The notes beneath the pieces were generated by a model, which made no database searches, was not told where the DNA came from, and saw only the letters and a program-made list of their open reading frames with translations. Both the position numbers and the translations under genes were made by a program. Below are positions 1-43,438 of a stretch of DNA of 43,438 nt, in pieces. Origin of the DNA: Burkholderiales bacterium (GTDB lineage Bacteria; Pseudomonadota; Gammaproteobacteria; Burkholderiales; Ga0077523); the NCBI GenBank assembly GCA_022843925.1, contig JALHMS010000013.1, positions 98,424-141,861 on the forward strand, in the 5' to 3' direction. How positions within the stretch are numbered: position 1 is the stretch's first letter; the number at the start of each line of letters is the position of its first letter.

Positions 1-275
1 CAGTGCCCGACCCACGGGGGTTGTTCTCAGCGTTGCGGGTTCCGGCGTCGAGGGCCCTTCGTGGGTCGAGCATCGCTCGACGCGGCGTCGGCTCGGGCAC
101 CTCGGCGAATCCAGGAGCGCGGGCGTCGGGCAGTGCCCGACCCACGGGGGTTGTTCTCAGCGTTGCGGGTTCCGGCGTCGAGGGCCCTTCGTGGGTCGAG
201 CATCGCTCGACGCTGCGATGGCGTGGGCACTCTGGCGAATGCAGGATCACGAGCGTCGAGCCATTGCTCGACCCA
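1..275. repeat. REP-like palindromic repeat block, about 130-bp period (left window edge)
   Basis: Two nearly identical units begin at 1 and 131, followed by a diverged partial unit. Each unit holds two imperfect hairpins of the type GTCGAGCATCGCTCGAC and CGGGCAGTGCCCG, arranged as facing palindromes with CCCACG flanks. The block is the same family, in reverse orientation, as the arrays at 40605-41487 and 43018-43438. It abuts the 3' end of the minus-strand metallophosphoesterase. Open frames through it are produced by the repeat and are not taken as genes. Confidence 0.85.
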
Positions 276-294
276 CGACCAGCCTCCCGGCCCG

Positions 295-1980
295 CTACCC
301 CACATCTCCCCTGAGGCTCGCTTCCACGTCCGCCAGCGTGAGCAGACCGTCCGAGTCCAGCGCGCCCGCCGCCACGCGCTTCAGGCGGATGGCCCGCCGG
401 GGGCGCGCGTTGCCGAAGAGTGCTGTGAGCTGCCTGCCGAGCTTGCCCGTCGTTTCGGGTGTCTCGACTACGTGCAACACGTGCACCCGCGCGTACACGA
501 GGCTGCGGAGTGCCACCAGCGGGAGCCGCATGCAGCGGGCGTCGATGCCGAGGTCCTGCGCTGTTCGCAACATCGTCTGGGTGGCGACCAGCCAGGCGTG
601 CAGCGCCTCGCCGACGGCCCGGTGTTGGTGGTCTGTCCACTCGATCCACGCTTGCATCAGCGCCAACTGCCGCCCCACCTCCGCTTCGCTGCGCACCACG
701 ACGGGCCTTGCCGACGGCGGCGTCAGGTCCGCGACTGGGCAGTCCGCGGTGCCTGCGTCGATGGCTTCCTCGAGGGTCCGCAGGATCTCGTCCAAATGCC
801 GGCCGAACGCGGTGACGCGGTATGCGAAGGCTTCGTGGACGCTGCGCGTCGGCACCGATTGGTCATCGCGCAGATAGCGCCCCAGGTCTGCAGCCTCCTC
901 GGCTAGGCGCCGCATGCGGGCGATGGGCATCGCGAGGGCCTTCTGCAGCGGCCGCGCGAGGCCGTCCTCGAGATCGACCACATAGCGCCAGTCGAAGTCC
1001 GGCGCGCGCCCGGGCAGGGGGTTTTCGGCATCGTCCCGGAAGAGGCGCGAAGCGAGCCTGGAGGCGTAGCCGCGGGGATTGCACAGCACCCGCACGCCCT
1101 GCGAGACCACGTCGAGCCCCGCGTGCAGATGGCCGTGCGTCCACAGGTCGATGTCGTCGCGGTGGCGGGCGAGCAGTGCGTCCAGAGGGCTCGCGTAGGC
1201 GGCGACGCGTCGCAGATCGTCGCTGAAGGTCTGCCCGTTCCAGTTCTCGGGCAGGAAGTGCTCGGCAGTGATGCCGAACGCCGCCAGCGATCGGAAGGTC
1301 GGCGAGTGATGCGTCACCACCACGGTGGGGCCATCGAACGGCCGATCGAGCATGCGGTTCAGCCACGCCACCGAACGCAGGTGCGCCTGGTAGGAGATGG
1401 CCGGGTGGAACTTGGAGGCGACCTCGAAGGCGGGGTCGTCGTCGGGCAACGGCAGGTGCGCGGCGCGGCACTGGCGCGTGTACCACGCGAAGTTGCGCGA
1501 CGACTCATACCAGCGCGTGGCGTGGATCAGTTCGTAGTCGTTCATCTGCCGGTAGGCCTGATCGACGAGACCCGGGTGCCAGTCGCCGAAGGACGTCCAG
1601 AGCGTCGTGCCGAGGAAGCGCACGCCCTGGATCGTGACGGAGTTCCGCTCCAGCACGTGCACCTGCGTGCCCCGGGCCGCAGCGCGTGCGGCCGGCAGCA
1701 CCTCGTCGAACTCGCGGTCGTAGTACTCGTGGTTGCCCATCACGTAGACGACGGGCTTCCCGCACTTCGCGAGCCACCGGACGGCGTCCTCGACGGGCCC
1801 GATGTCGCCCGAGGCCACGAGGATGTCGAAGTCGAGATCGGCCGGCAGTTCGTAGGGGCCGAACTCCAGGTGCACGTCGGAGATGACGTGGATCCGCGGG
1901 AGCGGGCGGCGGGCGAGCAGGGGCCAGAGGGGCGAGGCGGGGCCGGCGGGAGGGCTGGCTGGGTGTCGATGGGCGTTCAT
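295..1980 (-). CDS. Calcineurin-like metallophosphoesterase with C-terminal extension
   Basis: The N-terminal two thirds carries the metallophosphoesterase metal-binding signature: D35-x-H37 in VISDVHLEF, GD at 58-59, GNHE at 82-85, then THHSP and the late HGHLH motif. It therefore probably hydrolyses a phosphomono- or diester using a two-metal centre; the substrate cannot be read from sequence. Such stand-alone enzymes are usually about 250-300 residues, so the roughly 220-residue helical C-terminal part of this 561-residue protein is extra and unrecognised. No signal peptide is evident, so it is probably cytoplasmic. The ATG at 1980 has no good ribosome site, and a start slightly downstream is possible because the first 28 residues are Pro/Ala-rich. 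It is monocistronic, with its 3' end against the repeat block. Confidence 0.85.
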   Translation of the reverse strand: MNAHRHPASPPAGPASPLWPLLARRPLPRIHVISDVHLEFGPYELPADLDFDILVASGDIGPVEDAVRWLAKCGKPVVYVMGNHEYYDREFDEVLPAARAAARGTQVHVLERNSVTIQGVRFLGTTLWTSFGDWHPGLVDQAYRQMNDYELIHATRWYESSRNFAWYTRQCRAAHLPLPDDDPAFEVASKFHPAISYQAHLRSVAWLNRMLDRPFDGPTVVVTHHSPTFRSLAAFGITAEHFLPENWNGQTFSDDLRRVAAYASPLDALLARHRDDIDLWTHGHLHAGLDVVSQGVRVLCNPRGYASRLASRLFRDDAENPLPGRAPDFDWRYVVDLEDGLARPLQKALAMPIARMRRLAEEAADLGRYLRDDQSVPTRSVHEAFAYRVTAFGRHLDEILRTLEEAIDAGTADCPVADLTPPSARPVVVRSEAEVGRQLALMQAWIEWTDHQHRAVGEALHAWLVATQTMLRTAQDLGIDARCMRLPLVALRSLVYARVHVLHVVETPETTGKLGRQLTALFGNARPRRAIRLKRVAAGALDSDGLLTLADVEASLRGDVG

Positions 1981-2832
1981 GGGGGGATTATCGTCGCCTG
2001 AGGGATGCCCCGATGAATCACGGGGGCATGATGGAGAGGGCTCGTGAGCCCGCAGATGGTGGATGCCGTCCTGCCATCCCGATCGAAAACGTCGCAGGCG
2101 CAGGCCGAAGCCCGCGTCCTGCGCGCACTGCCCGTGGCCGGCCCAACGCCAGTGCCGGGGCGCCCCTCATCGGTGCGCTTGCGCGAGGGACACGCGCCAT
2201 CGGGTTGACGAGGTGCGGGCTCCTACATGGGCTCGAGCGTGGGTTTCGCAAGGGCCGACAAGAGGCAGTGCAGGCGGCCTTGCACAGGTGCCTGCGAGAC
2301 GCCGCCATGGCGCGATGCCGGAGCGCCACCGGTCTCGGTCGGACAGCGCCGCGGCGGGCGATGCATCCGCGCCATCCCCCTTCCTGCGGGGACTGCGTGC
2401 CTCCGCTGCCCTCGAAACGGTGGGCATGCGGATTGCTGAACCCGGACAGTTGAAACACGCCCCGGGAACTCTGGTGTCCCGTCGGGCACGTCGCGCGATG
2501 CGAGGCTCGTCCCGAGGTCGTCGATCGATCGGTGGCGGGTGAGCCGGTCGCGGCATCCCCGTCCCGCACTTGCAAGGCGCCAACCGATTGCAGATGCTTC
2601 GGTGTTGGAGCGGCCACCACGCCGCGGTACCCTGTGCGGCGTTGCGAGATTGCACGCCCGTCGCGTCGACCTGCGGACGCCACCACGACACGCGTGGCCG
2701 GTGGGTCGACGAAGAGCGCCGTTCTGCATCGGCCGAAAGACAGCCGGGTCGGATCCGTCTCCGCGAACGCCGGCTGCCCATCACAGCGCCCTCGGTTGCT
2801 TTTCGGTCCCGGTCAGGGACGGGAGATTCTTC
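1981..2832. other. Gene-poor interval
   Basis: About 850 bases between the divergent metallophosphoesterase and the amidase. Several overlapping frames are open on both strands, as expected at this GC content, but none shows a recognisable domain, a good ribosome site or a convincing composition. The interval should contain the promoters of both flanking genes; I cannot point to a specific promoter. Confidence 0.5.
2821..2826 (+). promoter_or_regulatory. Ribosome binding site that sets a GTG start for the amidase
   Basis: GGGAGA lies six bases before the GTG at 2833. The resulting N-terminus ([13 protein letters not shown]) matches where proline iminopeptidase/amino-acid amidase proteins normally begin, whereas the in-frame ATG at 2539 would add about 98 unrelated residues. 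Confidence 0.6.
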
Positions 2833-3732
2833 GTGTACGACATCGTAGAAGGGCATGCGCCCTTTCGGGAGTACAAGACCTGGTACCGCATCTGCGGAGA
2901 CCTCCGGAGCGGCATGACGCCGCTCGTGGTCGCGCACGGCGGCCCGGGCTGTACTCACGACTACGTGGATGCGTTCCGCGACGTCGCCGAAACCGGCCGT
3001 GCGGTCGTCCACTACGACCAGATCGGCAATGGCCGCTCCACACACCTCCGGGACAAGCCGGCCGACTTCTGGCAGCCCTCGCTCTTCCTCGCCGAACTGG
3101 ATTCGCTGCTGAAGCATCTTGGCATCCAGGACAACTACGCGTTGCTGGGGCAGTCCTGGGGAGGCATGCTGGGATCCGAGCATGCCGTCACCACCCCGCC
3201 TGGCCTCCAGGCGCTGATCATCGCGAATTCGCCCGCTTCGATGGGGCTGTGGTTGCAGGCCGCGGCACGCCTGCGCAGTGCACTGCCCCCGGAGGTCCAG
3301 GCGACGCTGCTGGCCCACGAAGTGGCGGGCACGATCGCCAGCGACGAGTACAAGGCGGCGTCCCAGGTCTTCTACCAGCGACACGTCTGCCGCCTCGATC
3401 CCTGGCCTGACGAAGTGAAGCGGACGTTCGATGCGATGGACACCGACCCGACGGTCTATCACGCCATGAACGGGCCGACCGAGTTCCACGTGATCGGCAG
3501 CCTGAAGGACTGGTCGGTGATCGATCGCCTGCACGCCATCGATGTGCCGGTGCTGTTGATCTCGGGCCGCCACGACGAAGCGGCGCCGGAGGTGGTTCAA
3601 CCTTTTGCAGACCGCATCAAGGACGTCGAATGGGTGATCTTCGAGAACTCGAGCCACATGCCGCACGTGGAGGAGAGGGCCGCGTGCATGGGTGTGGTGA
3701 CGGACTTCCTGAAGAGAAGGCTGGACGCCTAG
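2833..3732 (+). CDS. Alpha/beta hydrolase: L-amino-acid amidase / proline iminopeptidase family
   Basis: A 299-residue alpha/beta hydrolase counted from the GTG at 2833. It has the proline-iminopeptidase oxyanion motif HGGPG (35-39), the nucleophile elbow GQSWGG with Ser108, the acid Asp248 in SGRHDEAAP and His275 in SSHMPHVEE, so the catalytic triad is complete. Length and the opening [10 protein letters not shown] fit the L-amino-acid amidase/proline iminopeptidase group, which releases an N-terminal residue (often proline) from peptides or amides. There is no signal peptide. It lies 58 bases upstream of a complete peptide ABC transporter on the same strand, which suggests that imported peptides or amides are its substrates. 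The upstream in-frame extension from 2539 is rejected as start because it has no family resemblance. Confidence 0.88.
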
Positions 3733-3790
3733 TCCGCAGCGCGCACCGCCGGCCCTCGAGCGCATTCATCCCATCGTCCGGAACCTAGCC

Positions 3791-4729
3791 ATGCACCGTT
3801 ACCGTTTCGTGCTCTGGCGCCCGTTCCAGTTGCTGCCGGTCCTCTTCGGGATCAGCGTGCTCGTCTTCGTCATGGTCCGCTCCATCCCCGGGGACCCCGC
3901 GCGCATCCTGCTGGGAGTGCGCAGCACGCCACAGGCCATTGCGCGCATTCGGGCCCAGTACGGGCTGGATGAACCTCTGTGGTTGCAGTACTTCTATTTC
4001 GTGCGCAACCTGCTGCAGGGGGAGATGGGGAAATCCATCATCTACCGGGTCGATACGCTCAAGCTCATCGACTCGCGCATCCAGCCCACCATCTTCCTGG
4101 TGCTGGGCAGCGTGCTCCTGGCGGTGCTGATCGCCGTGCCACTGGCGACAGGCGCGGCGCGGTATCGCGGCCGACTGGCGGACCATGCGATCCGCCTGAT
4201 CTCCACCATCGGTCTCGGCCTGCCGGCGTTCTGGCTGGGGATCATGGTGATCCTGCTGTTCAGCATCTCGCTGCACTGGTTCCCCGTGTCGGGCTACGGC
4301 AGCGACTGGGCCGAGCGCCTGCATCACCTCTTCCTGCCGTGCCTGACGGTGGCCCTGGCGCTGTCGGCCGTGCTGACCCGGAATCTGCGCGCCAGTCTGC
4401 TGATGGAATTGCAGAACGACTACGTGACCGCCGCCCGGGCCCGCGGGTTGAGCGAGAACCACATCTTCTGGCGTCACGTGATGCCCAACTCGCTCATTCC
4501 CACCATCAACCTGCTGGCGGTCAACATCGGCTGGCTGATCGGCGGCACGGTGGTCATCGAGAGCGTCTTTGCCATTCCCGGACTGGGCCAGTTGCTGGTG
4601 AAGGCCATCATCAGCCGGGACTACATGGTCGTGCAGGGTGTCGTACTCGTGTTCGCGTTGGCGACGGTGGCCGTCAACCTGCTGGCCGACCTGCTGACGG
4701 TGGCGCTCGACCCGAGGGTGAAGCTATGA
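3791..4729 (+). CDS. Peptide ABC transporter permease, DppB/OppB type
   Basis: A 312-residue inner-membrane permease of the binding-protein-dependent transport family. It starts with the characteristic region RPFQLLPVLFGISVLVFVMV, continues with SIPGDPARILLG and IRAQYGLDEPLWLQY, and contains the EAA-like cytoplasmic loop around AARARGLSENHIFWRHVMPN that contacts the ATPase. Length is normal for DppB. It is the first of five tightly packed transporter genes; its TGA overlaps the ATG of the next gene by four bases (ATGA). It forms the heterodimeric channel with the following permease. Dipeptide, oligopeptide and glutathione importers are not separable from sequence alone. Confidence 0.93.
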   Translation: MHRYRFVLWRPFQLLPVLFGISVLVFVMVRSIPGDPARILLGVRSTPQAIARIRAQYGLDEPLWLQYFYFVRNLLQGEMGKSIIYRVDTLKLIDSRIQPTIFLVLGSVLLAVLIAVPLATGAARYRGRLADHAIRLISTIGLGLPAFWLGIMVILLFSISLHWFPVSGYGSDWAERLHHLFLPCLTVALALSAVLTRNLRASLLMELQNDYVTAARARGLSENHIFWRHVMPNSLIPTINLLAVNIGWLIGGTVVIESVFAIPGLGQLLVKAIISRDYMVVQGVVLVFALATVAVNLLADLLTVALDPRVKL

Positions 4730-5571
4730 CCGCGACCCAGAGCGTGGCGGCCATCGGACGCCGTGTGCTGCCGGGCGGTAACACGTTGACCGTCGGGATC
4801 GTCATCCTTGCCGCCTGGGTGCTGGTGGCCTTGCTGTGCCCCTGGATCGCGCCCTTCGATCCCATCTCCCAGGATGCTGATGCCACGTTGCTGCCACCCA
4901 ATCCGGCGCATCCGTTCGGCACGGACAACTTCGGCCGCGACATCCTCTCGCGGGTGATGTGGGGTACGCGCATCGACCTGCAGATCTGCTTCATCGGCGT
5001 GGCGTTCCCGTTCGTGCTCGGCACCATCGTCGGCGCGGTGTCGGGCTACGTCGGCGGCGCGTTGGACACGCTCCTGATGCGCCTGATCGACATCGTCCTC
5101 GCGTTCCCGTTCCTGGTGTTGATGCTCGCGATCATCGCGATCCTGGGCCCGGGGATCAGCAGCTTCTACATCGCGATGGCCATGGTCGGGTGGGTCTCCT
5201 ACGCCCGCCTCGTGCGCTCGCAGGTGCTGTCGCTCAAGCACCGCGATTTCATTCTCGCGGCGCGCAGCCTGGGCTACAGCCATGGGCGCATCCTGTTCTT
5301 CCACCTGCTGCCCAACGCGCTCGCCAGTTCGATCGTGTTCGCCATGTCGGACTGCGTGCTCGTGCTGCTGAGTGGCGCATCGGTGAGTTACCTGGGTCTC
5401 GGTGTCCAGCCTCCCGTGGCCGAGTGGGGCGTGATGGTGGCCGAGGGGCAGGGCTTCATCACGACGGCCTGGTGGATCACCACCTTCCCGGGCCTGGCGA
5501 TCGTCGCGTTGGCGATGGGATTCAGCTTTCTGGCCGACGGCCTGGGCGACAAGTTGGGAGCACGCCCGTGA
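4726..5571 (+). CDS. Peptide ABC transporter permease, DppC/OppC type
   Basis: A 281-residue second permease. It shows the OppC-type N-terminal segment (LCPWIAPFDP, then HPFGTDNFGRDILSRVMWG), five to six hydrophobic segments, and the EAA loop around AARSLGYSHGRILFFHLLPN, where the ATPase docks. The start is the ATG inside the ATGA overlap with the upstream permease, which implies translational coupling; the same frame is open much further upstream, but that part is antisense-quality sequence overlapping DppB. Its own stop overlaps the GTG start of the first ATPase by four bases (GTGA). Confidence 0.93.
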   Translation: MTATQSVAAIGRRVLPGGNTLTVGIVILAAWVLVALLCPWIAPFDPISQDADATLLPPNPAHPFGTDNFGRDILSRVMWGTRIDLQICFIGVAFPFVLGTIVGAVSGYVGGALDTLLMRLIDIVLAFPFLVLMLAIIAILGPGISSFYIAMAMVGWVSYARLVRSQVLSLKHRDFILAARSLGYSHGRILFFHLLPNALASSIVFAMSDCVLVLLSGASVSYLGLGVQPPVAEWGVMVAEGQGFITTAWWITTFPGLAIVALAMGFSFLADGLGDKLGARP

Positions 5572-6560
5572 CGCTGCTCCGGGTGTCGGATCTGACGATC
5601 CAGGACAGGCTGGGAACGGCGCTCGTGGACGGCGTGTCGCTCTCCGTCGATCGGGGAGAGATTCTCGGGCTCGTCGGGGAGAGCGGCTCGGGAAAGACAC
5701 TTGCCTGCCGCGCGATGATGCGTCTGCTGCCCGGCGAGGGGCTGACCATCCGGGGCGGCGAGATCAGGCTGAACGGCGCGGATGTGCTGACCTATGGCGA
5801 GAAGCAGATGATGGCGGTGCGCGGGCGGGAGATCGGCATGATCTTCCAGAATCCCGCGAGCCATCTGAACCCGGTCATGACGATCGGCAGGCAGATCGCG
5901 GAAGGGCGTCGCCGGCACTTCGGCGCGAGCCGCCGCGAGGCGCGCCAACACGCGATCGAATTGTTGCGGCAGGTCGGCATCCCGGACCCCGCCTCACGGG
6001 TCGACAACTACCCGCACGAGTTCTCCGGCGGCATGCGCCAACGCGCCATGATCGCCGTGGCCCTCGCCTGCGAGCCCAAGCTGCTGATCGCCGACGAGCC
6101 GACGACGGCCCTGGATGTCACGGTCCAGATGCAGGTGTTGCATCTGCTCCGGGATCTGCGGGATCGCCTGGGGCTTGCGGTGATCCTCATCACGCACGAT
6201 CTCGGCGTGGTGGCGCAGACCTGCGATCGGATCGCCGTCATGTACGCGGGTCGGTTGTGCGAGACCGGCGGCAAGCGGGAGGTGCTGGGTGCACCCTTGC
6301 ACCCCTACACGCGCGGGCTCATCGAATGCCAGCCCTCCAGCGACGGAGGCGCCGGGCGCATGATCACCATCCAGGGCCAGCCGCCGCTGGCGCAGCGCTT
6401 TCCCGCCGGCTGCCGGTTCCACCCGCGATGCGGTAGCGCGACGGCTGAGTGCGCAAGCGTTCAACCGGAGATGCGCGTCGAACCGGGCGCGGACAGCCAC
6501 GCGGCGGCCTGCCACCACGCTGCGTCCGTGGTGAACCGCGGGATGGTCCATGGCCACTAG
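5568..6560 (+). CDS. Peptide ABC transporter ATPase, DppD/OppD type
   Basis: A 330-residue ATPase read from the GTG at 5568. Walker A is GESGSGKT (37-44), the signature is FSGGMRQR and Walker B is LLIADEPTT with the following ALDVTVQMQVL. The C-terminal oligopeptide-transporter extension is present (PYTRGLIECQPS, and the Cys-containing CRFHPRCGSATAEC stretch that in some relatives binds an Fe-S cluster). It pairs with the next ATPase to power uptake. The GTG start is chosen because of the GTGA overlap and because the protein then begins with the usual LLRVSDLTI strand. It overlaps the next gene by 11 bases. Confidence 0.93.
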   Translation: MTLLRVSDLTIQDRLGTALVDGVSLSVDRGEILGLVGESGSGKTLACRAMMRLLPGEGLTIRGGEIRLNGADVLTYGEKQMMAVRGREIGMIFQNPASHLNPVMTIGRQIAEGRRRHFGASRREARQHAIELLRQVGIPDPASRVDNYPHEFSGGMRQRAMIAVALACEPKLLIADEPTTALDVTVQMQVLHLLRDLRDRLGLAVILITHDLGVVAQTCDRIAVMYAGRLCETGGKREVLGAPLHPYTRGLIECQPSSDGGAGRMITIQGQPPLAQRFPAGCRFHPRCGSATAECASVQPEMRVEPGADSHAAACHHAASVVNRGMVHGH

Positions 6561-7575
6561 CACCTATCCCCTGCTCGAAGTCGAGAACCTGTCGGTGGCC
6601 TTTCCGGTGTCCGGTGGTTTCGGCTTCGGCAGGCGTTCCGTGCATGCGGTCAATGATGTCTCCCTCCGCATCCAGGCGGGCGAGACGTTGGGGCTGGTGG
6701 GCGAGTCGGGCAGCGGGAAGAGCACGCTGGGCCGGGCCATCCTGCATCTCGAACGAGCCACTGCCGGGACTGTGCGGTTCGAGGGCCGGTTGATCACCGG
6801 CGGGCTGCCGTCGGACATCGCGTCGCTGCGCGAGCAGACCGCCATGATCTTCCAGGACCCGTTCTCGTCCTTGAATCCGCGGCAGACCATCGGGGAAGGC
6901 ATCGCCGAAGTGCTGCGGGTGCACGGCAAGGCCCAGGGGGCGGCGATTCCCGCGCGCGTGGGCGAGCTGCTGACCCTGGTGGGCCTCGACCCGGAACACG
7001 CGACCCGCCGCCCCCAGGCCCTGAGCGGCGGCCAGTGCCAGCGCGCCGGGATCGCGCGGGCGCTGGCGATCGAGCCGCGCCTGATCGTGGCCGACGAATG
7101 CGTCGCGGCACTCGACGTCTCCATCCAGGCCCAGATCATCAACCTCCTGATGGACCTGCGCGAGCGCATGGGCCTTGCGATACTCTTTATTGCGCACGAT
7201 CTGGCCGTCGTGCGTCGGCTGTGCGACCGGGTGGCGGTGATGTACCTGGGCCGGATCGTGGAGATGGGGCCGACGCACACCATCTTCGATCAGCCGCTCC
7301 ACCCGTACACATCGGCGCTGGTCGCCGCGATTCCGGAGATCGATCCCGACCGGCCGCTGCCTGCCGACTTGCTGCGGGGGGAGCCGCCGAGTCCGCTGTC
7401 GATTCCCGCCGGTTGCCCCTTTCATCCCCGCTGTATCCATGCCCTGCCCGCATGTGGACATGGTCCGGCCCCCGGGCTTCGGCACCGGGCCGATCATGCC
7501 TTCGCGTGCGTACTTCATGACCGTAGCAGTGACTCGATTCATCCAGTGACCAAAGGAGCGTTGCAACATGAATAA
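6550..7575 (+). CDS. Peptide ABC transporter ATPase, DppF/OppF type
   Basis: A 341-residue ATPase. Walker A is GESGSGKS (51-58), the signature LSGGQCQR, and the C-terminal HPYTSALVAAIPEIDPD followed by PAGCPFHPRC is typical of OppF. An oddity is the Walker B region, VADECVAALDVS: the proline and serine normally seen in DEPVSALDVS are Cys and Ala, although the catalytic Asp-Glu pair is retained. The start overlaps the end of the preceding ATPase by 11 bases, and its stop lies eight bases inside the next gene, so the operon is translated as a coupled series. Confidence 0.92.
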   Translation: MATSTYPLLEVENLSVAFPVSGGFGFGRRSVHAVNDVSLRIQAGETLGLVGESGSGKSTLGRAILHLERATAGTVRFEGRLITGGLPSDIASLREQTAMIFQDPFSSLNPRQTIGEGIAEVLRVHGKAQGAAIPARVGELLTLVGLDPEHATRRPQALSGGQCQRAGIARALAIEPRLIVADECVAALDVSIQAQIINLLMDLRERMGLAILFIAHDLAVVRRLCDRVAVMYLGRIVEMGPTHTIFDQPLHPYTSALVAAIPEIDPDRPLPADLLRGEPPSPLSIPAGCPFHPRCIHALPACGHGPAPGLRHRADHAFACVLHDRSSDSIHPVTKGALQHE

Positions 7576-9079
7576 GCATTTCAAAGTGGCTGCCGCCGGG
7601 CTGATGCTCGCGGCGAGTCTTGTCTGCGAGGTGGCGCAGGCCGCCGGCATCCTGACGATCGGCCGTCGCGAGGACAGCACCACGTTCGACCCGATCAAGT
7701 CGGCCCAGAACGCCGACAACTGGGTCTTCTCGAACGTGTTCGACGTGTTGATCCGCGTCGACAACAGCGGCACGAAGCTGGTGCCGGGTCTTGCGGAAAG
7801 CTGGACGATCTCGCCGGACGGGAAGGTCTACACGTTGAAGTTGCGCGAAGCCAAGTTCTCGGACGGAAGCCCCGTCACCGCCGCCGATGCCGCCTTCAGC
7901 CTCCTGCGCATCCGCGACAACGAAGGCTCTCTGTGGCGCGACTCCTACACGATCATCGACACCGTCCAGGCCAAGGACGCGCGCACGGTGGTCATCACCC
8001 TGAAGTCGCCGTCCGCCGCGTTCCTGTCCCAACTGGCCCTGCCGAACGCATCGGTCATCTCGCAGAAGGCGATGACCAAGCAGGGCGAGGAGGACTTCGC
8101 GGAGCATCCGATGGGCTCCGGCGCCTTCAGCGTCAAGGAATGGGCACGCGGTGAGCGCGTGCGGCTGGTGAAGAACCCGTACTACTGGGAAGCCAGCAAG
8201 GTGAGTCTCGACGGGGTGGATTGGCTGACCCTGCCGGACGACAACACCCGCATGCTGAAGATCCAGGCGGGTGAACTGGACGCGGCGATCGGCGTGCCGT
8301 TCTCGCGCATCGCTTCGCTGAAGAAGGACCCCAATCTCATCGTTCAGCTCGATCGCTCGACCCGCGAGGACCACCTGCTCATCAACCACTCCCGTGGCGT
8401 GCTGGGCAAGGTGGAAGTGCGCCAGGCCTTGGACTTCGCGATCGACAAGAAGTCGATCATCGATACGGTCACCTTCGGCTACGGGAAGATCGCGAACTCC
8501 TTCATTCCCGAGGGCGCGCTCTACTACTACGCCGACAACCTCCGTCGCCCCTACGATCCGCAGAAGGCGAAGCAGTTGCTGGCCAGCGCTGGCGTGAAGA
8601 ACCTCAGCCTCAACTATGTCGTGAACGCCGGCGACGAAGTCGACGAACAGATCGCCGTCCTGCTGCAGCAGCAACTCGCGAAGGTGGGCATCACCGCCAA
8701 GCTGCAGAAGGTCGACCCGAGCCAGAGCTGGGACATGCTGGTGGCCGGCGACTACGACATCTCGGTGATGTACTGGACCAACGACATCCTCGACCCGGAT
8801 CAGAAGACGACCTTCGTCGTCGGACACGATTCCAACATGAACTACATGACGCGCTACGAGAACGAAAAGGTGAAGGCGAAGGTTGCCGCCGCCCGTGTGG
8901 AAACGGACCCGGCCAAGCGCAAGCAGATGTACATCGACCTGCAGAAGATGGCCAAGGCCGACGTGAACTGGATCGACCTCTACTACAGCCCGTACCGCAA
9001 CGTCACGCGCAAGAACGTGAAGGGTTTCATTCAGAACCCCCTGGGGCGGTTCACGCTGGAAGAGACGGTGAAGAAGTAG
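7568..9079 (+). CDS. Periplasmic peptide-binding protein, solute-binding family 5 (DppA/OppA type)
   Basis: A 503-residue secreted protein. The first 25 residues form a signal peptide (MNKHFK, hydrophobic core LMLAASLV, cleavage after AQA). C20 is not in a proper lipobox, so it is predicted to be soluble in the periplasm. Family 5 features follow: DSTTFDPIKSAQNADNW, LVPGLAESWTISPDGKVYTLKLR, and the hinge segment MGSGAFSVKEWARGERVRLV. It captures the substrate and delivers it to the permease pair. AAAGGAG lies about nine bases before the ATG, a strong ribosome site consistent with the higher expression needed for a binding protein. It is the last gene of the operon, followed by REP-like hairpins. 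Confidence 0.93.
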   Translation: MNKHFKVAAAGLMLAASLVCEVAQAAGILTIGRREDSTTFDPIKSAQNADNWVFSNVFDVLIRVDNSGTKLVPGLAESWTISPDGKVYTLKLREAKFSDGSPVTAADAAFSLLRIRDNEGSLWRDSYTIIDTVQAKDARTVVITLKSPSAAFLSQLALPNASVISQKAMTKQGEEDFAEHPMGSGAFSVKEWARGERVRLVKNPYYWEASKVSLDGVDWLTLPDDNTRMLKIQAGELDAAIGVPFSRIASLKKDPNLIVQLDRSTREDHLLINHSRGVLGKVEVRQALDFAIDKKSIIDTVTFGYGKIANSFIPEGALYYYADNLRRPYDPQKAKQLLASAGVKNLSLNYVVNAGDEVDEQIAVLLQQQLAKVGITAKLQKVDPSQSWDMLVAGDYDISVMYWTNDILDPDQKTTFVVGHDSNMNYMTRYENEKVKAKVAAARVETDPAKRKQMYIDLQKMAKADVNWIDLYYSPYRNVTRKNVKGFIQNPLGRFTLEETVKK

Positions 9080-9099
9080 TCGGCCTTAGCCGGAGGGGG

Positions 9100-9400
9100 C
9101 CACGGCCTTTGTAGGGGGGGCCATGGCCTTTGTAGGAGGGGCCCATGGCCTTTGTAGGAGGGGCCCATGGCCCCGAAAGCGGTCAATGCCGCGGAAGCGT
9201 TTCCACCGCAACCATCGCTTTCGCGGGCATGGCCCGCTCCTACAAAAGCTTGGCCAAATCCCACGACGGGTGGTGCACCCACCGGCCGTGTAGGAGCGGC
9301 CCATGGCCGCGAAAGCGGTGGATGCAAGGAAGCGCATCGACCGGAATCGTCGCTCTCGCGGGCATGGCCCGCTCCTACAAGAGCATGGCCCGCTCCTACA
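9100..9400. repeat. Composite REP/BIME-like element, copy 1
   Basis: Palindromic units similar to the Pseudomonas-type REP are arranged in facing pairs: GTAGGAGSGGCCCATGGCC..CGAAAGC and GCTTTCGCGGGCATGGCCCGCTCCTAC. Two full pairs are present (about 9140-9243 and 9290-9380), separated by about 55 bases. The outer half-units are amplified in tandem: CCTTTGTAGG recurs at 9106, 9127 and 9149, and GCATGGCCCGCTCCTACA is duplicated near 9362-9400. The element sits in the transcribed 3' region of the transporter operon, where such hairpins usually stabilise mRNA or act with gyrase/IHF. Confidence 0.85.
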
Positions 9401-9440
9401 GAAGCGTGACCAGATTCCACGATTGGTGGCGCACCAACGG

Positions 9441-9472
9441 GGGGATATACGAGGGGCCCCCCCTTGTTGGTA
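9441..9472. repeat. GGGGATATAC-hairpin companion element, copy 1
   Basis: A GGGGATATACGAGGGG segment is followed by CCCTTGTTGGTA; the arms can pair imperfectly. The same sequence occurs next to the other REP element at 11493-11526, so it is a fixed part of a composite repeat. Without a T-run it is not a clear intrinsic terminator. Confidence 0.6.
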
Positions 9473-9569
9473 CTACACGCGGGCAACCCCGCCCCGGGCC
9501 ACCGGCCCGAGAGGCGGGTATTCGGCAAGAATGCTATCGATCAACCCTCTGTATCTCGGCGTGAACCCG

Positions 9570-10334
9570 ATGCACCGCAAGCTGAACGCAATAGCTGGTC
9601 TCGCGGTTGCGCTGGCGGCTGCCGGCGTCGTGCCGACGCTGAGCCATGCCGCCAGGGTCGGCGAGCACTACGTCGTCGACGGACGCTGCGTGACGGTGAC
9701 CGCCGTACGCCAGTCGCAGGCCTACTACGAGTGGTCTAAGGGCAATGTCAGCGGTGGCGGTGACCTGCCCGCCAGCAGGCTCACGCAGCGGTGTGACGCC
9801 GCAACGAAGTCCGTCGCGCCAGGTGAGAACGCCTCCGCCATCCGACCACCCGGCGCCGTGGCGCGAACGCCCCGGCGCTCTGGCAGCGATCTGCTCGTCC
9901 TCACGGCGGCCGAAGCGAAGGCGCTGGTCGATGCGCACAACGCGGTGCGCGCTCAGGTCGGCGTTGGTCCGGTCGCCTGGGACGCCACCCTCGCGAGCTT
10001 TGCGCAGCGGTACGTGATGACTCTGGCGCGGTCGTGTGCACTGAAGCACAGCGCGGGCTCGGGTTTCGGCGAGAACCTGGCGGCGTGGACGCAGCATCCA
10101 CCGACGACGAAGGCAGTCGAGCTGTGGGCCAAGGAGAAGGCCGACTACCGAGGCGCTGGCGGACCGATGCGCAATGCGGACATGGAGGCGGGTCACTACA
10201 CCCAGGTCGTGTGGCGTGGAACGACCCGCGTTGGCTGCGGGCGGACGACGTGTTCGATAGGCGGGATCGCCTGGACCCTGGTGTCGTGCAACTACAGCCC
10301 TGCGGGCAACGTGATGGGCGCTCGCGTCTACTGA
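9570..10334 (+). CDS. Secreted CAP (SCP/PR-1-like) domain protein
   Basis: A 254-residue protein with a signal peptide (MHRKLN, then an Ala/Leu/Val core, cleavage near LSHA/ARV). After a linker region the CAP domain spans about 108-254: AHNAVRAQVG (H123), LKHSAGSGFGENLA (H160, E168 N169), HYTQVVWRGT (209-218) and the terminal CNYSPAGN. These are the cavity histidines and glutamate and the CAP signatures. The biochemical role of bacterial CAP proteins is mostly unknown (surface, stress or lipid binding). An in-frame ATG at 9531 would add 13 residues ahead of the signal; the 9570 start is preferred because it gives a normal signal peptide, but no strong ribosome site decides it. Confidence 0.85.
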   Translation: MHRKLNAIAGLAVALAAAGVVPTLSHAARVGEHYVVDGRCVTVTAVRQSQAYYEWSKGNVSGGGDLPASRLTQRCDAATKSVAPGENASAIRPPGAVARTPRRSGSDLLVLTAAEAKALVDAHNAVRAQVGVGPVAWDATLASFAQRYVMTLARSCALKHSAGSGFGENLAAWTQHPPTTKAVELWAKEKADYRGAGGPMRNADMEAGHYTQVVWRGTTRVGCGRTTCSIGGIAWTLVSCNYSPAGNVMGARVY

Positions 10335-10386
10335 AGCCCGGCGCGGATATGATGTCCGGCCACGTCATCTGCACGGAGTAGACCCC

Positions 10387-11262
10387 ATGAGCGATTCGCC
10401 TGCCTACGTCCCGCCGAAAGTCTGGACCTGGACCCCTGGTAACGGCGGTCGCTTCGCGAACATCAACCGTCCGGTCGCCGGCGCGACGCACGACAAGGAC
10501 CTGCCGGTAGGCCGTCATCCGTTGCAGCTCTATTCGCTGGCCACACCCAACGGCGTGAAGGTCACGGTGATGCTCGAAGAACTGCTGGCGCTGGGTCACG
10601 CCGGCGCCGAGTACGACGCGTGGCTCATCCGCATCAACGACGGCGACCAGTTCGGCAGTGGCTTCGTCGAGGTCAACCCCAACTCCAAGATCCCGGCACT
10701 GTGGGATCGCAGCGGGCCGGTGCCCGTACGGGTGTTCGAGTCCGGCGCGATCCTGATGCATCTAGCCGAGAAGTTCGGCGCCTTCCTTCCGACCGACGGC
10801 GCGACGCGCGCCGAATGCCTGTCGTGGCTCTTCTGGCAGATGGGCAGCGCGCCCTTCCTCGGCGGCGGGTTCGGGCACTTCTACGCTTATGCGCCGAGCA
10901 AGATCGAGTACGCGATCGACCGGTACGCGATGGAGGTCAAGCGCCAGTTCGACGTGCTCGACCGTCACCTGGCCGGGAGCGAGTACCTGGCCGGCGACGA
11001 CTACACGATCGCCGACATGGCGGTCTGGCCCTGGTACGGCGCGCTGGCCAAGGGGCTCCTGTACGAGGCCGGCGAGTTCCTGCAGGTGCAGGAATACAAG
11101 AACGTGCAGCGCTGGACCGACCAGATCGCCCAGCGCCCGGCCGTCCAGCGCGGGCGCATGGTCAACCGCACCTGGGGGCAGCCCGACAGCCAGTTGCACG
11201 AGCGCCACGACGCAGCTGACTTCGACACCCGCACCCAGGACAAGCTGGCGGCGGCGGGCTGA
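10387..11262 (+). CDS. yghU: YghU-like glutathione transferase / GSH-dependent disulfide-bond oxidoreductase
   Basis: The 291-residue product follows E. coli YghU almost end to end: VWTWTPGNGGRFANINRPV, LPVGRHPLQLYSLATPNGVK, VTVMLEELLALG, SGFVEVNPNSKIPAL, ESGAILMHLAEKFG, FLGGGFGHFYAYAP, GDDYTIADMAVWPWYG and the terminal QLHERHDAADF. This Nu-class enzyme binds two glutathiones per subunit and reduces disulfides rather than conjugating electrophiles. The N-terminal thioredoxin-like domain covers about 45-135 and the helical domain about 145-270. GGAG lies about nine bases before the ATG. It is cytoplasmic and is separated from the CAP gene by 52 bases on the same strand, so co-transcription is possible, but there is no functional link I can see. 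Confidence 0.95.
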   Translation: MSDSPAYVPPKVWTWTPGNGGRFANINRPVAGATHDKDLPVGRHPLQLYSLATPNGVKVTVMLEELLALGHAGAEYDAWLIRINDGDQFGSGFVEVNPNSKIPALWDRSGPVPVRVFESGAILMHLAEKFGAFLPTDGATRAECLSWLFWQMGSAPFLGGGFGHFYAYAPSKIEYAIDRYAMEVKRQFDVLDRHLAGSEYLAGDDYTIADMAVWPWYGALAKGLLYEAGEFLQVQEYKNVQRWTDQIAQRPAVQRGRMVNRTWGQPDSQLHERHDAADFDTRTQDKLAAAG

Positions 11263-11294
11263 CGGCCAGGGGCCCGAACGCGAAGGCCGAGACG

Positions 11295-11460
11295 ATCCCA
11301 CCGGAACGAACGCTTTCGCGGGCATGGCCCGCTCCTTCATCTGGTGAAGCATCCACCGGGTTTGTAGGAGGGGCCCATGGCCCCGAAAGCGGCGGATGCG
11401 AGGAAGCGCATCGACCGGAACCGTCGCTTTCGCGGGCATGGCCCGCTCCTACAACAGCCC
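11295..11460. repeat. Composite REP/BIME-like element, copy 2
   Basis: The same facing-palindrome unit as at 9100-9400: GTAGGAGGGGCCCATGGCC..CGAAAGCGG near 11362-11392 and CGCTTTCGCGGGCATGGCCCGCTCCTACA near 11423-11454, plus an extra half-unit around 11310-11337. The central spacer, with AGGAAGCGCATCGACCGGAA, is shared almost base for base with copy 1. It lies downstream of yghU and, before the island inserted, would have stood between yghU and the convergent SDR gene. Confidence 0.85.
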
Positions 11461-11492
11461 GGTCCATTCCCAGAGTCGGTGACGTATCCACC

Positions 11493-11526
11493 GGGGGATA
11501 TACAAGGGCCCCTCCCCTTGTTGGTA
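11493..11526. terminator. GGGGATATAC-hairpin companion element, copy 2 (possible terminator)
   Basis: After GGGGGATATAC the arms ACAAGGG (11502-11508) and CCCTTGT (11515-11521) pair perfectly around a six-base loop. It lies about 230 bases downstream of yghU and just outside the island boundary. It lacks a T-run, so factor-independent termination is uncertain; its repetition at 9441-9472 argues that it is mainly a repeat component. Confidence 0.45.
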
Positions 11527-11559
11527 AATCCTGCGGCCCCCCCGCCACAGGCCGATTAT

Positions 11560-11574
11560 TTCCTCGGCTTGAAC
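11560..11574. other. attL: 15-bp attachment-site repeat
   Basis: TTCCTCGGCTTGAAC, identical to 34952-34966. Read on the minus strand, this copy and its outer flank give TTC AAG CCG AGG AAA TAA, the native end (FKPRK, stop) expected for the SDR gene that now lies on the other side of the island. Confidence 0.9.
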
Positions 11575-11775
11575 CTAGAAAGTCGGTCGCGACGGGCCAT
11601 GGGTGTTGATGCATGTCGGGTGGTTGACATCCACCCTCCTGATGCTGTTCGAGAATCAGTGCGCCGACGTTCGGGCACGTCAATCTGGATCGCTGGGTGT
11701 CGGGTGGTTTGTGTGTGACCGCTCGTGTGACCTAGATTCGATGACGAACTCGCTCGATACGGAGGCACGCAACAG

Positions 11776-13005
11776 ATGGGACGACTCACGGATTCGCAGT
11801 TGCAGGCATGGGTGCGGAAGGGCGAACCAGTTCGGGGGAGATCCGATGGACATGGGCTGACCTTCAGTATTTCCGCCACCGGGACGGCCACCTGGGAGCT
11901 TCGGTATCGCACGGGGGCTCGGCAGAAGTGGCTGACCCTCGGAGGGTATCCGTCCCTCTCTTTGCGCGAAGCCCGTGTGAAGGCAATGAAGGAACGCACT
12001 CGGATCTTCGATGGCATCGACCCCGTCGCGGAGCGGAAGCGAGAGAAGGTCGCACGGGCCATGACGCAGACGTTCAAGGCACTTGCGGAAGACTACCTCG
12101 CAAAGAAGGAAGGGATTTTCGTAGCCAGCTTTCTGAGCGGCTTCCGCCGATATCTCCATAAGGATGTCTATCCGGTAATCGGATCGATGCGGCTCGACGA
12201 GATCACTGGCGCGGAGATTGTCTATGTCGTCGAGCGGGTTGCTCGCAGATCACCGACTGGCGCTCGTGCTGTCTTCAGCAGAATGTCAGTGATCTTCGAC
12301 CACGGCGTCGGACGCCATGTGGTGCGGTCGAACCCGTGCGGCGGCCTGAAGCCCTCTGCGATCATCGGTGACGTGAAGCCCAAGCGTGAGCGGCTGCAAT
12401 TGACTCGCGATGAACTACACGCCGTCGTGGCGGAGGCACCGAACCTCAACCCGGTCTACGGCTTGGTGGTGAAGATCATGCTCGCCACGTGCGTGCGGCG
12501 GTCGGAGATGGTCAAGGCAAGGGGGAGCGACATTGATCTCGATGCTGCTACCTGGACCATTCCGCAGGAGAACTCGAAGAACAAGAAGGCCTTCGTGATC
12601 CCTCTCGCGCCTCGGGTCGTCGGGTGGTTTCGCGAACTGCTTGCCCTGGGGCATGGATCGCCTTGGGTTGTCCCGGGAATGGATCGACGTCGGCATCTCA
12701 CCCCGGAATCTCTCAACAAGATCGTCGGCTCCCTGAGGGAGCGGTTGGGAGACCGGGTTCGGTCGTTCACGCCACACGACCTTCGCAGTACAGCTCGGTC
12801 GTACTTGTCGGAACTGGGGGTCGACGTGGCCACGGCGGAGATGTGCTTGAATCACTCACTGGGCGGGCTTGTCGCCATCTACGACCAATCGGACCGCATC
12901 GACCAGCGGCGCAGGGCTTTGGCTGCGTGGTCGGACTTCCTTGGGGCGATCGAAGACGGGAAGGATTGGAAGGTGACGACGTTGTTCAGTGCCATAGCAG
13001 CATAA
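11776..13005 (+). CDS. int: Tyrosine-recombinase integrase, P4-like
   Basis: A 409-residue integrase that catalyses site-specific insertion and excision. The N-terminal arm-type DNA-binding domain contains the usual WELRYRTGARQKWLTLGGYP and LSLREARVKAM pattern; a core-binding helical domain follows (about 95-190), then the catalytic domain with R241 (CVRRSE), H334-x-x-R337 (FTPHDLRS), H360 (LNHSLGG) and the nucleophile Y369 (IYDQ). All catalytic residues are present, so it is probably active. It lies 200 bases inside attL and reads into the island. The N-terminus is slightly shorter than in typical P4-type integrases. No excisionase is adjacent, but small HTH proteins at 13892 and 33265 could serve. 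Confidence 0.95.
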   Translation: MGRLTDSQLQAWVRKGEPVRGRSDGHGLTFSISATGTATWELRYRTGARQKWLTLGGYPSLSLREARVKAMKERTRIFDGIDPVAERKREKVARAMTQTFKALAEDYLAKKEGIFVASFLSGFRRYLHKDVYPVIGSMRLDEITGAEIVYVVERVARRSPTGARAVFSRMSVIFDHGVGRHVVRSNPCGGLKPSAIIGDVKPKRERLQLTRDELHAVVAEAPNLNPVYGLVVKIMLATCVRRSEMVKARGSDIDLDAATWTIPQENSKNKKAFVIPLAPRVVGWFRELLALGHGSPWVVPGMDRRRHLTPESLNKIVGSLRERLGDRVRSFTPHDLRSTARSYLSELGVDVATAEMCLNHSLGGLVAIYDQSDRIDQRRRALAAWSDFLGAIEDGKDWKVTTLFSAIAA

Positions 13006-13191
13006 CCCTCGCACCCCCTGGTACTTGGGCAACGTCGCAAGAGTACGCCCCGCAAATTGGCAGCCCGAATACTTACTGGTGCATCCGCCCGGTCGAACGG
13101 ATATCCGACCGTCCGTCCTTCAGCCTGATCTAGCGTCGCCTGGCCTTCGCTCACAAACTGGTAGCGGGCGCGCCATGTTGTGACCCATCTT

Positions 13192-13199
13192 GAGGAGGG
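13192..13199 (+). promoter_or_regulatory. Ribosome binding site deciding a GTG start
   Basis: GAGGAGGG precedes the GTG at 13204 by four to five bases, which makes that GTG a better start than the in-frame ATG at 13180. Confidence 0.6.
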
Positions 13200-13203
13200 C
13201 TCT

Positions 13204-13743
13204 GTGAGTCAGAAGCCAACGACATACACGGGGGAACTGTTCGAACCAATTCGCGTGGACGGGCCCAATCCCGTCCCGGGAGGGATCCGTGGCGCCCAAG
13301 ACCGCAAGCTCCTGCTGCTCCTCGAGCATTTCGGGATAGATCAGACATCGGAGGATCGATGGAAGGAGTTGGCTCGTGCCCTGGCGGTCGCGCACGTCCC
13401 AGGATTCGAGCTGGGTCCCTACGGCAGATCGATCAATGGGCGGCCGAAGGTGTGGCACTCGAAGAGTTACTTTCAGTTGTGGTTTGCTGTGTGGTGGATG
13501 TGCAAGAAGTCGGGCGTCAGTGAGTCCGAGGCATGCCGGCTGCTGTCGCGGCAACCGATCTGGCGAGAGCGCGGCTCTGAGTCAGTCCTGCGCCGCCGCC
13601 TCGTCGACGCCAAGAACTGCAATCGTGCGCGCGCCGAGATGGAAACATTCTGGGAGTACTCGGAACGAGAACCCGAGAAGGATCTTGGCGCGATGATGGC
13701 CGACTATCTTGCGTTTACCTTCATGACTCCTCCCGGAGAGTAG
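13204..13743 (+). CDS. Hypothetical island protein (179 aa)
   Basis: I do not recognise a family. The product is a soluble, Trp-rich, helical protein: WHSKSYFQLWFAVWWMCKK in the middle, then SESEACRLLSRQPIWRERGS, which could be a short HTH-like segment, and an acidic tail. It has no signal peptide or membrane helix. The GTG start is chosen for its ribosome site. It lies about 200 bases downstream of the integrase on the same strand, a position often filled by accessory or regulatory genes in integrative elements. The gene looks real because of its ribosome site and composition, but the function is open. Confidence 0.7.
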   Translation: MSQKPTTYTGELFEPIRVDGPNPVPGGIRGAQDRKLLLLLEHFGIDQTSEDRWKELARALAVAHVPGFELGPYGRSINGRPKVWHSKSYFQLWFAVWWMCKKSGVSESEACRLLSRQPIWRERGSESVLRRRLVDAKNCNRARAEMETFWEYSEREPEKDLGAMMADYLAFTFMTPPGE

Positions 13744-13891
13744 TCACCCGGAGTTGCGCGGAAACTATTGCCTCTTTTTCCGCCAAACGAACTTGCCTGA
13801 GCATAGACGTACCCCGCCGCACACGGCTGGGCACGCCGATCATTGACTTACCCCATCGCATACCGTGGGAAAGCCATCTCAGGAGGTACAG

Positions 13892-14176
13892 ATGAAGCGC
13901 AAGCACACCCCCCGTTTCGCCCAGGACGCCGCCGGCGCCAACGTGCGGGTTTCGTGGTCTGTCGACGACTGGGTCGCCGATGTCGGCATCTGCCGCGGTA
14001 CGTTCTACGCCCTCAAGGGTGATCGGGCCCCGAGGTCGACCACGGTCGGCCGCCGCCGCCTCATCATGGAAGCGCCGCGCGACTACCTCGCCCGCATGTC
14101 GCAGACGGAACTGCAGACCTGCGAGCCGGGGCTGTCCCAGATGCTGGATGCCGCGCTGCGCCGTGAGGCTGTGTAG
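13892..14176 (+). CDS. Small HTH / excisionase-like DNA-binding protein
   Basis: A 94-residue basic protein with AGGAGGT five bases before its ATG, a very strong ribosome site. Residues 21-66 (WSVDDWVADVGICRGTFYAL, then a basic wing with TTVGRRRLIMEAPRDYLARM) have the form of a MerR/AlpA-like winged helix-turn-helix as in phage excisionases and regulators. It heads the replication gene cluster, so it may control that cluster or act as directionality factor for the integrase. The alternative start at 13865 would add nine residues with no benefit. Confidence 0.75.
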   Translation: MKRKHTPRFAQDAAGANVRVSWSVDDWVADVGICRGTFYALKGDRAPRSTTVGRRRLIMEAPRDYLARMSQTELQTCEPGLSQMLDAALRREAV

Positions 14177-14178
14177 CC

Positions 14179-14448
14179 ATGCGCCGATCCCAGGTGCACC
14201 GAACCGAGTTGCACGATCTCCGCCGGGGGCCAGCACTTGCGCAGCCCGCCGTGGAGTGTATCCGCGAGAGCTGGACGAAAGAGCGTATTCACTGCAGGGT
14301 TGTTGACGTCGACGTGGTTGCCGTGACGCGGCGTCTGAGGTCGGGATCCCCCGAGGGTGAGTCCCCTATCGGTGGGTCGTTGCCCTGTCCGGACCGCTTG
14401 GCAGCCTCGGAGTCGGCGGGGCGCGTCGCTATCTGGTGGACGCAATGA
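14179..14448 (+). CDS. Small hypothetical protein (89 aa)
   Basis: The frame starts two bases after the stop of the HTH gene and ends with a TGA that overlaps the ATG of the next gene (ATGA at 14445), so it fits exactly between two coupled genes. The product is basic at the N-terminus and has the segment VECIRESWTKERIHCRVVDV; no family is recognised. The position is the main argument that it is translated; composition alone is not decisive. Confidence 0.5.
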   Translation: MRRSQVHRTELHDLRRGPALAQPAVECIRESWTKERIHCRVVDVDVVAVTRRLRSGSPEGESPIGGSLPCPDRLAASESAGRVAIWWTQ

Positions 14449-15116
14449 GCTTCGCACTGACGGCTTCTGCTTGGAAGGCAACGCTCGGCCACGCGACAAA
14501 GATCGTGCTCCTCGCGCTCTGCGAGCATGCGAACGCGGCCCGGGAGTGCTATCCGTCGGTACCTCGTTTGGTCCGCATGTGCGGCATGAGCAGGCGTGCC
14601 ATCCAAATCCACATCGTCGCGCTCGAAGCGGCTGGCTATCTCGAACGCGAAGCATGGACCGGACACTCGACGCTCTATCGGATGACCGACCCGTGCACGT
14701 GGTGCACCCCCGCAGCAGATGCACCCCCGCACGACGTGCACCCCAGGGGTGCAGGAGATGCACTCCCACCCCAGCACGACGTGCACCCCACCCCCGCACC
14801 ACGTGCACCCGTAATCAGTAAGGGAACCACGAAGAGCAGAGGGAGTGCAGCGCGGACCGCCGCTGTCCGATCGCCTCGCGGCTCGCGGCTCCCCCTTGGC
14901 TGGAAACCGGACGACGTCCTGTTGGCATGGGCGAAGAAGGAGCGGCCGGATCTGGACATCTCGTTGGTGGTCGACATGTTCCGGGACTACTGGGCAGCGG
15001 TCTCCGGAAGCAAGGGCGTGAAGGCTGATTGGAGCGCCACGTTTCGCATCTGGGTGCGGAGGCAGGAAGCCCGCCGATCCTCGCCATCTATCCCCACGAG
15101 GACTCTCGCCGTATGA
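14445..15116 (+). CDS. HTH replication initiator-like protein
   Basis: A 223-residue protein. Residues 1-80 form the helix-turn-helix domain found in phage and plasmid replication proteins (CEHANAARECYPSVPRLVRM, then MSRRAIQIHIVALEAAGYLE). Residues 83-122 are a Pro/His-rich linker encoded by TGCACCCC repeats. Residues about 145-210 (LPLGWKPDDVLLAWAKKERP, FRDYWAAV, KADWSATFRIWVRRQ) resemble the C-terminal domain of DnaT/phage replication proteins that load a helicase. It overlaps the downstream helicase gene by four bases, matching an initiator plus helicase pair. A GTG at 14436 is an alternative start. A role in starting replication of the excised island is inferred. Confidence 0.8.
   Translation: MSFALTASAWKATLGHATKIVLLALCEHANAARECYPSVPRLVRMCGMSRRAIQIHIVALEAAGYLEREAWTGHSTLYRMTDPCTWCTPAADAPPHDVHPRGAGDALPPQHDVHPTPAPRAPVISKGTTKSRGSAARTAAVRSPRGSRLPLGWKPDDVLLAWAKKERPDLDISLVVDMFRDYWAAVSGSKGVKADWSATFRIWVRRQEARRSSPSIPTRTLAV
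14694..14811. repeat. Iteron-like TGCACCCC repeats inside the initiator gene (possible origin)
   Basis: TGCACCCC or a close variant begins at 14703, 14720, 14737, 14759 (TGCACTCC), 14782 and 14804, with a further TGCAC at 14694. Spacings are 17, 17, 22, 23 and 22 bases. Several are extended as TGCACCCCCGCA or CACGACGTGCACCCC. Directly repeated binding sites within the initiator gene recall lambdoid origins, where iterons lie in gene O. Confidence 0.6.
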
Positions 15117-16045
15117 CCACACCCGCCGAGATCTCCGGCCCGGAGCAGCGGGCCATCGACAACGCCCAGGTTGATCTTGAGATGGACGAGTATCTGCGCC
15201 GCACCGTGCGCCCCGCGGCGCTGCTGGGCGAACTCCATGACCTCTACGACAACGGGCGACCGGTGTCGCCGGGCACGGGCCTGGGCTCTCTTGATCGGCA
15301 CTACCGGCCCGCACCGGGGCAGTTCACCGTCGTCACCGGCTACCCAGGTAGCGGGAAGTCGGAACTGGTTGATCAGATTGCCCTGAATCTCGCGAAGCTC
15401 CACGACTGGCGCATCTGCTACTACAGCCCGGAGAACTTCCCGCATTCCACGCACGTGGTGAAGCTGGCCGAGAAGCTTCTGGGCAAGCCCTTCGACCGTG
15501 GCCCGAGCGAGCGCATGACGCCGGAGGAATTGGACGACGCCGTGCGTTGGTTAGATACACGGTTCGGCTTCATCCGTCAGACCCAGACGCAGCCGAACAG
15601 CGTCGAGGCTGTTCTTTTGGAGGCGTGGTTCTGGTGTGAGCGTCACCCTGGCAAGTCCGTCGGCATCGTCCTTGATCCGTGGAACGAGTTCGAGCACCTG
15701 CGCGCACGGCACCAGAGCGAAACCGAGTACACGAGCGAGGTGCTGTCCTTCGTTCGCAGGTTCGCGCGGACGAAGAACTGCCACATCTGGTTGATTGCCC
15801 ACCCGGCAAAGCTGCAGCGCGATCGAGACGGTAAGCGACCGGTACCTACACCGGGAGACATCAGCGGAAGTGCGCATTTCTGGAACAAGGCTGACGCCTG
15901 CCTGACCGTCCATCGACCGGACATGGAGTCGTCCACGGTCGAGATCCACGTGCAGAAAGTGCGGTCGAAGTGGTGTGGGCACCCAGGCCTGGTTGAGGTG
16001 CGGTACGAGCGAATCGCCGGGCAGTACCGCGAGATCGAGGGGTAG
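15113..16045 (+). CDS. Twinkle/DnaB-type replicative helicase domain protein
   Basis: A 310-residue RecA-fold helicase. It has the family lead-in GLGSLDRHYRPAPGQFTVVT, Walker A GYPGSGKS (76-83), Walker B GIVLDPWNEFEHLR, the polar motif ETEYTSEVLSFVRRFAR, then IWLIAHPAKL and PTPGDISGSAHFWNKAD. These match the C-terminal helicase half of Twinkle/T7 gp4-like primase-helicases. The TOPRIM primase half is missing, so this is a helicase-only form of about half the usual length. The start is the ATG in the ATGA overlap with the initiator-like gene; the frame is open further upstream, but that part is out of family. It probably unwinds island DNA during replication of the excised form. Confidence 0.88.
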   Translation: MTTPAEISGPEQRAIDNAQVDLEMDEYLRRTVRPAALLGELHDLYDNGRPVSPGTGLGSLDRHYRPAPGQFTVVTGYPGSGKSELVDQIALNLAKLHDWRICYYSPENFPHSTHVVKLAEKLLGKPFDRGPSERMTPEELDDAVRWLDTRFGFIRQTQTQPNSVEAVLLEAWFWCERHPGKSVGIVLDPWNEFEHLRARHQSETEYTSEVLSFVRRFARTKNCHIWLIAHPAKLQRDRDGKRPVPTPGDISGSAHFWNKADACLTVHRPDMESSTVEIHVQKVRSKWCGHPGLVEVRYERIAGQYREIEG

Positions 16046-16145
16046 GTGCGTGAGGCTGTGGCGCGCTGGAGCATCGACGCACGACCGCCACCGTTCACAG
16101 CCTCGAAGCTGGGTAACTGCGCGCACGTGTGCTGCATACACGTGA

Positions 16146-16340
16146 ATGCGATTAAGAGCAGCGATGATGCTGGTGATCCGACGACGGGGCGGGAGCATGA
16201 TCGAGTACTGGGATCTGACCGCGCCGCTGGAGAGACTCCCCGGGAGGCAACCGGAAACTCTGCGAAGGCCGCCTCTTCGGATACCTCAATCCGCGAGCCG
16301 TCCGCCGCCCATTGCTGCCGTCCTGGGACCACGACCATGA
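16146..16340 (+). CDS. Possible small protein (64 aa)
   Basis: A short basic frame with the stretch SMIEYWDLTAPLERLPGRQP. Its TGA overlaps the ATG of the following small frame (ATGA at 16337), the same coupling pattern as in the upstream replication genes. In-frame ATGs at 16164 and 16197 are alternative starts. No family is recognised and coding status is uncertain. Confidence 0.28.
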   Translation: MRLRAAMMLVIRRRGGSMIEYWDLTAPLERLPGRQPETLRRPPLRIPQSASRPPPIAAVLGPRP

Positions 16341-16630
16341 CCGCCAGGCAACACCGCATCGTCCTGTCCGTCGACGGCTACGTCGAGACGCAGCACGCCG
16401 CCAAGGCAGCCGTCGTCGCCGGCTACTGCGGCCGTGCGGTCAAGCGAATCGGTTACAACCTTCCCTGGCATCCTTCGGTGATTTCCGCGCCGCGAGGCCG
16501 ACAGGTCGCGGTTGCCCATGCGGCTCGCCTCCGGACCGAAGACGTTTTGACGCAACTGGCTGTGATCGTCCATTCCGACATCCGGAGCGTCTTCAATTCG
16601 GACGGGCGCGTGCAGGAATCCAGCACGTGA
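16337..16630 (+). CDS. Possible small hypothetical protein (97 aa)
   Basis: The frame opens with an ATG in an ATGA overlap and reads RIVLSVDGYVETQHAAKAAVVAGYCGRAVK, with a plausible mix of strands and helices. It may be the last gene of the replication cluster. The same frame is open back to a GTG at 16046, directly after the helicase stop, which would make a 194-residue protein; the upstream half has odd composition and is not preferred. No family is recognised. Confidence 0.4.
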   Translation: MTARQHRIVLSVDGYVETQHAAKAAVVAGYCGRAVKRIGYNLPWHPSVISAPRGRQVAVAHAARLRTEDVLTQLAVIVHSDIRSVFNSDGRVQESST

Positions 16631-16932
16631 TGACGATGCGGTGCCACCCTACGAGCCATGGCCGTGCGAGAGAAGGTGCCGAAGGGGTGATGCGGTCGTA
16701 TCCACCGGACGAGGCAGTGTGGAGGTGCGTGTACTGAGGCGTAGTGCTTCGGCATGTGGCGTTACCATCGGTGCATGCGACCGGGCGGACTTTTTCGACA
16801 ACTTCGTTATGCCGCAGGAAGGCCGCGTTGGCGACGCCGTGAGGGAAGAGGCTATAGGGGAGGGAATCCTCGGAGATTTATCGGAGTAGCCGTGAGCCCA
16901 CTGTCAACCTTGACTAGGTAGCGATTCGACCG
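16631..16932. other. Intergenic region ahead of the ABC three-component operon
   Basis: No convincing gene. The region must hold the promoter of the three-gene operon that starts at 16933. I see no clear -35/-10 pair or operator; a short A/T-richer patch (GACTTTTTCGACAACTTCG near 16789) is the only notable change in composition. Confidence 0.4.
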
Positions 16933-18156
16933 ATGAAAGCCCCGAACACTGACAAGTACTCAGCAGGCGAACAGGGTCTGGGATACATCTACCAGGCGCG
17001 TCTCGCGCTGCTCCATCTGTTGCAGTTGCCCGAGGACACGGCCGTCCTCCTTGAGAAGGACGATGACTTAGATTTTGTCGACAGTGGTGGACACAAGTCC
17101 CTGGCCTCGCTGAAGCACAAGGCGGAAGGGGACAGATTGACCGACCTGTCTACTGACTTCTGGAAGTCCGTCAACATTTGGTTGGTGCGCTACAAACGCG
17201 GTGGCCGTGCCACATCGAACTTGCGGTTCTTGTTGTTCACCACTGGCACGGTATCGGCCGACTCGTTTCTCACACGCTTTCTTCCCAACCAGCCGGTTCC
17301 TACCGGAGATGCTGCGACGCTGACCGAGTTAGCCACTGCCGCGCTCGCCAACTCGAAGTCTCAGCTCATCGGCCCGATCGCCAATGAGTTCAACAAACTG
17401 AGCGATCCCGAAAAGCAGGATTTTCTCGAACGCATATTGATCCTTGATGGTAGCCCCCGCATCGGCGACATCCCGGCGATCATCAGGGACAAACACATGC
17501 GAAGTATCCGCCGTGAACACCGTGAGGGCGTCTTCGAGCGACTTGAAGGCTGGTGGACTGACTCCGTGATTAAGCATTTGACTGGCGACAGGACAGATGG
17601 AATCTTTGGCTACGAAGTCTCAGACAAGCTGTCTAGCTTCGCCGAGGAGTACAAGGCGGACAACCTCCCCATCACCTTCCGCGGAAAGGTGCCCGACGAA
17701 GAGATCGACACTGGATCCGATCCGCGCCTGTTTGTGGCGCAACTGCGAGAGATCGGCATTTCTTCCAACCGGATCAGGAGCGCGATCCTGGACTACTACC
17801 GGGCGTTTGAGCAGCGATCGGCTTGGGCGCGTGAGAACCTGCTGGTTTCGGGAGAAGTCGAGGAATACGAAGATCGTCTCAGCGACGAGTGGAACCGCTA
17901 TAAGGATGTCGCATTCGAGAAGCTGAAAGACGATAGTACTGAGGATGCCCTTCGCGAAGCTGGTGCTACCCTCTACGAATGGGCAGAGTTCGAGACCGGA
18001 AGGATCGAATCTCTCCGCATTCGCGCACGTGTGACCGAGCCCTATGTTCTTCGCGGCAGCTTCCACATCCTGGCGGACACCACGCCCGAACCCAGGGTCT
18101 ATTGGCATCCCAGATTCCTTGACCGACTCAGCGAGTTGCTGGGGGTGAGCGCGTGA
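16933..18156 (+). CDS. ABC-three-component system effector with Cap4-like (DUF4297-type) nuclease domain
   Basis: A 407-residue protein. The N-terminal domain (about 10-110) has the layout of DUF4297/Cap4 dsDNA nucleases: GLGYIYQARLALLHLL, then the acidic VLLEKDDDLDF (E41, D43-D45), then SLASLKHK (K61/K63) and LTDLSTDFWKSVNIW, giving a PD-(D/E)xK-like E/D..xK site. The remaining about 280 residues are helical and charged, as expected for the C-terminal domain that couples such effectors to the ABC partner. It is the first gene of a three-gene operon, with GTGA overlap to the middle component. The inferred role is to cut DNA when the ABC sensor detects phage or foreign nucleic acid. The nuclease assignment rests on motif pattern only. 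Confidence 0.8.
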   Translation: MKAPNTDKYSAGEQGLGYIYQARLALLHLLQLPEDTAVLLEKDDDLDFVDSGGHKSLASLKHKAEGDRLTDLSTDFWKSVNIWLVRYKRGGRATSNLRFLLFTTGTVSADSFLTRFLPNQPVPTGDAATLTELATAALANSKSQLIGPIANEFNKLSDPEKQDFLERILILDGSPRIGDIPAIIRDKHMRSIRREHREGVFERLEGWWTDSVIKHLTGDRTDGIFGYEVSDKLSSFAEEYKADNLPITFRGKVPDEEIDTGSDPRLFVAQLREIGISSNRIRSAILDYYRAFEQRSAWARENLLVSGEVEEYEDRLSDEWNRYKDVAFEKLKDDSTEDALREAGATLYEWAEFETGRIESLRIRARVTEPYVLRGSFHILADTTPEPRVYWHPRFLDRLSELLGVSA

Positions 18157-18641
18157 AACGCTGGGACCAGCGCCCCTTCGAAATTCGGAACCTGTTCAAC
18201 CCTGCCTTCTGCGGCCTAATCCTGTTCCGCGCCCTGGACAGCTACCAGGAAGAGGATGTCCGCGGCATGCCCTTCTCGCTGTCGCTGCTGGTGCTGCCTC
18301 TGTGTCTACACAAGGACTCGCGCGAGGTGATCGCCAGCAGTCCGCGCAGCTACCTGCTCAAGACCGCGGAGAACAACCCGCAGGTCATGGTGGGATTCGC
18401 CAATCGAGTCACACAGATGCGCCCCTATTCCTTCGAGGGGTTCGGCCTGCTGATGGAAAGGGGCTGCATCGCCATTGCTGATGACGGTCGCGTCCAGACC
18501 GTGCCCAACAAGGTGCGTAAGGCCGTCACAGGAACCGACGAGACCGTCTCCTGCCAGAAAGTGGCGCGCATCGTCGGAAGGGAATTCGCGCGAATCGCCG
18601 ACCGGGTGACCATTTACACAACATTCGGGATTCGTCCATGA
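18153..18641 (+). CDS. ABC-three-component system middle component
   Basis: A 162-residue protein with the middle-component pattern: EIRNLFNPAFCGLILFRAL at the N-terminus, then MPFSLSLLVLPLCLHKDSRE, NNPQVMVGFANRV and a C-terminal region with FEGFGLLMERGCIAI, which is typically winged-helix-like. In this class of systems the middle component bridges the ATPase and the effector. It starts with GTG inside a GTGA overlap and ends in an ATGA overlap with the ATPase, so the three subunits are probably made in fixed ratio. Confidence 0.88.
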   Translation: MKRWDQRPFEIRNLFNPAFCGLILFRALDSYQEEDVRGMPFSLSLLVLPLCLHKDSREVIASSPRSYLLKTAENNPQVMVGFANRVTQMRPYSFEGFGLLMERGCIAIADDGRVQTVPNKVRKAVTGTDETVSCQKVARIVGREFARIADRVTIYTTFGIRP

Positions 18642-20584
18642 AGATCAGCTCCATCCATCTCTACAGCCACGGCGGTGAGCGCCGGGATCTCCGATTTAAG
18701 GTGGATGGGCTCAACATCATCACTGGCCGCTCCTCCACCGGCAAGTCCGCGCTTTCTGAAATCGTCGAGTACTGCATGGGGCGTTCTTCGTTCAATGTCC
18801 CCGAAGGAGTCATCCGCGACAAGGTGGCGTGGTTCGCAGTCATCTACCAGTTCGAGAGCGAACAGGTGCTGGTCGCGAAGCCGACTCCGCCCGGTGGTGG
18901 CGCCAGTTGTAGCACTGCGATGCTACGACGGGGCACTCAGTTGCCGGCACCCGAGTTCAACGACTTGGTGATCAACACCGACGACGATAGCATCGTGGAA
19001 CTGCTGTCTCGCCTGCTGGGCATTCCCGAGAACCGTACCGATGTCGCACTGGAGCACAGTCGTGACAGCTTCGATGCGAACGTCAAGCACACGTTCTACT
19101 ATCTGTTCCAGAAGCAGGGGCTGGTCGCCAACAAGGACCAGCTCTTCTACCGGCAGAACGAGCAGTTTCAGCCGCAGACGATCCGCGACACGCTGCCAAT
19201 CTTTCTCGGCGTCTCCTCACAGGACCGTTACGAACTGGAATCCAAGCTGCGCACTGCGCAGCGGGATTTGAGGATCAGCACCAAGCGTCTGGAACAAGCG
19301 CGCAATGCTGTCGATACGCTGTACGAGAAGGCCGTTGGCCTCTACTCGGAAGCCAGGGCGGTCGGTTTGATCGGCAGCCCCGAGGAGAGCCGCAATGCCG
19401 ACGCGATCATCAACGCATTGAGTTCGGCATTGTCGTGGAAGCCCGAAGCGGTACCCGGTGACGACGGTAGCCGGATTTCGCGTCTCGAGGAGGAGCTAAG
19501 CAAGTTGCGCCAGGAACGCCGCGACGCACAGACCAGGATCGACTCCGCGCGGCAGTTCGCCAAGCGGTCGGGCGGCTACGAGAGCGAGGCCGCCGAACAA
19601 GTGGATCGGCTGGCTTCGATTAAGGCGCTGCCGAGGAACCCTGACACCGGCGAGTGGCAATGGCCATTCAGCGAGCGGAACCTTGCGCTGGAATCCCCCA
19701 TCGCCACCGTCCTGCTCTCCGAGTTGGAATTGCTCGACAAGGAATTACGCATCGCGACTGGCCAACGCCCAAAGCTCGAAGCCTATCTCACCGAACTGGC
19801 CAGCAAGGTGGACGAGATCGCAGGTGCCATTTCGCAGACGGAAGCGGAGCTAGTTGCGGCGATCTCGGCCAACGAGGTCATTGCCCAGATGGGATCTCGC
19901 AACAACGCTGCTGCGCGCGTGGTTGGCCGAATCAGCTTGTTCCTGGAAACGCTTCTCCCGAATGAGGATCTTGCGATGCTGGAAGCGGAGAATCGGCGTC
20001 TCACCAACAAGGTGAAGCAGCTTGAGGACCAGATAGGCGCCGACGACAGCAACGAACGCTTGGCATCGATCCTCAACAACATCTCCGCTCAGATGACGCG
20101 GTACATTCAGAAGTTCGGCGCGGAGTTCGGCGCCTTCCCGGCGAGGCTTAACCTTCCGCAGTTGACGATCATCTTCGATCGACCCGAACGTCCGGTTCCA
20201 ATGGGTCGAACTGGGGGGGGAGAGAATCATTTGGCCTACCATTTGTCGGCATTGCTCGCCCTGCACCTGTTCGCGGCCCAGAACAAACGCCCAATCCCAC
20301 GCTTCCTGCTGATCGACCAACCCACCCAGGTCTACTTCCCGTCGGAGCAGGTGTACAAGGATGCCGGTGGTTCGGTGCAAAGGACCGAGGCCGACGCTGA
20401 CCTTAATGCGGTGCGCCGGCTGTTCGAACTGCTGCTTGAATTCACCCAAGTGGGCGTCCCGGGGTTCCAGCTAATCATCACTGAGCACGCGAACCTTCGC
20501 GAGCAGTGGTTCCAAGATGCGCTGGTCGAACAGCCTTGGACAAAGCCGCCTGCGCTAGTTCCTGAGGACTGGCAAGACAAGTGA
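18638..20584 (+). CDS. DUF3732-type SMC/Rad50-like ABC ATPase of the three-component system
   Basis: A 648-residue ATPase. Residues 1-40 give the N-terminal ATPase lobe (MKISSIHLYS, LNIITGRSSTGKSALSEI; Walker A 30-37). A long central region (about 190-480) is coiled-coil, with repeated Leu/Glu/Lys heptads (e.g. ISRLEEELSKLRQERRDAQ). The C-terminal lobe has the signature-like GRTGGGENHLAYH (523-535), Walker B FLLIDQPTQ with D560, and the H-loop LIITEHANL with H617. This is the DNA- or damage-sensing motor expected in the system. A run of eight G (20213-20220) encodes the glycines of the signature and is a possible slippage site. It is convergent with the RES-domain gene. Confidence 0.9.
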   Translation: MKISSIHLYSHGGERRDLRFKVDGLNIITGRSSTGKSALSEIVEYCMGRSSFNVPEGVIRDKVAWFAVIYQFESEQVLVAKPTPPGGGASCSTAMLRRGTQLPAPEFNDLVINTDDDSIVELLSRLLGIPENRTDVALEHSRDSFDANVKHTFYYLFQKQGLVANKDQLFYRQNEQFQPQTIRDTLPIFLGVSSQDRYELESKLRTAQRDLRISTKRLEQARNAVDTLYEKAVGLYSEARAVGLIGSPEESRNADAIINALSSALSWKPEAVPGDDGSRISRLEEELSKLRQERRDAQTRIDSARQFAKRSGGYESEAAEQVDRLASIKALPRNPDTGEWQWPFSERNLALESPIATVLLSELELLDKELRIATGQRPKLEAYLTELASKVDEIAGAISQTEAELVAAISANEVIAQMGSRNNAAARVVGRISLFLETLLPNEDLAMLEAENRRLTNKVKQLEDQIGADDSNERLASILNNISAQMTRYIQKFGAEFGAFPARLNLPQLTIIFDRPERPVPMGRTGGGENHLAYHLSALLALHLFAAQNKRPIPRFLLIDQPTQVYFPSEQVYKDAGGSVQRTEADADLNAVRRLFELLLEFTQVGVPGFQLIITEHANLREQWFQDALVEQPWTKPPALVPEDWQDK

Positions 20585-20703
20585 CCGGGCTGATGTATTG
20601 AGCGGAGCGGCCATTCCGCGCTTCGAGCGGACCGCCGAAAAGCTACGCTTCTCGGAACCAACAGCCTTGCCTTAGCGCGCTCACCGCCGAGTCAGTGTGG
20701 ACG

Positions 20704-22197
20704 TCAGTATCGAGACTTGTGCCGTTCACTCCGATCGCGGTCGACGAGGTGGGGGGTAGTCGTCACATCGACCGCATTCACCTCGTGCACCGTCAGCGAC
20801 TGGGTGTCGACCTGGAGCGCCGGTGTGCGGAAATCAGCCTTCCAGTTTGGTTGGGCCGGCCAGTTTGGTTGATCCGGAATGTCTTCAAGGAGAACCCAAC
20901 GGTATCCATCGTCGAGGTCAATAGGCCTCGGCTCCGGCACTGCGCCGGGCGGCACCCGCTCGCTGACTGAGTACGCGGCTTCCCAGCCATCCTCGGTCCA
21001 ATAGCCCGTATCCACCTCGATCCGCGTTCCCTTCGGCAGATTCAGAGTGTCAACCCGGGCTGAGTGATGGAAGAGCACTACATTGCGCCCATCCTTCGTC
21101 TGCGGTGACGGGAAAATGATGCCGTCGAGGCGGGGCTCGTTCATCGTCGCCAAGAAGTCGGCGACAGCTTGAGTCGGCAGGTACTCGAACGCTTCATCGT
21201 CAGGCATCACCGGTCGGGCCATGCGCCCGCCAAGTGTTCGCAGGAACGCTGCTCGCTCCAGCCGTCGCTTGAGGGTCGGATCAAACAAACTTCCGGGATC
21301 GTGCACATCCTCCAGGGCTGTTAAATCCAGCAGGTGGAGCGGGCGGCCGATCACGAACTTCGCGACAACGACACGGCTGCCTACCGGTGGGCGTACCTCC
21401 GCAATCGCCACTAGCGCACGGGTGGCGCCATAGAAGACCGCGATGCCCAGGGCGTTCATACGTCCCGCGCGAGCTGCGGGCGGTGGCGGTGAGCCCAGGT
21501 GCAGGTCGGGTCGGCCGATCGCCTCCTTCAACGGGCCCTCGGCCTGGAAGACGCGCGCTCGATAGAGGTGATCGAGTGCGGTCTGCGGGCCAGCGGAAAC
21601 CACCAGCGGCCGGCCACTGTGTGTTGTGAGTTGATTGATGCCGCCGAAGACTGCGGCAAGGTGCTCGGCTGCTGCTTGGCTGAAGAAGCGAGCTTCGGTC
21701 TTGAGCGATTGTTCGAATCTGTTCCACTCTTCATGCCAGGCTTGATCGTCCGGTCCTTTCTCCTTGTAGTAGGAGGTTGGGTCAAATTCGGACTCTTCGA
21801 GCAAGGCGTCCTTGTCGAAGTCGCCGTGGCGGCCGTGAAGGATATCCAACACATCTCCTGCTGGTTCCTCATGGATTCCGGCTGCTTCCTGAATTGCCTC
21901 CAATACGGGCGCGCCGTCACGATTCCAGGGATAGCTCGATTCCCCGTCAGCCTGCATCCGTTCGTAGAGCGAGTCAGGTCCAAAAGCGGTGCGCGTGAAG
22001 TGTTCGGCGAAGGCGGTCTCGATCCGATCGGCGAATTCCTGGATCGCTAGGGACTGACGAGTCACACCACAGTATGCGCACAGGCTGGAAACGCCAGACT
22101 CCTTGACGTCCGCCGACAGGTAGGCGTCTCCGATACACGCGTGGCAGATGCGCTTGTCTGAGGTTTCATCGTCGTCCAGTTCGGTCACCCCCATCAC
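20704..22197 (-). CDS. RES-domain (NAD+-degrading toxin-like) protein with N-terminal zinc ribbon
   Basis: A 497-residue protein. The N-terminus has two CxxC pairs (C18/C21, C40/C43), a zinc ribbon, followed by a helical domain of about 130 residues of the HEPN/RES N-terminal kind. The RES domain covers about 205-380: LYRAR (R213, R215), GRMNALGIAVFYGATRALV, E267 in AIAEVRPP, and S364 in IIFPSPQ with GRNVVLF, i.e. the Arg, Glu and Ser of the family in order. RES toxins cleave NAD+. Canonical ones are about 150-200 residues and paired with a Xre antitoxin; here no antitoxin gene is adjacent. The zinc-ribbon form is probably a conflict or defence effector with built-in control. About 115 residues follow the domain. 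Confidence 0.85.
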   Translation of the reverse strand: MMGVTELDDDETSDKRICHACIGDAYLSADVKESGVSSLCAYCGVTRQSLAIQEFADRIETAFAEHFTRTAFGPDSLYERMQADGESSYPWNRDGAPVLEAIQEAAGIHEEPAGDVLDILHGRHGDFDKDALLEESEFDPTSYYKEKGPDDQAWHEEWNRFEQSLKTEARFFSQAAAEHLAAVFGGINQLTTHSGRPLVVSAGPQTALDHLYRARVFQAEGPLKEAIGRPDLHLGSPPPPAARAGRMNALGIAVFYGATRALVAIAEVRPPVGSRVVVAKFVIGRPLHLLDLTALEDVHDPGSLFDPTLKRRLERAAFLRTLGGRMARPVMPDDEAFEYLPTQAVADFLATMNEPRLDGIIFPSPQTKDGRNVVLFHHSARVDTLNLPKGTRIEVDTGYWTEDGWEAAYSVSERVPPGAVPEPRPIDLDDGYRWVLLEDIPDQPNWPAQPNWKADFRTPALQVDTQSLTVHEVNAVDVTTTPHLVDRDRSERHKSRY

Positions 22198-22205
22198 GAC
22201 TTCAT

Positions 22206-22345
22206 TTGCTAATCGACGACGAACTTGAACTCTCGTCGTTGTGCGCGGCCGTGAAAGACGACCTCACTGGCGCTTCCGCGTACCACCCCGGTGCGCTGCT
22301 GAAGATCGTCCTCTTGGCCTACAGCCGCAGCATTCTCAGCTTGCG
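22206..22345 (+). pseudogene. IS1182-family transposase N-terminal fragment
   Basis: The frame reads LELSSLCAAVKDD followed by LTGASAYHPGALLKIVLLAY and SRSILSLR, which is the N-terminal DUF772 segment of IS1182-like transposases. It then runs into unrelated sequence, with no catalytic domain and no terminal inverted repeats. It marks an old insertion or rearrangement between the RES gene and the restriction operon. Confidence 0.75.
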
Positions 22346-22397
22346 CTGCAATGCCATCTACCGAGGCCCCCAACCAACTACGTCAATGCCATCACCG

Positions 22398-25300
22398 CTA
22401 AGCCACTCTCGCCGACGTGGCGACGGTTGCCAGAAGAGCCACCAGTTGATCCACTTGCTCTGATGCGAAGATCCCGTCCGGACCTTGTGGGGTCACGTCG
22501 GTGAATGGGGACTCGTACAGGAGTGCCGCATCCATCGAACCATGTTCGGTGAGGTGGTTGATGATCAGATTGATGAACTCAATCTGACTGCTGCCCAAGG
22601 TCTTGCCGCTCAGGAAGCCTGCGAAGGCTCCCTTCGCAGCTTCTCGATCCATCCCGACCAGCGATCGCACAAACAGTCCCAGCCCGTTGCTCTCTTCCTT
22701 CGCGCGGGCTAAGTCGTCGGGATCGCCGAGCTTGCTCTCGGCAAGCATCCGCTCGAGCTCTGCAAGGTCAGACGCAGTGAGCGGCTTGTTCATCCGAAGC
22801 TTGTGAACAGCAATGTGAGCCAGGTGTGCTCTCAAGAACGCCCGGGCCTTCGCGCGGAACTTCTCGAAGCCTTGCGGTGAGGTGAATCCTGGCAGCTCGA
22901 TGTCGATTTCATCGCCCATCGCATCGAGAAAATCTGTGTAGATCGGCCTCCGGGCCACCTTGTCGATCAGCTTTACCAGATCGCGCAATCGACGGCGAAC
23001 GGCTTCCAGCATTGGAATGGTGACGTCCTGCCACCAGTCATCGGTCTGGAGATCTTGAATCAACGACATGTGGTCACGCACCGCCGGAATTGCTGACTTC
23101 TCTTCCAGTAGCCCGGCGATCGATTTGACTTGGTCGCGCAAACGAGAGAACCCGGGTTCCGCACGCAACTGGGCTAGTTGTAGGTTCAGCACCAGCAGGT
23201 CAAACCGTTTTGCTTCTTCGCCTTCAGGTTCGATGCTGGATGGGAGTCCTGCCACTTCATGGGCGAGTTCCGATAGCGCGTCGGTTGGCAGCTTGACCCA
23301 CACGTCTGCAGCGGCGTACTTCTCCACAATGCGCCGGTGCGGCCGCACGACGAAGTTCTCAACACTCATCGCGGACACCTCGCGATGGAGCAGTGTCGCC
23401 AAGTCAGCCCGGACCTCTCGCTCGGTGGCAGGGTGACCGTAGCGGGGCGGTGCCGCCTCATGAGCAACAAGTTCCCCCTCCATGCGATGGTCAAGTTCCC
23501 CGATCAGTTCCAGGCGAGACTTGAACAACCGCTTCCCAAGGGATTCACCCAGCGAGCCCTCGGTGGTGGCCAGGTTCTGGCTGAAGAATTCCAAGTTCTG
23601 GCAGTAGTCGAAGAGATAGAACACATTCTTGTCCTCCGCCGGCGCAAACAAATCGGGGCAGAGGCGTGTTCCGCGACCTACCATTTGCCAAAACTTCGTC
23701 TTCGAACGCACGAGTTTGAAGAACACGAGGTTCACGACCTCCGGCACATCGATGCCAGTGTCGAGCATGTCCACGGAGATCGCGATGTGCGGGAATCTTT
23801 CTTTGTTCGAGAAGCTGTCGATCAGGCTCTGCGCATACTCGGTCTTGAAGGTGACGACTCGCGCGAACTCTCCCTTGAAGTGCGGGTAGTTGGCATTGAA
23901 GCGCTCGGCAATGAACTCAGCGTGCGCCTGATTCTTGGCAAACAGGATTGTCTTGCCCAGTCGGTCTCCGCCGGCCACCTTGATGCCACGAGTCATCAGG
24001 TGCTCAAGCACCTTGTCAACGGTGTCCTTGTTGAACAGCCACTTGTTGACGGCTTCGGCCTCAACACGGGCCGGTGCGCCACCTTGGTCATCCCATTCGA
24101 GCTCGTCCCACTGCTCGCGCTCGTCGTCGGAGAGCTCCGCGTACTTGATGCCCTCTCGCTGAAACTTGAGCGGGACCGAGACTGCTTTGGCTGGTACCAA
24201 GAAGCCGTCCTGGACCGCCTCCTCCAGTGAATATGCGTCTGTCGGTACCCCGTCTTCCAGTTCGAAGAGGCTGTAGGTGTTCCGATCGACTTCGTCTCTT
24301 GGTGTGGCAGTCAGACCCACCAGAAGCGAGTCGAAATACTGAAAGATCGCCCGGTACTTCTGGAAGACGGAACGGTGGGCCTCGTCGATCACTACCAGGT
24401 CGAAATGCCCAACGCCGAATCGACGCTGCCCTTCTCGCGTCTCGTCGATCAACCCCATCATCGTCGGATACGTCGACACGAAGACTCGCCCGTCGCCGTC
24501 CTTCTCGGTCACCAGGTTTACCGGGGATGCATCGGGTAGGTGACGTTTGAAGGCATTCACTGCTTGGTTCACGAGCGCCACCCGGTCTGCGAGAAACAGC
24601 ACCCGCTTCGCCCAGTTGCTGCGGATAAGCATGTCGCAAAGTGCGATTACTGTTCGCGTCTTGCCGGCGCCTGTCGCCATCACCACCAGCGCTTTACGAT
24701 CGTGGTCGCGCTCGAAGCTCTCCCCGATCCGTCGGATTGCCCGAGTCTGGTAGTAGCGTTCGACAATCGCCGGGTCGATCTCTGCCGTCGCGAGCGGTCG
24801 GCGGGACTTTCGGCGCTGAATGGCCAACTCTAGCTCTACCTTCTTCAGGAAGCCCTGAACTGGCCGGGGAGGGTAGCTGGCGTCATCCCAAATCCAGTGT
24901 TCATAGCCGTTCGAATAGAAGATCAGCGGGCGCTGGCCAAACTGCTTCTCCAGGCAGTCTGCGTAGAGCTTTGCTTGCTGCTGCCCAACCCGAGGATCGC
25001 GACGCGTTCGCTTGGCCTCTACTAGTCCGAGCGGGAGCCCATCGTCGCCCCACAGAACATAGTCTACGAAGCCGGTTTCCTTCTGGTTCGGCATTCCCCG
25101 TATCTCGAACTCTCGGTCACGGGGCTGGTCGAGCGGCCAGCCGGCCTCCTTGAGGAGGAGGTCGATGAAGTAATCACGAGTCTCGGCTTCTGAGTAGTCG
25201 TGTGTGTCGACGTGTGCCGCTGCGGACTTCTTGGCTTCTGCAACTTCGGCACGGAGGCGCGAAAGCTCCTCGTCGAGATTCGCCCTATCGGCCAAAACCA

Positions 25301-25808
25301 TGGCCAGCCTCTCGTCGCGCTCACGTAGCTGCGCTTCCAGTGCCTGAAGCTGTTCTGCGGTCTGCGTCGTCGCTGGGCCCGGGCGCGGTAGCGCCGCCGC
25401 ATCAAAGCGAAGCCCCGGGGCCGGGCGACCGACGCGGCCGTATGTGCGAGCCAGCCAGTAGGCGACATGAAAGAGTTCGCGTACCGCCACCACGGAGTCG
25501 GTGGTAGCGACCGGACGATGGCTGTGGACTGCCTGATTGCCCAACGTCACGATCACTCGTGCCTTACTGAACACTGCGTCCCCGGCTGCTTCCTTGAAAG
25601 TCGGCTCGTGGATCAACGCCGACAGGTTGTCCTGGTAGGGGAGCTTCAGGGCAGGGTCGTACTTGAACGCCCAGACAACGGCAAGTTCGAGCGCGCGCCG
25701 CGCATAGAAGCAGGCCGTCCGCGGATCGGGATGCGCTGAAGCAGCGGCGCGTTCCGCTGCTTCGAAGACGGCTGGCCATTCAGTCTTCAGGAAGGCGAAG
25801 TTGCTCAT
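22398..25808 (-). CDS. hsdR: Type I restriction enzyme, R subunit (motor/nuclease)
   Basis: An 1136-residue protein. Residues 1-125 are a DUF4145-like helical domain (YARRALELAVVWAFKYD), followed by a coiled coil (150-195). The nuclease is at about 205-310 with D249 (GFVDYVLWG) and VEAKRT (E264, K266). The SF2 motor has Walker A ATGAGKT (378-384), VIDEAHRS (D475-H478) and GLTATP (497-502). The C-terminal region matches EcoEI-type HsdR, which docks to the methylase core. It translocates and cuts unmethylated DNA. It is the last gene of the six-gene minus-strand operon, overlapping the GmrSD-like gene by four bases, so it is separated from hsdS by three other genes, an unusual layout. Confidence 0.95.
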   Translation of the reverse strand: MSNFAFLKTEWPAVFEAAERAAASAHPDPRTACFYARRALELAVVWAFKYDPALKLPYQDNLSALIHEPTFKEAAGDAVFSKARVIVTLGNQAVHSHRPVATTDSVVAVRELFHVAYWLARTYGRVGRPAPGLRFDAAALPRPGPATTQTAEQLQALEAQLRERDERLAMVLADRANLDEELSRLRAEVAEAKKSAAAHVDTHDYSEAETRDYFIDLLLKEAGWPLDQPRDREFEIRGMPNQKETGFVDYVLWGDDGLPLGLVEAKRTRRDPRVGQQQAKLYADCLEKQFGQRPLIFYSNGYEHWIWDDASYPPRPVQGFLKKVELELAIQRRKSRRPLATAEIDPAIVERYYQTRAIRRIGESFERDHDRKALVVMATGAGKTRTVIALCDMLIRSNWAKRVLFLADRVALVNQAVNAFKRHLPDASPVNLVTEKDGDGRVFVSTYPTMMGLIDETREGQRRFGVGHFDLVVIDEAHRSVFQKYRAIFQYFDSLLVGLTATPRDEVDRNTYSLFELEDGVPTDAYSLEEAVQDGFLVPAKAVSVPLKFQREGIKYAELSDDEREQWDELEWDDQGGAPARVEAEAVNKWLFNKDTVDKVLEHLMTRGIKVAGGDRLGKTILFAKNQAHAEFIAERFNANYPHFKGEFARVVTFKTEYAQSLIDSFSNKERFPHIAISVDMLDTGIDVPEVVNLVFFKLVRSKTKFWQMVGRGTRLCPDLFAPAEDKNVFYLFDYCQNLEFFSQNLATTEGSLGESLGKRLFKSRLELIGELDHRMEGELVAHEAAPPRYGHPATEREVRADLATLLHREVSAMSVENFVVRPHRRIVEKYAAADVWVKLPTDALSELAHEVAGLPSSIEPEGEEAKRFDLLVLNLQLAQLRAEPGFSRLRDQVKSIAGLLEEKSAIPAVRDHMSLIQDLQTDDWWQDVTIPMLEAVRRRLRDLVKLIDKVARRPIYTDFLDAMGDEIDIELPGFTSPQGFEKFRAKARAFLRAHLAHIAVHKLRMNKPLTASDLAELERMLAESKLGDPDDLARAKEESNGLGLFVRSLVGMDREAAKGAFAGFLSGKTLGSSQIEFINLIINHLTEHGSMDAALLYESPFTDVTPQGPDGIFASEQVDQLVALLATVATSARVA

Positions 25809-27907
25809 GCCTGACCTCCGCCCATCTGGCGCTCGAACGACTGCCTAACCAGGCCAATCACGTACGGCAGTTCGTCCAGGGTCGATAGACCCACCTCGAC
25901 GTCACCGTTGCCCCAGCGACCTAGGTTGGACACGTCCTTGCAGATGTGCCTAACGTCTTCGATCTCCCCAAACGGCATGTTCAGCGTCAAGCGCAACCGC
26001 CGTGCTTGCGGTACCACGTCCACGAAGTTCGTCTCCGCCTTGTAGGCGACGTACAGCTTGAGGAACTCCTCGGCTACGCAGGGATCCAGCGCCAACACTT
26101 CCTTCCGGAATGCGTCAAACAAGGGGCGCATCGGTGGAGCCGCGAGATACGGGTGGTCGTCGATCGTATAGGTGACCTCAGCCACCGCCCTCGGGCGGTA
26201 CGCGGCGAGTATGTCTGCTTCCACGCGCGGTGCTGCCCACACCTCAGTCGCTTTCGCTGCAAGTCGGGTGGCGCGATGTCGGATAGCTTCCTCGTTCCAA
26301 TCCACTACGTGCCCCAGTCCAGCATTCAGGCGCAGTGGGCTGTATCGAAGCCCTACCTCAGGCATGTCGCGCTTCTGCGCGAAGGGCAAGTCGCTGTATT
26401 TCGAGTTGTAGGCTGTCAACGTGAGGTTGCCGAGCGTATGCAGCCACCTCTGTTGAATCTGCTTCCATTCAGCGCCCAGTGCTGCGCGCCACTCAGGTGC
26501 CAGGTTCTGGTTCTGCGGCAGGATATGCTCGATCGTGTACTCGTCGACCGGAACGCGCTCCTTGCGGTCGTGGTTCTCCAACCGCCGCAGCCAGTAGGTG
26601 CGTCGCGCGCCGAAGTTGTAGAGGTCGCGGCTCTGCAAGTCGCGCTGAAACTCTTCGTCGGTGGGAAAACGTCGGTAGGAAGGCAACGTAAGGAAGTGAA
26701 CCTGGATGCTTTCCAGATACCTGTCCTTCTTCAGCGCTTTCGTGAACGTCGCGAACGTCTTGTTGAGGGAGTTTGTGGGAATGGCACACACCGTCCGGCG
26801 AAAGACGTACGACTCGGCCAACCGCACGGCCTCGCGCAGATCGTTCCGGTTCAGATGGCCGTCCCTGTGGTCGGCGTACAACTCCAACAGAAACGGGTAG
26901 GCCACATCCACCTTCAACTCACGGAGGTCGTGGAAGGCCAGCTTGAGTTCTGCGTCCGCTTCCGCGCCAAGCGCGATGGCGCAAAAGTAGCGGGCGAAGT
27001 TGCGGATGTCCCTGACCAAGGCTTCGACACCAGCCGCGGCGACTTCTGGGCTGCGTGCATGAACCTTGAATGCCTCGTAGACCTCGTCGATGCGCGGGAT
27101 ATCGCCCGTCTTCACTGTCAGGTAGTGTCGGATGAATGCATCGAACTGCGTGCTGTACGCCTCTTGTCCAAACTCGACCTCCATGGGGCGCCAGAACTGC
27201 TCGTAGAGCTGCGTCTGCAATTCCTGTTCGAGGCCCATCAGGATGAAGTTGCGAATCAGGTCGGCCTGGCTCAACTCGCGACCGGTTGAGTTCATGCTCT
27301 CGAAAATCAGTTGCGGGTTGTCCTGATCGCGGCTGAGCGCAATGTCTACCACCAGGAGCTTCGCCAGCCCCTTGCACACGCTGGCGAGCTCGCCGCTGCG
27401 CTCGGCTACCAACGATTCGAATAGCTTGAAGTTCTGAACGACTCGGATGGAGGAATGTTTCGGTACATCGCTACCTCCCACGATCGCTGTGAGGGACGCC
27501 TTGTCAGTCTGCGATAGAAGCAGCTTGAATCGGCGCTCTCCTTCCTCTTCCGGATTGAGTAGGTAGTAATTCCGAAGCTTGCGTGCCGAGAACCCGTCGA
27601 TGGGTTCGGTTTCTCCCAGAGCATTGGCGAGCGCCGTGATGAGCAACGTTACCGTGGTCAGGCGTTGCTGGCCGTCGATCACCATCAGTGGCTTATGGCC
27701 CGTCACCTGATAGAGACCTTTCTCGATGTAGACGATCGATCCGACGAAGTGGGCCGATACAGCATCGTTGCTGCCCGTGCGAACGATGTCGTCCCACAGT
27801 TGGCGGCACTCCTTCTCCATCCACGAGTAGGTGCGCTGATAGATCGGAATCACGAACTGCGGCGACTTCTTCAGGAAGTCGAGCAGCTTTGCCTCGGTAG
27901 CCTTCAT
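25805..27907 (-). CDS. GmrSD-like DUF262/DUF1524 protein with DUF5655 C-terminus
   Basis: A 700-residue protein. The DUF262 domain is at the N-terminus: IPIYQRTYSW (20-29), FVGSI (54-58) and the ParB-like MVIDGQQRLTT (75-85), which in GmrS/DndB-like proteins binds and hydrolyses nucleotides. A helical middle follows. The DUF1524 HNH nuclease is at about 450-515, with EHILPQ (E460, H461), HTLGNLTLT and N501. The end (about 590-695) resembles DUF5655. Relatives restrict DNA with modified cytosines or act in BREX-associated type IV restriction. Here the gene lies inside a type I operon, overlapping the GIY-YIG gene and hsdR by four bases each, so it is co-translated with them; it may attack phage DNA that escapes HsdR through base modification. 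Confidence 0.9.
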   Translation of the reverse strand: MKATEAKLLDFLKKSPQFVIPIYQRTYSWMEKECRQLWDDIVRTGSNDAVSAHFVGSIVYIEKGLYQVTGHKPLMVIDGQQRLTTVTLLITALANALGETEPIDGFSARKLRNYYLLNPEEEGERRFKLLLSQTDKASLTAIVGGSDVPKHSSIRVVQNFKLFESLVAERSGELASVCKGLAKLLVVDIALSRDQDNPQLIFESMNSTGRELSQADLIRNFILMGLEQELQTQLYEQFWRPMEVEFGQEAYSTQFDAFIRHYLTVKTGDIPRIDEVYEAFKVHARSPEVAAAGVEALVRDIRNFARYFCAIALGAEADAELKLAFHDLRELKVDVAYPFLLELYADHRDGHLNRNDLREAVRLAESYVFRRTVCAIPTNSLNKTFATFTKALKKDRYLESIQVHFLTLPSYRRFPTDEEFQRDLQSRDLYNFGARRTYWLRRLENHDRKERVPVDEYTIEHILPQNQNLAPEWRAALGAEWKQIQQRWLHTLGNLTLTAYNSKYSDLPFAQKRDMPEVGLRYSPLRLNAGLGHVVDWNEEAIRHRATRLAAKATEVWAAPRVEADILAAYRPRAVAEVTYTIDDHPYLAAPPMRPLFDAFRKEVLALDPCVAEEFLKLYVAYKAETNFVDVVPQARRLRLTLNMPFGEIEDVRHICKDVSNLGRWGNGDVEVGLSTLDELPYVIGLVRQSFERQMGGGQA

Positions 27908-28398
27908 CCCTGCGATCCTCCCTGCATCACGGGAAACGCCTTCGCGAACGCAGCCCTCACCGCCGAGAACCGCACCTGATCCAGTCGCTTGCGCGACTTC
28001 ACTGTATTCAGGAGAACATACCCAGCGGCAGTCATTGCTTCTGCAAGCGCCTTCTCCATCGCAGCCACCACGTCGCGGCGCTCGTCGTGTTGTTGCCGAC
28101 CATGAGTCAGCGACTCATCCTCGATCGGGCCCAGCGCAACGAGGCGGAATTCACACAGGGCAGGGTCAATGCCATGCGCTGTCAGGTACCGACGTAGCAT
28201 GTTGCTGTTCTTGGAGAATCCTAGGTGCTGACCCATGCGGTTGAACGGTGACTGCGCATTTGTGGATGAGCTGTCTCCAGTGCGACCCACGTAGTAGCGT
28301 GCCGCTCCGTCAGGCGGCTTGATTTCCCAGACATACAGCCAGAAACCTCGCTGGAGAATGCCACCACCAAACCGCACTTCATGCAGCAGTCCAGTCAT
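27904..28398 (-). CDS. GIY-YIG-like nuclease domain protein
   Basis: A 164-residue protein. The GIY-YIG fold is suggested by FWLYVWEI (LYV at 21-23), RYYVGRTGD (YVG 36-38, R39), an Arg/His-bearing helix FNRMGQHLG, E115 in VAAMEKALAEAM and N131 in YVLLNT, in the order and spacing of the catalytic set. It is therefore a probable small endonuclease, although the tyrosine of the first motif is in LYV form. It overlaps the start of the GmrSD-like gene by four bases and follows the X gene by 54 bases inside the restriction operon. Confidence 0.7.
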   Translation of the reverse strand: MTGLLHEVRFGGGILQRGFWLYVWEIKPPDGAARYYVGRTGDSSSTNAQSPFNRMGQHLGFSKNSNMLRRYLTAHGIDPALCEFRLVALGPIEDESLTHGRQQHDERRDVVAAMEKALAEAMTAAGYVLLNTVKSRKRLDQVRFSAVRAAFAKAFPVMQGGSQG

Positions 28399-28452
28399 GC
28401 GGCCATACCGTCTGGAATCTGGGCGTGAATGATGGGCAGCAAGGGGATTCCT

Positions 28453-29283
28453 TCAGGCTCCTCGATACACGATATCGGCGTCGAGTGCGCTACTGAGGTA
28501 AGGGGTGAACCCGGCAAGCAAGATGGACATGGCCACCATGTCGCGCATGTCCACAGCGCGAAGTGCATTGGCCGGCGTGCCGCCGTGACGGATGCCAGGG
28601 TAGTCAGACGCGAAGCCGTAGAGGTTCTTCATTGCCTCCCTGAGCTTTTCATGTGGCCAAGTGCCGACCTGATTGCAGATGGCCCCGAGCGTTGTGCCGG
28701 TCACCCCCGGTGCTGTTCGTCCGATGGCCTCCAGCAGGTTCACCTGCTTCTGGATGCAGGTCTTGATACGCCCGTCGGCGCAGTCGTGGCGCAGATCGCG
28801 CACCGCGTTGTCAAAGTCCTTCATCAACGCGTCTAGGTGGGCATCCTGGCCGGTCAGCACGCGCATGTCGCGCACCAGGCTCGCGAAAATCCCAGGGAGT
28901 GTCGGGCACAGGGTGCACGGGCGGCGCAGGTCGTAGCGCAGGCTAAACTTATCGACGAAAGCCGCGAGCAGGTAGAAGTAGCGATTGGAAAGCTCGTCGC
29001 CAGCGAATTCGTCGAGTGCGGAGTGAGCCGCTTCGAGGAACGCCACGAGCGCGCGCTCGCCGGCAAAGTCGCTCGTCCCCGTCTTCTCAAACGCCTCACT
29101 GCTCTGCATGCGGTTGTCGATGATGTCCGCCAGAGCTTCGATCGACGGCTGGATCTTCAGTCCTTTGGCCAACTCGCGGTACAGCTCGCAGAAGATGTCC
29201 TCAGGGACGCCTTCATGGTCGATCAGCGGCAGCCAGATCTCGCGCCAGGTCTCGGACCACACGCCGATGAACTCGCCGCGCAC
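28453..29283 (-). CDS. Hypothetical operon protein X, possibly Abi/HEPN-like (276 aa)
   Basis: An all-helical 276-residue protein starting with GTG one base after the hsdS stop. The C-terminal part, NLYGFASDYPGIRHGG, then RAVDMRDMVAMSILLAGFTPYL, resembles the C-terminal abortive-infection/HEPN-type helical domains, in which a conserved Arg/His pair sits in such a loop. A CTLC pair occurs near the middle. I cannot assign a family with certainty. Its position directly after hsdS argues for co-expression with the restriction system; it may be an RNA-cleaving backup or a regulatory partner. Confidence 0.7.
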   Translation of the reverse strand: MRGEFIGVWSETWREIWLPLIDHEGVPEDIFCELYRELAKGLKIQPSIEALADIIDNRMQSSEAFEKTGTSDFAGERALVAFLEAAHSALDEFAGDELSNRYFYLLAAFVDKFSLRYDLRRPCTLCPTLPGIFASLVRDMRVLTGQDAHLDALMKDFDNAVRDLRHDCADGRIKTCIQKQVNLLEAIGRTAPGVTGTTLGAICNQVGTWPHEKLREAMKNLYGFASDYPGIRHGGTPANALRAVDMRDMVAMSILLAGFTPYLSSALDADIVYRGA

Positions 29284-29284
29284 G

Positions 29285-30499
29285 CTACAGCTCTCCCAAG
29301 AAAGCGCACTGCTGGAGTGAGGCGAAAAGGCAGTCCAATTCGGCTACCGAAGCACGCATCGACTTCTTCACCTCGTTGATTCTCGCCACACGCCGGACAA
29401 AGCGGAGTTGCGATTCGATAGGTGGTAGCAAAACGCGGAACTGCTCGACGACACGCATATAGATCGTCCGATGCGTGGACCCTGGAGCCAGCGATAGCAA
29501 ACGCTGCCGCGAGGTGATGAGTGCCCACATGAGATAGGTCGGATCAAGCAACGGCCCACACACCCAATTCATGAAGTCTTGGGATGTCGCCATCTCGCGG
29601 CCCATCACAGTCGCGAAGCCAACAGATGCAGTTCGCGAAAAGCACACCGTTCCCTTTGGCAACAGCACCGACGACGAATTCTGAATGCCGAGCGGCGTAA
29701 TGTTCTGCAGGGTGCTCGTCGCTTCGGTACCGTCGAGCGAACGAATGTCGGTGAGACTGATCCACGGGATGTCGCCATTCCAGTACTCAGCTCGTTCACG
29801 ATCCGGAGTGTGTCCAGTCGCGAGGCGAGCCACATCGGTGAGCAGTATCCATGAGCATCCTCGCGGGACACTTGCGTAGTGCGGCTTCGTGTCGACGGCC
29901 GGCGCGCCCAACTTCTCACCAAAAATCTCGAAGAATATTGATTTGGCGAGGGTGTCGAGCTGGGCGAGGGCGGCGCGGCGCTTGACCCGCAGGGCGTCCG
30001 CTTTGTCCAGGATCTCCGCGATCCGCCGCTGCTCGGGGAGGGGTGGTAGCGGGACCTTGAGATTACCGAGTTGAGCGAGGCTCAAATTTGAGATCGTCCC
30101 GGTGACCGTAGCGCCGCGCATCTGAGCTTGCGCCGCGAAACTCTCCAGCCAGTGTCGAAGGAAGGGGCGATGAATATCCTTCTTTGGCCGAACTATCGCG
30201 ACCGCTTGGTTGCAATTCAGCGGAGGTACATCTTCTGGGACGACGCCAACTCTACCGATAGTACCGGCAATTGAGACAAGTACATCGCCGGGACAAATTT
30301 GCGAACGTTCTAGTATCCGATGCGTGCTCTCGTCAATGAATAGCGTGTTCTGATCAAGCGTGACGGTACCGCCACCGATATTCTGAACTCGGAGAAAAGG
30401 AACTCCGGACTCGGTGAACTCGTGTCCGAGAGTGGTCGGCGTAGTACCCTTGGTAATCACTTCGCAGTGACCTGCAAGCCGTTCAGTTGGCCAAGTCAC
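29285..30499 (-). CDS. hsdS: Type I restriction-modification specificity subunit
   Basis: A 404-residue protein with two target-recognition domains, each followed by a conserved helix. TRD1 is about 1-150 (VPFLRVQNIGGGTVTLD, GDVLVSIAGTIGRVGVV). The central helix is PLPEQRRIAEILDKADALRV with the following long spacer (about 150-200). TRD2 is about 205-355 (WNGDIPWISLTDIRSLDG), and the distal helix LLPPIESQLRFVRRV closes the pseudo-dimer. It sets the bipartite recognition site for both methylation and restriction. It overlaps hsdM by four bases. The target sequence cannot be predicted. Confidence 0.95.
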   Translation of the reverse strand: MTWPTERLAGHCEVITKGTTPTTLGHEFTESGVPFLRVQNIGGGTVTLDQNTLFIDESTHRILERSQICPGDVLVSIAGTIGRVGVVPEDVPPLNCNQAVAIVRPKKDIHRPFLRHWLESFAAQAQMRGATVTGTISNLSLAQLGNLKVPLPPLPEQRRIAEILDKADALRVKRRAALAQLDTLAKSIFFEIFGEKLGAPAVDTKPHYASVPRGCSWILLTDVARLATGHTPDRERAEYWNGDIPWISLTDIRSLDGTEATSTLQNITPLGIQNSSSVLLPKGTVCFSRTASVGFATVMGREMATSQDFMNWVCGPLLDPTYLMWALITSRQRLLSLAPGSTHRTIYMRVVEQFRVLLPPIESQLRFVRRVARINEVKKSMRASVAELDCLFASLQQCAFLGEL

Positions 30500-32034
30500 T
30501 GGAGCATACCCTCCAGTTCCTTCATCCCCCGCTGGATCTCCTCCTCCAGCTTCGCAAGGTCGGCGAGGATCTCCTTTGGCGGGCGGTGCTCGACCGCCTC
30601 GTGCACCACTTCCTTGTAGCGGTTGAGTGAGAGATCGTAACCCTGTGCAGCAATGTCGTCCCTTGGCACGCAGAAGCTCTGCGCAGTGCGCGGGCGTTCG
30701 CGCTCGGCGCTGTTACGCCCGGCCCAGCGCGCTATCACGTCGGGTAGGTTGTTCTTGGCGTGATCGTCCACGCTGAGAGCAGTGCGCGGCACGGGGCCAA
30801 GTCTGTCGTCCGGTAACAACGCCGTCCGCTTGTCGTCGAGGCTCCAACCGTCGGCCTCGACGTCGTAGAACCACACCTGGTCGGTGCCGCCGGAGTTGGT
30901 CTTGGTGAATAGCAGGATCGCGGTGGACACGCCGGCGTAGGGCCTGAACACGCCACCGGGTAGCTTGACCACCGCGTCGAGCTTCTGGTCTTCGACCAGC
31001 ATTCGGCGCAGTTCCTTGTGCGCAGTGCTGGAGCCGAACAGCACGCCGTCGGGCACGATCACCGCGGCGCGGCCGCCCGGCTTGAGCAGGCGCAGGAAGA
31101 GCGCGAGGAACAGCAGCTCCGTCTTCTTGGTCTTGACGATCTGCAGTAGGTCCTTGGCCGTGTTCTCGTAGTCCAAGCTACCGGCGAAGGGCGGATTTGC
31201 CAGAACCAGTGTGTACTTCTCTTCCTCCCCAGCGTGGTCCTGCGCCAGCGAGTCGCGGTAGCGGATGTCGGGGTTCTCCACGCCGTGCAGCAGCATGTTC
31301 ATGCTGCCGATGCGCAGCATGGTGTTGTCGAAGTCGAAGCCGTGAAACATGCGGTGGTGGAAGTGCTCGCGCAGCTTCGCGTCGTGCAGAATGTTCGGGT
31401 GGCGCTCGCGTAGCACCTCGCCGGCCGTCACCAAAAAGCCGCCAGTCCCGCAGGCCGGGTCGCAGATCACGTCGGTTGGCTCTGGCGCGGTCAGCTCCAC
31501 CATCAGGCGGATGATGTGGCGTGGCGTGCGGAACTGGCCATTCTGGCCGGCGCTGGCAATCTTGCCGAGCATGTACTCGTAGACGTCGCCCTTGGTGTCG
31601 CGGTCTTCCATCGGCACTGCGTCGAGCAGGTCTACGACCTTCGAAAGCAATGCAGCGGTGGGGATAGTGAATCGTGCGCCCTCCATGTGCTTGGCGTAGG
31701 TCGAACCCTCTCCGCCCAATGTCCGAAGGAAGGGAAAGACATGATCGTCGACCACCGTGAACATCTCAGCCGGCGCAAAGTTCTTGAACCGCGACCAGCG
31801 CAGCGAGTTGTAGTCGCGGCCCTTGGGATCAGTTCCTTCAGGGAACGTGCGCCGCTCCATCGGCCGTCCCAAGCGTGCGGCTTTGTTCTCTTCCAGCGTG
31901 TGCAGGTCGTCCAGTCTTCGGATGAATAACAGGTAGGTGATCTGTTCGATGACCTCCAGCGGATTGGAGATGCCACCCGACCAGAATGCATTCCAGATGG
32001 TGTCGATCTTGTTCTTGATGTCGCCGGTGATCAT
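30496..32034 (-). CDS. hsdM: Type I restriction-modification N6-adenine methyltransferase
   Basis: A 512-residue methylase. The HsdM N-terminal helical domain (about 1-140: IWNAFWSGGISNPLEVIEQI, LLFIRRLDDL) is followed by the SAM-binding motif DPACGTGGF (192-200) and the catalytic NPPF (280-283) of gamma-type N6-adenine methylases. C-terminal features include GGVFRPYAGVSTAILLFTK. It protects host DNA and is needed for HsdR activity. A GAGAGGA ribosome site lies just before the ATG. It is the first gene of the minus-strand operon; its promoter should be in the roughly 100 bases between it and the T5orf172-like gene. Confidence 0.96.
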   Translation of the reverse strand: MITGDIKNKIDTIWNAFWSGGISNPLEVIEQITYLLFIRRLDDLHTLEENKAARLGRPMERRTFPEGTDPKGRDYNSLRWSRFKNFAPAEMFTVVDDHVFPFLRTLGGEGSTYAKHMEGARFTIPTAALLSKVVDLLDAVPMEDRDTKGDVYEYMLGKIASAGQNGQFRTPRHIIRLMVELTAPEPTDVICDPACGTGGFLVTAGEVLRERHPNILHDAKLREHFHHRMFHGFDFDNTMLRIGSMNMLLHGVENPDIRYRDSLAQDHAGEEEKYTLVLANPPFAGSLDYENTAKDLLQIVKTKKTELLFLALFLRLLKPGGRAAVIVPDGVLFGSSTAHKELRRMLVEDQKLDAVVKLPGGVFRPYAGVSTAILLFTKTNSGGTDQVWFYDVEADGWSLDDKRTALLPDDRLGPVPRTALSVDDHAKNNLPDVIARWAGRNSAERERPRTAQSFCVPRDDIAAQGYDLSLNRYKEVVHEAVEHRPPKEILADLAKLEEEIQRGMKELEGMLQ

Positions 32035-32138
32035 GTGTTCCTCTCTAGGCGTTCGATTCTCGCCGATTCCTTGTGCCGGTCAGGCTTGTTGTGGTCGCCC
32101 GTGTCGGAAGTCCCGTCACCGATCACTGCCATGTGCAG

Positions 32139-32666
32139 CTACGGCCGCTTCACAGCATTGAACGGCCAAGCCGCCGGCGTGACGTCACCGTGTGGTGCGG
32201 ATGTGGCATGCCCCGGCGGTTGGCTGGACGGGCCGGAACGCAGGGAGGTGCCACATCGAGTGCACGTGTTGACATAGGAGTACTTCGTGCCGCAACTGGG
32301 ACAGGTGCCGCCCATCACTGGTGGGAGCGGGGCGATGGACTCTGTTCCTCGCGTCCACCGAACCTCGATCTCGGCCCCGCACAACGTACAGGCCTCCTCG
32401 ATGGCTTTCGCTGCTTGCGCGGAAGCTACTCGGAAGAACTCCCGCTGAGCATGCACTCTGTGCTCGTTGAGGGCGCCATGTACGGTTGCTTCGACCTCGA
32501 ACGGCTTCTGTATTGAACAGAAATAGACGACGTCGAAGGGCGTTGGTACGCCGGAAGAGAACAACTCGTCGGCGCGTGCCCGCGGGTGCTTCTCGGAGGC
32601 GCCGATCTTCACAATGCCCAGCAAGGATGGATTCTCGAGGATGTAGACGAATCCCGACATTTTCAT
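32139..32666 (-). CDS. T5orf172/MUG113-like GIY-YIG protein with zinc ribbon
   Basis: A 175-residue protein. The N-terminal GIY-YIG variant reads SGFVYILENPSLLGIVKIGA (VYI 7-9, KIG 20-22), with KHPRARADELF, an acidic FEVEATVH (E59) and HAQREFFRV, the usual MUG113/T5orf172 line-up. A CxxC pair at C93/C96 and a zinc ribbon at C122/C125-C135/C138 follow, then a Pro/Gly-rich tail. It could nick DNA or act as a regulator. The ATG at 32666 overlaps the stop of an upstream frame (ATGA); ATG 32660 has better spacing to GGGAG and is the alternative. It lies upstream of hsdM on the same strand. Confidence 0.8.
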   Translation of the reverse strand: MKMSGFVYILENPSLLGIVKIGASEKHPRARADELFSSGVPTPFDVVYFCSIQKPFEVEATVHGALNEHRVHAQREFFRVASAQAAKAIEEACTLCGAEIEVRWTRGTESIAPLPPVMGGTCPSCGTKYSYVNTCTRCGTSLRSGPSSQPPGHATSAPHGDVTPAAWPFNAVKRP

Positions 32667-33130
32667 GATCTCCCGCAACTCTTGCCCGCGAGTCTAATGG
32701 ACTTGGAGGGGGTAGCCAGCCCGCGTCGAGGAGGGGGCTGGAGGGCCAGTGCGATCACATCTATGCGCTTCTGGCGTGGGTACGCCCATCTCGTCGAATC
32801 AAGGCCAAGCGTTTTAGCCAAAAGCTTTCGCAACTGCAACGCCGAGGTGCTTGGGCTGACATCGGCTGCTGCACCATCTCCAGTGCGCTTCCGGTGGACG
32901 GTTGCCGCTGGCCCCTTGAGCCAATCGTCGACCTTGCGCAACAGCCGTGTGTGTAGGCAGAAGGTGTTCTCGATGTAATACCTGCTCCATGGCTCTGGGC
33001 AAGAAACGGCAAACCAGGGCGGGGCACGCGAGTGACAACTCCATAAAGATGACGGCGATCGATTCGGATTGGCCGCCTCGCAGTTGTGGGAAATTCAATG
33101 GGTTAGCGGTTCCCCACTAATGGGGGACAT
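32663..33130 (-). pseudogene. Decayed gene upstream of the T5orf172-like gene
   Basis: A frame open from 33094 to 32663 (about 143 codons) has protein-like composition: SPSSLWSCHSRAPPWFAVSC, then YYIENTFCLHTRLLRKVDDWL. Its TGA overlaps the downstream ATG (ATGA), as in real coupled genes. It has no usable start except a late TTG at 32941. An in-frame ATG at 33130 is followed after ten codons by a TGA (33095-33097), so a nonsense change may have inactivated it. The family is not recognised. The alternative is that it is only a long open frame at high GC. Confidence 0.4.
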
Positions 33131-33264
33131 GAATCGCTGTACAAATTCTCTTGCCAGGTCTGACGCGTTTTGCCCCTCCGAGGGGCAAACGATGGGCAAG
33201 TGATTGCCGATCCAGGCGTCCATGCATCCCCTCTCAAACAAGGATTACCTTGCAAGACGACATC

Positions 33265-33618
33265 ATGGAACACCTGGCCATCGACGCCGGACATCGGACG
33301 ATCGGACAACTGATAGCTGAGCGGCGCGAGGCGCTACTGGAGATTCGACGATTGCGGGCCCTGGTTCTCTCGGCACGCGATGCACGTCTGCCCCTGGAGG
33401 TGCCTCGCCCTACCGTGGTCGCTCTGCCACCACCAGTTGGACGATTTCTCAATCTTCGAGACGTCTGTACGAGGCTGCGCATATCCCGTTCGTCCGTCTA
33501 TCTCTGGATCTCCCAAGGGCGGTTTCCGGAGCCGGTGCGCCTGGGGCCGCGCGTCTCGCGGTGGCGAGCGGACGACATCCTTGGATGGGAGGCCGGCTTC
33601 CCGAGGCGGGCTGGGTGA
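33265..33618 (+). CDS. AlpA-like helix-turn-helix regulator
   Basis: A 117-residue protein with an N-terminal charged helix (GQLIAERREALLEIRRLRAL) and a C-terminal AlpA/MerR-type domain: FLNLRDVCTRLRISRSSVYL, WISQGRFPEPVRLGPRVSRW, RADDILGWEAG. The order HTH, aromatic Trp-x-x-x-G-x-FP, wing with RW, then the I/L-x-x-W helix is characteristic of AlpA-family phage and island regulators that activate integrase or excision. A TTG at 33250, five bases after AAGGA, may be the real start and would add five residues. It is the only plus-strand gene in the right third of the island and ends one base short of the convergent HEPN-like gene. Confidence 0.82.
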   Translation: MEHLAIDAGHRTIGQLIAERREALLEIRRLRALVLSARDARLPLEVPRPTVVALPPPVGRFLNLRDVCTRLRISRSSVYLWISQGRFPEPVRLGPRVSRWRADDILGWEAGFPRRAG

Positions 33619-33619
33619 C

Positions 33620-34210
33620 TCAGGCCTGATTTGGCGGATTGCCCGATGGATCCGCAGTCGGAATGATCGCGAACTGCGCGCTGGTTGCCACGTGAAGCCG
33701 GCGGCTCAGATCGGGGTCGGTATCGGCGTGCTCCGAGAATCGTTGCACTCCTGCGATCAAAGCACTGAACAGGTCCTCAACATGGAGGGCAACCACGTTC
33801 GACGCCCCAACTTCCTGCAGTGCGTCGCGCAGGATCTCGACGCGGCCATGTCCCCACGCGTAGGCAATCTTGCGAGCTGCTCCCCTTGCGGCCAGGTCCG
33901 AATCCGGTGCCATTCGGTGCAGGACCCCGCAGCGCGCGGCGAACAAGTCACGACCAGTAACATCGATTCCTGCCGCGAGGAGGTCTGGCAGGAGCCACCG
34001 TTCCACCCAATCAACGAACGTTGCTTCGGTCGTATTCCGCTGCTTCGCGGAAGCCGACCATGCGATGGCGTCGATCAGCGCGTAGATGAGCATCAGGGCG
34101 GGAAGCAACTGCCGGCGATCGAGGCATTCGCGGACTGCGTCGAGGCAGTCCAACAGGTTTCTCGCCAGGGGGTCATCTATCGATGGATCTGCGGACGACG
34201 GGTTGCTCAT
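33620..34210 (-). CDS. HEPN-like protein (pEK499_p136-type)
   Basis: A 196-residue helical protein. The segment LFAARCGVLHRMAPDSD contains R93-x4-H98, the active-site spacing of HEPN ribonucleases, and ARGAARKIAYAWG follows as in pEK499_p136-type HEPN proteins. The helix LPALMLIYALIDAIAWSAS precedes it. It may therefore be an RNase toxin or defence effector; a partner antitoxin is not obvious. The open frame extends to 34375, but the ATG at 34210 (MSNPSS) gives the natural N-terminus. It is convergent with the AlpA-like gene, and the membrane-protein gene lies 121 bases upstream on the same strand. Confidence 0.72.
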   Translation of the reverse strand: MSNPSSADPSIDDPLARNLLDCLDAVRECLDRRQLLPALMLIYALIDAIAWSASAKQRNTTEATFVDWVERWLLPDLLAAGIDVTGRDLFAARCGVLHRMAPDSDLAARGAARKIAYAWGHGRVEILRDALQEVGASNVVALHVEDLFSALIAGVQRFSEHADTDPDLSRRLHVATSAQFAIIPTADPSGNPPNQA

Positions 34211-34331
34211 GGTGGAGCCCAAATGGGTCAGGCAATGCGGAGCGATCGAGTTGTTCGAACGCCGTTGCTTCGGGGGCATCGAAGCGCATGTGTACGAGGA
34301 CGCTTGCGGTCTCGGAAACTCCGAGGCGCAC

Positions 34332-34856
34332 TTAACGCCACTTGGACATGTCGAGGTACGGAGCGAAAACCGCACGAACGCCCGACGTAGCTGCGTCCAC
34401 GAACCATCCTTCGAGTTCGGCTAGGACGACAAGATCATCGGGTGGAACGATGCCGCTGTTTTGTGCGGTCTTCATTCGTATCGTTGCGAGAGTCGACATT
34501 CGCGACGCGACCTCGAACCTCATGTATTTCTCGACCTCCGCACCAAACAGGAAGGAGGCCTTGGGAAAGAGGTTCGTGAACTGAGGCGGTGCAAACCGGG
34601 GTTCGCTAGATTGCAATGGCGAGGACGCTGCCTCCCAGGTGGCCAAGAAGATCGCGAGTCGTTCCTCGAACAACTCCAACTTGAGCTTGGCTTCCGCGAC
34701 GTCTTTCTGTTGCTGAGCGATGCGCTTCTGTTCGCTTGAGATGGACTTCTGGCCAAACGAAACCACAAGCGTGGCCACGCCAATGATCCCCGCAACGATC
34801 GGTGCGGAAAGCGCCTTCACCAGTTCCAACCATAGCGGGAAATCACAAGGCGTCAT
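34332..34856 (-). CDS. Small membrane protein with coiled coil
   Basis: A 174-residue protein with one N-terminal membrane helix (about 15-35: LSAPIVAGIIGVATLVVSFG) followed by a charged coiled coil (38-70: SSEQKRIAQQQKDVAEAKLK) and a soluble C-terminal domain. GAGG lies eight bases before the ATG at 34856; the longer open frame up to 35036 crosses the att site and SDR gene and is rejected. No family is recognised. It is the last island gene before attR and is followed at 121 bases by the HEPN-like gene, so the two may be co-transcribed as a membrane-linked pair. Confidence 0.7.
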   Translation of the reverse strand: MTPCDFPLWLELVKALSAPIVAGIIGVATLVVSFGQKSISSEQKRIAQQQKDVAEAKLKLELFEERLAIFLATWEAASSPLQSSEPRFAPPQFTNLFPKASFLFGAEVEKYMRFEVASRMSTLATIRMKTAQNSGIVPPDDLVVLAELEGWFVDAATSGVRAVFAPYLDMSKWR

Positions 34857-34935
34857 CTCACAATCCTCGGATGTGTGACTCAGTGTGTGACTTCGATGAG
34901 AAGAGTGTTCGCAGGTCTTTGAAATCTCACGGTGT

Positions 34936-35802
34936 TTATGTGTCGCTTGACTTCCTCGGCTTGAACGTATCCGTCGGCACCCGCTCCAGCAGGATGTCCT
35001 GCATCCGCGTCTCGATCGCTGCCTTGATCTTCGCATGCGTGAGGATGTAGAAGCGCTCGTCGCGGATCCCCTCGAACACCATGTCGCCCACCTGTTCGGG
35101 GCCGATGCGGCCGGATTGCACAGCGTGTTTCAGCGCCTGTTCGCGCGCGATGTCCTCGGGGGTCATTTCCTTCGGCGCGTTGCGAAGCTCTGCCGGGCGG
35201 TTGCGTTCCGAGTCCGCGATGCCGGTCGGCACGTAGGCCGGGCATAGCACCGAGGCCTTGATCTTGTCGGTGCGGGTCACGAGGTCCTGGTGCAGGCATT
35301 CGGTGAGCGTGACGACCGCGTGCTTCGAGACGCAGTAGATGGCCATGCCGGGCGGGGAGAGCAGGCCGGCGACGGACGCCGTGTTCACGATGTGGCACTC
35401 GTCGCCCTGCGCGAGCATCACGGGCACGAAGCTGCGCAGGCCGTGGATGACGCCGTAGACGTTCACGCCCATGCACCATTCCCAGTCGGCCGCGGTGCTT
35501 TCCCAGGCGAGGCCGCCGGGGGCGACGCCGGCGTTGTTGCAGAGGATGTGCGCGGCGCCGAACGCGGCGAGCGTGGCGTCCTTCAGGGCCTCGACCTGGT
35601 CGGCCTTCGAGACGTCGACCTTCACGCCGATGACCGGCGTCCCCGCGGCGCGGAACTCGCCGGTGGCGCGGTCGAGGGCGTCCTGCTGGACGTCGGCCAG
35701 CACGATCTTCATGCCCTCGCGTGCGAATCGGCGCGCCATCGCGAGCCCGAGCCCGCTGGCGCCTCCGGTGACCACCGCGACCTTGCCGGCAAAGTTCTTC
35801 AT
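34936..35802 (-). CDS. Short-chain dehydrogenase/reductase (island target gene)
   Basis: A 288-residue classical SDR: TGGASGLG (12-19) for NAD(P), DV at 63-64, NNAG (89-92), catalytic S143, Y156 and K160 (YCVSK). It probably oxidises or reduces a hydroxyacyl or alcohol substrate; the neighbouring acyl-CoA genes suggest fatty or organic acid metabolism. The start ATG at 35802 follows GGAGGA by nine bases. The C-terminus is unusual: attR lies in its last codons, so the final SSDT and stop codon belong to the inserted island. The sequence beyond attL shows that the native protein would end FKPRK. The change affects only the tail, so the enzyme is probably still functional. Confidence 0.92.
   Translation of the reverse strand: MKNFAGKVAVVTGGASGLGLAMARRFAREGMKIVLADVQQDALDRATGEFRAAGTPVIGVKVDVSKADQVEALKDATLAAFGAAHILCNNAGVAPGGLAWESTAADWEWCMGVNVYGVIHGLRSFVPVMLAQGDECHIVNTASVAGLLSPPGMAIYCVSKHAVVTLTECLHQDLVTRTDKIKASVLCPAYVPTGIADSERNRPAELRNAPKEMTPEDIAREQALKHAVQSGRIGPEQVGDMVFEGIRDERFYILTHAKIKAAIETRMQDILLERVPTDTFKPRKSSDT
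34952..34966. other. attR: 15-bp attachment-site repeat inside the SDR gene
   Basis: TTCCTCGGCTTGAAC, identical to attL at 11560-11574. On the minus strand it encodes the last FKPRK part of the dehydrogenase. Codons beyond it (Ser-Ser-Asp-Thr, stop) come from the island. Confidence 0.9.
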
Positions 35803-35944
35803 GGGATGTCTTCCTCCGTTGGAAGCGGGGGAGTCTAGTGGGGTCGGTCCGCCGGCCGCAACAGCGGGCGAGGGCATGCGTGGCCCGTGGTGATCCCTGC
35901 GGTCCGCGGTGTATTCTCCGAAGCTTCACGGAGACACCCCAGGC

Positions 35945-37021
35945 ATGAGTGGCATGAGCGATCAATTCGTGGGCACGATGCCCGTGCAGGACAAGCACCG
36001 CTTCGACACGGCCGCGCTGGAGCGCTACATGGCGGCGAACGTCGAAGGCTTCCGCGGGCCGCTGACGGTGCTGCAGTTCCGCGGCGGTCAGTCGAACCCG
36101 ACCTTCCTGCTCGCCTCCGCCGACAACCGCTATGTGCTGCGGCGCAAGCCGCCCGGCAAGCTGCTGCCCTCCGCCCACGCCGTCGACCGCGAGTTCCGCG
36201 TGCTGAAGGCGCTGCACGGGACCGAAGTGCCCGTCGCGAAGCCGTACGCGTTGTGCGAGGACGAGTCGGTGATCGGCACGGCGTTCTACATCATGGATTA
36301 CGTGCAGGGGCGGGTGCTGTGGGACCCCGCACTCCCCGGCATGGCCCGCGAGGAACGCACGGCGATCTTCGACGAGATGAACCGCGTGATCGCGGCGCTC
36401 CACAAGGTCGACTACGCGGCGGTGGGGCTCGAGACGTACGGCAAGCCCGGCAACTACCTCGAGCGACAGATCAACCGGTGGACGAAGCAGTACCGTGCGT
36501 CCGAGACCGAGCGCATCGAGGGCATGGAGAACCTCATCGAGTGGCTCCCGAAGAACATCCCGGCCGGCGACGAGACCACGATCGTCCACGGCGACTACCG
36601 CCTCGACAACGTGATCTTCCACCCGACCGAGCCGCGCATCCTCGCCGTGCTCGACTGGGAGCTGTCCACCCTCGGGCATCCCATCGCGGACTTCGCGTAC
36701 CACTGCATGACCTGGCGCCTCACGCCCGGCGAGTTCCGCGGGATGATCGGCATCGACTTCGCGAGCCTGGGCGTGCCCGACGAGGCCACCTACGTCGACA
36801 TGTACTGCGGCCGCACCGGCCGCGCGGGCATCCCGCACTGGGACTTCTACATGGCCTACAACATGTTCCGCCTCGCGGGGATCCTGCAGGGGATCATGGG
36901 GCGCGTGGTGGAAGGCACCGCGGCGAGCGAGCACGCCATCGAGTCCGGCAAGCGCGCGCGGCCCATGGCCGAGGCCGGCTGGCGCCAGGTGGAGAAGATC
37001 CTCGCGACCGGTGGCGCGTAG
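35945..37021 (+). CDS. ACAD10/11-like phosphotransferase (APH-fold kinase)
   Basis: A 358-residue aminoglycoside-phosphotransferase-fold kinase: RGGQSNPTFLL (glycine-rich loop), K68 in YVLRRKPPG, catalytic HGDYRLDN (H215, D217, N222) and metal-binding LDWELS (D237). This is the stand-alone equivalent of the N-terminal kinase domain of ACAD10/ACAD11, which phosphorylates 4-hydroxyacyl-CoA so that it can be dehydrated. It is divergent from the SDR gene and followed by quinone oxidoreductase, GST and acyl-CoA ligase genes. ATG 35945 is preferred (GGAG about 11 bases upstream); ATG 35954 is also possible, and the open frame reaches back to 35909. Confidence 0.9.
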   Translation: MSGMSDQFVGTMPVQDKHRFDTAALERYMAANVEGFRGPLTVLQFRGGQSNPTFLLASADNRYVLRRKPPGKLLPSAHAVDREFRVLKALHGTEVPVAKPYALCEDESVIGTAFYIMDYVQGRVLWDPALPGMAREERTAIFDEMNRVIAALHKVDYAAVGLETYGKPGNYLERQINRWTKQYRASETERIEGMENLIEWLPKNIPAGDETTIVHGDYRLDNVIFHPTEPRILAVLDWELSTLGHPIADFAYHCMTWRLTPGEFRGMIGIDFASLGVPDEATYVDMYCGRTGRAGIPHWDFYMAYNMFRLAGILQGIMGRVVEGTAASEHAIESGKRARPMAEAGWRQVEKILATGGA

Positions 37022-37101
37022 GCGCCCTGTCCCCATCGCGGGTCGGTCCACCAGACGCGGCGCCGACCCCGCTCAATTCCTGATCCGACTGGAGTTCCCG
37101 A

Positions 37102-38079
37102 ATGAAAGCAGTCCTGTGCAAGAAGCTCGGCCCCCCCGAGGACCTCGTGGTGGAGGACATCCCCTCGCTCGTGCCGCAGGCCGGCCAGGTGGTCGTCGCG
37201 GTGAAGGCGGCCGGGGTGAATTTTCCCGACACGCTGATCATCCAGGGCAAGTACCAGTTCAAGCCCGAGCCGCCGTTCTCGCCGGGTGGCGAGGTGGCCG
37301 GCATCGTGAAGGTCGTGGGCGAGGGCGTGACGAGCGTCAAGGTGGGCGACCACGTGATCGCGGCGTCCACGTTTGGGGGCTTCGCGGAAGAGATGCTGTG
37401 CGACGCCGACCGCCTGGTCGCGATGCCCGCCGGCATGGCGTTCGAGCCGGCCTCGGCGTTCCTGCTCACGTACGGCACGTCGTACCACGCGTTGAAGGAC
37501 CGCGCGAACCTGCAGCCCGGCGAGACGATGCTCGTGCTCGGCGCCTCGGGTGGCGTGGGTCTCGCCGCGGTGCAACTCGGCAAGGCGATGGGCGCGCGCG
37601 TGATCGCCGCGGCGTCGAGCGACGCGAAGCTGGAAGTCTGCCGCCAGAACGGCGCCGACGAAGTGATCAACTACGCGAGCGATGATCTTCGCGCCCGCGT
37701 GAAGGCGCTGACTTCCGGCAAGGGGGTCGATGTCGTGTACGACCCGGTGGGCGGCCCGTACTCCGAGATGGCGCTGCGCGACATGGCGTGGAACGGCCGC
37801 TTCCTGGTGGTGGGCTTCGCCGCCGGCGACATTCCGAAGGTGCCGCTCAACCTCGCGCTGCTGAAGGGCTGCGCGATCGTCGGCGTGTTCTGGGGTGCGT
37901 TCACGCGCAACGAGCCCGAGAAGAACCGCCGCAACAACGAAGAGCTGCTCGCGCTCTACATGCAGGGCAAGGTGAAGCCGCACATCCACGCGACGTATCC
38001 GCTGTCCCGCGCAGGCGAGGCGCTGAACGAGGTGCTCTACAAGCGCGTGAGCGGCAAGATCGTGCTGGTCACCGGCTGA
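37102..38079 (+). CDS. NADPH:quinone oxidoreductase-like zinc-free MDR protein
   Basis: A 325-residue medium-chain reductase: MKAVLCKKLGPPEDLVVEDI, AAGVNFPDTLIIQGKYQ, FSPGGEVAGIVKVVGEGV, and the NADPH-binding VLGASGGVGLAAVQLGKAMG. The zinc ligands of alcohol dehydrogenases are absent. It could reduce quinones or enoyl thioesters; enoyl-CoA reduction would fit the neighbouring acyl-CoA genes. GGAG precedes the ATG by seven to eight bases. It lies 80 bases after the kinase gene and 24 before the GST gene, on the same strand. Confidence 0.93.
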   Translation: MKAVLCKKLGPPEDLVVEDIPSLVPQAGQVVVAVKAAGVNFPDTLIIQGKYQFKPEPPFSPGGEVAGIVKVVGEGVTSVKVGDHVIAASTFGGFAEEMLCDADRLVAMPAGMAFEPASAFLLTYGTSYHALKDRANLQPGETMLVLGASGGVGLAAVQLGKAMGARVIAAASSDAKLEVCRQNGADEVINYASDDLRARVKALTSGKGVDVVYDPVGGPYSEMALRDMAWNGRFLVVGFAAGDIPKVPLNLALLKGCAIVGVFWGAFTRNEPEKNRRNNEELLALYMQGKVKPHIHATYPLSRAGEALNEVLYKRVSGKIVLVTG

Positions 38080-38103
38080 AGAACGAATCGGGAGAAGAAC
38101 AAC

Positions 38104-38889
38104 ATGCTGACCCTGTACCAACACCCGCTGTCCACCTACGCGATGAAAGTGAAGATCGCGCTGCGCGAGAAGGGCATCCCCTTCACGCCGATCCTGCCGG
38201 ACGGCATGGCCGACGGCTCCGCGGCCGGCGAATTCGTCGCCGCGAGTCCGCGGGCGGAGATCCCGACGCTGATCGACGGCGATGTGCAGGTCTTCGATTC
38301 CACCGTGATCCTCGAGTACATCGAAGACAAGTGGCCCGAGCCGCCGCTCCGCGCGACGACCCCCGCGGCGAAGGCGCGCACGCGGATGATCGAGGACCTC
38401 ATGGACTGCCAGTACGAGCCCAACAACTGGGGCACGATGGAAGTCCTCCGCGCGAAGCGTGCGACCGGGCCCCTGGCCGACAAGCTCGTCGCCTTCGGCC
38501 GCAGCAACATCGAGCGCCTGCAGCGCTGGCTCGACGGGCAGCTGGGCGATGCGCCGTGGTTCCACGGCGACGCGTTCGGCCTCACCGACATCGTCGTGGC
38601 GCCGTACATCGCGCGCTCGCTGCTGAACTACGGATACGAACCCGCGACACCGCGGCTCGCATCGTGGCTCGATCGGGCCCGCGCGCGGCCGGCCGTGGCG
38701 CAGACCATCGACGAGATGTGCGATGTCTTCGCGAAGCTGCCCGACTTCCCGGCGCTCATCGCGGAGGGGAAGATCCGCCGCCAGTACCGCGATCATCGCC
38801 TGGAGTGGATGATCGCAGGCGGTGGCATCGACGTCGTCCGCGAGGGCATCGAGAAGGGCAGCATCCGCTTCTCGCGCATTCCCGAGTGA
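38104..38889 (+). CDS. Glutathione S-transferase family protein
   Basis: A 261-residue cytosolic GST. The N-terminal thioredoxin-like domain begins LTLYQHPLSTYAMKVKIALR and includes the EIPTLIDGD cis-Pro segment and FDSTVILEYIED for glutathione binding. The helical C-terminal domain has APWFHGDAFGLTDIVVAPYI, the N-capping box region. The C-terminus is about 30-40 residues longer than in typical GSTs, ending in a region with RRQYRDHRLEWMIAGGG. GGGAGAAG lies before the ATG, and the gene is probably in an operon with the upstream reductase. The substrate is unknown. Confidence 0.92.
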   Translation: MLTLYQHPLSTYAMKVKIALREKGIPFTPILPDGMADGSAAGEFVAASPRAEIPTLIDGDVQVFDSTVILEYIEDKWPEPPLRATTPAAKARTRMIEDLMDCQYEPNNWGTMEVLRAKRATGPLADKLVAFGRSNIERLQRWLDGQLGDAPWFHGDAFGLTDIVVAPYIARSLLNYGYEPATPRLASWLDRARARPAVAQTIDEMCDVFAKLPDFPALIAEGKIRRQYRDHRLEWMIAGGGIDVVREGIEKGSIRFSRIPE

Positions 38890-38960
38890 TCCTCGCCGCA
38901 CCCGACCAAACCCTGTAGTCCCGCTCGCGGCCCCCCACGCCGGAGCCAAGGAGGCGTTGC

Positions 38961-40571
38961 ATGCAGTCCACGATGATGCACGTGAAGCTCACGCTCACCC
39001 ATTTCCTGGAGCGCGCGGGGACGTTGTTCCCGGATGTCGAGATCGTCTCGCGCATGCCGGACAAGTCGCTCCACCGATCGAACTATCGCGAGTTCCACAA
39101 GCGCGCCCGGCTGCTCGCCGAGGCGCTGCAGAAGGCCGGCATCCGCAAGGGTGACCGGGTGGCGACGCTCATGTGGAACCACTACGCGCACTACGAGGCG
39201 TACTTCGGCGTGATCGCGAGCGGGGCCGTGCTGCACACGCTCAACATCCGCCTGGCGCCCGACGAGATCGCGTACATCGCGGACCACGCGGAAGACCGCA
39301 TCGTCATCGTCGACGACATCCTCCTGCCGCTGCTCGAACAGTTCCGTGCGAAGACCCGCATCGAGCGCGTGATCGTCGTGCCGCTCACCGGCAAGCCGGT
39401 GCCCGAGGGATACACGAACTACGAGGATTTCCTTGCGACAGCCTCCGGCGACTGGGACTACCCGGAGATGGAGGAGGACGACCCCATCGCCATGTGCTAC
39501 ACGTCGGGCACGACGGGGCGGCCGAAGGGCGTCGTCTACTCGCACCGTTCGCAGGTGCTCCATTCGCTCGTGCAGGTGATGCCCGACGGCATCGGGATCT
39601 CCGGCCACGACGTCATCCTGCCGGTGGTGCCCATGTTCCACGCCAACGCGTGGGGGGTGCCGTACGCCGCGGCGATGATCGGCACGAAGATGGTCTTCCC
39701 TGGGCCGCACCTGCATCCCGACGATCTGCTGCCGCTGCTCGAATCCGAAGGGGTCACGATCTCGTGCGGGGTGCCCACCATCTGGCTCGGGATGATCCAG
39801 ATCCTCGATCGCGATCCCGGCCGGTGGAAGCTTCATCCGAAGCTCCGCCTCACGGTGGGCGGCTCGGCGGTGCCCGAGAGCCTGATCCGCGGCTTCGCGA
39901 GGCACGGCATCGACGTGAACCAGGGCTGGGGCATGACCGAGACCTCACCGCTCGCCACGATCTCGCGGCCGTTGCAGACCCAGCCGGATCTCACCGAGGA
40001 CGAGCGGTTCGCGCTCCAGGCGACGCAGGGCTACGTGCTTCCGCTCGTGGACTTGCGCATCGTCGGCGACGACGGCGTGCAGCCGTGGGACGGCAAGGCG
40101 GTGGGCGAGATCCAGGTGCACGGCCCGTGGATCACGGGCAGCTATCACGACCTTCCGCAGTCGGAATCGAGCTTCACCGCGGACGGCTGGCTGCGTACGG
40201 GTGACGTCGCGGCGGTCACCCCGGAAGGCTTCGTGAAGATCACCGACCGCACGAAGGACCTCATCAAGTCCGGCGGCGAGTGGATCAGTTCGGTCGATCT
40301 CGAGAACGCGATCATGGGCCACCCCGCCGTCGCGGAAGCCGCGGTGATCGCCGTGCCGCATCCGAAGTGGGCCGAACGCCCGCTCGCGGTGGTGGTGCTG
40401 AAGTCGGGACGGACGGTGGACGCCGAGGGCCTGCGCGCCTTCCTCGTCGACAAGTTCGCGAAGTGGGCGATCCCGGACGCGTGGGAGTTCGTCGACGCGA
40501 TCCCGCGGACATCGACGGGCAAGTTCCTGAAGACGGCGTTGCGGGAGCGGTACAAGGATCGACAGTGGTAG
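38961..40571 (+). CDS. Long-chain fatty acid-CoA ligase-like AMP-binding enzyme
   Basis: A 536-residue adenylate-forming enzyme: the P-loop-like [13 protein letters not shown] (178-190), [23 protein letters not shown] (M325, E327), [14 protein letters not shown], the hinge [16 protein letters not shown] and the C-terminal catalytic lysine in RTSTGKFLK. It activates a carboxylic acid with ATP and transfers it to CoA. The sequence pattern is that of the medium/long-chain acyl-CoA ligase group rather than acetyl-CoA synthetase. AAGGAGG lies six bases before the ATG, so translation should be strong. It ends the plus-strand acyl-CoA gene group; the repeat array begins about 35 bases after its stop. 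Confidence 0.94.
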
Positions 40572-40604
40572 GGCGACGTTCTTCGTAGTTCGGTGCGGTT
40601 CATT

Positions 40605-41487
40605 ACCCCCGTGGGTAGGGCTTCGCCCGACGCCCGCGTTCCTGGATTCGTTGTTGTGCCCAAGTCTGCATCGCGTCGAGCTGTTGCTCGACCCACGAAG
40701 GGCCTTCGCCACTGGATTCCGCAACGCTGGAAACTACCCCCGTGGGTCGGGCACTGCCCGACGCCCGCGTTCCTGGATGCGTCGCGGTACCCAAGCCATC
40801 GCAGCGTCGAGCTGTTGCTCGACTCACGAAGTGCTTTCGCCACTGGATTCCGCAAAGCTGGAAACTACCCCCGTGGGTCGAGCTTTGCTCGACGCCCGCG
40901 CTCCTGGATTCGTTGCTGCGCCCAAGCCTGCATCGCGTCGAGCTGTTGCTCGACCCACGAAGGGCCTTCGCCACTGGATTCCGCAACGCTGGAAACTACC
41001 CCCGTGGGTCGGGCACTGCCCGACGCCCATGTTCCTGGATGCGTCGCGTTACCCAAGCCATCGCGGCGTCGAGCTGTTGCTCGACTCACGAAGTGCTTTC
41101 GCCACTGGATTCCGCAAAGCTGGAAACTACCCCCGTGGGTCGAGCTTTGCTCGACGCCCGCGCTCCTGGATTCGTTGCTGCGCCCAAGCCTGCATCGCGT
41201 CGAGCTGTTGCTCGACCCACGAAGGGCCTTCGCCACTGGATTCCGCAACGCTGGAAACAACCCCCGTGGGTCGGGCACTGCCCGACGCCCGCGTTCCTGG
41301 ATGCGTCGCGGTACCCAAGCCATCGCAGCGTCGAGCTGTTGCTCGACCCACGAAGTGCTTTCGCCACTGGATTCCGCAAAGCTGGAAACAACCCCCGTGG
41401 GTCGAGCTTTGCTCGACGCCCGCGCTCCTGGATTCGTTGCTGCGCCCAAGCCTGCATCGCGTCGAGCTGTTGCTCGACCCACGAAAG
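40605..41487. repeat. Seven-unit 131-bp palindromic array with two alternating unit types
   Basis: The GTGGGT(C/A)G start of each unit falls at 40611, 40742, 40873, 41004, 41135, 41266 and 41397, exactly 131 bases apart. Type A units (40742, 41004, 41266) carry GTCGGGCACTGCCCGAC, then GGATGCGTCGCGGTACCCA or the variant with GCGTTACCC. Type B units (40873, 41135, 41397; the first unit is B-like) carry GTCGAGCTTTGCTCGAC and GGATTCGTTGCTGCGCCCA. Both end with a second hairpin GTCGAGCTGTTGCTCGAC. The last unit is truncated. The block lies between the ligase gene and the HExxH gene. Because no other coding explanation fits, the long frames crossing it are ignored. Confidence 0.92.
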
Positions 41488-41627
41488 CTCCTGGCGACTC
41501 GATGCCCCGGCGTTCAGAAACCTCGACGTCCACCCGATGACAAGCTGACCGCCGGACGCGGCGCCGCCGCGCTTTCAACCCCGGGGAGCACAACGCCCTG
41601 TTCCGCAAGATCCGCATCGCCCTGCTC
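41488..41627. other. Short region between the repeat array and the HExxH gene
   Basis: No separate gene. In the frame of the downstream gene the sequence is open from 41541, and the part from about 41571 (AFNPGEHNALFRKIRIALLL) reads like coding sequence, which raises the question of where that gene starts. Confidence 0.5.
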
Positions 41628-42365
41628 TTGATGGTCCTCGCCCACGTCGCGATCGGCGGCTGGCTGCTCCGCGCCCGCACGGCGTCGTGGGATGTACCGC
41701 TGCGCGTGGCCATCTTTCCGATCGCAGCAGACGGCAGTCCGCGGACGCGCGAACACGTCGACGGTCTCACTGCCGACCGCTTCGAAGCGATCGAGGCGTG
41801 GTTCGCGGAGGAGGGGCGACGCTACGGCGTGCGCCTCGTCCGGCCGGTCGATGTGCAGCTCGCGAAGCCGCTCGTCGCGATCCCGCCCGCACCACCGTTC
41901 GGCGGGCACGCTCTCGAGATCATGTTCTGGAGCCTCCAGCTGCGCTGGTGGGTCTGGCAGCACGCCGACACGGAAGGTCCGGCACCGCACGTGAAGCTGT
42001 TCCTCGTGTACCACGATCCGCGTCTGACCAGCGCCGTGCCGCACTCCGTGGGGCTGCGCGAAGGGATGGTCGGCGTGGTGCACGTGTACGCCGACCGCGG
42101 GCAGACGGCCGAGAACCTCGTGGTTGCGACGCACGAACTGCTGCACACGCTGGGTGCGACCGACAAGTACGATCCGGCGACCAACCTGCCGAGCTTCCCC
42201 GATGGCTACGCCGAGCCGGCACGCGGACCCGGTGTCGCCCAGGATTTCGCCGAGATCATGGCGGGCCGCACGCCGGTGTCGCCGGGCCGGGCGGAGATGC
42301 CGCCGGGGCTGGATGCCACCCTGGTGGGAACGCTCACCGCGCGTGAGATCGGATGGGGGCGGTAG
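41628..42365 (+). CDS. Membrane-anchored HExxH metalloprotease-like protein
   Basis: A 245-residue protein with an N-terminal hydrophobic anchor (LLMVLAHVAIGGWLL) and, near the C-terminus, ATHELLHTLGATDKYD: H169-E170-x-x-H173 is a zinc-binding HExxH motif. The middle (VPLRVAIFPIAADGSPRTRE, IMFWSLQLRWWVWQH, KLFLVYHDP) is conserved-looking but not a named domain to me. It is probably periplasmic, anchored in the inner membrane. The TTG at 41628 and ATG at 41631 are weak starts; coding-like sequence continues upstream to about 41571 (NALFRKIRIALLL), so the natural start may be a CTG near 41598 or may have been lost when the repeat array invaded. Confidence 0.78.
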   Translation: MMVLAHVAIGGWLLRARTASWDVPLRVAIFPIAADGSPRTREHVDGLTADRFEAIEAWFAEEGRRYGVRLVRPVDVQLAKPLVAIPPAPPFGGHALEIMFWSLQLRWWVWQHADTEGPAPHVKLFLVYHDPRLTSAVPHSVGLREGMVGVVHVYADRGQTAENLVVATHELLHTLGATDKYDPATNLPSFPDGYAEPARGPGVAQDFAEIMAGRTPVSPGRAEMPPGLDATLVGTLTAREIGWGR

Positions 42366-42500
42366 GGGGCGCCGGGGTGTCCGGGTGGGGAGCCGGCGCG
42401 CGATGCGCGGCATTGAGGGCTGCCAGCCACGGGTGCCGCGCAACCGCGCGACCCGCGCGACCGGGCTTTCCGGCTGTCGGCACGCCAGCGGAAAGCGCGG

Positions 42501-42947
42501 TCAGCGGTCCTGCCGCGCCGTCGTGCGCGTCGCCCAGAGCGGAATGCCGAACAGGCCGAGGAAGACGGCGTTCAGCACAGCGTTCTGCCAGAAGCCGGAC
42601 GCGAGTGAGTAGGCAGTGTCAGGAAGGAACCAGGCGGCCACGGACAGGGCGACCAGGTTCCAGCCGAGGCGCATCCCCTCGGCCAGAAGGGTTCTGGTGA
42701 CGTAGAACAGCGTCACACCCCATCCGACCATCACCCCCCCGAGGACGGCGTGGGCCAGCGAGATGTAGCGGGCGGCCTCGAGGCCGAAGGCGTCGATGCG
42801 GCCGGGCGATGCGTACACGAGCAGCGAGAAGCCTTGCCTCGTGAGCGCGGGTGCCAGGACGAGGGTCAGTCCGAAAGCCACGACGCCGCCGGCGACTGCG
42901 GTGAGCCAGCGGATCCAGAATCGCGAGGGGCGGGCGGTTGAGTCCAT
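42501..42947 (-). CDS. Small four-helix membrane protein
   Basis: A 148-residue hydrophobic protein with four predicted membrane helices at about 14-36, 65-84, 93-110 and 120-139 and short charged ends (MDSTARPSRF, RTTARQDR). No family is recognised; the arrangement resembles small uncharacterised inner-membrane proteins. The frame is open upstream to 43088, but that part is repeat-derived, and ATG 42947 is the natural start. It is convergent with the HExxH gene, with a 135-base gap, and its upstream region runs directly into the right-hand repeat array. Confidence 0.75.
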   Translation of the reverse strand: MDSTARPSRFWIRWLTAVAGGVVAFGLTLVLAPALTRQGFSLLVYASPGRIDAFGLEAARYISLAHAVLGGVMVGWGVTLFYVTRTLLAEGMRLGWNLVALSVAAWFLPDTAYSLASGFWQNAVLNAVFLGLFGIPLWATRTTARQDR

Positions 42948-43017
42948 GGGTGGATCCAAGAGTTCTTTGGTACGGCGATTGTGTCCCTTCGCAGCGAAGC
43001 AGCAACGACCTCGGAGG

Positions 43018-43438
43018 TCATGGCGCCCGCGCTCCTGGATTCGTCGCTGTGCCCAGGCCTGCATCGCGTCGAGCGATGCTCGACCCACGAAGGGCCTTCG
43101 CCCCTGGAACCCGCAATGCTGAAAACAGCCCCCGTGGGTCGGGCACTGCCCGACGCCTGCGTTCCTGGATTCGTTGCTGCGCCCAAGCCTGCATCGCGTC
43201 GAGCGATGCTCGACCCACGAAAGACTTCGCCCCTGGAACCCGCAGCGCTGGAAACAACCCCCGTGGGTCGGGCACTGCCCGACGCCCGCGCTCCTGGATT
43301 CGTTGCTGCGCCCAAGCCTGCATCGCGTCGAGCGATGCTCGACCCACGAAAGACTTCGCCACTGGAACCCGCAGCGCTGGAAGCAACCCCCGTGGGTCGA
43401 GCTTAGCTCGACGCCCGCGTTCCGGGATTCGCAGCTGT
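43018..43438. repeat. REP-like palindromic array, about 129-bp period (right window edge)
   Basis: The GTGGGTCG landmarks at 43134, 43263 and 43392 are 129 bases apart, with a partial unit before them; the array continues beyond the window. Units contain GTCGGGCACTGCCCGAC or GTCGAGCTTAGCTCGAC and a second hairpin GTCGAGCGATGCTCGAC, which is two bases shorter in the loop region than in the 131-bp array. It is the same family as at 1-275 and 40605-41487. Confidence 0.88.

Follow-up and report, generated by a model that had tools for sequence, protein, structure and literature searches.

In type I restriction–modification (R-M) systems, the HsdM2S complex methylates host DNA and the HsdR2M2S complex cuts unmethylated DNA, and the prrC gene is located between homologs of hsdS and hsdR. 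Linkage of prrC to a type Ic R-M system has been reported as invariable (PMC2610378), and its product is a HEPN-type effector that is kept silent by the R-M enzyme (PMC3710099). RloF, a Campylobacter DUF262 protein encoded by one of the R-linked ORFs (rlo), is placed between hsdS and hsdR (Miller et al., cited in PMC4619093), as is DarTG2 in the RRDM island of EPEC, in a description that terms the hsdS–hsdR site a potential recombination hotspot (PMC12255303). The type I operon of the Vibrio cholerae island VPI-2 contains the GmrSD-like genes tgvAB; both activities were shown there, their complementarity against unmodified and modified phages was proposed, and a strain with tgvAB alone was protected against several phages 10- to 100-fold less well than one carrying more of the cluster (PMC11411939). 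On Lactococcus garvieae plasmid pLG9, a GIY-YIG gene appears in the gene list beside hsdS (PMC4420470). Embedded defense genes are known in type I operons, but whether they are passengers or are coupled to the enzyme is seldom clear. Comparison of loci separates the two kinds here: an unannotated gene, X, is firmly tied to hsdS and has diverged in parallel with the enzyme, and the other genes in the slot vary by locus.

The 43,438-nucleotide stretch of DNA analyzed here (the window) carries on its minus strand the gene order hsdM–hsdS–X–GIY–GmrSD/DUF5655–hsdR. An earlier note on this DNA had described this order, its coordinates, and its junctions, and the ORFs, gaps, and Pfam matches bear the description out, all six ORFs lying at the coordinates that it gave. 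Its view that they form one tightly packed operon agrees with junctions of −4 (hsdM/hsdS), +1 (hsdS/X), +54 (X/GIY), −4 (GIY/GmrSD), and −4 bases (GmrSD/hsdR). The 512-aa type I DNA methyltransferase subunit HsdM (30496..32034) matches Pfam N6_Mtase (E = 2.8e-62) and HsdM_N and contains DPACGTGGF and NPPF; its gene overlaps by four bases that of the 404-aa specificity subunit HsdS (29285..30499; Methylase_S, 1.4e-31). HsdR, the restriction/translocase subunit (22398..25808; 1136 aa), has an N-terminal DUF4145 (9.1e-6) together with HSDR_N, ResIII (5.3e-36), and EcoEI_R_C (1.6e-24) and matches PADLOC REase_I (3.5e-165). By Pfam, PADLOC, and motifs, the locus holds hsdM, hsdS, and hsdR together with intact domains, as is required of a type I R-M system, and HsdR, HsdM, and GmrSD contain short motifs that we take to be typical of active enzymes. 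DUF4145 is counted among the HEPN families (PMC3710099). Because parts of the gene set recur in other genomes, the gene order is no chance reading of a single sequence. Scans for promoters (0 found, 2.4 expected by chance) and for terminators (8 found, 7.9 expected) were uninformative.

X, a protein of 276 aa encoded one base after hsdS (28453..29283, minus strand), had been proposed in the earlier note as one to look for next to hsdS in other genomes, and it is found there: X lies behind hsdS in all 24 full-length loci, a set of which 22 (all except the window and Ruegeria) were collected in scans that each used two conserved peptide patterns, which favor close relatives and could miss distant relatives away from hsd. 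The set comprises all 21 loci from genome contigs, a Ruegeria plasmid, one viral contig, and the window, with L044 and L053, and likewise L010 and L050, counted once as single loci. In 21 loci X follows hsdS directly, and in the other 3 one gene of the Ymh family intervenes; a 2-base gap between the hsdS stop and the X start recurs in 15 of the 24. X also follows hsdS in two operons of the order hsdR-M-S with divergent HsdR (L049 and L050). The hosts of full-length X belong to several proteobacterial groups, Nitrospira, and one Methanosarcina metagenome-assembled genome (archaeal; contamination possible). In whole genomes X is sparse: 6 of 274, two full-length and four matching the C-terminal part only, and in a further set 3 of 398, two full-length and one C-terminal match with a stop. 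The four loci read for relatives matching X in its C-terminal part alone (L011–L014) had no hsd genes within the 10–14 kb read. Among the 19 M-S-R loci listed by HsdR searches only two contain X, and the operons L009, L015, L051, and L052, with HsdR 54–62% identical, are without it. Such X-less relatives make the dependency look one-sided: X seems to need the operon, and the operon does not seem to need X.

Divergence of X follows that of the enzyme. Across the 14 loci of M-S-X-R order, pairwise distances of X correlated with those of HsdM (r = 0.85) and HsdR (r = 0.93), as did those of HsdM with HsdR (r = 0.93), and correlation with HsdS was weak (r = 0.21, Mantel p = 0.03). All 16 loci used in the test gave 0.83 for X and HsdM, 0.89 for X and HsdR, 0.98 for HsdM and HsdR, and 0.42 for X and HsdS; the remaining 8 of the 24 X loci (L031, L033, L036, L040, L041, L045, L047, and L079) were excluded because a gene was absent, split, truncated, or interrupted by a stop. 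Plain joint inheritance of neighboring genes would also give this co-divergence. On an HsdR tree, 4 changes suffice to explain where X is present, compared with a mean of 11.7 after shuffling (0 of 200 shuffles as low); other cargo requires 10 changes, compared with 9.6 (151 of 200 as low), which is no signal, and GmrSD alone has a weak signal (5 compared with 6.5; 11 of 200 as low). The tree comes from a quick search in which SH-aLRT is the sole branch support, and its 42 rows, from 47 candidate loci and the window, stem from the X and HsdR searches, so that the frequency of X is not readable from it. Excluded were L029 (fused ORF), L045 and L047 (contig ends), L049 and L050 (far HsdR), and L036 (contig without HsdR); L040 was scored as carrying X despite a stop in X, and the protein of L034 was scored as GmrSD although its C-terminal domain falls below threshold. 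An association of X with loss of an Arg in the HsdR DUF4145 domain was rejected: the Arg is absent in 19 of 19 X rows and, among M-S-R rows that lack X, in 5 of 16, but the supported branches offer only three independent pairs (sign test, p = 1).

Neither a Pfam match of its own nor a match to PDB sequences was found for the window X, and PHROGs gave 0 matches for the window X and GIY proteins and three chance-level matches for L031. Profile comparison by hhalign matched X to four AbiJ_NTD4 proteins with 97.6% probability (E = 4.1e-12; two controls, 0.1% and 1.3%), and the PADLOC profile PDC-S32 matched all 20 X members scanned. These matches relate X, through its AbiJ-like C-terminal part, to AbiJ-type abortive-infection proteins; X resembles the AbiJ (HEPN) proteins of R-M operons in its match to AbiJ_NTD4 proteins and differs in an N-terminal part of its own with no Pfam match. 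No Pfam AbiJ_NTD match (NTD1-5) was found in any of 20 X proteins. In an alignment of 19 of the 21 genome-contig loci plus the window, without L036 (X cut short), L040 (internal stop), and Ruegeria, the HEPN RNase motif Rx4-6H is present in at most 5 of 20 rows, and an adjacent R232-H233 is invariant. The C-terminal part of the X model is helical; Foldseek searches with the model found no significant match in the PDB, the HEPN protein 1wol appearing at rank 33 (E = 4.4). X was accordingly rejected as a canonical HEPN RNase, and the "RNase-like fallback" that the earlier note saw in it survives as a reasonable inference from AbiJ kinship, a putative RNase action for a protein in which Rx4-6H is not conserved and whose model gave no significant fold match. 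The Ymh family was also tried as a relative of X, with no match in profile comparison.

We read the hsdS–hsdR junction of this M-S-R type I operon as a defense-gene exchange slot in which X would be a restriction-coupled, PrrC-like effector and GmrSD and GIY would be exchangeable nucleases, a reading that we judge to have an even chance of being correct. By analogy with PrrC, RloF, TgvAB, and DarTG2, the slot itself is best read as one of a known kind. X would be translated directly behind HsdS, and binding to the HsdM/S (or R) complex would most likely keep it inactive. Once the restriction enzyme is disabled or overwhelmed by a phage, X would act through its AbiJ-like part, with RNA or some other nucleic acid as its probable target. 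It would work like PrrC, though it is no PrrC homolog: an effector gene in an hsd locus, as in EcoprrI, and locked type I linkage (24/24 full-length loci for X) are common to both, whereas PrrC has an N-terminal ABC ATPase, and X is AbiJ-like without Rx4-6H, with silencing that is putative. No PrrC-type ATPase was found in X, the window protein matching no Pfam family and the 12 weak families among 20 members including none. Phages that beat type I enzymes by means of anti-restriction proteins would trigger X if it is an effector guarded by restriction. A bolder form of this proposal, which we hold tentatively, makes X a new class of restriction-coupled suicide effector, AbiJ-related, made behind HsdS, silenced by HsdM/S, and fired by anti-restriction attack; it would be a second, independently evolved PrrC, in operons that go on to gather more nucleases at the same junction.

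The fixed place and tight junction of X behind hsdS, kept where hsdR lies upstream, its co-divergence with HsdM and HsdR, and its lack of a canonical RNase motif would suit a protein that is no toxin but belongs to the methyltransferase/restriction complex as an accessory fourth subunit, with a role in regulation or assembly. We consider this rather doubtful: AbiJ kinship and PDC-S32 point to a defense effector, and the four operons with related HsdR and no X show that it is not needed by all, which led us to reject X as an obligatory subunit of the enzyme.

For the remaining cargo, the proposed exchange slot agrees with what surrounds GmrSD. This 700-aa single-chain, type IV-like enzyme (25805..27907, minus strand) has GmrSD_N (DUF262; 2.9e-34) and GmrSD_C (DUF1524; 3e-25) domains above curated Pfam cut-offs, the motifs IDGQQR and EHILPQ, and a C-terminal DUF5655 (1.6e-13), and is closest to PADLOC Orf5 (2.7e-189) and HEC-06 (4.6e-63). 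Like TgvAB it is a GmrSD-family enzyme within an hsd operon, but TgvAB is two proteins, whereas the window enzyme is one chain with DUF5655 and is accompanied by X and GIY. RloF likewise is a DUF262 protein in the hsdS–hsdR slot, with other companion genes, X and GIY being unnamed in the cited passage; DarTG2, as described, is a defense module in the same slot, with toxin–antitoxin cargo in place of GmrSD, GIY, and X. Among 7 plasmid loci examined out of 12 matches at least 54% identical to the window GmrSD, only one has the gene embedded in hsd. We read 17 of 37 plasmid matches and 24 of 25 genome matches from the HsdR searches (the remaining genome match being the window); Ruegeria and Thioclava, first reached through X and GIY, are also on that list. 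Of the 19 M-S-R loci with a visible junction (14 plasmid and 5 genome), 14 have the hsdS–hsdR slot occupied, by very different genes. Over all the loci compared, X occurs with GIY, with GmrSD, or by itself, GIY also occurs by itself, and there are other cargoes. GmrSD would target modified DNA as an independent type IV-like nuclease that can be exchanged, and the GIY-YIG-like protein would be a second exchangeable nuclease.

Such varied filling, at a site already named a potential recombination hotspot (PMC12255303), could also mean that all three genes are present by location only, in a defense island without functional coupling; that account suits GmrSD and other cargo but fits X less well, given its constant position and its divergence in step with HsdM and HsdR, and X stands behind hsdS even where no hsdR follows, so we think it unlikely as a whole.

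The earlier note had instead seen the three extra genes as one co-adapted, layered program (unmodified DNA, modified DNA, RNase fallback), and we hold this to be very improbable: tight packing of the six genes, the action of embedded TgvAB on modified-DNA phages, and the hint of host-operon help in the weaker protection by tgvAB alone (PMC11411939) speak for it, but X, GIY, and GmrSD occur together at no second locus among the 24 X loci, other combinations occur, and the HsdR tree carries no signal for the presence of other cargo, or a weak one for GmrSD alone. A single co-adapted three-gene module was rejected on that absence, and the fixed three-part unit does not hold, X being behind hsdS in 24/24 loci, GIY behind hsdS or X in 6/7, and GmrSD in hsd in 1/7 plasmid loci. 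The question whether the extra genes occur independently of hsd has a divided answer, GmrSD lying mostly outside hsd (6/7) and X and GIY being linked to hsdS. What stands is that a type I system with an embedded type IV enzyme is plausible, with TgvAB as precedent; the idea of layering type I and type IV restriction has been published before.

The 164-aa GIY protein (27904..28398, minus strand) is a predicted GIY-YIG-like small nuclease. Its expected neighborhood was found in part: in 6 of 7 loci the gene follows hsdS or X, but it is together with X in only 3 and with X and GmrSD in the window only. It is rare, being found in 2 of 299 whole genomes (the window and a weak match, L076, E = 9.3e-4, not counted as a relative) and in 1 of 385 in a further set. 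The pLG9 GIY-YIG gene is likened to it by description only, encoding 277 aa in a plasmid table that lists only hsdS. The window protein matches no Pfam family and gives two chance-level matches to PDB sequences; three of five family members, the window protein not among them, show a weak Pfam GIY-YIG match (best E = 0.035). Foldseek with a model built from 5 sequences (pLDDT 72.9) gave a best E of 0.22, with none described as GIY-YIG among the best 50 of 354 matches, and the assignment is supported not by this search but by the weak Pfam signal in relatives, the residue pattern, and the secondary-structure order. GIY-YIG nucleases have a scheme of Tyr-Tyr/Arg/His/Glu/Asn residues and the order β-β-α-α-β-α. 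The protein fits both: Y22, Y36-V37-G38, R54, H58, E115, and N131 are invariant in all five alignment rows, and the predicted strands (E) and helices (H) run E18-27, E34-39, H51-59, H67-74, E83-94, and H101-124.

The six genes of the earlier note were all confirmed in place on the minus strand (22398-32034), in the order hsdM-hsdS-X-GIY-GmrSD-hsdR, where X is a 276-aa protein, GIY a 164-aa GIY-YIG-like protein, and GmrSD a 700-aa protein. The junctions from hsdM to hsdR are -4, +1, +54, -4, and -4 bases. Pfam and PADLOC identify a type I system of M-S-R order with HsdM, HsdS, and HsdR (DUF4145, ResIII, and EcoEI_R_C domains) and a GmrSD protein with GmrSD_N, GmrSD_C, and DUF5655 in one chain; Pfam gave no match for the GIY and X proteins of the window. 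The three extra genes had been proposed to form one unit, which did not hold up: one unannotated gene, X, is locked to hsdS, and the others look like passengers. Telling the hsdS-locked X apart from its passenger-like companions is the specific gain of this analysis.

A three-protein X alignment was searched against genome_contigs (84,980 species, one genome each), yielding 21 loci. BLAST placed an hsdS ORF upstream of X on the same strand in 20 of them; in the remaining locus (L031), X is preceded by 216 bases of contig, which encode sequence resembling the HsdS C terminus up to its stop. Together with a Ruegeria plasmid, one viral contig, and the window, X lies behind hsdS in 24 of 24 loci, with 2 bases from hsdS stop to X start in 15. 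A 267-268-aa gene of the Ymh family, a published HEPN family, intervenes between hsdS and X in 3 of the 24 (L037-L039; Pfam E of 5.7e-42 or better in 3/3). The Ymh gene of these three genomes is at 9198-10004, and the order is hsdM-hsdS-Ymh-X-GmrSD-hsdR. Loci L049 and L050 have the order R-M-S-X, with a 4-base overlap of X with hsdS, and encode HsdR and HsdM proteins 30-31% and 36-37% identical to those of the window. By record title, hosts include Gammaproteobacteria, Rhodocyclaceae, Accumulibacter, Paracoccus, Sphingomonadaceae, Deltaproteobacteria, and Nitrospira, and also a Methanosarcina MAG, for which contamination is possible.

Pairwise protein distances were compared over 14 M-S-X-R loci. 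X distances follow those of HsdM (r = 0.85) and HsdR (r = 0.93). The relation to HsdS, a subunit with exchangeable recognition domains, is weak (0.21, Mantel p = 0.03). Joint inheritance of neighboring genes would also produce this co-divergence, and HsdM and HsdR distances are correlated (0.93) about as strongly as X is with either. The presence of other cargo between hsdS and hsdR, in contrast to X, gave no such signal on an HsdR tree of 42 proteins, 35 of M-S-R order: X changed state 4 times versus a shuffled mean of 11.7 (0/200 shuffles that low), any other cargo 10 times versus 9.6 (151/200), and GmrSD 5 times versus 6.5 (11/200), and because the rows came from X and HsdR searches, these counts indicate signal, not frequency. 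Residues 87 and 95 in the HsdR DUF4145 domain (within 22398-25808, minus strand) were compared as an Arg/His pair. The His is kept in 42/42 rows, and the Arg eight residues ahead of it is present in 7/7 R-M-S rows and replaced in 19/19 X rows and in 5 of the 16 M-S-R rows lacking X; a tie between Arg loss and X was not supported by independent events.

PADLOC PDC-S32 matched 20/20 X proteins scanned (E of 0.001 or better). An hhalign comparison of the X alignment with four proteins, all carrying Pfam AbiJ_NTD4, gave 97.6% probability (E = 4.1e-12), with likeness greatest in the C-terminal 100 residues, versus 0.1% and 1.3% for two control alignments. X has no conserved Rx4-6H motif; an adjacent R232-H233 pair is invariant in X and common to the four AbiJ-type proteins, none of which (0/4) lies near hsd genes within the 10-14 kb fetched. 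The X AlphaFold model (pLDDT 81.2, pTM 0.62) matched no PDB fold significantly. X is thus AbiJ-like. Passages of PMC3710099 class AbiJ among HEPN families, describe AbiJ proteins without their N-terminal domains as favoring R-M operons, and propose for HEPN proteins in such operons a coupling like that of PrrC, an effector coupled to type I R-M. X may act as an RNase, and a PrrC-like role, which we favor, has about an even chance of being correct. No description of X appeared among the top-ranked open-access papers of the literature searches; AbiJ is listed among Staphylococcus aureus systems in a section of PMC13216270.

GmrSD occurs in 4/21 X loci (L037-L039 and L043), and L034 carries a different GmrSD_N protein. 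Among 12 plasmid GmrSD sites at 54% identity or more, seven were inspected: Ruegeria alone has the gene inside hsd, Sulfitobacter and E. coli have it near but outside other type I genes, and Planktothrix, Picosynechococcus, Aminobacter, and Arthrobacter have it outside hsd. GmrSD behaves as an exchangeable module. In the E. coli record (L082, 7875-10094), it is split into two ORFs, and the type I locus beside it, a different one, is on the opposite strand. The layered type I/type IV reading in the earlier note is sound and its operon real, but the idea is already published.

GIY follows hsdS or X in 6/7 loci, window included. Relatives lie behind X in L031 and L044, as hsdS-GIY-hsdR on a Thioclava plasmid, and as R-M-S-GIY on two viral contigs (L077 and L078), where two more ORFs (559-579 and 307-310 aa) come after GIY; the Agrobacterium plasmid relative adjoins a DNA methyltransferase gene unlike this type of hsdM. 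On a Methylocella plasmid (L027), hsdS is followed directly by genes for an AAA ATPase of 559 aa and a protein of 308 aa. Residues Y22, Y36, R54, H58, E115, and N131 are invariant in 5/5 alignment rows, and the predicted strand/helix order agrees with the GIY-YIG fold. GIY-YIG was the sole Pfam family found (3/5 members, E of 0.035 or weaker, the window's own protein being without a match), and a fold search with the GIY model gave no GIY-YIG confirmation. A Lactococcus garvieae plasmid described in part of PMC4420470 has a 277-aa GIY-YIG gene adjoining hsdS; in the relevant portion of PMC8432527, GIY-YIG is a mere search term.

The hsdS-hsdR junction was visible in 19 M-S-R loci from the HsdR search lists (14 plasmid, 5 genome), filled in 14 and empty in 5. 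X was present in 2, GIY in 2 (one together with X), and GmrSD in 1, the other contents differing; X is therefore not needed by all such enzymes. Pfam identified SLFN_AlbA_2/HATPase_c_4 cargo in L030, L032, and L048, with a resembling gene outside the Pfam scan in L040, and a three-gene DUF3800, AAA_15, and HNH cargo in L054 (8035-11004), possibly an ATPase-HNH defense system. Fic (L031) and AAA_14-DUF4143 (L055) genes also occupy the junction, and record annotation adds XisH/XisI, VapC, HTH plus PIN, DUF4238, DUF2569, and a helicase between transposases. L019, L021, and L029 carry their cargo on the opposite strand, and L017 has small unannotated ORFs only. The gene that overlaps hsdR by 4 bases is GmrSD (window, L007, L037-L039, and L043), GIY (L044), or X itself (L041 and L045-L047). 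Precedents for this position appear in passages on RloF (PMC4619093), TgvAB (PMC11411939), DarTG2 and a second gene pair (PMC12255303), and PrrC (PMC2610378, PMC3710099).

G+C is 0.65-0.70 in the first 8 kb of the window and again beyond 35 kb, mixed at 8-17 kb (0.61-0.67), and 0.57-0.63 at 17-35 kb. A tyrosine integrase with Arm-DNA-bind_3 (11776-13005, plus strand) and an AlpA regulator (33151-33618, plus strand) bracket the defense genes, which suggests a P4-like integrative element; no tRNA was found in the window. The gene immediately downstream of hsdR (20704-22197, minus strand) encodes a protein of 497 aa that carries a RES domain and weakly matches HEPN_RES_NTD1. On the hsdM strand, 104 bases upstream of that gene, is a T5orf172 protein of the GIY-YIG superfamily with a zinc-ribbon-like tail (32139-32678, minus strand); BLAST found no counterpart of either in the 21 X loci. 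A separate defense system of the same island is a three-gene ABC-3C system (16933-20584, plus strand) of CTD7 (407 aa), MC3 (162 aa), and a 648-aa DUF3732/LmuB-like ATPase, with a 4-base overlap at each junction.
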